Of a stretch of DNA of 42,867 bases, positions 1 through 42,867 are shown piece after piece. The notes under the pieces were generated by a model. That model was not told where the DNA came from and made no database searches. It saw only the letters and a list, made by a program, of their open reading frames with translations. The position numbers and the translations under genes were made by a program. Source of the DNA: Polyangium spumosum. GTDB lineage: Bacteria > Myxococcota_A > Polyangia > Polyangiales > Polyangiaceae. Position 1 is the stretch's first letter, and each line of letters begins with the position of its first letter. The stretch spans positions 1-42,867 of the forward strand of contig NZ_WJIE01000031.1 of NCBI RefSeq assembly GCF_009649845.1. Reading direction: 5' to 3'.

Positions 1-111
1 ACCTCCGAAGAAAGATCGCCGAAGCAGAAGCCCGCGCCACGCCGCCGAGCTGACATCCCACCCCCACTGCACCAGAGCTCGCGCGAAAACGTCGCGTCGC
101 TGCAGGACAGT

Positions 112-558
112 GTGCGCGTAGATAGCGAGGGTCGGTCACACGGCGAGATCCACACGCCCAAGACCGGCCAGCGGGAGATCCCGATCTCCAGGGAGCTCGC
201 GCGTCTCCTCGCCCCCATCGTGAAGAGGGGACCCAGGGAGGCGCACGTCGCCCTGAACGACCACGGCAAACCGTGGGGTCAGTTCGGGATCGACCAAGCG
301 TTCGAGCGCGTCTGCCGGCGGGCGGGCCTGAGCGGGTGGTCGGTGTACGGTCTCCGACACTACGCGATTACCAGTTGGCTCCGCGCTGGCATCCCTGTCC
401 ACGTCGTCCAGAAGATGGCAGGTCACAAGCACCTGGCGACCACGCAGAAGTACGTCCACTTCCTCAAGCAGGACCTGGAAGAGGCAGCCCGCCGGCTGCC
501 GGTACGCCGAACTCGGCAGAACGCCAAGACGGACGGCCAGGACGAGGACCAGAGCTGA
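112..558 (+). CDS. Tyrosine recombinase/integrase, C-terminal catalytic part
   Basis: This 148-residue product matches the C-terminal half of phage-type tyrosine integrases. A TPKTGQREIPIS stretch (residues 15-26) is typical of the strand leading into the catalytic domain. It is followed by LRH (81-83, second catalytic Arg), GHKH (104-107, catalytic His) and QKYVHF with the nucleophile Tyr114. The usual His of the HxxR motif is Tyr79 (YGLR), a substitution that occurs in the family. The first catalytic Arg and the whole core-binding domain are absent. The frame stays open to base 1, but residues before the GTG do not look like integrase, so the gene is either 5'-truncated or fused to unrelated sequence. 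Its position next to a tRNA 3' remnant supports a role in site-specific integration of an element. Probably inactive as it stands; start uncertain. Confidence 0.8.
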   Translation: MRVDSEGRSHGEIHTPKTGQREIPISRELARLLAPIVKRGPREAHVALNDHGKPWGQFGIDQAFERVCRRAGLSGWSVYGLRHYAITSWLRAGIPVHVVQKMAGHKHLATTQKYVHFLKQDLEEAARRLPVRRTRQNAKTDGQDEDQS

Positions 559-603
559 GGCCACCGAACCGACCATCGTCGGTTGAGGCCACAGTGAGGC
601 CAC
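556..603 (+). repeat. Three direct TGAGGCCAC repeats next to the att core
   Basis: Exact copies of TGAGGCCAC start at 556, 584 and 595. The first overlaps the integrase stop codon. They lie between the integrase gene and the tRNA-derived core, where tyrosine integrases usually have arm-type binding sites or excisionase sites. The function is inferred from location only. Confidence 0.55.
567..584 (+). terminator. Short perfect hairpin after the integrase
   Basis: A 7-bp perfect inverted repeat (AACCGAC / GTCGGTT) with a CATC loop lies 9 bases after the integrase stop. No T-tract follows, so this is at best a weak or factor-assisted terminator. It could equally be part of the attachment-site structure. 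Confidence 0.3.
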
Positions 604-674
604 AGGATTTCTGGCCACCGGACGGGCGATCAACCTCGCGGTCTGTAACCCCGCGGAATCACCCAAGAAACGCC

Positions 675-723
675 TGGAGCCGCCTTCGAGATTTGAACTC
701 GAGACCTACGGTTTACGAAACCC
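675..723 (-). other. 3' half of tRNA-Thr(CGU): attachment-site remnant
   Basis: Read on the minus strand, the segment contains an anticodon loop TTCGTAA (anticodon CGT at 717-715), then a variable region, a perfect 5-bp T stem (TCGAG/CTCGA) closing the loop TTCAAAT, the acceptor 3' strand AGGCGGC, discriminator T and an encoded CCA (677-675). The matching 5' acceptor strand GCCGCCT and a D arm are not found to the right, so this is not a complete tRNA. An anticodon-loop-to-CCA block of about 49 bp is the usual identity segment shared between a tRNA gene and an integrating element. The remnant therefore marks an element boundary. Confidence 0.75.
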
Positions 724-981
724 CTCCGAGCCTTCTCGGGTGACTCGCCAATTGCAGCCTTTTCGCAGGGATTTCAGAGGGTTGGAGGTGGACAGGAGCG
801 GACAGGTTGGGACGGGTCTGGACGCGAGATTTGGCAAAGATTTGGCACGGGGAGCCGCCTGACGAACGGGATCGGCATCCCGGTCCAGCAGTTGTCCTCC
901 CTTCCCCTCCCCTTCCCTGAAGTCGGGACCGACAAACAGGCTTGACAGCCACAGGTTCTATGTGGCGGAAGCGATCCCGAT

Positions 982-1818
982 CTACTGGACGCGCTGGCGA
1001 GCGGGCGAAGCCGCGAGCCGGTCGCGCGCCTCTGTCAGCCGACGCTCGAGCGCTTCGCGCGCCGCGGTCTGCGTCATGAGCTCCCGCTCTAGCTCGGCCG
1101 CAACGCGCTCGTGCTCGTCCACGATCGTCTGCCCGTATGCTGCGAGCTCGTCGTCCCCCACGTCGCGCGCAAGCTGCACGCGTCGCCGCCATTCCTCCGT
1201 CTGTGCACGCGCCGCGGCGAGCTGTTCTCTGAACGCGCTCTCGTCGCGCCTCACCTCGCCGACGGCCAGCTCGGCCGCGCGGAGCAGCGCCTGCTTTTGC
1301 GCGGCTGTCCTCGGCTTCGAGCCGCTGAGCTTCGCGAGCCACCGAGCTCTCAGGATCTCTCCTGCGTGCCTGGCGATCCCGGACTCAGCCTGAAACAGCA
1401 GGATCGCGCCGATGATCTGCGCGGTCGCCACCCGCTCGGCGGCGGCGATCCGCTCCTCGACCTGCATGATCGCGCTGTCGATCGTCGCGCGGAGTGCCGC
1501 GGCCGCCTCCACCTCGGCCTCCACATCGTGGAGGAACAGCAACTCGATCTCCTTCCTCCACCGATGTGCGCCCCGCGTGAGTGCCGCCTTCGGCAGACGT
1601 GGCCGCTTCGCACGCGCCGCACGCCTCTGCGCCGCGTGGAAAGAGGCATCGATCCGCTTCTGCCCCTCGCTCCATGTCGCCTCGTATCCGCGCCGGAGCT
1701 CGTCGCTCCGCCGCGCGACGAGCCTCACGACCGCTCGGTCGACCTCCGCAACGAGAGCGCGGGGATCGTCGGTATCCGTGCGGCGACCGTCCTTTCGGGC
1801 ACGACGGGGCTTGGCCAT
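982..1818 (-). CDS. Hypothetical coiled-coil protein
   Basis: The product (278 residues from the ATG at 1818) is very rich in Ala, Arg and Glu. From about residue 40 to the C-terminus it is almost entirely heptad-like helix, for example around EEWRRRVQLA and ELERELMTQT. A basic N-terminus (MAKPRRARKDGRR) precedes the helical part. No catalytic motif, signal peptide or membrane segment is visible. The frame extends far upstream, but the extra N-terminal sequence is low-complexity and lies opposite the start of the divergent gene at 1927, so I chose the internal ATG; ATG 1836 is the alternative. No clear Shine-Dalgarno. The gene is divergent from the 1927 gene with about 110 bp between them. 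Function unknown; structural or scaffold role possible. Confidence 0.6.
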   Translation of the reverse strand: MAKPRRARKDGRRTDTDDPRALVAEVDRAVVRLVARRSDELRRGYEATWSEGQKRIDASFHAAQRRAARAKRPRLPKAALTRGAHRWRKEIELLFLHDVEAEVEAAAALRATIDSAIMQVEERIAAAERVATAQIIGAILLFQAESGIARHAGEILRARWLAKLSGSKPRTAAQKQALLRAAELAVGEVRRDESAFREQLAAARAQTEEWRRRVQLARDVGDDELAAYGQTIVDEHERVAAELERELMTQTAAREALERRLTEARDRLAASPARQRVQ

Positions 1819-1901
1819 TCGCAGAGCATGCAGCATTCGCGGCCCGACTGCGCGCACGATGTGCGACTTCGTCGGGCGACGACGGACGGGGGCGGATCGG
1901 C

Positions 1902-1907
1902 TATACT
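1902..1907 (+). promoter_or_regulatory. Candidate -10 box (TATACT)
   Basis: TATACT matches the sigma-70 -10 consensus TATAAT at five of six positions. It lies 19 bases upstream of the ATG at 1927, in the divergent intergenic region. No convincing -35 box is seen 16-18 bases upstream. It would drive the three-gene plus-strand operon 1927-4689. Confidence 0.35.
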
Positions 1908-1926
1908 GCGTCTCATCGAGCGCACG

Positions 1927-2511
1927 ATGTACACCGTGAAGCGCCTGGAGGGCTCCGACGCACCGCGCCCCGCACGCTGGCTCGGCGCAAGTGAGGGGAA
2001 CGAAGGGCCGATCTACGTCCTCGAGCGCGGGGACGAGGTCGTATGGAGTGTGGGCATCGATTTCGGCAGGGCTTCCTTCGTCCCATTCCGTGAGGAGCTG
2101 GTCTGGGAGAGTGCCGACGCGATCGTCCTCGGAGGTGGGGACACCGTGTACGTACTCGACATCGGGACCAGCGCCCTCCGCGCCACGATCGCCGTTCCTT
2201 CGCGTTTCGGCCACCTGGCGCTCGCGCCCGTGCCCACTCCGGACGGAGGAGAGGAGTTCCTCTTCGTCCTGGGCTGGACGGACGTGCACGCGGTGGATCG
2301 AAGGCTCGAAACCCGGTGGATCGCACGAAACGTTGCAGTCGACGGCATCGTTTTCCACGAGATTCGAGGCGACGCGCTGATCGTATCGGCGGAGATGGAT
2401 CCGCCGGGCGGCTGGGTCGAGGTTGCGCTCGACATCCGGACTGGGAGCGAGCTGTCGCGACGGTCCCCTTCGCTCCCCGGCCCACGGTCTGGTACCGTGC
2501 ATAACGACTGA
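1927..2511 (+). CDS. Hypothetical beta-rich protein (first gene of LRR/PP2C operon)
   Basis: A 194-residue protein built from repeated beta-strand pairs with GGGDTVYVLDIGTS- and GWTDVHAVDRRL-type blades, reminiscent of a partial WD40/PQQ-like propeller. It has no signal peptide, membrane helix or catalytic motif. The ATG at 1927 was chosen because the frame upstream is the mirror image of the divergent coiled-coil gene. It ends 4 bases before the LRR gene and probably shares its transcript with that and the PP2C gene. No family recognised. Confidence 0.65.
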   Translation: MYTVKRLEGSDAPRPARWLGASEGNEGPIYVLERGDEVVWSVGIDFGRASFVPFREELVWESADAIVLGGGDTVYVLDIGTSALRATIAVPSRFGHLALAPVPTPDGGEEFLFVLGWTDVHAVDRRLETRWIARNVAVDGIVFHEIRGDALIVSAEMDPPGGWVEVALDIRTGSELSRRSPSLPGPRSGTVHND

Positions 2512-2515
2512 ATTC

Positions 2516-3715
2516 ATGGACCGAGCAACCTTCGCCTCCCGCCTCGAAACCGCATCCCTCCGGGCTCGCGACTTCGCGCGCGAGCTGGTCCTCGAGCACC
2601 TGCCAGACGAGATTCGCTTCGATGTCGTGCTCAACGCGTCCTACGACGGAAACCCCCTTCACCCGGACGAGGTTGTTTTTCCCGGCGACGGCGAGCGCTT
2701 CTCACGCGCCGACCTGAAGGGCGTCGATGCCACGACGGTCCTCGATCTGCTCCTTCGCGACGGCATGGTCCCCGAGTGGATCAACCTCACCGTGACGCAC
2801 GAGCACGGAGGCAAAACGTTCATTGAAGTGCTTTGCTGCGGTCGATTCACCGCCAACGAATCATTGCTTTACCATGCGGAGGAGGGGTATCCGCCTTTTC
2901 ATGTCCTGGGCCCTTCGATCCCGCCCCACGTCGAGACGCCGAGTCGCTCACGGTACAGCCTGTACTGGTCGATGGAGGTCCATGATGACGAGCTCGAAAG
3001 GCTCGATGGTCGGGACCAAGTACAGACGTTATGCCTGCGTGGCGGCGGGATCCATGACCACACGCTGGAGCGATTGGCCCGGCTGCATCGGCTGCGCTCG
3101 CTCCGGCTTGAAGGCACCTCAGTCCGCGGAGAAGGTCTCGTTCACGCGGTCGGAGGGGCGCTCCAATATCTGATGATATCGGGATCGCTCGTGCGGATCG
3201 ATGGGCTTGCGTGCTTGCCGAGCAGCCTGTCATCGCTCGTTTCGCTGACTCTCGACGAGAGCCCGCTCGTCGAGGGTGAACTGGCACACCTGCAGCGTAT
3301 GACGAGGGTTCATACGCTCGAGCTCACGAACACGTCCGTGACCGACGAGGGCGCGCGTCTCCTCGCGGCTGCGCCGACGCTGCGCGAGCTCGATCTCAGC
3401 GGCACGGCGATCTCCGATGGGGCCTGCGCCCATCTCGGCCGCATGGCCGCGCTGGAGACGCTCTCGCTGGATCGGACGGCAGTAACGGATGCCGGCGTGC
3501 GCCATCTCGCGAACGTGCCGCGCCTGCGGTTCCTGTCGCTCGCCGGCACGGGCGTCACCGATCGAGGAGCGGCAAGCCTGGTCGATTCAACCTGCCTGCA
3601 GCAGGTCGACCTTCATGACACGCAGGTAACGCCGACGGGTGTTGCCCTGCTGAGGAAACGCAAGATTTACGTGGTGAGAGCGCCGCGTCGTGGAAACGCG
3701 GTCCCCGCCTCATAG
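2516..3715 (+). CDS. Leucine-rich-repeat protein
   Basis: A 399-residue protein. Residues 1 to about 150 form a non-repetitive N-terminal domain with no recognised fold. From about residue 165 onward there are LRRs of 23-24 residues of the pattern L..L.L.GT.VTD.G...L, clearest near the C-terminus (LRELDLSGTAISDGA, LETLSLDRTAVTDAG, LRFLSLAGTGVTDRG). The T-x-[VI]-[TS]-D type resembles the LRR class common in planctomycetes and myxobacteria, usually used for protein-protein contact. The ATG at 2516 follows the previous stop by 4 bases; upstream in-frame sequence overlaps the previous gene and was not used. It is followed after 5 bases by a PP2C-type phosphatase gene, so a signalling or scaffold role is likely. 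No export signal seen. Confidence 0.8.
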   Translation: MDRATFASRLETASLRARDFARELVLEHLPDEIRFDVVLNASYDGNPLHPDEVVFPGDGERFSRADLKGVDATTVLDLLLRDGMVPEWINLTVTHEHGGKTFIEVLCCGRFTANESLLYHAEEGYPPFHVLGPSIPPHVETPSRSRYSLYWSMEVHDDELERLDGRDQVQTLCLRGGGIHDHTLERLARLHRLRSLRLEGTSVRGEGLVHAVGGALQYLMISGSLVRIDGLACLPSSLSSLVSLTLDESPLVEGELAHLQRMTRVHTLELTNTSVTDEGARLLAAAPTLRELDLSGTAISDGACAHLGRMAALETLSLDRTAVTDAGVRHLANVPRLRFLSLAGTGVTDRGAASLVDSTCLQQVDLHDTQVTPTGVALLRKRKIYVVRAPRRGNAVPAS

Positions 3716-3720
3716 CCGTC

Positions 3721-4689
3721 ATGGGCATATTCGATATTGTTGTGGCCGAAGCAGAGTGCCCGCGCTGCGGCGACCTGCAGCCGTGGCGAATCCAGTACAA
3801 GTACGGGTATTGCCGCCTGCACGAGTACACGCTTGGCGACGCGATTTGCTGGTTCGACCCACCAGGGCGACGCGCACCCCTGATCGACATGGGGGAGAAC
3901 GTGGCCGGTCTGGTTGCCGTGTCGGGCACGCCGGAGGCCGCATGCCGCCACTGCAAAGTCGAGCCGGACGAAGCAACGGTGTGGTTCCGAGACAACGTCG
4001 TGGAGAGCGTCGAGGTGGGCGTCCCCGTGCCAAATGACGACTTCATACCCGTCACCCCTCCACTGGAATGGCTACAGGTCTGGTCGCAGCGGCGCGCTGG
4101 CAGTGCAAACGAGGATCGCCTTGAAGCGAGCTGCCGTGGTCGCCGGTGGACACTGGTCATTGCGGACGGCGCGGGCGGGCTTTCCGGCGGCGCGCTCGCT
4201 GCACAACGGGCAGCGGAGGCGGTGTCTGCCTTGGGTGCAGACATGGAGCTCACGCCTGCGACTTGGTGCGAACGGCTCGTGCAACTCGACCGCGAAATGT
4301 CCGCGGATCCAAAGTGTGGGGAGACGACGCTCGTCGTGGTCCAGGTGAGCGGCAGCGAGCTGTGGGGCGCGAGCATCGGAGACTCGGGGGCGCTCCTCGT
4401 AGAGGCCGGGCGGGTCGTGGAGCTGACCGCGAGGCAGAAGCGCAAGCCGCTTCTCGGCAGTGGGGAATGCATGCCTACGAGTATCGAGCGTCAGCCCCTC
4501 ACGGGGCGTCTTCTCCTGGCGTCCGACGGTCTTTTGAAATACCTGCCTCAACCAAGGCTCTCCGGGATCGCTTTGGCGGGTGACGTCCGCTCGGCCGTCG
4601 ATGCGCTGGTCGAGGCTGTGGAGCTTCCTTCGGGGAGGTTCCACGACGATGTCGCCGTGATACTCGCCGAGCATGTCGTGCGCTCGTGA
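3721..4689 (+). CDS. PP2C-family protein phosphatase with N-terminal zinc-ribbon
   Basis: A 322-residue protein. The N-terminal ~80 residues carry two Cys pairs, CPRC (about 13-16) and CRHC (about 75-78), suggesting a zinc ribbon. Residues ~120-320 look like a PP2C (PPM) Ser/Thr phosphatase: ADGAGG (metal-binding Asp/Gly), GETTLVVV, ASIGDSGALL, LLLASDGLL and HDDVAVIL correspond to the family's metal-binding and core motifs. The domain is short for PP2C but all main metal-ligand motifs are present, so activity is plausible. Third gene of the plus-strand operon with the LRR protein, 5 bases downstream of it. It likely dephosphorylates Ser/Thr targets of the many Hanks-type kinases of such bacteria; the target is unknown. 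Convergent with the next gene. Confidence 0.8.
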   Translation: MGIFDIVVAEAECPRCGDLQPWRIQYKYGYCRLHEYTLGDAICWFDPPGRRAPLIDMGENVAGLVAVSGTPEAACRHCKVEPDEATVWFRDNVVESVEVGVPVPNDDFIPVTPPLEWLQVWSQRRAGSANEDRLEASCRGRRWTLVIADGAGGLSGGALAAQRAAEAVSALGADMELTPATWCERLVQLDREMSADPKCGETTLVVVQVSGSELWGASIGDSGALLVEAGRVVELTARQKRKPLLGSGECMPTSIERQPLTGRLLLASDGLLKYLPQPRLSGIALAGDVRSAVDALVEAVELPSGRFHDDVAVILAEHVVRS

Positions 4690-4735
4690 CTCCGTACGAC
4701 GGCACCCAACGACGGCCATGAAGTCTACGTGTAGC

Positions 4736-5515
4736 TTACTCCGTTGCCCGTGCCGCCATCCATCGCCCGTGCGCGCGTTGGAAGATTAATGGCGCCGCGG
4801 GGTGCGCCAGCGGAATCCACTGCGCGCTCATGTTGCCGATGCGCACGGCCCGAGCATTTCCGTAATGCCCTGGATCCGGGCGTAGGCGGCTCCCCGGGTC
4901 CTCGGAGGTCGCAAGCGGGACGAGCTCGCGAAAGACGCGCAGCGCCGCGTTGCCGAGCGTCACGATGACCTCCGCGCGCGCAGTCCGAAGCTCAGCCAAG
5001 AGCCGGTCGCGATGATCTCGCAGCGCCTCGCGTACGATGTCGTTCTCCGAGGGATGCGGTAAAAACGTTGCACGGAGAAGCCCGTTTGCAACAGCGAATG
5101 GTGCATACGTATTCTCGATCCGTCGTGCCCCGCCGGTGCTGCCGCGGTAGGTGTCGAGGCAGTCGGTGATCCAGGCAGCGCCACGCGCGGCCCCCAGAGG
5201 CGCGAGCACCTGCCGCTCCACCCAGACCCCGGAGGAGCCGTTCAGATTTCCGCACCGTCCGATCCGACCCCACGCCGGCGAGAAGCCGACGGAAGCCTTC
5301 CAGCGCTCGATATGCACGCCTTCATCCGCCCCCGCCCAGAAGGGCTCGGGTTCGTTTGCCACCGCGAGCGCCTTCACGGGCTTCCAGGGTCGAGGTGGCT
5401 CCCACGCGACGCGAAGCGCGCTCGGATAGGCGCCGAGCACGAAAAGGCCACGGGGCGAGGACGCGGATGGCGGGCAGGAGGCGACGGGGACGCCGAAGGG
5501 GAAGCGCTGCTCCAT
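4736..5515 (-). CDS. Uracil-DNA-glycosylase-fold protein
   Basis: The 259-residue product has the UDG-superfamily outline: GLFVLGAYPSALRVAW near residues 23-38 (the G-x-x-P-type uracil-pocket loop), then ANEPEPFW, a central EVIVTLGNAALRVF strand-helix unit, and a C-terminal LAHPAAP corresponding to the family's H-P-(S/A) loop. The classical catalytic Asp/Asn after the first loop is not obvious, so base-excision activity is uncertain. Length is normal for family 4/5-like UDGs and the related uncharacterised group. ATG at 5515 was chosen; the Shine-Dalgarno is weak. It lies 49 bp downstream of the radical SAM gene on the same strand and may be cotranscribed. Confidence 0.6.
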   Translation of the reverse strand: MEQRFPFGVPVASCPPSASSPRGLFVLGAYPSALRVAWEPPRPWKPVKALAVANEPEPFWAGADEGVHIERWKASVGFSPAWGRIGRCGNLNGSSGVWVERQVLAPLGAARGAAWITDCLDTYRGSTGGARRIENTYAPFAVANGLLRATFLPHPSENDIVREALRDHRDRLLAELRTARAEVIVTLGNAALRVFRELVPLATSEDPGSRLRPDPGHYGNARAVRIGNMSAQWIPLAHPAAPLIFQRAHGRWMAARATE

Positions 5516-5564
5516 GATCTCGTCGCCGCGATCCTACCCGATTCTGGGTCGCAAAAGCATCTCC

Positions 5565-7013
5565 TCATGCCACGACGCGTAACCCTGGCAGCGCGCGCGG
5601 CGCCGTCGCCATCCGCCACCCCAGCACGCTCGCCCACGGCCATTCCCCGGTGATCGCGATTCCCCAGGCATCCGGCGAACGCGCCATCGGCGAGAGTCGC
5701 TCGAGCTGGAAGTCGTTGTGCTCCACCACGGCGCGCAATCCGGTGCGTCGCGAGAGCTCTTCCCGCACCCACGCGAGCTCCTCGGCCGCAGCGACTGCGT
5801 TTTGCTCGGGGAACCCCGTGATGTAATTGACCACGAGCCCGACGCCGGCTTCCCCCGCGGCATCGAGCACGCGTAAAAACAAACCCTTCGATTGCTTCTT
5901 GTCGATGCGCCGTTGCTGTTCCGGATCGATCGTCTCGAGCCCCACCTCCAGCGTATCGCATCCACCCAGCGAAAGCCGCCGTAGCGCCGTCGCATCGAGC
6001 GATGCATGCAGCTTCGTGCACCCGCTCCAGCGAACGCGCCCCGCGATCTGCTCGGAAAGCGCCGCGAGTCGCTTCGGGACGAGCAGGCTGTCCTTGAACG
6101 CGACGTTTGCGCCTCGCTCTGCCGCTGTTCTCACGACGGGCTCGACGACCGCATCCTGGAGCGTTCGGTAGACGCCCTCGATCGTCGGGTACGTGCAGAA
6201 CTCACACTTCCCATAGCTGCAACCGCGAGACGCTTGCGTCGGCAGCGTGAGGCGCGGCAATCCATACAGCGATAGATCCTGAAAGACAGGCGCATGCGTC
6301 GGATCGTCCACGGCACGACGAACCATTCGACCGCCGGCACGCAAGCATTCCTGTGGCAACGGCAGGTCGCGTGCGACCGCGTCGAGCAACTCGACGAACG
6401 TGCGCTCGGCATACCCGATCACGAACGTATCCACGAACCGGCCGAACCGGGCATCCTGCACGATCCGGTCCTGCAACGCCGTTACATGAGCGCCGCCCCA
6501 AACGATTTGCACCGACGGCCAGAGCTCCCGGGCAATCGCGCTCGCGACGAGCCCGAGCAACACCTGCCCGCTGAAAAGTACGGAGACCCCGAACACGTCG
6601 GGCCGCGTGGAGGATTCGAGCTGCGAGCGGATCCAATGGCCCACGGGTGACGCGACGAGGCGCTCGACCGCAGCATCCACGGCGTCGTGCGAGCACGTGA
6701 GCGATAGATGGGGATCCGCGTCACCGAGGCGATCGAAGTCGGTCAGGTACACCTGGAGCATGGGCACGAACGTCTCGCGCTGGAGCGCGGAAAGGAGCGC
6801 GCCGGGCTTGTCGTGGTCGCCGACGACGGTCGAAGCAGGGAGTTCGAGGTCGGGCGGAAGCCGTTCGCGAATCCACCGGATGCTCAGGTCGAGCGCGTCG
6901 GCCTCGTGCCCCGCGGCGCGAGCGGCGGCGACGAGGAGCGCGGGGCCGAGGAGGGGGCCTGCGCTGTACTTGAGAAGGGGCGGAACGACGAGGAGCGCAC
7001 GGGCAGCGGGCAT
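5565..7013 (-). CDS. B12-binding-type radical SAM enzyme
   Basis: A 482-residue protein with the two-part layout of cobalamin-binding radical SAM enzymes. The N-terminal ~230 residues form a Rossmann-like domain (ALLVVPPLLKYSAGPLLGPA at the start, IVWGGAHVTALQ around 175-185). The radical SAM core begins near 255. The Fe-S motif is RGCSYGKCEFC, Cys265/270/273, i.e. CX4CX2C rather than the common CX3CX2C; the bases were checked and give that spacing. LEVGLETIDPEQQRRIDKK and NYITGFPEQN are typical downstream core motifs. A strong GGAGGT Shine-Dalgarno (7018-7023, 4 bases from the ATG) fixes the start. The substrate cannot be told from sequence. Neighbours are a UDG-like gene downstream and a 56-residue disordered protein upstream. 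Confidence 0.8.
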   Translation of the reverse strand: MPAARALLVVPPLLKYSAGPLLGPALLVAAARAAGHEADALDLSIRWIRERLPPDLELPASTVVGDHDKPGALLSALQRETFVPMLQVYLTDFDRLGDADPHLSLTCSHDAVDAAVERLVASPVGHWIRSQLESSTRPDVFGVSVLFSGQVLLGLVASAIARELWPSVQIVWGGAHVTALQDRIVQDARFGRFVDTFVIGYAERTFVELLDAVARDLPLPQECLRAGGRMVRRAVDDPTHAPVFQDLSLYGLPRLTLPTQASRGCSYGKCEFCTYPTIEGVYRTLQDAVVEPVVRTAAERGANVAFKDSLLVPKRLAALSEQIAGRVRWSGCTKLHASLDATALRRLSLGGCDTLEVGLETIDPEQQRRIDKKQSKGLFLRVLDAAGEAGVGLVVNYITGFPEQNAVAAAEELAWVREELSRRTGLRAVVEHNDFQLERLSPMARSPDAWGIAITGEWPWASVLGWRMATAPRALPGLRVVA

Positions 7014-7111
7014 GAGGACCTCCGGGATCGTGGTCCGCAGGCGTCGCTGCGAACCGTCCGAAGGCCCCAGTCAGGAGGGGGCAAAACGTGACGAAGATTT
7101 TTTTCGAGAGC

Positions 7112-7143
7112 GCGGGGCGCGTCCCCGGAGGAGCGCGCCCCGC
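7112..7143 (-). terminator. GC hairpin downstream of the 56-residue gene
   Basis: A perfect 10-bp inverted repeat, GCGGGGCGCG / CGCGCCCCGC, with a 12-base loop begins 10 bases after the stop of the minus-strand gene at 7154. On the minus strand it is followed by an A-run rather than a T-run (the T7 stretch at about 7098-7104 is on the plus strand). It is therefore a strong structural stop but not a textbook intrinsic terminator. Confidence 0.45.
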
Positions 7144-7153
7144 TGTTGTCACG

Positions 7154-7324
7154 TCACTTCTTGGGCTGCTCCTTCGGCGGCGACGGCTGCGCTGCGGGCG
7201 CAGGCGGCGGGGCGTTGCCATGCCCCTGCCGTTCACGGTTGATCCGGTCGGCCTCGTACGCCGGGTTGTTGGGGTTCTTGACCTTCGCGCGATCGTCGTT
7301 CGGGCTGGACGGCTTGTTCGCCAT
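7154..7324 (-). CDS. Small disordered Pro/Asn-rich protein (56 residues)
   Basis: Starting at the ATG 7324-7322, a clean 56-codon frame ends with TGA at 7156-7154. The product is hydrophilic: an N-terminal half rich in Lys, Asn and Asp with VKNPNNPAYEADRINRE, and a C-terminal tail of Pro/Ala ending KEQPKK. It has no Cys, signal peptide or membrane segment. The gene sits between two perfect GC hairpins, one on each side, so it looks like its own transcription unit. Coding is supported by the codon bias and by the coherent low-complexity composition, but there is only a weak GAG-type ribosome site. Function unknown. Adjacent to a radical SAM enzyme, but the sequence shows no leader/core features of a RiPP precursor. 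Confidence 0.6.
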   Translation of the reverse strand: MANKPSSPNDDRAKVKNPNNPAYEADRINRERQGHGNAPPPAPAAQPSPPKEQPKK

Positions 7325-7372
7325 GGTTTCTGCTCGTTTTCGTGATGGGAATTCGCGCCCTCCTGGCGCGAG

Positions 7373-7395
7373 GCGGAGCCGCTAACCGGCTCCGC
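7373..7395 (-). terminator. Hairpin between sigma-factor gene and the 56-residue gene
   Basis: A perfect 9-bp inverted repeat (GCGGAGCCG / CGGCTCCGC) with a CTAAC loop lies 47 bases downstream of the minus-strand sigma-factor stop. No T-tract follows on the minus strand. It is likely a transcript-end structure. Confidence 0.45.
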
Positions 7396-7441
7396 AGCTC
7401 CCAGTCACGAGGCGACGAGACGTGACAAAAATTCCTGTAAG

Positions 7442-8821
7442 TTACTGACATCGCTCATCAAATTTCTCCTTGAGCGCACGTACGGCCCGACTGTACCGCT
7501 GCCGTACGGCCTCCGTGGTGAGGTTGAGGCGCTGGGCGATCTCGGCGTGCGGACGGTCCTCCCAGAGGTGCTGCACGATCACCTTCCGCTCTTCCGGCTT
7601 GAGGCCACATAACGCGTCGTAGACGGCCTTCTCCCTCGCCTCCTCTCGAAGAAGGTCCGGGATGGGGCCGTCCTGGAAACATGCCACGGGGAAAGGAGGG
7701 GGATCGTTCGGATCGAGCGGGCAGGACCGGCGGCCCTGGCGTGTCTCCTTGAAGGCCGCGTTGCGCACGGATTTGAAGAAGTACTCCCGGACATTTCTGA
7801 GCCGCTGGCTCCGCGTGCAGACCGCGACGATAATCTCCTGCACGATCTCCTCCGCCGAATCCTTGTCGCGCGTGTAGCCGTATGCAATCCGGATCCCTTC
7901 GCTTCGATCGCTGTTCCCGTAGGCATCGCGATGGTGCAGAGCCTCCACACACCGATTGAAGCCCGCCTCCTCCTCCGGCGTCGTGATCTCCCCAGCCTGC
8001 GCTGGCGCCAGGCTCCGCGGTTTTCCCCCGAGCGCGCCCTGCACGACCTGCCGCGAGCAAGCCGTCGTCGACCCCGAGCACGTCTCGAGCGCACGCGCCA
8101 TCTCCTGCGCCGAGAGCGCCGACGCGACCTGGCCGAGCGCATTGCCGATGAGCAGCGCGATGACCGAGACAGCGAGGCTCCCCGCCGTCACGAGCCCCGC
8201 GAAAAACGCCGACCGGCGCACGCCCGTCCAGAGCGAGCGCATCCAGAGCCACCACCCCCGGGTCGAGAGCGCCGCGGCAAACAGGAAGAGGAGCGTCGCG
8301 CCCGCGAGGATGAAACCACCGAGCAGATCCAGCGGCATCCGGATGACGCGTGATGCCTGGAATGGCACGACGCACCCGTCGACGAAGAGCGCCACCCCGC
8401 CGAGAGAGAGCCACGGGTGACGAAAGAGCTCCCGATACCAGGACGAACGCTCTTTCGGCGGGGGAATCGGCGGCACGTAGTAACCCACCGGCTGCGACGC
8501 CGCGGGTCTTGATGGTGCACCGCGGGAGCCGAGCTTGCGCACGACCGAGGCGATGGCGCCGATCAACGCGACGAACCCGGTCAGCCCGAGCAAGGACGCG
8601 GCGATCGCCACCGCGCCCTCCACGACGTGCGTCTCCCGCGCGCCGATGGCGTCGAGCGCCCACGCGCTCGCGAGGCCCAGGACGCCCGCCCAGAGGGCCA
8701 GCAGCGTGACCGCGAGCGGCAACAGGACGAGCACCGAGAGCAGCGCGAGCGACACCGCCGCCAGCGCGGCCTGCCAGCGCGGGGTGGACGAGGTTGGCGC
8801 AGTGGCCTGTGGCGTGTTCAC
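7442..8821 (-). CDS. Membrane-fused sigma-70-family RNA polymerase sigma factor
   Basis: A 459-residue protein in two halves. Residues ~15-240 contain about five hydrophobic segments: a long one around 18-60 (LAAVSLALLSVLVLLPLAVT), then ~70-92, ~138-158, ~165-190 and ~208-235. Residues ~300-370 look like sigma region 2 of ECF-type factors (DKDSAEEIVQEIIVAV, VREYFFKSVRNAAFKE). Residues ~400-455 look like region 4 with a helix-turn-helix (LKPEERKVIVQHLWEDRPHAEIAQRLNL cut here to its key residues EE, HLW and HAEIAQRL). The GTG start at 8821 has an AGAGG ribosome site 5 bases upstream. Normal ECF factors are soluble and about 180-200 residues. Here the sigma domain appears covalently tethered to the membrane, so release by proteolysis or a membrane-signal input is plausible but inferred. 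Confidence 0.8.
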   Translation of the reverse strand: MNTPQATAPTSSTPRWQAALAAVSLALLSVLVLLPLAVTLLALWAGVLGLASAWALDAIGARETHVVEGAVAIAASLLGLTGFVALIGAIASVVRKLGSRGAPSRPAASQPVGYYVPPIPPPKERSSWYRELFRHPWLSLGGVALFVDGCVVPFQASRVIRMPLDLLGGFILAGATLLFLFAAALSTRGWWLWMRSLWTGVRRSAFFAGLVTAGSLAVSVIALLIGNALGQVASALSAQEMARALETCSGSTTACSRQVVQGALGGKPRSLAPAQAGEITTPEEEAGFNRCVEALHHRDAYGNSDRSEGIRIAYGYTRDKDSAEEIVQEIIVAVCTRSQRLRNVREYFFKSVRNAAFKETRQGRRSCPLDPNDPPPFPVACFQDGPIPDLLREEAREKAVYDALCGLKPEERKVIVQHLWEDRPHAEIAQRLNLTTEAVRQRYSRAVRALKEKFDERCQ

Positions 8822-8987
8822 CGGGCCTCTTGGTAGGCGAGCATGGTTGGCTGGGTACCCGAGCGTAAAGGAGAGTAGCCCGGTGGTGCAACAGGCACAG
8901 AGGGCGGGTCGTCGTCGCTCGCGACGTGCACCCTCGACGCACTAGGCCGACTCATGTAGTCTCGGACACCACGTTGCCGGAGGAGCC

Positions 8988-9305
8988 ATGAAGCTGGGAA
9001 TCATTGGGGACGCACACCTGGGCGCGACGGACTACTCCGAAAAACGGCGCGCCGACTTCTCACGTCGAGAGCGCCTCTGGGCCAGCATGAAGAGACACGA
9101 GCTAAAACTGCGCAATGCGGGGTGGCGGTTGCGGCGAGGTTTCCTTCAGCTCGCGGTTCATGATTTCGACCCCAAGCTGTCCGTCGGTGAACTGGGGGGG
9201 GAGGCTGGGGGAACTGGTACGAGTAATGGTTCCGGCGGTCGATCTGGGCATTGCCTGAACCATGCGGCCTCATCCTCCACGCCTAGACACGACCGGCACT
9301 CGTAA
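8988..9305 (+). pseudogene. Truncated metallophosphoesterase gene (N-terminal ~26 codons only)
   Basis: The first residues, MKLGIIGDAHLGATDYSEKR, are a clear start of a calcineurin-like metallophosphoesterase (SbcD/Mre11-like DxH motif at GDAHLG). A strong GGAGGA ribosome site lies just upstream of the ATG. After about residue 26 (around base 9065) similarity ends and the frame runs through Gly/Ser/Arg-rich sequence to a chance stop. The remaining metal-binding motifs (GD, GNH, H, GHxH) are absent and are not found in other frames. This looks like a resident gene cut by arrival of the DNA that carries the BREX operon, with the 3' part lost or displaced beyond the window. Confidence 0.65.
9194..9201 (+). 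repeat. G8 homopolymer tract
   Basis: Eight consecutive G bases lie in the gap between the broken phosphoesterase and the brxHI stop codon. Slippage here would change no recognised gene. Confidence 0.5.
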
Positions 9306-11393
9306 CCGCCCCGCAAACGCCATCACTCCCTCGACATCGAACAACCTCTCCACCGCGAGCCTTCTCGCCATCCGTTCCGGCAAGCACCTTTGAAATTTGC
9401 TCACCTCCTCGAGCTTCGCGTCGTTCGCCTCGCCGCCCGCAACCTCCTCCCACCGCAGCCCCGCGAGCCTGAGCACATCTTCCCGCACGGCTCCGACCTC
9501 GACGTGCCCCTTCCGCTTCAGCGACCAGTTCCCGGCCGTCCACTCCCCCGCGCCCACCCGCTCGAGCCCACTTGCGAGCAACCGATTCAACGCTCCCCCG
9601 GCGAACGTGTACCAGCGGATCGTCTCCCCATCGTCCTCCAGCGGCGTCTCACCCTCGCCCACGAGCCCGTCGTAGTCCTCCCGCAGCTCCCGCAACTCAG
9701 CCCCCGCCGCATCGGACAACCACGCATGCTGCTCGTCACCGGCCAGCGTTCGCTTGATCTCCGCGCACACCGCCCCCGACATCATCGAAGGCGTTCCCAA
9801 CCAAACCGGCACGCGCCCGGCCTTCGCAGGCGTCACACGGCACACCGCCTTCGACCACTCGACCTGCCCGACCTGCCAGGAGCGTCCCGCGAGCCGAAAG
9901 CTTCCGCCGCCCGGCTTCTCGAGCACGGCGCGGACAAACGCCGTCTCCACGATACCCACATCCTGGTTTCCATGCATCACCCGCATCGCCTGCGGGGCGT
10001 CGAAGACCGCGTAGAGCTCGAAGAAGTTCTTCCGACCGAACCGTAGCTCTCCCGCTACCCCCAGCGATAAAAGACCATCAGCCTCGTGTAGGATGTCACG
10101 CGCGATCATCGTGTCGACGAGCTCCGCCACGTCCGCCTCGTCCAGCCCGTGAAATGGCGTCGCCGATGCCACCCATTCGCGGACGCGATGCCGCGAGATC
10201 CCGCCCTCCTGAAGCACGAGCGCCATGATCTGATGCGCTAGCACGTGCGCGGCAGCGTGCACGGGACGCACGCTCTCCACCCATCCGCGCTCGGCCAAGC
10301 GAAGCAAGGCGACCGCCTGCACGAGTGTCTCCGGGCTCTCGCACAGGAACGTGCAGTTCGCCCTCGTCCCCGCACGCCGCCCCGTGCGACCCATGCGCTG
10401 AAGCAAGCTCGCGACCGAGGACGGCGCGTCGACTTGGATCACGAGATCGAGATCGCCGATGTCGATGCCTAGCTCCATCGTTGACGTACAGACAATCGCT
10501 GTGTTCGTCCCCGCCACGAAGTGCGCCTCGGCCAGCTGTCGATCGGCGCGGCTCACGGCGCTGTGGTGCACGAAGACTTCGACGCCACGACCGGCCATCG
10601 CCGCTGCCACCCGCTCGGCCTGGCTGCGGCTCTCAACGAATATGAGGCTCTTTTTGCCTTGCCCGAGCCGTGCCGCCTCCCGAGCCGCGTCCGCAACGTC
10701 GGAGACTCGGTCAATCAGCAAATTCCGTTCGGCCAGTGGCCGTGGCGGATCGACGAGACGAAATGGCCGTCGACTCGATCCCTGGAACCACGCGCCAATC
10801 TCCTCCGGGTTTCCCACCGTCGCCGACAAGCCGATACGCTGGAGATCCCGGCCGCAGAAGTGTGTGAGCCGCTCCAGAAGGGCAACGAGATGCGCGCCTC
10901 GGTCATCCCCGGCGAACGCGTGGATCTCGTCCACGATGACAGCCGATAGCTGGCGAAACAGATTGCGCGCGCTCGTCTTCTGACTGATGAGCATCACCTC
11001 GAGCGATTCGGGCGTCGTGAGCAGGAGGTGCGCAGGCTCCCTCGCAAATCGGGCCTTCTTCGTGGCAGCCACGTCGCCATGCCATTTGAATGCGTCGAGC
11101 CCCACCATCCGCGCATAAGCGCGAATGCGCTCTTCCACGTTGTTCAACAGCGCGCGGATCGGACACACGTAAAGCGCCGCGACGGGGTCGAGCCCCTCGC
11201 TCAGGATGCGGGACAGCACGGGAAAAATGCTGGCCTCGGTTTTTCCGCCCGCCGTCGGCGCCAGGACGACCACGTTGCAGCCGTCGAGAACCGCATCGAC
11301 GGCGAGCTCTTGCACCGGGCGTAAGCTCCGCCATCCCAGGTCGTTCACGATGCCGTGACGGAGCTGGGGATGCAGACGGACGAAGCTGCTCAT
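9270..11393 (-). CDS. brxHI: BREX type 2 Lhr-like ATP-dependent helicase BrxHI
   Basis: A 707-residue SF2 helicase of the Lhr-like group. Walker A is PTAGGKTEAS (around residue 40), motif II is DEIH (VIVDEIHAF), motif III is SAT (GLSATVGN) and motif VI is QRMGRTGRR. Downstream are a winged-helix and a helical region as in Lhr cores. Last gene of the BREX operon and the expected partner of brxD in type 2 systems. The start is the ATG at 11393, 2 bases after the brxD stop; a longer in-frame extension to 11663 only overlaps brxD in another frame. It probably remodels or unwinds DNA during phage exclusion; its exact role in BREX-2 is not established. Length and motifs are normal, no defects seen. 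Confidence 0.92.
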   Translation of the reverse strand: MSSFVRLHPQLRHGIVNDLGWRSLRPVQELAVDAVLDGCNVVVLAPTAGGKTEASIFPVLSRILSEGLDPVAALYVCPIRALLNNVEERIRAYARMVGLDAFKWHGDVAATKKARFAREPAHLLLTTPESLEVMLISQKTSARNLFRQLSAVIVDEIHAFAGDDRGAHLVALLERLTHFCGRDLQRIGLSATVGNPEEIGAWFQGSSRRPFRLVDPPRPLAERNLLIDRVSDVADAAREAARLGQGKKSLIFVESRSQAERVAAAMAGRGVEVFVHHSAVSRADRQLAEAHFVAGTNTAIVCTSTMELGIDIGDLDLVIQVDAPSSVASLLQRMGRTGRRAGTRANCTFLCESPETLVQAVALLRLAERGWVESVRPVHAAAHVLAHQIMALVLQEGGISRHRVREWVASATPFHGLDEADVAELVDTMIARDILHEADGLLSLGVAGELRFGRKNFFELYAVFDAPQAMRVMHGNQDVGIVETAFVRAVLEKPGGGSFRLAGRSWQVGQVEWSKAVCRVTPAKAGRVPVWLGTPSMMSGAVCAEIKRTLAGDEQHAWLSDAAGAELRELREDYDGLVGEGETPLEDDGETIRWYTFAGGALNRLLASGLERVGAGEWTAGNWSLKRKGHVEVGAVREDVLRLAGLRWEEVAGGEANDAKLEEVSKFQRCLPERMARRLAVERLFDVEGVMAFAGRLRVPVVSRRGG

Positions 11394-11395
11394 GC

Positions 11396-12802
11396 TCAGC
11401 CGTCCAGGCGACGCGTCGACCGCTTGCGAGTCCGTGCGGGCTTCGTTTCCGAGGGCTTCTCCTCCGCCGGCTTGGCCTCGGTGGTTTGCTCTTCGAGGTC
11501 CAGCTGCGCCGAAGGTGCGATCCCCCTGCGGGCCGCAAGCTCCTCGGGCCGCAGCTCGGCCTCGTTTACTTCGAGCTTGTAGCGACCACGCGGATCGTAG
11601 TCGGAGTGCTGATCGACCTTGTCCAGCACATCGACCACTTCTTTCAAGAAAATGCGCGGACAAACTGCAACTTGTCCGCCAAAACCGCTCGTCACCTCGC
11701 GGACCATGGCCTCGAGAAAGGCGTCATCGGCGACGGTCTGAACACGGGCGCCCTCTTGCGCTGGGAACAGGCCCCGCACCCTCTGCCCCACGAGAAGAAG
11801 GCGCTGCGTGTCGAACGGAAGAAGGCGGACCTGCAAAGCGCGAAGGTTATCGTGGCGCGGGTCTTCCTCGAAGCGCGGAGCAATCCGCTGGTAGAGCGGC
11901 GGCAGTGACTTGAGGCCCTTGTAGCCGTCGAAGAACTCAGGCGTGCCAGTGACGACGAGGTACAGTCCCGGAAGGTCGTTGTTCGCCAGCATGTCGACGA
12001 GCTGGCGAAGCGCATTCAACGATTTTTCGCGTGCCGGAGCGGACATGCGTTGCACGGTCTCCACCTCGTCGAGCACGACGACGAGCCCCGCATATCCCGA
12101 TTGTCGGAGTAGCATGAGCACGCCGCGCAGGAATGCGAGCGCCGCTTGCCCATCCACGTTTCCCTTCACACCTGCCCGGCTCGTCACCGTGCGATCGACG
12201 TTCGGTTGCCCCGAGAGCCACGCGAGGAGCTGCTGGGCCGTGCCGAAGTCGTTTGCGGACATGGCGCGGTGGTAGGCGCGGAGCACCTGGGTAAACGCCG
12301 GGTTGTAGGCCCGAAGGGCCGCGAGCTTGTCCTCGAGACGCTCCTCGACGGCCGTGATGAACGCGGGATCATCGTCGGAGAGTCCACGCAGCGCGGTCAC
12401 CTGTTCGCCCACGTCGAAGAGCCACGCGTCGACGATCGAGGGGAACGCGGGCGAGCCCTCGGCTGCGGTGGTGAGCCGCTCCATGAGGCGCCGGTACACC
12501 GTCTCGAGGTGCTGTAGTGGCGTGTCGTTGATCGAGATCTGGACCTCCGACGTCGCGAAGCGTCGCGCACGGGCGCGCGCACAGAGCAAGCGTGTCGCGA
12601 AGGTCTTGCCGCTGCCGTACTCGCCGCGGATCCACTTCGATAGACCGCGCCCCGCGCCGCTGCTCACGAAGTCGAGTTCCGCGTCCACGGCGTCCATCAG
12701 CTTGTCGAGGCCGGTCGCGATGTGGTGGAGCCCGCGCTCCGGCACCGCGCCTGCGCGCAGGGCTGCGACGATCTCGCGGGCTTCTATCTCGCTCACGGTC
12801 AT
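11396..12802 (-). CDS. brxD: BREX type 2 ATP-binding protein BrxD
   Basis: A 468-residue P-loop ATPase. Walker A is GEYGSGKT at residues 60-67, and Walker B is within GLVVVLDEVE. The sensor region (LYLVVTGTPEFFDG) resembles ORC/CDC6-like or BrxC-like AAA ATPases. A basic/acidic low-complexity tail follows residue ~430. The ATG at 12802 overlaps the pglZ stop as ATGA, giving translational coupling, and the next gene starts 2 bases after its stop. In BREX-2 loci brxD always lies between pglZ and brxHI, as here. It likely couples ATP hydrolysis to loading of the helicase or of PglZ complexes on DNA; this is inferred from family and context. Confidence 0.92.
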   Translation of the reverse strand: MTVSEIEAREIVAALRAGAVPERGLHHIATGLDKLMDAVDAELDFVSSGAGRGLSKWIRGEYGSGKTFATRLLCARARARRFATSEVQISINDTPLQHLETVYRRLMERLTTAAEGSPAFPSIVDAWLFDVGEQVTALRGLSDDDPAFITAVEERLEDKLAALRAYNPAFTQVLRAYHRAMSANDFGTAQQLLAWLSGQPNVDRTVTSRAGVKGNVDGQAALAFLRGVLMLLRQSGYAGLVVVLDEVETVQRMSAPAREKSLNALRQLVDMLANNDLPGLYLVVTGTPEFFDGYKGLKSLPPLYQRIAPRFEEDPRHDNLRALQVRLLPFDTQRLLLVGQRVRGLFPAQEGARVQTVADDAFLEAMVREVTSGFGGQVAVCPRIFLKEVVDVLDKVDQHSDYDPRGRYKLEVNEAELRPEELAARRGIAPSAQLDLEEQTTEAKPAEEKPSETKPARTRKRSTRRLDG

Positions 12803-15423
12803 GCGTTCCTCCGGCGCTCGGGCGGCACGAAGGTGTACTGCTGCTCGCCGTTCGGCAACCGATCCGTGGAGAAACATGGCGCCCCGACGTCATGCAGCTT
12901 GCGATGGAGCTTGGCCATCCAACCTCCCACGCGCGCGGCGGGTTTGCCCAGGACCCGCGCCACCTCGCTCATGCGTGCGCTCCCGTGTCGGGCGAGCAAC
13001 GTGAGGACCGCCCGCTCGTCAGGCTCGAGCCCCTCCATCACGTCGGCTGGGAGCCCCAGGAGTCGATCTGCATCGACCGCGAGTGCCTCGATCGACGGTC
13101 GACGATCGTAGAGGTCGGTCTGGATTGGCTTGGCTGCCGGAGGCGCCGGGGCAGCTTTCTTCTGCTGGCGGGTGGGCGCCGTGGCTTTGGCGAGAGGTTC
13201 GGCCGGCCGAACCTTCATTTCCGCGGCCGAGGCGTGCGTCGGGCCGAACCACCAAGACGGCTCACCGGCGCGGACGCCATCGCGCACGAGCCAGGCCAGC
13301 GGCACCACCATCTCCTCGAGCCCCACGCCCCCGTGAAACCCAACCTGCGGCGAACCCTGGTAAGCGCCCATGCGCCAAGCAAACGCTTTCCTGCCGGACG
13401 AGCCACCGAGTTCTTCGACGTTCACCTCGACGAACCCGTCGGGAGCAGCCTCTTTCGGACCGAGCTCGCAGAAGCGTGGGGTCGAGCCCGCCCCCACGCG
13501 CAGAGCCTTGTTCCAGAACGGAGTGTGGCCGTGATCCGCGACGACGAGAATCGAACGGCCATGCGCCAAAGCCGCCTGCAGGCTCGGGATGAAGCCGGAG
13601 ATCTGGTCCGGTTTGACCTGCAGCTGCGCTCCGGTGTTCGCTGAGCCAATTTGATCATCGATGGCATTGAACACCGCCGCGACGATTTCGATGCTCGTGT
13701 CCTGGAGCGCGCGAAGCAACGGGCCCGGCCCCTCGGCCAGATCCCCTTTCAGGAACAGCTTTCGCGTGCGATTGCCGAGCACCTTGTTCTGCTTGAATCT
13801 CGCCGGATCGGTCGACCGTTCGCCCTCCTCGCGCCAGACCGATTCGGCGGCGAGAGGGTCCTTGGGGATCTCCCCGAGGAAGATCGCGCCGCGGGCATGG
13901 CTCGTGATCGTGGGCAGGAGCGAGAGGGCGAGGAGCCCGGTCGCGCTGTCTCGCTCGGGCGCGCGAAGCCCCAAGGGCTCGCCCAGCTGCGCAAGCTCCT
14001 CGACGATCTCAACGAAAGCAGGGTAGCTGCAACCGTCGAGGACGACGAGGAAAAGGCCCTCATCCTTGGGACGCCGAAGGGCAACGTCTGTCCAGAGGCG
14101 GTGTAGCGGTACGACGCCCTCGGTCTTGTGGAGCGCCTCGACGTATCCTCGCGCGAGCGTTTTCGCGAACGCGAGATTGTCCCTGTTGCGCCGCTCCTGA
14201 TAGGCCACGAGGGCCTTCTCAGCCTGCTCATGGAACTGGGCTGTCGATGCGAGAGCGCGACGTAGCCGAGCAGCGCTCATGTCGGCAAACGCGCCGCTCT
14301 TCTGGTAACTGCGGATTCGCCCGGCGAGCTCCGGTCCCGCCTCCTCGGCGTCAGGCGTGGCGAGGTAACGCGAGAACCGGGCCATCTCCTCGAGCAGGCT
14401 GATCTCGTTGCGCATCAAGCCGGCCGCGCGGTGCTCACGCATCCACGTGATCTCGCTGCTCGGGACGGGCTCGCCACGCGCAACACGTTGCGCGACGTCC
14501 TCGCAGCGGTTCGCCAGACCGAGCGGAAGAATGGTGCTACGCGACCGCGCGTCCTTCGACAGATGGCGCCGGCCTATGGTTTCGGCCTCCGTCAGGTACT
14601 TCTTGGCGTCATCCTTCAGCTCCTCGATCGCCTCCACCGCAATGCGCGAGAGAACGCCGCGAAGGACGTCTGGAGGAACCCCGACCTGCTGATCCTTTTG
14701 CAGCGCCTCGAGCTCGCCCCAGACGGCTTCAGGGACCTCGCCATCGATCGCGAGCAGCACGCCACGCACGACGAGCGCACGCAGGCGCTCGGACGACGCG
14801 AGGGCCCACGCGAGGATGCGGCCCTCGGTCGCATGCAGGCGGGGCAGGTTGCGCCGCACCAGCTCGCGGACACTCTCGTCCCAGTCCGGCGGATGCTCCA
14901 CCCACTCGGCAAGGAGCGCGCCCGGGCTGCGCGCGCGTAGGCGCTCGCCCGAACCGAAACATACGTCGAGCAACAGCTCGTCGAGGAGCTGGCGATCGAT
15001 GACGGTGGGGTGCGTCCTTTGGCTGATCTGAGCCCGCAATGCCTCCAGGTGGTCGAGCGCGAGGCGCTGTACGGCTCTATCGTCTGTCCCGACCACCGGC
15101 ACGCCCAGCACGACGGAGAGCACGTCCTGGATGTCGAGCGCATGCACCCGCCTGCGACGCGCGCGGTGCAACAGATCCGCGGGCAAACTGCGGGCGAGGT
15201 CCGGCGGGAGAATCGCGATGAAGGGGGCACCGCTCGACTTCCACACCATGCGGCGCAGCTCGAGCTCCGTCCTTGGCCGACAAACCTCGTAGGTCGCCTG
15301 GCTCGTCTGGACCCGCTGCGGCACGCTCTCGAGCCCGTCTCCATCGAGCGCGAGCACGTACCCCTGCGCCGCCGGGCCTCCGGCCATTTCCACCAGCTTG
15401 CGCAGCAGCTCGGGCGTCTCCAT
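12799..15423 (-). CDS. pglZ: BREX type 2 alkaline-phosphatase-fold protein PglZ
   Basis: An 874-residue protein. The PglZ domain of the alkaline phosphatase superfamily spans roughly residues 450-710, with LVVLDGCSYP (~458; metal Asp), LPTITSHAR (nucleophile region), VVADHGHTPFW (~625-635; metal Asp/His) and VGFHGGVGLEEMVVP (metal His). The N-terminal 400 residues are the mostly helical BREX-2-specific region. The C-terminal ~100 residues look winged-helix-like. PglZ is the defining BREX protein and needed for exclusion in studied systems. It starts 2 bases after the pglY stop and overlaps brxD by ATGA. All metal-site motifs appear intact. Confidence 0.93.
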   Translation of the reverse strand: METPELLRKLVEMAGGPAAQGYVLALDGDGLESVPQRVQTSQATYEVCRPRTELELRRMVWKSSGAPFIAILPPDLARSLPADLLHRARRRRVHALDIQDVLSVVLGVPVVGTDDRAVQRLALDHLEALRAQISQRTHPTVIDRQLLDELLLDVCFGSGERLRARSPGALLAEWVEHPPDWDESVRELVRRNLPRLHATEGRILAWALASSERLRALVVRGVLLAIDGEVPEAVWGELEALQKDQQVGVPPDVLRGVLSRIAVEAIEELKDDAKKYLTEAETIGRRHLSKDARSRSTILPLGLANRCEDVAQRVARGEPVPSSEITWMREHRAAGLMRNEISLLEEMARFSRYLATPDAEEAGPELAGRIRSYQKSGAFADMSAARLRRALASTAQFHEQAEKALVAYQERRNRDNLAFAKTLARGYVEALHKTEGVVPLHRLWTDVALRRPKDEGLFLVVLDGCSYPAFVEIVEELAQLGEPLGLRAPERDSATGLLALSLLPTITSHARGAIFLGEIPKDPLAAESVWREEGERSTDPARFKQNKVLGNRTRKLFLKGDLAEGPGPLLRALQDTSIEIVAAVFNAIDDQIGSANTGAQLQVKPDQISGFIPSLQAALAHGRSILVVADHGHTPFWNKALRVGAGSTPRFCELGPKEAAPDGFVEVNVEELGGSSGRKAFAWRMGAYQGSPQVGFHGGVGLEEMVVPLAWLVRDGVRAGEPSWWFGPTHASAAEMKVRPAEPLAKATAPTRQQKKAAPAPPAAKPIQTDLYDRRPSIEALAVDADRLLGLPADVMEGLEPDERAVLTLLARHGSARMSEVARVLGKPAARVGGWMAKLHRKLHDVGAPCFSTDRLPNGEQQYTFVPPERRRNA

Positions 15424-15425
15424 CG

Positions 15426-18400
15426 CTACTTCTTCACCCGCACACGGATCTCGATCTCGAGGGGGGCAGCGCCCTGTTCCTGCAGTTTTTCGCGGAGGCG
15501 GCGCCAGAATGCGGTCAATGCATCGCCATCACCAGCCTGGAGGCGCTCCTCGGCGAGGATGACCTTCCACTCCTCGGAAGGGCCGGTCGCCTTGCCGCCA
15601 GAGAAACCCACGGTGGCGTCGGGCGCGGGTGGCATAGGTGACGGGCGCCTCGCGGATGGGTTGGTGAGCGGCGGCGTCTGGCGCAGAACCTCTTCGATGA
15701 GCCGGTGGGCCTCGGCGTTCCAGCTCGCGATGGCCTTGTCCGTGAGCGAGCGCTCGTGCTCTTCGGTGCCCAGGAGCTCGTGAAGCGTCTCGAAGTGCGC
15801 CCGCACGTCGTCCCCGAGCGCGCTGTGGCCCACGATGCGGCCCAGGTGATTTCTGGCCTTCTCGTCGAGCCCTTCGAGTGCCCGCTGGACGCACTCCACG
15901 GAGCGTACGACGACGCGGACGGGATCGGCTGTATCGTCGGGCCAGCGGATCAGGAGCTCGCGGAGCACGGTGCAGGAGTCGGTGCTCGAGCTCGCAAGCG
16001 GAGAGAGCCGCTGAAGGGCGTCCCGAATCGAGCGGAGACGAGGCGGTGGCTCGCCCTCGCCGAGGAGGGTCCGGATCCGACCATGGAGGCCCTCGAGCGC
16101 GATGCGCTTCTTTGTCGCCAGCTCGCGGAGATGGCGTGCGTAACGGTCCTGCTCGGCGAGTGTACGGTGGGAGGCTGGGGCTTGCCCCTCGAAGAGCGAC
16201 GGACCCAGCTCGCGGAGGCGGCTCCACTCGGCGAGCTCGAGGAGTGGAGCGCGTTCGAGGGTGACCGAGGTGCGGAGCTTCGAGTCGATCTTCACCTCGA
16301 GCGTCTCGCGCGTGACCGTGTGGAGCGCGCGGAACCCGTACGCCCGCGCGAGGAAGGCCAGGAAGAAGTTGCAGACGGCGGGCTGCAGGCCAAACTCCTT
16401 CACGAGCTGCTCATTGACGGTGTCCCACCGGACGGTCGCCTCGGTGGCGTGGCTCGATACGGCCTTGAGGTATCGCGTGTCGCGGCGCAATCCCGCGGTG
16501 GTTTGTCCTATGTCGACGAGCTCGAGAGGGATACCCAGCCCGCGCAGCACCTTGGCCGTGGCCTCGTCGAAGTGCTTTCGTTGACCTTCGGACTCGGCCG
16601 CCTCGACCATCCAGTCGCACAGCTTTTGCAGGTCCTCGGGCCGAGGCTCCATGCCGAAGCTCGGATGTTGCGAGTAACGCTTGTCGAGAAGCTCGTGCGC
16701 GAAGCGCTCGAGGTTCTTGTCGAGCTCGGGCTCCGGGACATCCGTTTTTACGTCACTGTTGAGGGGAACCACCTCACCGTGGTTCTTGTAGACCTCGCGC
16801 AGGATGTCCCGCAGGCGATTGACGAGGTTCGCTTCGTGCTTGGAGGCCTGCTCCACGACCTGCTGACGATCGTGCATGGCGAGGTTCCCCAGGAGATCCT
16901 CCTGCCCGACCGGGCTCGCAATGTACTGGGCTGCCGCAAGGTCCGCGAGCACGCTCTCCTCGGAGGGCGTGAGGTGCCGTGGGAGCCAGCAGAGCGTGAA
17001 TTGCGCACCCTCGCGCTTCCGTGCATCCCGCGCGCGTTGCCTGTCTTCCTCCACGGTGTGGCCGGGGGCGTCCCAAGGATAATCGATCAAGATGCGGAAC
17101 TCGTCCCCATCCGCAGGCTTGAAGGCGGCATTCGACAGCTCGCGGATGTTCCGCAGCGCCAGCGAGCCCTTGCGCATGGTGCCGCGCCACTTCATGCGCA
17201 GCGCATGCTCGTTGTTTTCGCCGCTCGCGAAGACGAGCTCCTTCTTGGGGCCGAGCATGTCGCTGAAGACACGGTAAAACGCGCCTGCACGCCCGCTGAC
17301 CGTGTCCATCTTGCTGCGCGCGCGGTCCATCACCTCGCCGAAGTTCGCCCCTTGGAGGACGACGCCTACGACGGCGCTCCGGCTTTTGCCGGTGAGCTGG
17401 AGTGCGGGCACGCGGCGCGAGAGCTCGACGAGATCCTGGTAGGCGCGCTCCATCCGTGCCTTGTCCATCTCGCCGGGTACGTCCACGTCGTTGAGCTGCA
17501 CGAGGCGCTCGACGCTCATGCCGCCCGAGCCGCGCAGGCGCGGCGAGACCTCGGCGAGGAGCACGGTTTTCACGAGTTGATCGAGCACGCGACGTCGCTT
17601 GTCATCGAAGCCGGTCTTCTCCTCCTCGGCCCGCCGCTTCATCTCGCCCATTGCAGGCCGGAATCGCTGATAATAGAGCTCGTGGATGGCCTTGAGCAGC
17701 CGGAAGCTCTCGCGCCGCTCGCTGCCCTCGACGCCGCTCTCGGGGAAGATCGCCTCGAAGGCGCTTCCCACGGGCAAGAACTCACCGACCGGGAGCGTCG
17801 GGTAATGGACGATGAGCAGCTCGTAGAGCAGGCGCAGAGCCGTGCGCTCGCGCTGCATCAGCGTCGAGACGTCGATGAGCATCTCGATGAGCGCCGGGTG
17901 GAAGGGGTATACGTCGCGCAGGTAAGCGACATCGGCGCCCTGGAGCAGGGTTGGCAGGAGCTTCTTGTGTCCCTCGGCCAGCGCATCGATGACCGGCTGA
18001 ACGACGTCGGGCGCTTTTCGCCGAAGAACGCGCTCCCTGCATATGTGGCGCAGCTCGACGTCCTGGAGCGTGGTGAGCTCGAAGCGCTTGGCGTGGTGGT
18101 CGAGGTGCTGGTGCAGCCCATCCTCCTGCACCATGTCCGGGAAAAATTCGCGGATGTTGCGCTGCCGGGCGACGAACACGAAGAGGGGCAGGGCGCGGCG
18201 ACCGTCGGTGTGGTCGACGAGGACGTTGAGCTGGTTGATGGCGCGCTTGAACTCGGGCCCGGTCTTCTCGCTGAGCCAGAGGAGGAGCTCGTCGACGAGG
18301 AGCACGAGGCCGCCGAAGCCCTGCGCCTTCACGTGCCGCGTGAGCCGTTGCAGGCCCTCGGCCCAGTTCGGGTCGATTCCGGCGCTCGCAGCGTCGCGGC

Positions 18401-19061
18401 CTTTGAATGAGAGGTATGCGCGTGCAAGGTCCTCGCGCTCTTCGAGGCTGCCCTGGGCCATGGTCTGGAAGTCGTCCTTCGAGGCGACGATGCCGGCGCG
18501 CTCGAGCTGGCTCCAGAAGATGTCGCCGTATTGCTCGGCTTCGCGGAGGGCCTCGTCGAGGACGCCCTGCACGTCGAGGAACTCGAACGCGGGTTTGCCG
18601 TGGTGGCGGAGGGCGACGTTGCAGGCCTCGTACACGGCACGGTCGAAACCGGTATCCGTGTGGCTGGTCGTGAGCATGTGGAGGCGGACGACGAGGAAGT
18701 GGGCGTCGCGGATCCACGCGCGGTGGCTCTTGTCGAGCTCTCCGACGAGGGGATCTCGCTTCTTCCAGGCGACCGAGTCGTCCTCGAGCAACATGCCGAG
18801 GAAGCTCATGAAATGGCTCTTGCCGGAGCCGAAGCTGCCGTGGATGAACCGGCCGAGCTCCTCGCCGCGCTGGAAAACCCGGCGCATGCCGTCGAAGATG
18901 CGGGGGAGCTCCTCGCGTACGGCAGGCGTGAGGACGTACTCGTCGACAAGGCGGCGGCGGGTGGCCTCGGCGCCTTCGGCTTCGAGGCGGACGACGAAGC
19001 CGAGGGCGGTGATTTGGTCCCGGGTGGGGAGGTCGAAGGCGTCGAGGATGGTCTGGGTCAT
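15426..19061 (-). CDS. pglY: BREX type 2 large P-loop ATPase PglY
   Basis: A 1211-residue protein typical of PglY. Walker A is GSFGSGKS at residues 75-82 and Walker B is VLLVDELLLWL (about 265-275). The long C-terminal region is helical. Residue ~1150 onward carries a Pro-rich linker and a short beta-rich end. PglY is the BREX-2 counterpart of BrxC and required for Pgl-type phage resistance in Streptomyces. The ATG at 19061 lies 38 bp after the stop of the inserted nuclease-like gene, and its ribosome site is weak. This gap and the 63-bp gap inside the insert are the largest in the operon, so a separate promoter or reduced coupling at this point is possible. Confidence 0.93.
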   Translation of the reverse strand: MTQTILDAFDLPTRDQITALGFVVRLEAEGAEATRRRLVDEYVLTPAVREELPRIFDGMRRVFQRGEELGRFIHGSFGSGKSHFMSFLGMLLEDDSVAWKKRDPLVGELDKSHRAWIRDAHFLVVRLHMLTTSHTDTGFDRAVYEACNVALRHHGKPAFEFLDVQGVLDEALREAEQYGDIFWSQLERAGIVASKDDFQTMAQGSLEEREDLARAYLSFKGRDAASAGIDPNWAEGLQRLTRHVKAQGFGGLVLLVDELLLWLSEKTGPEFKRAINQLNVLVDHTDGRRALPLFVFVARQRNIREFFPDMVQEDGLHQHLDHHAKRFELTTLQDVELRHICRERVLRRKAPDVVQPVIDALAEGHKKLLPTLLQGADVAYLRDVYPFHPALIEMLIDVSTLMQRERTALRLLYELLIVHYPTLPVGEFLPVGSAFEAIFPESGVEGSERRESFRLLKAIHELYYQRFRPAMGEMKRRAEEEKTGFDDKRRRVLDQLVKTVLLAEVSPRLRGSGGMSVERLVQLNDVDVPGEMDKARMERAYQDLVELSRRVPALQLTGKSRSAVVGVVLQGANFGEVMDRARSKMDTVSGRAGAFYRVFSDMLGPKKELVFASGENNEHALRMKWRGTMRKGSLALRNIRELSNAAFKPADGDEFRILIDYPWDAPGHTVEEDRQRARDARKREGAQFTLCWLPRHLTPSEESVLADLAAAQYIASPVGQEDLLGNLAMHDRQQVVEQASKHEANLVNRLRDILREVYKNHGEVVPLNSDVKTDVPEPELDKNLERFAHELLDKRYSQHPSFGMEPRPEDLQKLCDWMVEAAESEGQRKHFDEATAKVLRGLGIPLELVDIGQTTAGLRRDTRYLKAVSSHATEATVRWDTVNEQLVKEFGLQPAVCNFFLAFLARAYGFRALHTVTRETLEVKIDSKLRTSVTLERAPLLELAEWSRLRELGPSLFEGQAPASHRTLAEQDRYARHLRELATKKRIALEGLHGRIRTLLGEGEPPPRLRSIRDALQRLSPLASSSTDSCTVLRELLIRWPDDTADPVRVVVRSVECVQRALEGLDEKARNHLGRIVGHSALGDDVRAHFETLHELLGTEEHERSLTDKAIASWNAEAHRLIEEVLRQTPPLTNPSARRPSPMPPAPDATVGFSGGKATGPSEEWKVILAEERLQAGDGDALTAFWRRLREKLQEQGAAPLEIEIRVRVKK

Positions 19062-19098
19062 GTCACACAGAACCGGCTGCAGTGTGCTTCATGCAGTA

Positions 19099-19899
19099 TC
19101 ATGTCTCTCCTTGTGGATGCTGTCCATCCGGAGCGACGGAAGCGAAGAGTGCTATTGCCGAGGGGCTCGCCGCCATGGCTGGCGGCTGTGCTGAAGGACT
19201 GGTGCGCTTCGCTGTTGAACGCGTGTAATGCTGGGTGCGTGGAGGGTTTGGTACCGGCCCCGCCTCGCCAGTGAACTTCGCTACACAAGAGAAGCCGAGG
19301 TCGAGGAAGCGAGCTGCCGGCTCTCCTGGAGGAAGACCATTAGTGATGAGGGCTGACACGGAAAATTCAGGTGAGCAGACGCGCTCAGTTAGGTCGCCGG
19401 CACTGGGAGGAGGGATCCTAAGGACTTCCACGTCGCCACGGAATTTCTCGAAGTCTCCCCTGGTTACCCTGTCTTCCTCGCGCGCCTTCCGGTGCTTGGC
19501 GTCCCAAATCGCAATGATGTTCTCGTACCTGGGGGTGGTATCACTAGTCGCTTGCTGGAGCGAGATATCAGGCGCACGTTTGGCGTCGTACGCGTCAAGA
19601 ATATAGGTGGCCATACACAGGTGAAGACGCTCACCTGATGGGACGGCCACCTCAAAGTGAGAATGTTTCCACTTGCTACCATGTCTCCCCGGTAGAGCAT
19701 GCCCCAGCTGCCCCTTTACGTATGTGATAACAGTTCCCGAACGCAGCTTCGAAATCATGAAGAAATAGCAGAGGACCTCATACAAGAAGTCGGCATCTTT
19801 GCTCTTGAGTACGTTTTCCGGAGTGTCGAATACCGGTGCCATACTGCCGATGGCATTGGCCAGTGTACCAATCTTGCTTATCAGAGAGGCGCGGTCCAC
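19099..19899 (-). CDS. PD-(D/E)XK nuclease-like protein (insert gene 3)
   Basis: A 266-residue protein. The N-terminal half is helical with an acidic residue in LYEVLCYFF (candidate first motif Glu). APDISL (around residue 112) followed by IIAIWDAKHRK (around 130) fits the P-D...(D/E)-x-K signature of restriction-endonuclease-fold proteins, with DAK as motif III. The C-terminal ~60 residues are low-complexity Ser/Pro/Thr and probably disordered. The GTG start at 19899 has GAGGA 6 bases upstream and lies 19 bases inside the previous gene. Base composition is less GC-rich than the flanking pgl genes. Possible role: a DNA-cleaving effector or a structural homologue used with the CHAT-DAC protein. 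The nuclease call rests on motif pattern only. Confidence 0.6.
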   Translation of the reverse strand: MDRASLISKIGTLANAIGSMAPVFDTPENVLKSKDADFLYEVLCYFFMISKLRSGTVITYVKGQLGHALPGRHGSKWKHSHFEVAVPSGERLHLCMATYILDAYDAKRAPDISLQQATSDTTPRYENIIAIWDAKHRKAREEDRVTRGDFEKFRGDVEVLRIPPPSAGDLTERVCSPEFSVSALITNGLPPGEPAARFLDLGFSCVAKFTGEAGPVPNPPRTQHYTRSTAKRTSPSAQPPAMAASPSAIALFASVAPDGQHPQGET

Positions 19900-20780
19900 T
19901 GTAGTTCCTCAAAGCGGCGTTCGATGGGTTTATTAAGCTCGTCGGCTATCTGTGTCAATAGGCGCTCGTCACCGAGGACAAGATCGACAATTCGTTGCGC
20001 ATGTTCACTTGCATCACCAAATGGCCGCGCATGCACCCTACGGTCATCCTTAATTGAAATGATCCACTCGCGAAACATCGGTTTCCCATCGCACTGAATG
20101 CGATCGTAGATCTGGCGAGCGCGCGACAAATAAGCGGCGGCAGGCAGGATGTGGTCCTCAAAAAAGCGCACAAGGAGCCGAGCCCGATCCTGGTATGACA
20201 CGCTACGATCACTAATGTTGGTGCCGAGCCCCATGCAGTAGGCCTGCAAGCTAAGTTGCAGCGCCCTACCCATTCTTTCATACCAGGTCATGAAGAAAGT
20301 ACGCGCAAAGAACAAGACACCATCTCTCAGGGTGATAAAGTCGTCGAGTCCAATTTTGCGGAACTGTCTATTGAAATGCACATCTGGCGAGTCGAAATTT
20401 GTTACCAATAGTAGACTGTGCGAGAATAATCGTATGGGGCGCGGCGGATTTAAATAGTTAAACGGTCCAAGCTCAAGCCGGACCGAAAATACGCCCTCGG
20501 TTCTCGATGGGCTTGTGGATTCCGCCAACAAGTCTTGCTTTGGCGCGTCGGTCGTTTTCGCGTGTTGGATGGTTGTCCACGCGTAGAACTGGATGCTTCC
20601 GTAATGGTCACGCTCGAAAATTATTGCATATGTGCCGGACTTGATTTTCGCGTCGCCGTCACGCTTTCTCATGGTCATTGAGAAAGTTTGCGGCGGGTTA
20701 CCCCGACGCCCTCCACGCGAGATGGCTAGGCGCGTTCGGTCCATGTCTAGTGCCCACGCCGTATTGTGCTGCGAGCTCAC
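19881..20780 (-). CDS. Protein of unknown function (insert gene 2)
   Basis: A 299-residue protein. The N-terminal ~140 residues look beta-rich, with aromatic-rich strands (SIQFYAWTTIQ, FSVRLELGPFNYL, FSHSLLLVTNF). The C-terminal half is helical (LQLSLQAYCMGLG, DRARLLVRFFEDHILPAAAYL). No catalytic motif, signal peptide or clear membrane span was found. GTG start at 20780 with an AGGAG-type ribosome site about 9 bases upstream. It lies 63 bp after the CHAT-DAC gene and overlaps the nuclease-like gene by 19 bases, so these two are translationally coupled. Composition is low-GC like its neighbours. It could be the target or regulator of the CHAT protease; nothing in the sequence proves this. It does not resemble bacterial gasdermins. 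Confidence 0.65.
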   Translation of the reverse strand: MSSQHNTAWALDMDRTRLAISRGGRRGNPPQTFSMTMRKRDGDAKIKSGTYAIIFERDHYGSIQFYAWTTIQHAKTTDAPKQDLLAESTSPSRTEGVFSVRLELGPFNYLNPPRPIRLFSHSLLLVTNFDSPDVHFNRQFRKIGLDDFITLRDGVLFFARTFFMTWYERMGRALQLSLQAYCMGLGTNISDRSVSYQDRARLLVRFFEDHILPAAAYLSRARQIYDRIQCDGKPMFREWIISIKDDRRVHARPFGDASEHAQRIVDLVLGDERLLTQIADELNKPIERRFEELQWTAPL

Positions 20781-20843
20781 AGCCAGCCTCTCCTCAGCGC
20801 ATATTTGTCGGACTCAAATGATGCCATCATGGTCGACGCCACG

Positions 20844-23264
20844 TCATGTCTTGCGGAATCGGACTTCGCCCTCATGGAATATCGTGACAGGACCGTCGTC
20901 GGATACGACGATGGCAACCGTCGCGCTTTCCTTCGTTATCTTCTGTGCAGACAGATGGCGGGTGCCAGCGCTCAGGGCGAGCACCTGCGTGTCTGGGGAT
21001 GGGGCCAGCTTAGCGCCTATTGCAAGGGTTCGACCATCATGCGAAAGAATGACGGCTCCATCTCCCTCGACCAGGCCAAGATACTCGTAAGGCGAAACAC
21101 TCGCCACGGGCTTATCCTTGAGCTCGTGCGTATCACTTTCCGCAATATTCTTGTAGCCAGGGTTCAGTCGCGGTTCTGCGCCATCCTTTTGCCGTATGAC
21201 GAAGATGTGGCCCTTACTCAGATCGGAGGCGACCATCGCCTTCTGCATAACATCGAGCAACACACGCTCATCGATCGACGTTCCGATCGCAAGGTCTGAA
21301 AGCACTCGTCGCAGTTCGGCGAAGTTCGAAAAGCTCCAGTTTCCCTGCCTGTATTCTCCAACCTGTTCACCAGCAACGACGAGCTTGATCCTGGATCTCT
21401 CCGGTATGATGAAGGCACAGCCCCTCTTGCTGGTTGCTGAGAACACTCCCGCCCACTTCGGATCGCCGAGGATGAACACTGCCGCGCTGTGCACGTCCAT
21501 GTCCTTCAAGCTGCCGATATGCTCGCTCTCGATATCAGTCGCCGTCGGGCGAGCGATGGCCACGAACGCCCTGTCCGTACCGTTGACCTTTATGGCCTCT
21601 CCCACGAATTTCTTCATCTCGCCGAAGAAAAATCCGGGAGGCAAGCTTTCCGACCGTTTTATCACGGGATGGTTGTCATACTCTGCCGGATCATCCCGTG
21701 CGAAGAGCACCAGTGACGTCTTGAGTTGCTGGCGTTCGTGCGTTGCGTGACACATTTCCGAGGCAAGCTTCGCGATCTTGAGAAACGGTGTCACCGGGAT
21801 CCGGGCTTCCCGTACGGTCCGAATCACTTTGGAGCCCACCTCAGCGCTGCCGAAAACGTTGAGCATCAGGGCAACGTCGCCGGGCGCCATTGATTCGAGT
21901 TCCACGTACGGAGACAGAAGCGTATCGAGGATGGAAGAGAGCTTCTCCTGCATCTTCCGCTTACCCCAGTCCTCGAAAGCCTTGACGTACTCCGTGTCGT
22001 CGAGCGGCCTGGACTCGCCACTTACACTTCTGGGGCGGTGGCCATCCTTGCTCCACGACAGGGAGCAGTTGGACTGGAACAAGACCAGGCCGAAGCACTC
22101 CTTTAGCATATGGTTGTTGAGGAAGAGATACTGACGGACCCGGGTAACGCTCTCTTCGACGGTGAGTCGCTCACGAAGCAGGTGGCGATAGAAGTTCAAT
22201 GCGACCGCATGACCGGTAGTGTCGAGCAACTCGAACTGCAAGGCAGCGACCGCATCAACTCCATTCGAGTGCAGACATTCGGCGAGACCCGAAAATGTCT
22301 CGATTGGATCCTGAGCCGCCCCGTGACATGTGCTCAAAAACACCAGGCGGACGCTTTTCGGTTCATCGATCAGGGACGCCAGGCGAAAACTGTTGACGAC
22401 GTCCATCTTCGTTCGGTCGAGTTCAGAGCACAGCGCGAGAGCGCCGAGTCCCTCACGAGGATTGAATGCTCCGTGACAACTGACATGAACGATGTGAGGC
22501 CTGAATGAAGTCAACTTTCTACGCAGCTCGTTCACTGTTGCGTTGTGGAGCACCTGGAGCTCGACGCCATGAACGACTGGCGCCTCATCCACGACGAATC
22601 GCAGCATCGACTCCTCTTTCTCGTCTTCGAGAGGAGGCAATTCGGAGGGTGAGGCCGTGACGAGAAGTATGCGCAGTGCGGCGTCGTCAGAAAGCGACTT
22701 GTGCGCAAAATCGGCTCGATTAAACAGTCGTAGTGATCTGCATGTTCTGATGTCGGATCGCTGGCACAGGAACTGGGGCAATACGCCGAATTGTGTGTCA
22801 CATAGTAGCTCCCACGGGATCATGAGGAGCTCCGGAGTCGACGTAGCGATGGTCAGACGCAGAGGCTTGCCCTTCGACGCCAGGCTCCGCAGGTGGTCAC
22901 GGATCGAACGCGTGAACACTGCGTCGAATAGGCCGGCCCCGAACTCGACACAGTCGTGAATCGAGAGCTCTCCGCCAGCGAGTCTCCGCAAGAATGACAG
23001 GAGATCCCCGGGCGAAAAGGGGAGCTGAATTGTTTCCACAGCTTCTGAGTTTGCTACCGCAACGTAATGCGGAAATTGCTCATCAGTCGTGGAAGTCGAC
23101 CCGGCCCCGACGGGCGCAGGTGCAATACGCGTGCGCCCACTGACGACAATCCTCGGCAGAGCCGCCGCCATGCTGGGCGCTGTACCCGGCGGTCGGCTCA
23201 GGAACACCTGCAAGTCTTGGGGCTCGTAGGGGGCCTTGTTCATGGTGTCTCGTTGCCCTCCCAT
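20844..23264 (-). CDS. CHAT protease fused to a DisA_N/DAC-like nucleotide domain (insert gene 1)
   Basis: An 806-residue protein. Residues ~195-400 form a CHAT (caspase-like) domain: VHVSCHGAF gives catalytic His264 and FLSTCHGA gives Cys313, with the usual LxxxGVDAVxAxQFE strand after it. Residues ~420-640 are a mixed region without assignment. Residues ~660-806 match DisA_N-type diadenylate cyclase domains: DGAVI (735-739), GTRH (767-770) and IVVSDDG (785-791), spaced 34 and 19 residues apart as in real DAC domains. Differences are Leu771 in place of the second Arg of RHR and Asp789 for the usual Glu. The ATG at 23264 directly abuts the pglX stop (TGA-ATG); ATG 23243, behind a GGAGGG, would give 799 residues. 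The domain may make, or more likely sense, a cyclic nucleotide and control the protease. Less GC-rich than pglX. Confidence 0.8.
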   Translation of the reverse strand: MGGQRDTMNKAPYEPQDLQVFLSRPPGTAPSMAAALPRIVVSGRTRIAPAPVGAGSTSTTDEQFPHYVAVANSEAVETIQLPFSPGDLLSFLRRLAGGELSIHDCVEFGAGLFDAVFTRSIRDHLRSLASKGKPLRLTIATSTPELLMIPWELLCDTQFGVLPQFLCQRSDIRTCRSLRLFNRADFAHKSLSDDAALRILLVTASPSELPPLEDEKEESMLRFVVDEAPVVHGVELQVLHNATVNELRRKLTSFRPHIVHVSCHGAFNPREGLGALALCSELDRTKMDVVNSFRLASLIDEPKSVRLVFLSTCHGAAQDPIETFSGLAECLHSNGVDAVAALQFELLDTTGHAVALNFYRHLLRERLTVEESVTRVRQYLFLNNHMLKECFGLVLFQSNCSLSWSKDGHRPRSVSGESRPLDDTEYVKAFEDWGKRKMQEKLSSILDTLLSPYVELESMAPGDVALMLNVFGSAEVGSKVIRTVREARIPVTPFLKIAKLASEMCHATHERQQLKTSLVLFARDDPAEYDNHPVIKRSESLPPGFFFGEMKKFVGEAIKVNGTDRAFVAIARPTATDIESEHIGSLKDMDVHSAAVFILGDPKWAGVFSATSKRGCAFIIPERSRIKLVVAGEQVGEYRQGNWSFSNFAELRRVLSDLAIGTSIDERVLLDVMQKAMVASDLSKGHIFVIRQKDGAEPRLNPGYKNIAESDTHELKDKPVASVSPYEYLGLVEGDGAVILSHDGRTLAIGAKLAPSPDTQVLALSAGTRHLSAQKITKESATVAIVVSDDGPVTIFHEGEVRFRKT

Positions 23265-26200
23265 TCAGCGTTTGCCGCGCCCTCTGCCGCGCACCGGCTT
23301 CGCAACGCTCCTCCCCTCCGCCCACCGCCTCCCCATCTCCTCCGTCACCCCCGCATCCCCGACCGCTCCCTTCACGATCGCCGCAAACTCCTCCGCCGCA
23401 TCCTTCGACTCCCACGCCACGTACGGCACCAGGAACCACGCTCCGTACAAGAGCCCGATCCGCTCCTCCAGCGGCACGCCCTCCGTCTCGGCCTGCTCGT
23501 CCAGCTCCAGCAGCACGCGCGCCCTTTGCCTGGGCGTCCAGCCGGCCCAGCCGAAGAGGGCGCCGGCGGGGCCTTCGCGGCGGGGGACCTCGGTGAAGGC
23601 GATGAAGCGCTCCTTGGGGACGTCGAGCTTGCCGCGGTGGTGCCAGTAGTCGGGCTTCTGGTAGTCGCTCGAGGCGTATTTCGGCGGGACCGGGATCGTG
23701 AGCTTTTCCCCGGCGTCTTCCCGGTGCTGCAGGCGCCAGGTCTCCTCCCAGGCGGCGCGCTTGACGAGGCCCTCGGGCTTGAAGACGTCGTATTTGTTGT
23801 TCGGGACGGCGTCGGCCTGGATGAGCTCGGCGGCGAGCTTTTCGAGGTCGAAATCGGCGCGGCCCTCGCGGACCTCGGCGACGGCGAGCACGGCGGGGTC
23901 GCCCTGGAGGGCGGCGGCGGCCTGGACGATGGTGAAGGGCTCCGTTCGTGTCTTCGCCCACGCCTCGATGCGATCGGCGAGCCATTCGGTGAGCGCGGCC
24001 TTTTCCTCGGCGGCGTGGTCGGGGCGGTACCAGCGGCGCTTGTAGGTGGGCTGCTCGACGAGGGCGAGGTCGCGGGAGGCCTCGGTGCGGGCGATGCGGG
24101 CCTCGACGAGGGCGCGCTCTCGGGGGTCGAGGGAGTCGGTCGTGGTGCAAGGCTGCCAGCCGTGGCGCTCGAACCAGGCGGTGGGGGCCTCGTCGGGCTC
24201 CTCGCCACGCGCGAGGGCCTCGCGGCGCTCGGCGTCGGCGCGGGCGAGGGTGATCTCGAAGGGGCGGAGGCCGGGGCGCAAGGGGGGGACGTCCTCGGGA
24301 TCGCGGACCTCGGCGTCGGGGTCGATGCCGTAGAGCTTGTAACAGAGCCAGTCGAGCTCTTCCTGGAGGCCGACCATCTTGTAGAGGGCGTCGAGGTCGC
24401 GCTGGTGACGGGCTTCGAGGGCTTTGCGGAGGGGCGCAGGGCCGGAGGTGGCGTGGGCGTTGATGGAGGCGGGGGCAGAGTCTTCGACGCGTGAGCGGGC
24501 GAGGGCGTCAATGTGGGCGGCGAAGGCTTGGAGTTGAGGGTGGCTAATTGCGGCGATAGGGACTTGCTCTACCTTGGTGGCATTGGGTCGGATACGAAGC
24601 TCCCACACCTCGTCGCTGATGCCTCGACCATTGCCACCGCCGCCCATGTCTCTACAAATCTGCCTGAGATAAAAAGCGATGGCGGAGGAATTGAGCTGCG
24701 CTAACAATGTAAGATGCTCAGCTTTCGATTCGTGGCCGAGTTTGATGATTGGGGCGCTGCGATTGAATACACTGCCGCCGCGGTCCAGGATAAAATGATT
24801 ATGTGTCGCAAACTCCGAATAGGCAATTGTTAGGGGGCTGCGAAGCTTGTCGGCGGTAAGTCGGCCAAACTCGTACCAACGCAGCCCACCCTCAACCTTC
24901 GTCTTGCCGCCAAAAAGAAGGCCGTTCGCGAGGTTCGTCCTATACAGCCATAGCAGCATTAGGCTTGGCTCAGTTGCGTCGAGTACACGCAATTCTGGTC
25001 CGTAAGGAAACATGGTGTGTTCAATTTCGCCAACAGACCAATTGCGAATGCTGTCCCCAGAAATCATCGGCCAGCAAAGGTGGCTGGGTAGCCCGATTCT
25101 TTGCCACGCTCGAAGGGGGCGTAAAAACACGTCATCTTCGAGCGTAAAGCTTGCGATACCCACGCTTTCAGCCATTCGGCTCACGATCATGTGTGCCGAC
25201 TCCTCTAGTCGCGCCTTTAGTTCCGCGGCTCCCCCACCGCCGATACTCCAAGGATGCTTCGATAATGTTTGGCGAGACACCAGTGAAACAGAAACAAATT
25301 CGTCCTCATATCCAATGGTGCGATGTCCAGCGATCAGGCTAGTCCACGCCAGCCCGCGCGATGGGTCATTCGGCGTGACTGGTTCCCCTCGCTTTTTCAT
25401 GGTGACAGGAATCACGTCAGAGGTCGGGGGCTTGGCCTTAATGAATAGCATGACTGTAGGGATGGCCGCCCCAGGGATGTAGACCCCAGAACTATCGAGG
25501 ACCTCCTTGAGATCGAAGCGAGGTAATACCTTCTCAATTAGCTCTCGGCCGAACTCGTTTTTTGTGAATGAATTGGCGGAAATTAAGCCGATGTGCCCCT
25601 GATCGGTAGAAACCTGGATCATGCGCTCCACGAACGGTGCGCACAGCGAGTACTTCCCTGATGCCGATATGTACCTCCGAGACTTCCCGACCACTTCCTT
25701 CTGATAAGCACGCTTTCGTGCATCTTTCTCAACGTCAAAGGGCGGGTTTCCCACCACCACATGGAACCCTCGCCTCAAAATCGGCCTCAGCGCTTCCCTC
25801 ACCTCCGGCCTCGTCAACAGCGCCTTCGGTTTCTCCACCTCGAATCCCATCCCCGGCAGCAATTGCTGCTCCGGCTCATCCCGCTCCACCTGCTCCAGCG
25901 CATCCGCCCAGTACACCTGCGGATGGAAATCGGAGGCCGCTGCAAGCTCGCTCTCCCTGCATAGTTCAAGCGCCGTCATCACGAGCCGCGCCCGCGCCAG
26001 CGCGCACGCGTAATCGTTGAGGTCGATCCCCACGACCCGCGCAAGACAATCCTTCACGACCTCCTTCACCGGCCGATCCCGGAACTTGTCCCGCATCCCG
26101 GCCACGAGCCGTTTGAACGCCGCAAGCAAGAAGTGCCCCGATCCACACGCCGGATCGAGCACCCGCACCGTCTCCACGCCCCATTCGTCGATCGCCGGCG

Positions 26201-26819
26201 TGAGCGTCTCGTCGAGGATGAAGTCGAGCACGAAATCCGGCGTCTGGAGTAGCGCATACCGCGCTTTGACGACCGGATCGAGGTCCTGATAGAGATCACC
26301 CATCAGCCGGCCATCGAAATGCTCGTCGTCGAACCGCCACCGCAGCGCGCCCGTGTCCGGATCCGGAGCCCTCCAGAAGCGCAAAAGGTCCTGCGAGCGC
26401 GCGTCCGAAGGCCACGCGACCTCGGCGGGCTGAGGCGAAAAGAGCTCGGGCAGACCGCCGTCGGGCGAGGCGAGGTCCGCGTAGACCCACCGCAGGTACG
26501 CCGTGTCGCCGAGGTTCGGCGCGAGGCGCTCGAAGAGGTCGTGCGACTCCCGATCGACGATCCGCAGCGGCCGGCAGAGGCCCCGATCCTCGAGCACGCG
26601 CACGTAGACCGACTTGAGCACCCAGAGCACGGCCGCGCGGCGCGCGAGGAGATCGGTCCAGACCATGAAGTCGTCGCCGACCTTCTCGTCGAGCCAGACC
26701 TGCCTGGCGCGCTCCTGGGCCTCCCCCGGGGTCCGGATCTGATCGCGCAGGTCGGCGGCGATGTCCGCGACGAGGCGGGAGAGGGCGGCGGTGAGGTCTT
26801 TGCGTTGCTGGAGGTCCAT
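23265..26819 (-). CDS. pglX: BREX type 2 adenine-specific DNA methyltransferase PglX
   Basis: An 1184-residue N6-adenine methyltransferase. The SAM-binding motif I is DPACGSGHF (~217-226) and catalytic motif IV is NPPF (358-361), preceded by a helical N-terminal domain. Residues ~370-760 are the target-recognition region and are visibly less GC-rich (24500-25700) than the ends. The C-terminal ~350 residues are charged and helical. PglX modifies host DNA so that the BREX machinery can tell self from phage. Start ATG at 26819, 8 bases after the upstream nuclease-like gene; no good ribosome site, so coupling is likely. A C7 tract lies in the coding strand (24288-24282). No frameshift is present here, so the gene is in the ON state. 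Confidence 0.93.
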   Translation of the reverse strand: MDLQQRKDLTAALSRLVADIAADLRDQIRTPGEAQERARQVWLDEKVGDDFMVWTDLLARRAAVLWVLKSVYVRVLEDRGLCRPLRIVDRESHDLFERLAPNLGDTAYLRWVYADLASPDGGLPELFSPQPAEVAWPSDARSQDLLRFWRAPDPDTGALRWRFDDEHFDGRLMGDLYQDLDPVVKARYALLQTPDFVLDFILDETLTPAIDEWGVETVRVLDPACGSGHFLLAAFKRLVAGMRDKFRDRPVKEVVKDCLARVVGIDLNDYACALARARLVMTALELCRESELAAASDFHPQVYWADALEQVERDEPEQQLLPGMGFEVEKPKALLTRPEVREALRPILRRGFHVVVGNPPFDVEKDARKRAYQKEVVGKSRRYISASGKYSLCAPFVERMIQVSTDQGHIGLISANSFTKNEFGRELIEKVLPRFDLKEVLDSSGVYIPGAAIPTVMLFIKAKPPTSDVIPVTMKKRGEPVTPNDPSRGLAWTSLIAGHRTIGYEDEFVSVSLVSRQTLSKHPWSIGGGGAAELKARLEESAHMIVSRMAESVGIASFTLEDDVFLRPLRAWQRIGLPSHLCWPMISGDSIRNWSVGEIEHTMFPYGPELRVLDATEPSLMLLWLYRTNLANGLLFGGKTKVEGGLRWYEFGRLTADKLRSPLTIAYSEFATHNHFILDRGGSVFNRSAPIIKLGHESKAEHLTLLAQLNSSAIAFYLRQICRDMGGGGNGRGISDEVWELRIRPNATKVEQVPIAAISHPQLQAFAAHIDALARSRVEDSAPASINAHATSGPAPLRKALEARHQRDLDALYKMVGLQEELDWLCYKLYGIDPDAEVRDPEDVPPLRPGLRPFEITLARADAERREALARGEEPDEAPTAWFERHGWQPCTTTDSLDPRERALVEARIARTEASRDLALVEQPTYKRRWYRPDHAAEEKAALTEWLADRIEAWAKTRTEPFTIVQAAAALQGDPAVLAVAEVREGRADFDLEKLAAELIQADAVPNNKYDVFKPEGLVKRAAWEETWRLQHREDAGEKLTIPVPPKYASSDYQKPDYWHHRGKLDVPKERFIAFTEVPRREGPAGALFGWAGWTPRQRARVLLELDEQAETEGVPLEERIGLLYGAWFLVPYVAWESKDAAEEFAAIVKGAVGDAGVTEEMGRRWAEGRSVAKPVRGRGRGKR
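24282..24288 (-). repeat. C7 homopolymer tract inside pglX
   Basis: Seven C bases in the coding strand (G7 on the plus strand) encode part of the VPPL segment, about 845 codons into pglX. In Streptomyces coelicolor, phase variation of Pgl resistance is caused by length change of a homopolymer tract in pglX. A tract of seven is short but could slip. Confidence 0.4.
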
Positions 26820-26827
26820 GAGAGGGA

Positions 26828-27421
26828 CTACGTTCGCTGGTAGAGCAGTGCTTGGAGGTGGACGGGGGTCGCCGTCCCGATGTCGACGGTCCGGTGGAGC
26901 AAGTTTGTCGAGGCCATACCCTGAGTCGCCATCTCGACGAGTCGAATCCAGGTGGTCGCGTCGAAGCCAACTCCAACGATGATGGATGTGAGCCCTACGG
27001 GACTCACCTCGGAGCTGATGGAACAGAGCTGTTCAAAATCGGATCTCCAGGACCAGAATTGCTTGTGAGGGGTCCCCGCCTGGATGGCGACTTTCAACTC
27101 CACATAAATCGTATCGTCCGAATTGGGCTCGGCACTCACCCAAAGGTCAACGCATTTGGTGGGGCCACCAGCTTGGGGCTTTCTTTCGTAGAGCGGCGCA
27201 TGATACTCGATGCCCACGTCGCCCCAGGTGCGTCCTCTACCCTCTCCCCTCCAGGGGGAGCGATTCCACTTCCTAGAGCACCAGTACGCGAGCTCCATCT
27301 TGAGCCAGCCCTCGAAGCTGCCACCGAAGGTTGCAATGCAAGCGAGCTTTTCGCGTTCCTTGGTCAAGTGCTCTGCGAACGCCTCGAATACGTCCTTCGC
27401 CGAGATCCGGTGGCTCTTCAT
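26828..27421 (-). CDS. PD-(D/E)XK-like protein between pglW and pglX
   Basis: A 197-residue protein. A helix with FEGWLKMELAYW (candidate motif I Glu) is followed by CVDLWV (~90) and IYVELKVA (~106), the D...(E)-x-K order of restriction-endonuclease folds. A WSW and FEQLCSI helix follows and then a beta-rich end. The ATG at 27421 overlaps the pglW stop as ATGA, and the stop is 8 bases before pglX, so it is coexpressed with the BREX core. BREX type 2 core sets do not include this gene, so it is an accessory. It may be a nuclease or a DNA-binding relative; the identity of the fold is inferred from the motif pattern and was not tested by a profile search. Confidence 0.6.
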   Translation of the reverse strand: MKSHRISAKDVFEAFAEHLTKEREKLACIATFGGSFEGWLKMELAYWCSRKWNRSPWRGEGRGRTWGDVGIEYHAPLYERKPQAGGPTKCVDLWVSAEPNSDDTIYVELKVAIQAGTPHKQFWSWRSDFEQLCSISSEVSPVGLTSIIVGVGFDATTWIRLVEMATQGMASTNLLHRTVDIGTATPVHLQALLYQRT

Positions 27422-30400
27422 ACGATCCCCGGAATCTCGCCGAGCAGCGGCAACGTCGCCCCATCCAGATTGAACACCGGCGCCTTCTCGTTGAAGAGCA
27501 CCTGCCTCTTCTGGATGATCCCCGGAACCACGAGCGCCCAGAACCCCCGCGACCCGGAAAGCGTCTCGTCGTAGAGCCTGCGCACGAGGTGCAGCGCATC
27601 ACACGTGCCCAGAATGGCCGCATCCCCCACGACCACCACATTCCCCGGTTTGCCGTGCCGATCGAGGAGCGCCGCGAGCAGTGATTCCGCAGCCCGCGTG
27701 AGCTTCTTCCTTTGCGCCTTGAACCGCTCGGCGCGCACGTACTCCTCGAACCCCTCGTGCTCCATCCGCTCGAGCAGCTCGTGCTCGAACCGCACGAAGA
27801 TCGCCTCCGGACCGAGCGCCTTGCGCACGCTCTCCGCGACCGCCACGTGTTTTTCCGGAGGCGCGACGATGAGGCGGTATCCCCGGGCCCGCGCCGCCGA
27901 ACGCAGCATTTCCCCCGCGATCTCCTCGGGAGACTTGGCCTCTGTCCGAAGCTCGGGGGGCAGGGGATCCTGCTCGTGGGTATTCGCCTCGATCCCTTTC
28001 CCGCCCGCGGCCACGACGCGATCCCCTTCGAGCCGGCAATCGGGAATCTTGCCAAAGATCTCCGGGAGCTGTGCGGCCTCGGGCCAGATCAGGGCCTCGC
28101 CGAAGGCTTGTTCGAGATCCTGGCGGAGGTCGTCGAGCGTGACGGGGAGGCGAAGGCGGCGAAGGGCATACAGAATCGCCCGCTCGGGGTAGATCGGCGT
28201 CTCGAAGAGCTCTCCCGCATCCGTGAGTCGGAGATCGGAGAGCAGGCGGACCGCGAGGGCGAGCGGATCGAGGTCGTACTCGGGCAAGAGCGGGCGCAAG
28301 GAGCGGCGCGCGGGTTCGGCTTCGGAGAGGGGCCATATGCGCGCGATCTCCCGGGCGGCATCGAGGAAGGTGCGGAGCGTGCTGGCCGAGAAGTGCGGGC
28401 GCAGGAGGAGCGGAACCGAGACGTCGGACAAGGGATCGAGCCACGTCAGCGAGGCCGCATGCCGCCGCGCGAGAAGACGCAAGAGGCCCATGGGCTCGAT
28501 GTCATCGCCGCGCGGGAAACGACCATCGATCGCGCTCACGGCTTCGTCGGCGCGAAGGATGCCGCCGGCTGCGCCGAGGTGCGCTTCGACGAGCTCGACG
28601 ACGTCCTCGAGCGTACGAGCGTCGAGGAGATCGAGGGCACGGCCAAGCGCGCGGCTCACCTCGGACTGGGAGACGACGAGCTCCGCGGCGACTTGCTGTT
28701 GCGTCTGAACGGGGCCACGGAAGCCGAAGAGGGCTTCCACGACCGCGAGCTGGTAACCCTGCAAGGGACGCGCCGCGCGTGCCCAGATCGCTTCGAGCGA
28801 CGCGGGCGGGCCTTCCCCGGCGCTGCGCTCCGCGAAGGACTGGAGCGCGTGGACGATCTGAACGACGCTGTTCTTGCTGACGCCGGAGATGCCTTCGAGG
28901 TCTTCCCGGGTAGCGTCGGCGAGCCTGCCGACCGTCGTGAGCCCGTGGCGGACCAGCGTGTCTGTGAGCTTCTCGGACAAACCGAGCCCGTGAACGGGAG
29001 CGGGATCGCCGATGAGCGTGGGCCAGAGCGGTTTGCGTTCGGTGGAGACGTCCGTGGATGGCGCAACGCCCTGCTCGATCAGCGCTCGCCGTAACGCGAG
29101 CACCTCGCCACACTTCTTGGTGCCGAGGTTCGGGAGGCGGCGGACTCGCTCCTCGTCGAGCGCGACGAGCTCGCCTTGCGTGTGGATGCCCGAGCGACGA
29201 AGGACGGTGACGGAAGCCGCAGACAGAGACGTCGCGCTGAGCGGCGTACGCGCGCTGTCCGAGGGGTTCTCGGGCTTGGGCGGTGGTGCAGAGGTTGGCC
29301 TGCGTCCGCCGAACGCCTCGAGAAGCGCCGCGCGCATGGCCACGGCAGAGGCGTAACGGCGCTCGGGTTGGGGATCGAGCGCCTTGCGGAAGAACGGCAC
29401 GAGGCCAGGCGGCTCGAGCTCGTCGTCCTCGATGGCGGGCAGCTCGCCCGGCGCAGGCGCGCGGCCATCGAACGCGTGGCGGCCCGCGTAGAGCTCGAAA
29501 AGGCAGAGCGCCGCCGCGTAGCGATCCGACTCGTGGCTCCACACGCGCAGCGCGGGATCACGGTAGAGCGAGGTGCCGACGAGCATCTCGTCGACGGGCG
29601 TGCCAGCGAGCGAAAAGTCGATGAGCGTGAGGCCCTCGTCACCCACGACGAGGTTGTCCGGCTTGATGTCCTTGTGCGTGATGCTGCGCTCTTCGAGGTA
29701 CGCGAGCGCGGCGAGGAGATCCTCGGCGTAGCGGCGCAGGACACGTGTGTCGGGGTCGGGATGATCGAGGAGCCAGCGGGAGAGGGACTGCCCGCGCACG
29801 CGCTCCATGACCATCGTGAGCCGGTCGCGGATCACGTTCGAGAGATCGACAACCTTGACGACGTTCGGATGATCGAGCCCGACGAGCGCCTTGTACTCGT
29901 TCCGGAGCGCTTCCTCGGCATGCTCGTCAGGCCGCGCGACCTTGAGCGCTCGCGTCGAGCCGCTGACGAGATGCCGCGCGGCGTAGACCGTGGCGAGGCC
30001 GCCAGCACCCAGGCGACCGCGGATCTCGTAGTCCGGGCCGATACGCGTCCCTTCCTCGAGGTTCTCGGGATCGAACGCCGGGGCGGGCTTCGTGTCGGCG
30101 ACGCTCATCGCCCGTCCTTCGACGGCGCGAAGCACGGCCTTGATGGCCTCCTCGACACTCGTGAACCGATCCGCGGGCCGCAGCGCGAGCATGCGGGAAA
30201 CGGCTTCATCGAGGCTCTGCGAGGCAATCCCGCCCATGACGTCGCGCAGGCGCGGCACGTGGCCATGGCGGCGCAGGAGCTCCTGCGTGGAGTCGAAGAG
30301 CGGGCGCTTGGCGACGAGGAAGGCCAGCAGCGCGCCAAGGCCGAACTGATCGCTGCGAGGCTCGGCGCTGGAGAAGCCCTGCACGACCTCGGGAGCGGCC

Positions 30401-31515
30401 CACTTCAGACGCTCGTCGGTGAGCGTGCTGATCGCGATCGTGTGGCGCGAGCTCATCTGCTTGGCGAGGTCGAAGCCGGTGACCCGCACGTCGGGTTTGT
30501 CCAGCTCGTTCTTGACGATGACGACCTCTGGCCGGAGCAGGCGATGCACGACGCCCTGCCGGTGCGCGTAGTCGATCGCGTCGGCGACCTTGCGCCAGAG
30601 CTCGACGACCGCCGCGAGCCACTCGCGCCCGCTCAGCTTGGAGCGATGTTTTTCGACCCAGGTCGGGAGGGAGACGCCGTGGAAATACTCGAACGGGAGG
30701 CAGATCCCGGCCTCGTCGTTGAACGGCAGATCGGCATGGAGGATGTACGGATGCGTCGCGAGCCGCGCGAGCACCTGCGCCTCCCACGCGCAGCGCTCAC
30801 GCATGCGCTCCTGCACCGCCTCGCTGTCGAGCGGGCGAACGAGGTAGATGCGGAGCGCGCGCCGTTGCCCCGAGATCCCATGCTTGGCGAGGTGCTCGAC
30901 GAACCGCTCCGTCTGCTCGAGCGTGGCCTCGATCTCGTATTCACGGATGCGTTTCGTGGGTCTCTGCCGGGCATCGGCGCCTCGGAGCAGGCGATCCAGC
31001 TCCTCCGCTGCATGCTTGTCGAGCGGCGGCGTGGGCCCGCGTGAGGAGCGTTTCTGCAGCGCGGCCGGGTTTTGAAGCTCGGAGAGAATGGTTTCTCGTG
31101 CGTGAACCCTGCTCTCGCTAGCGGGGCCGATGATCTGGACGCTGCGCGCCTGGTAGAGGAAAACGAGCCCCTCGACCCAGACACGCCCTGCGTCTTCGCT
31201 GGCGCGCCGCAAGCAGCTCTGGAGGACCTGTGCCGTTTTGCGGTTCAGCCGGAGCGGGCTGCGGATTGGCTCTGGGACGTACCAATCGTTATCATTGCCG
31301 AAGATCTCTCCGCGATATCCCTTGATCTCGACGACGTACACGGCGTGCGGGGCCGCGACGACCGCATCGAGCTCGTAAACGGCGCCCGTGCGCTCGGCGA
31401 TGAATGCATTCGAATAAACCGTGAAGGAAGCCGGTAGCCCGTCGACCAGATAACGGATCGCGGCTTTCTCCACTTCATGCGCCGTCTCGCCGAGCTGGAT
31501 GTGTTTCGCGGGCAT
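27418..31515 (-). CDS. pglW: BREX type 2 kinase PglW (NERD + two kinase folds + helix-hairpin-helix)
   Basis: A 1365-residue multidomain protein. Residues ~8-120 are a NERD nuclease-related domain (YELDAVV...YVVEIKGYRG). Residues ~195-470 form a first kinase fold, degenerate in its catalytic loop (HRLLRPE instead of HRDxKxxN) and DFG region (GFDLAK). Residues ~495-755 form a second kinase with Gly-loop GAGGLATVYAA (~503), ALKVA lysine, HKDIKPDN (614-621) and IDFSLAG in place of DFG. Residues ~765-900 carry two helix-hairpin-helix units like the RNA polymerase alpha CTD. The C-terminal ~450 residues are specific to PglW. ATG 31515 lies 3 bases after the upstream stop; the 3' end overlaps the next gene by ATGA. 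PglW kinase is known in S. coelicolor as part of Pgl. Confidence 0.92.
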   Translation of the reverse strand: MPAKHIQLGETAHEVEKAAIRYLVDGLPASFTVYSNAFIAERTGAVYELDAVVAAPHAVYVVEIKGYRGEIFGNDNDWYVPEPIRSPLRLNRKTAQVLQSCLRRASEDAGRVWVEGLVFLYQARSVQIIGPASESRVHARETILSELQNPAALQKRSSRGPTPPLDKHAAEELDRLLRGADARQRPTKRIREYEIEATLEQTERFVEHLAKHGISGQRRALRIYLVRPLDSEAVQERMRERCAWEAQVLARLATHPYILHADLPFNDEAGICLPFEYFHGVSLPTWVEKHRSKLSGREWLAAVVELWRKVADAIDYAHRQGVVHRLLRPEVVIVKNELDKPDVRVTGFDLAKQMSSRHTIAISTLTDERLKWAAPEVVQGFSSAEPRSDQFGLGALLAFLVAKRPLFDSTQELLRRHGHVPRLRDVMGGIASQSLDEAVSRMLALRPADRFTSVEEAIKAVLRAVEGRAMSVADTKPAPAFDPENLEEGTRIGPDYEIRGRLGAGGLATVYAARHLVSGSTRALKVARPDEHAEEALRNEYKALVGLDHPNVVKVVDLSNVIRDRLTMVMERVRGQSLSRWLLDHPDPDTRVLRRYAEDLLAALAYLEERSITHKDIKPDNLVVGDEGLTLIDFSLAGTPVDEMLVGTSLYRDPALRVWSHESDRYAAALCLFELYAGRHAFDGRAPAPGELPAIEDDELEPPGLVPFFRKALDPQPERRYASAVAMRAALLEAFGGRRPTSAPPPKPENPSDSARTPLSATSLSAASVTVLRRSGIHTQGELVALDEERVRRLPNLGTKKCGEVLALRRALIEQGVAPSTDVSTERKPLWPTLIGDPAPVHGLGLSEKLTDTLVRHGLTTVGRLADATREDLEGISGVSKNSVVQIVHALQSFAERSAGEGPPASLEAIWARAARPLQGYQLAVVEALFGFRGPVQTQQQVAAELVVSQSEVSRALGRALDLLDARTLEDVVELVEAHLGAAGGILRADEAVSAIDGRFPRGDDIEPMGLLRLLARRHAASLTWLDPLSDVSVPLLLRPHFSASTLRTFLDAAREIARIWPLSEAEPARRSLRPLLPEYDLDPLALAVRLLSDLRLTDAGELFETPIYPERAILYALRRLRLPVTLDDLRQDLEQAFGEALIWPEAAQLPEIFGKIPDCRLEGDRVVAAGGKGIEANTHEQDPLPPELRTEAKSPEEIAGEMLRSAARARGYRLIVAPPEKHVAVAESVRKALGPEAIFVRFEHELLERMEHEGFEEYVRAERFKAQRKKLTRAAESLLAALLDRHGKPGNVVVVGDAAILGTCDALHLVRRLYDETLSGSRGFWALVVPGIIQKRQVLFNEKAPVFNLDGATLPLLGEIPGIV

Positions 31516-31518
31516 GGT

Positions 31519-32346
31519 TCAAACGAGGAGAATGGTGGCGCTCGGAAACCACCCGGCCTGCTCGAGGGTGGTCTTGGTGAAAAAACCACCCTTGTCGGGA
31601 TCCATACCGATCACGTAGTCGAGCTCTCCGCGCCGCTCCCGCGTCTTGGTGAGCTCGCGGTCGACGATTACGGGCGGAGCGCCGCGCAGCTCGCACTCGA
31701 CGGCGACGAGCCCGGCGAGCGTGAGCTCCTGCCACGTGCCGACGACGATCGTGAAGACGTCCTGCAGGTAGATGTCCCGCTGCGTCTGGACGATGTGGTG
31801 TGCGAGCTGGCCTCCCGTCCCGGGGAGCTCGAGGACATGCTGATGCGGCTTGATCTTGTGCAGATCGGCGCGTGCCATCCGGGTCGGGAGGCCGAGGCGC
31901 TTGGCCTGGGCGGCGATGTACTCGGCGGAGGGAGCGTCGAGGGAGGCACGCGGGAGCTCGGCGAGCCAGTCGTCGAAGACCTTCGCTGGTACATCGCGCA
32001 AAGACGTATCGGAGCCGAGGATCTCGGCGACGCGGAAGGGACAGGGCTGGGTGACAGCCGCGTCTTCGAGGAGGAGCTCGACGAGCGCAGGAGTGCGGAG
32101 CCGGCCGCGGAAGCGGGTCCAAGTCGCGTGCCCGGGCTCGAGAAGGCGCTTTGGACGACGCCCGAGAGCCTCCTCGCGGGCGAGGGCATGGAGGACCGCG
32201 GCGAGGTAGGTAGCCGTACGGGTGACGCCGGAGGCGAGGGTGGGGAACGCGAGCACGGGGGGCGCAGTGTCGCGGATGTGTGGGATAAAGTCCAGAGGGG
32301 GCGGAGAGGATCGTCGAGGGTGGGTTGGAAGCAGTTTGATGGGCAG
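31519..32346 (-). CDS. Hypothetical protein upstream of pglW (first operon gene)
   Basis: The conserved-looking part runs from about 32346 (PIKLLPTHP...) to the TGA at 31519 (about 275 residues) and encodes a soluble protein. A C-terminal block, HVLELPGTGGQLAHH then LQDVFTIVVGTWQELTLAG, resembles a Rossmann-type or SAM-binding layout, but no catalytic motif can be named. No ATG sits in a good position: in-frame choices are CTG 32346, GTG 32256 (245 residues), or an improbable extension into the next gene's upstream region. The stop is 3 bases before pglW, so it is expressed with the BREX operon. Coding is well supported by composition; function unknown. Confidence 0.55.
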   Translation of the reverse strand: MPIKLLPTHPRRSSPPPLDFIPHIRDTAPPVLAFPTLASGVTRTATYLAAVLHALAREEALGRRPKRLLEPGHATWTRFRGRLRTPALVELLLEDAAVTQPCPFRVAEILGSDTSLRDVPAKVFDDWLAELPRASLDAPSAEYIAAQAKRLGLPTRMARADLHKIKPHQHVLELPGTGGQLAHHIVQTQRDIYLQDVFTIVVGTWQELTLAGLVAVECELRGAPPVIVDRELTKTRERRGELDYVIGMDPDKGGFFTKTTLEQAGWFPSATILLV

Positions 32347-32620
32347 GGGGCGATCCCGGGAGTGCCTTTGTACGAGTCTTCGTCTCGCATGGAGGCAGGC
32401 CACAGACGGACAGATGGGCTCTGTCCCGGAGGCGGGGTTTGACCTCGTGCTCACGCAGGCTGGCCTAGTAAGTTGCAATCCTACGGAGGGGCCACCGGGC
32501 AAGCAGACTCGTCGTTGTAACGCGCTTAAGAATGCGGCGAGTTGGGCGCGATTTGCGGTATCAGTACCGAGTCGCCCCAGTTCCATACGCTGCGGTGCGC
32601 CCTTGGACGCGGAGAAAATC
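32347..32620. other. Divergent intergenic region between the BREX operon and helicase-HNH
   Basis: About 270 bp that must hold the promoters for both the minus-strand BREX operon and the plus-strand helicase-HNH gene. A TTGACC at about 32439 on the plus strand is a possible -35, but no good -10 follows at the right distance. No ORF or inverted repeat stands out. The boundary at 32347 depends on the uncertain start of the upstream gene. Confidence 0.4.
32611..32614 (+). promoter_or_regulatory. Ribosome binding site deciding a TTG start
   Basis: GGAG lies 6 bases upstream of TTG 32621, in frame with the helicase-HNH gene. It makes TTG the best start in place of the far-upstream ATG at 32222 that overlaps the opposite-strand gene. 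Confidence 0.65.
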
Positions 32621-35194
32621 TTGAGCGAAGCCCAGCCGTCATCGCGCTTCTATGCGAAGTCCTTGCCCTTGCCGGAGTGCCGCGAGCTCCCGCAACTCGA
32701 CCCCGCCCCGCACCAGGCGCGGGCGCTCAAGAAGCTCGACCGCTGGTACGCGAACCTCGGGCGTTACGGTGGAGGCGGTGTCCTCGTGCTGCCAACGGGC
32801 GGCGGGAAAACCTTCACGGCGGTTCGTTTCCTCTGCGCCGGCCCACTGTCGGATGGCTACAAGGTGCTCTGGCTCGCGCATACGCACCATCTGCTCGAGC
32901 AGGCATTCGACAGCTTTCGCGAAGAGACCGTCGGAAGCGTCCGCGAGCCGCGGCGCGCACTGCGGCTCCGCGTCGTTTCGGGGACGCCGGGACACTTCCC
33001 GCCGCGTGATGTCCGCCCGGATGACGACGTGGTCATCGCCACGCTGCAGACGGTTACACACGCGTACCGCGAGCAGCAGAAGCAGCTCATGAGCTTTCTG
33101 CGCGCGGCCGGGAAGAAGCTCTTCGTGGTGTTCGACGAGGCGCATCACGCGCCTGCTCCGAGCTACCGGAAGCTACTCCAGGCCTTGCAGGCCACGCCCG
33201 CGCCTGTCCTCGGACTGACGGCCACGCCGCTCTACTCGGACGAAAGCAGGCAAGGTTGGCTGAAGAAGCTTTTCCCTGACGGTATCCTCGATCAAGCTCG
33301 TGCGACGGATCTCATCGCAGCCGGCGTGCTCGCGAGGCCCAAGGCCGTCCCGGTGAAGACCGCGTACACGCCGACGTTCAACAGCGCAGAGTATGCGAAG
33401 TGGCTCGGGACATTCAAGGACGTGCCCGAGCACGTCATCGACGCGCTTGCGGACAACAAGGAGCGCAACGCGTTCATTGCGAAGGTCTACGCGGACAATC
33501 GCAAACAATGGGGCAAGACGATTATTTTCACCGATCGGTGGTTCCAATGCGAGGCAATCGCCGAGGCACTCGGAAAACACGGCGTCAAGGCTGGCAGCGT
33601 CTACTCGCACGTCGACGCGCGCCCGTCCACCGTCGCGCAGCGGCAGCGACGGGACCCTGACGAGAATAAACGTGTCCTCGACCGATTTCGAAAAGGCGAG
33701 ATCCAGGTTCTCACCAACGTCCGCATGCTCACCGAGGGAACGGATATCCCCGATGTGAAGACGGTCTTTCTGACCCGTCAAACGACGAGCCGCATCCTGC
33801 TCACGCAGATGGTCGGTCGCGCGCTGCGAGGGCCCAAGTTCCGCGGGACCGCCGAAGCATACATCGTCTCGTTCGAGGACGACTGGCGCCAGCAAATCCA
33901 GTGGGCGGAGTTCGAATTGGCCGATGGCGGAACCAAGGAGGGGACGGCGAAGCAGGTAGAACGCCCGCCGCTGCAGCTCATCTCGATCGATCTCGTCAAG
34001 AAGCTGGCCCGCCAGATGACAGACGGTATCAACATCACGCCGGGCCCGTTCCAGACGCTGATCCCCGTGGGATGGTTCCGAACGCAGTTCGATGCGCGCA
34101 TCGACGGCAGTGACGACGTGGAGTACCAGGACCTGCTCGTCATGGTATTCGAGGACGAGCGCAAGGCTTTTGATGCGCTCATCAAGAAGTTGCTCGCTTC
34201 GGTCCTCGAGTCACTCGCGAGCGAGGACGCGACGCTGGACCAGCACCGGGGACAGATCGAAGGGTGGCGAAATCGCTTCTTCGAAGGCGCCAGCCGTAAC
34301 GCGTCCGATCTCGATGCCGACATTTTCCTGATCGCCCGCCACGTGGCGCAGCAGCGGGACAATGCTCCGCGGTTCTACCCCTTCGAGATGCGCGTCGAGC
34401 ACGACCTGGACAAGCTCGCGGAGAGCTTCATAGACCGCGACTTAGGCCCCAGGGCAATCGATGAAGCCCTACGGGCTGAGTATGACAGGCCGGATCGCTT
34501 CTGGCGCACGCTGTTCCATCGTTATGAGCAGCTTCGGCACTTCTACGAAGGCTGCCAGACGCGCATTTTGAGCGAAAGGCGCGGCGAGGTTCCCGGTCTT
34601 CCACCTCGGCCAGCAGCGCCGCCGCATCAGCTCGAAACTCCCAGCATCTCGGAGCCGGACGAGCAGGTCAAGACAGAGGTGAAGGAGCGAGACGGCTACG
34701 TGTGCCTGGCTTGCGGGGCGCGCAGGTCTTTGCAGGTGGATCACATTGTCTCCGTGTACCACGGAGGCTCGAACGAGCCCGGCAACCTGCAGACGCTCTG
34801 CGGGCTGTGCAACAGGATGAAGGGCACGACGAGGATCGACTTTGCCAACCACGCGACCCAGCTCCAGCGCGCACTGTCGGCGTTTCCCGCAGCGCCAACG
34901 CCGCGCGCCGCAGACGCCGCAAATCCCGAGCAGTGGGAGAAGTTCCTGAGGCGAACCATTAACTTCTTCTTCCAGTGTGCTGCGGTCGACAGCGTGGAGA
35001 TCGCAGGGCGGGGCGATGGATACTATAATTGGAAGGTGACCCTCATGAGCGGCAACCGACCGGACTGGCTCACGCCGCACCTCCCTGATGTGGTCGAACG
35101 CATTCAGAGGGTTCGCGATGCTGGGCGGAAACCGCGCATCGCAAGTTTGCGGATTGAAGCGCCCGGCCATAGGTACGTCGTGCACCGCGAGTGA
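32621..35194 (+). CDS. DEAH-box SF2 helicase with C-terminal HNH nuclease domain
   Basis: An 857-residue protein from the TTG at 32621. Walker A PTGGGKT (58-64), motif II DEAH (172-175), motif III TATP (GLTATPLY) and motif VI QMVGRALRG make a complete SF2 helicase core similar to type I/III restriction translocases. Residues ~450-680 are a helical region. An HNH domain starts at C695/C698 (CLACG), with VDHI (D707-H708), then EPGNLQTLC and LCNRMKG, so all metal ligands are present. The fusion of a helicase motor with a nuclease next to BREX suggests a standalone defence enzyme or a DNA-processing helper. It is divergent from the BREX operon. Not recognised as a named system; the HNH could nick foreign DNA after translocation. 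Confidence 0.8.
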   Translation: MSEAQPSSRFYAKSLPLPECRELPQLDPAPHQARALKKLDRWYANLGRYGGGGVLVLPTGGGKTFTAVRFLCAGPLSDGYKVLWLAHTHHLLEQAFDSFREETVGSVREPRRALRLRVVSGTPGHFPPRDVRPDDDVVIATLQTVTHAYREQQKQLMSFLRAAGKKLFVVFDEAHHAPAPSYRKLLQALQATPAPVLGLTATPLYSDESRQGWLKKLFPDGILDQARATDLIAAGVLARPKAVPVKTAYTPTFNSAEYAKWLGTFKDVPEHVIDALADNKERNAFIAKVYADNRKQWGKTIIFTDRWFQCEAIAEALGKHGVKAGSVYSHVDARPSTVAQRQRRDPDENKRVLDRFRKGEIQVLTNVRMLTEGTDIPDVKTVFLTRQTTSRILLTQMVGRALRGPKFRGTAEAYIVSFEDDWRQQIQWAEFELADGGTKEGTAKQVERPPLQLISIDLVKKLARQMTDGINITPGPFQTLIPVGWFRTQFDARIDGSDDVEYQDLLVMVFEDERKAFDALIKKLLASVLESLASEDATLDQHRGQIEGWRNRFFEGASRNASDLDADIFLIARHVAQQRDNAPRFYPFEMRVEHDLDKLAESFIDRDLGPRAIDEALRAEYDRPDRFWRTLFHRYEQLRHFYEGCQTRILSERRGEVPGLPPRPAAPPHQLETPSISEPDEQVKTEVKERDGYVCLACGARRSLQVDHIVSVYHGGSNEPGNLQTLCGLCNRMKGTTRIDFANHATQLQRALSAFPAAPTPRAADAANPEQWEKFLRRTINFFFQCAAVDSVEIAGRGDGYYNWKVTLMSGNRPDWLTPHLPDVVERIQRVRDAGRKPRIASLRIEAPGHRYVVHRE

Positions 35195-35248
35195 ACAGGG
35201 CGGCAGCAATTCACTGGTATTCAGCGGGGATAAGAGCGACGGCAAAGG

Positions 35249-35255
35249 AAAGGAG
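35249..35255 (+). promoter_or_regulatory. Ribosome binding site AAAGGAG
   Basis: AAAGGAG is 9 bases upstream of GTG 35265. It decides the start of the RadC-like gene. A longer in-frame extension to 35088 would overlap the helicase-HNH coding sequence. Confidence 0.65.
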
Positions 35256-35264
35256 CTCTTCCCC

Positions 35265-35921
35265 GTGGTCGCCCCGAACGAAGATCCCCCTTCGACATAC
35301 CATGTCGACATCCAACAACTGGCCGCCTCGACACTGATCGACTCCGTGCTCGGACGCCCCGGCGTCGCAGCCCATCTCCTCGAATCCCTCGGCAACCTCT
35401 CCTCCCTCGCCCGCCTCTCCCCCGAAGCGCTAACCGAACGCTTCGCCCTCACCCCCGACGAAGCCACCCGCATCCTCGCCGCCTTCGAACTCGGCCACCG
35501 CCGACTCATCGAAGGTACAGACGCCCCCCGCATTCTCTCCTGTCAGGAGGTCGTCGCTTGGGCCCACCCGCGACTCGGACACCTCGTGCACGAGGAGATG
35601 CACCTCCCCGCGCTCAGCGGTCAGGGGGCCCTCCGCGGAACTCGCCTCATCGCACGAGGCGGCCTTCACGCGCTCGCCGTTCGTCCCTCCGACATCCTGC
35701 GCGCCGGCCTCGAGCTCGCCGCGTCCGGGTTCGTGCTGATCCACAACCATCCGAGCGGAAATCCGGACCCCTCGCCCGAGGACATCGCTCTCACCCGGCG
35801 CGTGCAGGAATCCGCAGACCTGCTCGGGATGCCGCTCGTCGATCACGTCATCGTGGTCGCGTCGGGACGGTTCAGCTCGTTTGTCGCGAACCAGTGGACG
35901 AGCCAGCCGGCATCGCAATAA
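35265..35921 (+). CDS. RadC-family JAB-domain protein
   Basis: A 218-residue protein. An N-terminal helix-hairpin-helix-like part (LGNLSSLARLSPEALTERF, ~40-60) precedes a JAB/MPN-type metalloprotease-like domain. The signature HNHPSGNPDPSPED (around 160-173) gives the HxHx7-8SxxD zinc ligands, with a Glu in the upstream strand (E near LVHEEMHLP). RadC-like proteins are common in genomic islands and next to restriction or defence genes; the old DNA-repair role is doubtful. Start GTG 35265 has a strong ribosome site. It follows the helicase-HNH gene by 70 bp in the same direction. Confidence 0.85.
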   Translation: MVAPNEDPPSTYHVDIQQLAASTLIDSVLGRPGVAAHLLESLGNLSSLARLSPEALTERFALTPDEATRILAAFELGHRRLIEGTDAPRILSCQEVVAWAHPRLGHLVHEEMHLPALSGQGALRGTRLIARGGLHALAVRPSDILRAGLELAASGFVLIHNHPSGNPDPSPEDIALTRRVQESADLLGMPLVDHVIVVASGRFSSFVANQWTSQPASQ

Positions 35922-35980
35922 TCGTACGAATTGGGAGATAAGAATCACGAGGAACCCCTCAAACCCTGGAGGTCACCGTG

Positions 35981-36094
35981 ATGTCTCGTCTTTCCCGCTT
36001 CCTTCGCGACCCCAAGGCGGTCAGCAAGGCGCTTCGCATCGCAGCGGCCGTCATCACCCTGGTCGCGCAGATCATCACTATCTGCCTGGGCTGA
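35981..36094 (+). CDS. 37-residue single-span membrane peptide
   Basis: Starting at ATG 35981 (or GTG 35978) with CTGGAGG 8 bases upstream, the frame ends with TGA at 36094. The product has a basic N-terminus (SRLSRFLRDPK), a hydrophobic helix (AAAVITLVAQIITICLG) and one Cys near the end. It is not in longer ORF calls but the ribosome site and codon bias support it. Possible holin-like, toxin-like or membrane-anchor peptide; no family recognised. First of two short TM genes in tandem. Confidence 0.55.
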   Translation: MSRLSRFLRDPKAVSKALRIAAAVITLVAQIITICLG

Positions 36095-36141
36095 GGAGCG
36101 ACCTCGTCCCAATTCAATCCTAAAGGTATACAGGAGAACCC

Positions 36142-36306
36142 ATGCCCATCACGCCCAACGCCGCTCCGACGAACCCCGAGAACCCCGGCACCTCGTTCAT
36201 CAAGCGCGTGCTCGACAACGACAGCACGAAGAAGGGCGCCGCCGCCCTCGTGGCCGGCGTCGTGCTCGCGGTCGTGACCGAGGCCATCTGGCCCTCCAAC
36301 TCGTAG
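36142..36306 (+). CDS. 54-residue single-span membrane protein
   Basis: ATG 36142 has AGGAG five bases upstream and the frame ends at TAG 36306. An N-terminal Pro/Asn-rich segment (PITPNAAPTNPENPG) and TSFIKRVLDND precede one hydrophobic helix (AALVAGVVLAVVTEAIW) at the C-terminus. It is 47 bp after the 37-residue peptide, same strand. Its end overlaps the following open frame. No named family. Confidence 0.6.
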   Translation: MPITPNAAPTNPENPGTSFIKRVLDNDSTKKGAAALVAGVVLAVVTEAIWPSNS

Positions 36307-36653
36307 CGGACATCCTCGGCGAGGCGCTGTTCGACGAACTGCGGCGCCGCCTCAAGGACATCGGCCCCGTCGCCGACGACACGCTCGAATGGCTTCGTGA
36401 AGCGGCACGCCCGCCACCGGGCGTCGAGCTCGTCAGCGAGGACGGGGCCATGTTCACCGGTGTCGTGTTCGTCGAGCGAAACCGACCCGTGGCGATGCTG
36501 GCATTCCGGCATGCGCCCACGCGGTCGGCGCCTCGCTACGGTCCGCCCCAATACCCCAACCAACACCCGCCTCCCCATCAGCGCCACCTCTTCGACGAAG
36601 ACGAGGAGGAGCCGCCGCCGGCCTGGAGGCCCAGCAGGTTGTGGGATCGCTGA
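36288..36653 (+). CDS. Hypothetical protein with no canonical start codon
   Basis: From at least 36294 to TGA 36653 a coherent frame encodes about 121 residues: an amphipathic helix (ILGEALFDELRRRLKDIG), a GVELVSEDGAMFTGVVF beta segment, RNRPVAMLAF, and a Pro/His/acid-rich tail ending in SRLWDR. No ATG, GTG or TTG occurs in frame before 36450, where an ATG would leave only 67 residues and lose the coherent first half. A CTG at 36288 inside the end of the previous gene is the best start, or the two frames are joined by a -1 shift. Function unknown; start low confidence. Confidence 0.5.
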   Translation: MALQLVADILGEALFDELRRRLKDIGPVADDTLEWLREAARPPPGVELVSEDGAMFTGVVFVERNRPVAMLAFRHAPTRSAPRYGPPQYPNQHPPPHQRHLFDEDEEEPPPAWRPSRLWDR

Positions 36654-36675
36654 AAGCGTTCATCGTCCGTCGACC

Positions 36676-36728
36676 AGGGCGTCCTGCTGGCACGCAATGA
36701 CGTGCTCCGGGGCGCCCTTCTGTTTTCC
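36676..36728 (+). terminator. Hairpin with T-rich tail before 36745 gene
   Basis: An outer stem AGGGCGTCC pairs with GGGGCGCCCT-type sequence at 36709-36718 (one G-T pair), an inner stem GCACG/CGTGC closes the loop, and CTTCTGTTTTCC follows. It looks like an intrinsic terminator. The Shine-Dalgarno of the next gene begins only 5-10 bases later. Confidence 0.5.
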
Positions 36729-36744
36729 GGATAAGGAGATTCCC

Positions 36745-37032
36745 ATGCGCGTCAATGGCCGCACGCTTCGCTACTCCACCCTCGCCGAGCGGCGCATGTT
36801 CCTCTCGCTCGGCATCACGGAGCTGCGCGTGCCGCGTTCCATGAACCCGTACACGGTCGCCCGGCGAATCGCTCGGGCGGCGAAGAACAACACGCCCGAT
36901 ATGGAGCTCGTCAAGAGCCTCGCCACGCAGTCGAAGCGTGCCCCCGACCAGGCGCCGGGGCCGTCGCCGGACTTCGATCGGCCCGAGCCCGTGCTGCCGG
37001 AGCCGCACGAGCCGCTCCATGCCGCGGCGTAG
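36745..37032 (+). CDS. Small hypothetical protein
   Basis: A 95-residue protein from ATG 36745 with AAGGAG 6 bases upstream. Residues ~1-60 look folded and basic (TLAERRMFLSLGITELRVP, YTVARRIARAAKNN). The last ~30 residues are Pro-rich (PDQAPGPSPDFDRPEP). No motif recognised. A short gene of this kind in a same-strand run with strong ribosome sites is typical of phage or plasmid modules. It overlaps the next gene by 14 bases. Confidence 0.6.
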   Translation: MRVNGRTLRYSTLAERRMFLSLGITELRVPRSMNPYTVARRIARAAKNNTPDMELVKSLATQSKRAPDQAPGPSPDFDRPEPVLPEPHEPLHAAA

Positions 37033-37696
37033 CAGCCTCGAAGAGTTGCGGTGCGTGCTTCGGATCGCGGAGCCCAATACGAAGAGCCTTAGCCGATACC
37101 TCGAGGAGACGTCCGAGCATGTGGCCATTCTCCTCGGGGTCGAGCGCGAGGCTCTCGAGCAGCTCGTCGGCAATCCCGACCGTGAAGTGGGGCCGAAGCT
37201 CGAGGCCCTGCTTCACAGGCGAGCAGAAGCGCAGGAAGTCAGGCGCGCGGAGCGGGCGGCCCAGATCGCCGGCTCTGCCGCCGAGCATCTCGCTCGCACA
37301 GCCGTGTGGCGCGAGGGGCGGGCGCATCTCGACCCGAGCATTCTCTTCGGTGCCATCCTTGCGGATGTGGGGCACAAGTTCATCGCGTTTCACGGCGGAC
37401 GTGCCTTCGAGGTCCGCATGCTGCGCCATACTTTGTGGAGCGCGGGCGATGCGCTCTCCCGGCACGATGACCTCGTCGTCTGGGTGGATGCCGAGGGGCT
37501 TCACTTCCGCTGGAAGAACGGGCGGGGCGGCCTGAACTTCCTTTCGCAGCACGTGTCCGCGCGCGACATCGCGTACGGGCTGCACGTGTATCTCACACCG
37601 CCAGTGCAGCGGCCGAGCGTGCACCGGGCGCAGCGGCCACCGCGGCGTCCGGTCTCGCTGGGCGATGAAGTCGTGAACATGACGCTCTTCGCGTAG
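37019..37696 (+). CDS. Hypothetical protein
   Basis: A 225-residue protein from ATG 37019, which lies in the end of the preceding gene. The N-terminal half is helical (SLSRYLEETSEHVAILLGVE, KLEALLHRRAEAQEV). The C-terminal half has a mixed segment HKFIAFHGGRAFEVRM, DDLVVWVDAEGLHFRW and DIAYGLHVYL. No catalytic motif. The gene overlap suggests translational coupling with the 95-residue gene. Function unknown. Confidence 0.65.
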   Translation: MPRRSSLEELRCVLRIAEPNTKSLSRYLEETSEHVAILLGVEREALEQLVGNPDREVGPKLEALLHRRAEAQEVRRAERAAQIAGSAAEHLARTAVWREGRAHLDPSILFGAILADVGHKFIAFHGGRAFEVRMLRHTLWSAGDALSRHDDLVVWVDAEGLHFRWKNGRGGLNFLSQHVSARDIAYGLHVYLTPPVQRPSVHRAQRPPRRPVSLGDEVVNMTLFA

Positions 37697-37797
37697 CGCC
37701 TCGCGACAACGTATCACTGCGACGAACCACGTCTGCGGTGCCCTCTCTTCGGACGGCATGCTTGCAAGGGCATTGCGTCCTCTCCTCGGACAACCCC

Positions 37798-38742
37798 ATG
37801 ACCAGCAGCGCTGCTTCGACCCTCTCCCGGTCCCAGCGCCGTGTCGCCGCCGCCGGAGGTCGCCATATCGGCGACATCGTCGGATGGAACACGGAGCGCA
37901 TCAATGTCTCCCGCGAGGATGCTCGGAAGCTCCTCGAGCCCGAGAAATTCGAGCATCTCATCGTGGACATGGACCCCGCCACGGCGCTCTCCCGCGCTGC
38001 CGGCGAGGTCAAGCGGCCGGCGAACATCCTCGTCCGGCCGTTCTCCCGCCCGAACGTCGACACGCCCGCGTCGTTCGGGGTGTACCTGCAGAACAAGAAC
38101 GACGGCGAGAAGGGCGACAGCGTCGTCTGCGGCGCGCGATGCCGCGTCGATTCTGGTGGCAATCGGATCGTCTCCCTGCCTCCCGAGGGAGGCGCCGGGC
38201 TTGAGGCGGCCCTCGCACACGCCGAGAACATCGCCGCCCACGCGAATCATCTCGTCACGCATTGCGAGACGCGGGACATCTCCAATGTCCTCGTCGCCAT
38301 GGTGAAGGCCCTCTCGGGTGTGCCCATCCGCAACCGCGGCGGGCTCTACCTGCTTCCGCCGCCGTCCTGCGGCACGTGGAAGCGCCTGAAGCCCGCGCTC
38401 GAAGAGTTGCGCGTCGAGCCCCTCACCATCGAGATGCACGACGCTCCGGACAACCTCGCCGTCGCGAAGTCCGCGGCGCAGAGCGCGCTCGAGTCCGACA
38501 TCGCCGAGCTCCTCACGGATCTCGAAAAGGCGAAGACCGACGGCATGCGGCAGGACGCGCTCTCGCGGCGGGTGCAGTTCTGCAACGAGCTCGTCGCCAA
38601 GGCCGAGCTCTACCGCGGCGTGCTCGCGGGCGTCTCCGATAAGATCACCACCAGGGTGAAGGAGCTGCAGGACAGCTTCCAGCGCCAGCTCTCGGGCGGT
38701 GGGAGCGGCGGGCCGTCGTTCTCCATCGCCGTGAACGACTGA
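37798..38742 (+). CDS. Hypothetical protein upstream of the MoxR/VWA pair
   Basis: A 314-residue protein from ATG 37798 (an in-frame start at 37738 would add 20 residues; the ribosome site at 37798 is weak). The N-terminal ~190 residues are alpha/beta (GWNTERINVSREDARKLL, RPANILVRPF, GLYLLPPPSCGTWKRLKPAL). Residues ~215-300 are a helical, coiled-coil-like region (LLTDLEKAKTDGM, LVAKAELYRGVLAGV). It resembles phage/island proteins that sit next to MoxR-VWA pairs, but I cannot name the family with certainty. It is likely functionally linked to the next two genes (82 bp gap, same strand). Confidence 0.65.
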   Translation: MTSSAASTLSRSQRRVAAAGGRHIGDIVGWNTERINVSREDARKLLEPEKFEHLIVDMDPATALSRAAGEVKRPANILVRPFSRPNVDTPASFGVYLQNKNDGEKGDSVVCGARCRVDSGGNRIVSLPPEGGAGLEAALAHAENIAAHANHLVTHCETRDISNVLVAMVKALSGVPIRNRGGLYLLPPPSCGTWKRLKPALEELRVEPLTIEMHDAPDNLAVAKSAAQSALESDIAELLTDLEKAKTDGMRQDALSRRVQFCNELVAKAELYRGVLAGVSDKITTRVKELQDSFQRQLSGGGSGGPSFSIAVND

Positions 38743-38824
38743 TTGCACGACAAACCGGCTCCGTCTCGGGCGACACCGGGGCGGGGCGCCGCCGCGGCTT
38801 CAACCAGTCGCGGATTTCCACAAC

Positions 38825-39970
38825 ATGAAAAAGAACGGTTCCATCGACATGGGCTCCGTCCGCGCACGGTTCCGCGCCGTGCGTGACGGGCTCAACGCAG
38901 CTTTCCGGGAGCGCGAAGACTCGATCGAGTGCATCTTGCTCGCCGCACTCGCGCAGAGCCACGCGCTGCTCGTCGGGCCTCCGGGCACGGCGAAGAGCGC
39001 GCTCTTCTTCGGGTTCCTCGCGTCGTTCCCGGACGCGCGGAAGTTCCAGACGCTCGTCACGAAGTTCGGCACCGAGGACGAGTACTTCGGGCCGGTGAAG
39101 CTCTCGGCGCTCAAGAACGACCTTTGGGAGAGGAACCTGGATGGCCGTCTCGCGGCCGTCGAGTGCGCCTTCCTCGACGAGGTCTTCAAGGGCTCGGACA
39201 GCGTGCTCAATGCATTCCTCTCCGCGATGAACGAGCGGCTCTACAAGGGACAGCCGATCCCCCTGCGGCTGCTCGTCGGCGCGTCGAACGAGCTGCCCGA
39301 GGAGGAGATCCTCGCGGCGATCTACGATCGTTTCCTCCTGCGCGACGTCGTCGAGTACGTGCAGGCGGATGCCACGTGGATGCATCTCGTGGCTGCGCCG
39401 CCCGAGTACAAGCCGGCGGCGCAGATTGCCCTCGCGGAGTGGGATGCCGCTTGCAAGGACGTGCAGCGGCTCGAGCTGCCTCAGCGTGTCGTCGAGGAGC
39501 TCCTCCGGCTCCGTACCGCGCTGAAGGCGGACGGCCTCGTCCTCTCGGATCGGCGCTGGATCGCGCTCACACGTGTCCTCAAGGCCGCGGCGTGGCTCGA
39601 CGATGCGCCCGCGGTCGAGCTCGATCACCTCTCCGTCCTGAAGTACGGGCTCTGGAACAAGCCCGAGGATCGGGCGCGTGTCGTCGCCGTGCTGCAGACG
39701 GTCGAACGCTCCGTCGTCGCGCAGGCGATCGATATCGTGGACGAGGCGCTCCGCGGACACGCGAATCGACCGACGGAGCCGGCGGCGTATCAGTCCGCAT
39801 TGCCCCAGCTCGCGGACAAGGTCACGGAGGCGGGCAAGCGCGTGCAGGACATGCTGAAGAACGGCGTGTCGCGCCGTGCTCACGCGCGCATCCAGCCGAA
39901 GCTCGACGAGCTCAAGAAGGCCCACGACGCGCTCACGGCCGACCTCTCGAAGCGCTACGCGCTGCCGTAG
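38825..39970 (+). CDS. MoxR-type AAA+ ATPase (RavA-like)
   Basis: A 381-residue AAA+ ATPase. Walker A is GPPGTAKS (51-58) and Walker B is CAFLDEVFKGSD (~115-125). The sensor-1 Asn is in LLVGASNELPEE (~155) and the arginine-finger/sensor-2 region is IYDRFLLRDVVEY. The MoxR family, particularly RavA, works as a chaperone-like ATPase with a VWA partner. The C-terminal ~150 residues form a helical extension. The next gene, a VWA protein, starts 3 bases after the stop, which supports a RavA-ViaA-like pair. No clear ribosome site at 38825. All catalytic motifs are intact. Confidence 0.85.
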   Translation: MKKNGSIDMGSVRARFRAVRDGLNAAFREREDSIECILLAALAQSHALLVGPPGTAKSALFFGFLASFPDARKFQTLVTKFGTEDEYFGPVKLSALKNDLWERNLDGRLAAVECAFLDEVFKGSDSVLNAFLSAMNERLYKGQPIPLRLLVGASNELPEEEILAAIYDRFLLRDVVEYVQADATWMHLVAAPPEYKPAAQIALAEWDAACKDVQRLELPQRVVEELLRLRTALKADGLVLSDRRWIALTRVLKAAAWLDDAPAVELDHLSVLKYGLWNKPEDRARVVAVLQTVERSVVAQAIDIVDEALRGHANRPTEPAAYQSALPQLADKVTEAGKRVQDMLKNGVSRRAHARIQPKLDELKKAHDALTADLSKRYALP

Positions 39971-39973
39971 GCC

Positions 39974-41143
39974 ATGGGCACGTTCTTGCAGGCGAGGCGC
40001 CGGCATCTCTGCGTCAAGGAGGCTTCCTTCGAGGACGCGGAGAAGGCCGGTGATCTGTGGAATGCGATCGTGGGGCTCGGGCGGGATCCGCCGATGCGGT
40101 CCTTTGCAGAGGCCGTGAGGGATACGGTTCCCGCCGAATACATGGCCTTTCTCGCCCTCGACGAGGTCGGCGCGGCCTACGCGTTCGGGCTCTTGTGGAA
40201 GGCGGGAAAGCACGTCCCGGAAGGTGCCTCGGCCTTCGAGATGCGCAGCGCTGCCCGCGAAGAGTGGGCGACGTTCGACAAGAAGGCGAAGCAGGTCAAG
40301 CACCTGTCGGACGGGTTTGGCTGGGATCTCTCGGCGGCCTGGGCGCAAGTCCGGCAAGTGGATGCTGCGGGAGACGACATGGATCGGGTCGAGCGTATTG
40401 CTCGGCTGGCAGGGCGCATGTTCGCCTCGCTCCGCGGCGCCCACGCCAGCAAGGTCCACGGGGTCTCGGGCGAGGTGTACTCGGTCGAGCAGGGCAATGA
40501 TGTCGCCCGGCTTCTGCCGGCAGAGACGGTGCTCCTGACCGATCCGCAGATCGAGATTGTTGCCCTCGAACGAATCGCCTCTCGCCGGGCCGCGCAGTAC
40601 GCGGTCCGGGGAGCGACGAAGAAGTCGAAGGGTCCGCTCGTGCTGGCGCTCGATGAATCGGGCAGCATGTCCGGAATCCGGAACGAGTGGGCGAAGGCCG
40701 CTGCGGTGGCGCTCGCTCGCGTTGCTGCTGCAGAGGATCGGCCCGTAGCGGTGGTGCATTACGCGACGTCCACCGTGGTGCAGGTCGTGAAGCCCGGAGA
40801 CAGCGCTGGGGTCGTGAAGATGATCCTTCACTTCCTCAGCGGTGGAACGGCAATCGGCCTGGCCCTCGGCGTCGCAGTGGATCAGGTGAAGGCGCTCGCG
40901 CAGAAGGGCCAGCACGGCGCCGACATCATCCTCGTCACGGACGGCATCGACCGGAACGAGGAGGAGCAGAAGAAGTCGGTCGACGCGGCGTCGAGCATCG
41001 GCGCGCGGCTCTGGACGGTGGCGATCGAGTGCTCCATCGCGGAGGACTCGCCGCTCCGGAAGCAGGCCGCGCAATACACCGAGCTCAACGACAAGGCGAT
41101 GACCGAGGGCTCGAGCATCACGCTGCTCGCGGGGGCAACGTGA
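39974..41143 (+). CDS. VWA-domain protein (ViaA/CobT-like)
   Basis: A 389-residue protein. The N-terminal ~215 residues are helical. The VWA domain spans ~220-389 with a complete MIDAS: LALDESGSMSG gives D227-x-S229-x-S231, the Thr is in LSGGTAIGLALG, and the Asp is in ILVTDGIDRNEEE. Such VWA proteins pair with MoxR ATPases as metal-dependent substrate adaptors. It follows the MoxR gene by 3 bases, and its stop overlaps the next gene's GTG (GTGA). Strong support for a functional unit of the two. Confidence 0.85.
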   Translation: MGTFLQARRRHLCVKEASFEDAEKAGDLWNAIVGLGRDPPMRSFAEAVRDTVPAEYMAFLALDEVGAAYAFGLLWKAGKHVPEGASAFEMRSAAREEWATFDKKAKQVKHLSDGFGWDLSAAWAQVRQVDAAGDDMDRVERIARLAGRMFASLRGAHASKVHGVSGEVYSVEQGNDVARLLPAETVLLTDPQIEIVALERIASRRAAQYAVRGATKKSKGPLVLALDESGSMSGIRNEWAKAAAVALARVAAAEDRPVAVVHYATSTVVQVVKPGDSAGVVKMILHFLSGGTAIGLALGVAVDQVKALAQKGQHGADIILVTDGIDRNEEEQKKSVDAASSIGARLWTVAIECSIAEDSPLRKQAAQYTELNDKAMTEGSSITLLAGAT

Positions 41144-41541
41144 GCGACGAGGATGACGATGTCGGTGGAGAGTTTGTCCTGATTGCGGCTTACAGCCGCA
41201 GGCAGGCGCTCGAAGACGGCACGCTCGTCGACGTCACCGAGCTGGCAAAGCAGGCCGGGATCAAGGCGCCGGTGGCGCTGACGCGCTCCGTCTGGGAGAA
41301 GTACGTCGAGCTGTCGCCGGCCGCGGAGAAAGCGGGAAATGACACCACGGGCAGGCTCTGGGATGTCCTCTGGATGTTCCGCTGCGCCGCCCTGCAACAA
41401 CCGGATGAAGCTGAAATCCGGTACGAGTTGCATGTCGTCACCGACGCGATCGAACCGTCCCTCGTCGAGCTGAAGGCCATGTTTGGGCCCGGCGACGACG
41501 GTGAGGCGGTCATCACGATCCTCTTGCCTGAAGAGGATTGA
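41140..41541 (+). CDS. DUF6573-like small protein
   Basis: A 133-residue protein starting at GTG 41140, which overlaps the VWA stop (GTGA). The sequence EFVLIAAYSRRQALEDGTLVDVTELAKQAG (given here by its key parts FVLIAAYSR, DGTLVDV, AGIKAPVALT) matches a short alpha/beta family common in phages and plasmids and in islands, probably DUF6573. LWDVLWMFRCAAL and ELKAMFGPGDDGE follow. Function unknown. Translational coupling to the VWA gene indicates that it belongs to the same unit. Confidence 0.65.
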   Translation: MSDEDDDVGGEFVLIAAYSRRQALEDGTLVDVTELAKQAGIKAPVALTRSVWEKYVELSPAAEKAGNDTTGRLWDVLWMFRCAALQQPDEAEIRYELHVVTDAIEPSLVELKAMFGPGDDGEAVITILLPEED

Positions 41542-41559
41542 GCGACAAACCAACAACAA

Positions 41560-41599
41560 GAATGCGGCGTGCGGTTCTTCGTGCGCCGCATTCCCTTTT
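41560..41599 (+). terminator. Hairpin GAATGCGGCG/CGCCGCATTC with CCTTTTC
   Basis: A perfect 10-bp stem (41560-41569 / 41584-41593) with a 14-base loop is followed by CCTTTTC, 18 bases after the stop of the preceding gene. The next gene's AGGGAG ribosome site begins at 41601, right after the T-rich part. Confidence 0.6.
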
Positions 41600-41610
41600 C
41601 AGGGAGACAC

Positions 41611-41949
41611 ATGTCGTCCAAGCAGTCGCCCACGAAGACCGCGGAGACCGAGGATCAGGACCGCGTGGAGGAGTGCATGGCCTCGTTCGCGCTCGCCAGC
41701 GACGGGCACGTCTACATCCACGAGGACGAGCTGCCCGCCGACAAGCGGCGCGGTCGGAAGGAGTGGCGGGGCGTGAGGCTGACGCGCGCCGAGACGGAGT
41801 TCTTCGCCGAAGAGGTCGAGCTCATCATGCCGAACGTGGCCGTCGCGCTGCGGACCGCCATCGAGAAGGGCAAGCTCGGCAGCCAGGAGCCGCCCGAGGG
41901 CGCCGAGCCGGTGAACCCGGGGACGGGGCCGGAGTCGGGCGTCTTCTGA
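41611..41949 (+). CDS. Small hypothetical acidic protein
   Basis: A 112-residue protein from ATG 41611 with AGGGAG 4 bases upstream. An upstream in-frame ATG (41569) lies inside the hairpin and was rejected. Residues ~15-70 look folded (DRVEECMASFALASDGHVYI, LTRAETEFFAEEVELIMPNV), and the C-terminal ~30 residues are Gly/Pro/Glu-rich and probably disordered. No motif recognised; flanked on both sides by hairpin/T-tract structures. Confidence 0.6.
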   Translation: MSSKQSPTKTAETEDQDRVEECMASFALASDGHVYIHEDELPADKRRGRKEWRGVRLTRAETEFFAEEVELIMPNVAVALRTAIEKGKLGSQEPPEGAEPVNPGTGPESGVF

Positions 41950-41956
41950 TCGGACT

Positions 41957-41998
41957 GGGCCCGGGGGCATCTGCCTCCGGGCCCGCTTCTTCCTTTTC
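41957..41998 (+). terminator. Strong hairpin with T-rich tail
   Basis: GGGCCCGGGGGCA (41957-41969) pairs with TGCCTCCGGGCCC (41972-41984) over 13 bp with one G-T pair, followed by GCTTCTTCCTTTTC. It begins 8 bases after the stop of the preceding gene and is the best intrinsic terminator in the window. Confidence 0.7.
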
Positions 41999-42025
41999 AC
42001 AATCAATCGTCCGAAGGGAGTCGAT

Positions 42026-42850
42026 ATGGGGAAGCATCCCCAGTCGGAAAAGTGCCTCCGGAGTGAGGTTCTTTCCATTTCGCTCACGGGCCTCGTCGCG
42101 TCGCTCGTGAGCATCGTCGTCACGATCGAGACGGGCGCGAGCATGTTCCAGCTCATCGGTCTGGCCGAGGTGAGCCTTCGGGAAACCAGGTTGCGCGTCC
42201 TGTCCGCGCTGGCGCAAGTCGGCCTGCACATCGACGGGTACAGCATCAAGGTTCAGATCTCCCCCGCTGGCCTTCGGAACGAGGGATTCTTCGACCTGGC
42301 CATCGCGACAGCCGTAATTCTTGCCTTCGAGAAGAAGACGCTGCCGGGCACCGTCGTGCTCGGCGAGCTGTCCCTCTCGGGGGGAGTGCGACCCGTTCGC
42401 GGGGTGCTGCCGGCGTTGCGGGGTGCGGCGAGCAAGGGGATCCAGCATGCGATCGTGCCCCGTGCCAACCTCGCGGAGGCTGCGAGCGCATCGGAGTTCG
42501 ACGTGTGTGTGGCGGGGAAGTTGGATGCCGTGCAGGACTACCTGTGTGGAGCCAGCGAGCTTGAGCGCGCAAGCATTCCATTCCGACCGAAGCAGCCTGC
42601 GGCGCTCGATCTCGCGGACATGCGCGGGATGGCATCCACGCGGCGGGCAATCGAGATCGCGGCGGCAGGCCAGCACTCGATTCTCTTCATCGGCCCGCCC
42701 GGTGCTGGAATCACGATGGCCTCGCGCCGCATTCCCACGATCCGGAACGTGTCAACGCGAACGAGACAGCGCCGTCGTGAATTCTATGAGGGTGCGGCTA
42801 CAACAGCGGCAGCTCGCGCCTCGCGTCGCGGCGTCTTCGCCGCGGCGTGA
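42026..42850 (+). CDS. Shortened ComM/YifB-like (Mg-chelatase-family) protein with altered Walker A
   Basis: A 274-residue protein with AAGGGAG 5 bases upstream of ATG 42026. Residues ~20-170 match the N-terminal ChlI-like domain of YifB/ComM (VTIETGASMFQLIGLAEVSLR then FDLAIATAVILA, VVLGELSLSGGVRPVRGVLP). The start of the AAA+ domain follows, LFIGPPGAGITMASRRIPTI, where the Walker A lysine is Ile229 (codon ATC at 42710). After this, the sequence becomes a basic, low-complexity tail and ends, while true YifB/ComM continues to about 500 residues. ATP binding is unlikely. It is either a decayed copy or a purposely short family member of the module. The gene ends 17 bases before the window end. 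Confidence 0.7.
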   Translation: MGKHPQSEKCLRSEVLSISLTGLVASLVSIVVTIETGASMFQLIGLAEVSLRETRLRVLSALAQVGLHIDGYSIKVQISPAGLRNEGFFDLAIATAVILAFEKKTLPGTVVLGELSLSGGVRPVRGVLPALRGAASKGIQHAIVPRANLAEAASASEFDVCVAGKLDAVQDYLCGASELERASIPFRPKQPAALDLADMRGMASTRRAIEIAAAGQHSILFIGPPGAGITMASRRIPTIRNVSTRTRQRRREFYEGAATTAAARASRRGVFAAA

Positions 42851-42867
42851 GGCGCACTCTGGTTTCT

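Follow-up and report, generated by a model that had tools for sequence, protein, structure and literature searches.

A CHAT protease domain joined to a DAC-fold domain within a BREX type 2 operon of Polyangium spumosum

Described systems and the locus

SAVED-CHAT proteins are effectors of CBASS and of type III CRISPR systems. The protein described here, CHAT-DAC, is like them in joining a CHAT protease and a (predicted) nucleotide-sensing domain on one chain, but it has no SAVED domain (no Pfam match at E up to 1), on which ground its membership of SAVED-CHAT was rejected; it bears a C-terminal DAC-fold domain instead, and its genome gives no match at E 0.01 to SMODS, the one cyclase family searched. 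The only PADLOC profile matching it at E 0.01 is SAVED_CHAT, over residues 180-369, covering the CHAT part alone; no match labelled Borvo, after a CHAT system named in another paper (PMC10952713), came from that PADLOC release, which may or may not contain a model of it.

The second system to be compared is DS-2, formed by a phospholipase, a cGAS-like enzyme and a DAC, for which the DefensePredictor paper names the DAC a cyclase and reports that mutating two of its predicted catalytic residues abolished phage defence (PMC13092281); given that name, the loss fits synthesis and sensing alike. CHAT-DAC shares with DS-2 the presence of a DAC domain in an anti-phage system, and three relatives in its group match the DS-2 family NF053872: two of them through their DAC stretches at E 2.1e-22 and 5.8e-13 (79 and 48 bits, far below the whole-protein cut-off of 630 because the pieces scanned had just 79 and 70 residues), and the third at 6.4e-8. 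CHAT-DAC itself reaches only E 0.053 and 11.8 bits against that cut-off (NCBIfam) and, unlike in DS-2, its DAC shares a chain with a protease and lies in BREX, with no phospholipase or SMODS-type gene recognised alongside in the operon by Pfam, PADLOC or NCBIfam. The third comparison is with the DACNV-DAC predicted sensors (PF21751), in which a variant DAC has the same altered motifs; two members of the CHAT-DAC group carry this “probable sensor domain” of Pfam, and one DAC relative weakly matches DACNK (PF21753, E 0.049), whereas CHAT-DAC has no DACNx match at E 1 and bears CHAT in its place. Of the three families that the original prediction named for a profile search, CHAT and DAC were matched and DACNx was not.

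Finally, extra effector genes within BREX operons have been proposed, in the part of the source consulted, as back-up suicide arms (PMC12839542). CHAT-DAC is likewise an added gene inside a BREX operon, but the effectors catalogued there are nucleases; no relevant mention of CHAT, DAC, diadenylate or caspase was found in the main text of that paper, and its mentions of peptidases or proteases concern MoxR-vWA systems and a Lon-like part of BrxL.

The features of the window, by which we mean the whole stretch of 42,867 nucleotides that was analysed, are as follows.

9270..11663, (-), helicase at the brxHI place, matching DEAD, Helicase_C and WH_Lhr in a Pfam scan; its true start is probably later than the listed TTG
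11396..12877, (-), brxD ATPase (NF033438, 1.9e-154, above cut-off), whose true start probably lies within the 79-nt overlap with pglZ
12799..15423, (-), pglZ (NF033446, 9.6e-75, above cut-off)
15426..19061, (-), pglY, BrxC-type ATPase (PADLOC BrxC-PglY, 2.7e-152; NF047891, 2.1e-88, below cut-off)
19099..23264, (-), three-gene stretch of lower GC, lying in the slot between pglX and pglY (GC and sliding profile)
19099..19899, (-), orphan P0009, third insert gene, up to 266 aa, GTG start, GC 0.567
19881..20780, (-), orphan P0008, second insert gene, up to 299 aa, GTG start, GC 0.529
20844..23264, (-), gene of the CHAT-DAC fusion, encoding 806 residues from an ATG at 23264 to a stop codon that ends at 20844
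20847..21275, (-), DAC-fold domain, residues 664-806 (Pfam DAC above cut-off; AlphaFold; Foldseek and VIA)
Residues about 110-381 of CHAT-DAC, CHAT domain with the dyad H264/C313
23265..26819, (-), pglX, BREX-2 adenine methyltransferase (NF033451, 5.9e-282, above cut-off)
26828..27421, (-), orphan P0003, 197 aa, between pglW and pglX
27418..31515, (-), pglW, with NERD, two kinase stretches and an RNAP-alpha-CTD-like part by Pfam (PADLOC PglW, 1.2e-136; NF033442, 1.2e-128, below cut-off)
31519..32586, (-), gene lying upstream of pglW; 12 other BREX-2 loci among those retrieved have a relative of it, 8 of the 12 at E below 1e-5

The CHAT-DAC gene is inside a type 2 BREX operon, as had been proposed: PglW, PglX, PglY, PglZ and BrxD, all encoded on the (-) strand, match their profiles, PglX, PglZ and BrxD passing the NCBIfam cut-offs, PglW and PglY being strong yet below them. 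In the orphan P0003, a motif read by eye (CVDLWV...IYVELKV) is a possible PD-(D/E)XK core.

By its domain and its dyad, CHAT-DAC is a caspase-like protease of predicted activity. The CHAT domain matches PF12770 over residues 110-381 with E 1.8e-26 and a score of 93.7 bits, the cut-off being 24, and the dyad claimed beforehand was found at H264 and C313, both invariant in the five CHAT sequences aligned. An ARAGORN call of tRNA-Pro within the gene (20822-20919, +) had no Rfam match at the gathering threshold, and was rejected as a real tRNA and as an attachment site.

Our preferred explanation, to which we give a probability of roughly 0.57, is that an acquired cassette for defence, whose CHAT protease is gated by a nucleotide, is embedded in the BREX-2 operon.

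The DAC-fold domain: sensor or enzyme

The C-terminal domain matches PF02457 (E 1.4e-11; score 44.4 bits, cut-off 27) over residues 734-800, the alignment spanning positions 54-118 of the 119 of the profile, and the motifs foreseen for it were recovered as DGA at 735-737, GTRHLSA at 767-773 and VSDDGP at 787-792, with RHL in place of RHR at 769-771 and VSDD in place of VSEE at 787-790. When CHAT-DAC was left out of the profiles, it scored 50.7 against the one made from the six other defence-type DACs (best of 2000 shuffles, 12.0) and 37.0 against that of 13 ordinary DACs (best of 2000 shuffles, 7.0).

A comparison of predicted structure with DisA had been set beforehand as a test able to refute the domain reading, which withstood it. 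Of five AlphaFold models made without templates, after trimming to residues 664-806 and realigning, one was confident (pLDDT 71.3, pTM 0.69) and the other four had pLDDT 41-50; the confident model found solved structures of CdaA, CdaM and DisA in Foldseek with a best E of 2.9e-7. With VIA, the first 40 rows had Z between 11.6 and 15.2, the next row falling to 3.2, and the comparison with CdaA bound to AMP gave Z 14.5 and an rmsd of 2.7 over 129 residues; row 1 was 2fb5, titled hypothetical membrane protein, and the remaining 39 bore the names CdaA, DacA, DacM, CdaM, DisA or diadenylate cyclase, or, in the case of 3c1y, that of a DNA damage sensor. On this model, residues 664-806 of CHAT-DAC are predicted to have the DAC fold.

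In the tree, the DAC of CHAT-DAC and the six defence-type DACs split from the 13 ordinary DACs with support of 100/99, in a single build with all rows for which the tool warned of long branches meeting, the row of CHAT-DAC included; three loci (L086, L087 and L091) were missed by the motif pattern and lie outside the tree, the DAC stretch of L086 matching DacZ best. The two groups also differ in their motifs, although the label of the ordinary or CdaA-type DACs was itself assigned from motifs: the RHR motif has lost its second Arg in all seven defence-type DACs and retains it in 13/13 ordinary ones, and the second position of VSEE is Asp in the seven and Glu in the 13. Among the six nearest relatives, all of which keep DGA, the second motif reads GTRH in three, GARH in two and GARY in one. 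An ordinary DisA or CdaA identity for this domain was rejected on its motifs and on the tree; the P. spumosum genome encodes two DAC proteins, one of them ordinary and the other CHAT-DAC.

Because the second Arg of RHR has gone and the second Glu of VSEE has become Asp in all seven, sensing would be likelier than synthesis, and to this extent the reading first drawn from the two altered motifs in CHAT-DAC gains from their being common to its whole group. The alternative that best survives, although we hold it to be unlikely, is that the DAC is still an enzyme which makes a cyclic or linear nucleotide, with Asp790 standing for the catalytic Glu, and that the CHAT domain responds in cis or relays the signal. 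Such an enzyme would fit the DGA kept in 7/7 defence-type DACs, CHAT-DAC included, the carboxylate present at the second VSEE position in the same 7/7, and the defence lost by DS-2 when two predicted catalytic DAC residues were mutated (reported in PMC13092281); it is opposed by the operon, in which Pfam, PADLOC and NCBIfam recognise no separate receptor gene, and by the missing second Arg of RHR in all seven, as mutation of this motif inactivates DisA.

The lower-GC stretch and the slot between pglX and pglY

Beyond what had been noted at the outset, CHAT-DAC is the first of three genes in a lower-GC stretch that occupies a slot of variable cargo. The three insert genes have GC 0.53-0.57 and GC3 0.59-0.67, against 0.64-0.68 and 0.76-0.86 in the six core genes; however, among 219 core windows of 267 codons the lowest GC3 was 0.566, below all the CHAT-DAC windows listed (0.633-0.749), and pglX also contains a low-GC stretch, so that base composition gives weak support to the acquisition of the insert.

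No match of P0008 to Pfam, PADLOC, NCBIfam or PHROGs had an E below 0.1, and it has no relatives in plasmids or in 355 other genomes; its product is a possible substrate or partner of the protease. P0009 belongs to no family of Pfam, PADLOC or NCBIfam, has a weak PHROG match (E 0.011), and showed no detectable relatives, the 355 other genomes included; a motif read by eye in it (PDIS...IIAIWDAKHRK) may be the core of a PD-(D/E)XK nuclease. Since both genes are without detectable relatives, it is by inference that the three would have travelled as a unit.

In the 21 other BREX-2 loci in which the slot could be read, a count that excludes ten loci without both pglX and pglY visible (L050, L064, L069-L075 and L077), the slot holds non-core ORFs in nine and is empty in 11, while in L055 it holds core genes and was scored as neither. 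The ORFs scanned came from eight of the nine occupied loci, L110 being outside the scan; in L057, where the stretch ends in a mere fragment of pglY, one of five slot ORFs was scanned. The cargo consists of HEC-01 in three loci, HEC-02 in one, PDC-M28 in two, a NERD-helicase protein in one and an M78-type peptidase in one, so that candidate defence modules of PADLOC (HEC-01, HEC-02 or PDC-M28) occupy six of the nine filled slots. CHAT-DAC resembles these modules of six other loci in its position, but their scanned members match ATPase-type families.

A survey of homologues for the same fusion and the same BREX position, as had been asked for at the outset, found no second example. In searches with the full-length protein, 97 related genomes and 183 genomes returned for the order (its own included in each) gave, besides itself, partial matches to CHAT only or to DAC only, as did plasmids and phages. 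The C-terminal half found itself and DAC-only matches in four others among 377 genomes of the phylum (its own included), and one weak DisA match in plasmids. Scans of viral contigs with CHAT-DAC, its DAC, the CHAT alignment or ordinary DACs confirmed nothing, and a scan of genome contigs returned three DAC-only loci and no fusion; the sensitivity of such pattern scans is low, and the absence of a second fusion is therefore not proof. No CHAT was seen in another BREX locus and no BLAST match to CHAT-DAC in other BREX-2 loci; in 25 other BREX-2 genomes, CHAT was on the contig of pglX once, about 44 kb distant. No report of a CHAT and DAC pairing was found in the literature searched; surveys of DAC architectures or of nucleotide systems outside it may list one. 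With no second fusion, the link with BREX rests on a single operon, and conservation cannot test either the fusion or this link.

A further explanation would make CHAT-DAC a regulatory part of BREX itself instead of a member of an independent cassette; as a protease it might, for instance, process PglX, PglY or PglZ or remove one of them. Its ATG directly adjoins the TGA of pglX with 0 nt between them, exactly as claimed for the 806-residue protein, from which it follows that the two genes are probably translationally coupled, and the operon runs on one strand with short gaps. Nevertheless, the slot is empty or filled with unrelated candidate defence modules in other loci, and the GC of the insert departs from the core gene averages, all of which makes this explanation improbable, and it is placed after that of an active enzyme.

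A proposed nucleotide-gated protease within BREX

The least probable explanation, that the DAC is a mere scaffold for dimerisation or a decaying remnant, the protease being triggered from elsewhere, such as residues 400-660 or the orphan proteins, could appeal to the long branch of the domain in the tree (2.27), to the lack of any Pfam family match in residues 400-660 and to an AlphaFold run on residues 385-806 with four sequences that reached a pLDDT of only 31.5, from which no inference was drawn, but it sits badly with the conservation of D735-A737, R769, S772-A773, S788 and D790 in 7/7 defence-type DACs, and of H770 and G791 in 6/7, despite an identity of about 35% with the relatives.

In the acquired cassette that we prefer, the DAC-fold domain would have turned from a c-di-AMP synthase into a nucleotide-binding sensor, and CHAT-DAC, P0008 and P0009, once received in the slot between pglX and pglY, would have come to be co-expressed with BREX. 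The DAC-like pocket would bind an adenine nucleotide, which could be c-di-AMP from the one ordinary DAC enzyme of the cell, ATP, or a nucleotide altered by the infection; a change in this nucleotide would shift the pairing of the DAC domains, in such a way that the CHAT domain would be freed or assembled; and the CHAT domain would then cut a target, perhaps the product of P0008 or P0009, so that the cell would be arrested or killed should BREX fail. Overall, the interpretation originally given to the locus is partly supported.

A wider proposal, which we consider doubtful, is that of a new nucleotide-gated immune protease in which a DAC sensor replaces SAVED and CHAT guards BREX, with P0008 and P0009 as protease-activated substrate and effector. 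One of these two might be a PD-(D/E)XK nuclease, and the ligand could be the c-di-AMP of the host, with PglZ influencing its level; PorX, a relative of PglZ, cuts cyclic oligonucleotides.

As the output domain shares the chain with the DAC, the question of whether defence-type DACs sense or synthesise becomes directly testable, and the slot between pglX and pglY is a practical hunting ground for new defence modules. If the preferred explanation is true, DAC-fold domains would serve immunity as sensors that switch proteases, the chemistry of c-di-AMP type would be linked to caspase-like cell suicide, and BREX would gain a protease-based back-up arm.

The fusion and its predicted fold

23264 to 20844, minus strand: open reading frame of CHAT-DAC, 806 residues

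CHAT-DAC, in which a caspase-like CHAT protease is joined to a C-terminal domain of the diadenylate cyclase type (DAC), is a genuine, unusual fusion in a genuine BREX-2 operon. The dyad His264/Cys313 that the original prediction had read in it is borne out, both residues being in place and invariant across five aligned CHAT sequences, and Pfam sets a CHAT domain at residues 110-381 (E = 1.8e-26) and a DAC domain at residues 734-800 (E = 1.4e-11), each over its curated cut-off; of the families proposed for that search, the DACNx domain was not matched in CHAT-DAC. The DAC match exceeds chance by a wide margin, since profiles built without CHAT-DAC from six defence-type DACs and from 13 ordinary ones (our own label, taken from motifs) scored 50.7 and 37.0, against 12.0 and 7.0 for the top of 2000 shuffles. 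A tRNA-Pro that ARAGORN places opposite the gene's 3′ end (20822-20919, plus strand) is probably false, with no Rfam match at the gathering threshold.

The model of residues 385-806 has a pLDDT of 31.5, and that of residues 664-806, from a four-sequence alignment, reaches 71.3 with a pTM of 0.69, this being the one confident model of five (the remaining four at pLDDT 41-50). The latter resembles CdaA, CdaM and DisA in a Foldseek search of the PDB (best E = 2.9e-7; query TM-scores of 0.57-0.70 among the 50 matches listed), and VIA gave Z-scores of 15.2 to 2fb5 (titled hypothetical membrane protein), 14.5 to CdaA with AMP and 12.6 to DisA, row 41, at Z 3.2, being the first without a DAC-type match. 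Because of these matches, the DAC fold on which the original prediction had staked itself is predicted to be present at the C-terminus.

In searches that sample a small part of known bacteria, no match spanning both domains, CHAT-DAC itself apart, was found in 97 relatives, in 183 genomes of its order, or in plasmids or phages, and its C-terminal half gave no other two-domain match in 377 phylum genomes; a short-pattern scan of genome contigs yielded three loci, all DAC-only. The survey for the same fusion at the same BREX position thus returned no second example in the genomes, plasmids and phages searched. The CHAT profile was matched in 22 of 25 other BREX-2 genomes, and on a pglX contig just once (G347, about 44 kb off), some contigs being short.

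A cargo slot between pglX and pglY

The operon runs pglW, the orphan P0003, pglX, CHAT-DAC, the orphans P0008 and P0009, pglY, pglZ, brxD and, where brxHI is expected, a helicase. The ATG of CHAT-DAC comes immediately after the pglX stop. BREX-2 PglX occurs in 26 of 377 phylum genomes, own included. Among the other phylum loci and six plasmid-borne ones, 21 allowed both pglX and pglY to be read (10 further loci, unreadable, lie outside the count); the interval held non-core ORFs in nine, none in 11 and rearranged core genes in one (L055). ORFs from eight of the nine cargo loci were scanned.

Named cargo in the pglX-pglY interval of other BREX-2 loci
HEC-01: L058, L060, L066
HEC-02: L105
PDC-M28: L106, L107
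NERD-helicase protein: L057
M78-type peptidase: L067

The plasmid loci with named cargo are from Pseudomonadota and the other cargo loci from the window's own phylum, taken to be Myxococcota since it includes the named records L094 and L095. Since non-core ORFs, including HEC-01, HEC-02 and PDC-M28, fill it in nine of 21 loci, the site of CHAT-DAC is a recurrent cargo slot; none of these loci matches CHAT-DAC by BLAST.

The three slot genes are low in GC (CHAT-DAC 0.574, P0008 0.529, P0009 0.567; GC3 0.59-0.67) against the six core BREX genes (GC 0.64-0.68, GC3 0.76-0.86), with pooled GC3 of 0.64 versus 0.81 and a sliding-GC trough from about 19.0 to 23.0 kb. As evidence for an embedded cassette this is supportive only, because pglX contains its own low-GC stretch and because the core-window control counted against that reading: across 219 windows, each of 267 codons, taken from the core genes, the minimum GC3, 0.566, lies below every CHAT-DAC window listed (0.633-0.749). 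The pglX stretch (24401-25400, 0.54-0.60) may be a target-recognition region that has been exchanged.

Neither P0008 nor P0009 matched a family in Pfam, PADLOC or NCBIfam (a PHROG match of P0009 has E = 0.011), and searches of 355 other genomes and of plasmids gave no relative of either. On visual inspection, a stretch of P0009 (PDIS...IWDAKHRK) resembles a PD-(D/E)XK core, as does one of P0003 (VDLWV...YVELKV).

Other genes of the BREX contig
31519-32586, minus strand: unnamed gene upstream of pglW, matching neither Pfam nor PADLOC families but related to genes of 12 of the other BREX-2 loci fetched (eight at E <1e-5); possibly a component of BREX-2 that has been overlooked
38825-41143, plus strand: bpMoxR ATPase then vWA protein, a MoxR-vWA conflict-type pair
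35088-35921 and 40687-41541, plus strand: RadC-like JAB and DUF6573 proteins, possible mobile-element or island genes around BREX

Sensor or synthase

A two-sequence alignment of the DAC of CHAT-DAC and one relative was matched in 12 of the 377 phylum genomes, own included. In a tree of 20 of the collected DACs, seven, CHAT-DAC among them, split from the 13 ordinary ones with support of 100/99. All seven lack the second Arg of RHR, carry Asp for the second Glu of VSEE and retain DGA; the Arg and the Glu are both present in all 13 ordinary DACs. The tree, taken with the CHAT-DAC row kept, was flagged for long branches meeting, and since that of CHAT-DAC (2.27) is included, its exact position within that group of seven is uncertain.

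Two of the group have a DAC stretch that matched NF053872, the family of the DS-2 defence system (2.1e-22 and 5.8e-13); a third matched it at 6.4e-8, and CHAT-DAC itself at 0.053 only. Two of the seven have DACNV, which Pfam terms a probable sensor domain; DACNV-DAC proteins that stand alone, bearing GGTRHQSA and SQD motifs, were seen in one genome of Verrucomicrobia (L096, 5062-6288) and one of Polyangiaceae (L095, 2666-3820). According to the DefensePredictor paper (PMC13092281), DS-2 combines a DAC with a phospholipase and a cGAS-like enzyme, and it no longer defends once two residues predicted to be catalytic in its DAC are mutated. From the NF053872 matches we infer that DS-2 would have the altered RHR too. 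The preference for sensing over synthesis is supported by the altered motifs, which in sequence terms favour sensing, but the DS-2 mutants fit synthesis as well.

A predicted sensor-gated protease

PF02457 matches two proteins in the organism's genome, one ordinary DAC and CHAT-DAC, and SMODS none, so that by these searches the housekeeping DAC is the only recognised source of cyclic dinucleotides. The best reading, to which we give somewhat better than even odds (about 0.57), is a defence cassette embedded in the operon, its CHAT protease being under sensor control and the DAC domain acting as the presumed nucleotide-binding switch; confidence is moderate because there is one example and no orthologues were found. 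It is unlikely that the DAC is a mere dimerisation scaffold or a decaying remnant, with the protease triggered by another part.

In the accessible portion of one account (PMC12839542), back-up suicide effectors, mainly nucleases, are described in BREX operons, and PorX, a relative of the PglZ domain, cuts cyclic and linear oligonucleotides. Proteins that couple a CHAT protease to nucleotide sensing are already known, and CHAT-DAC is a variant of these; its position would fit a fail-safe role for BREX.
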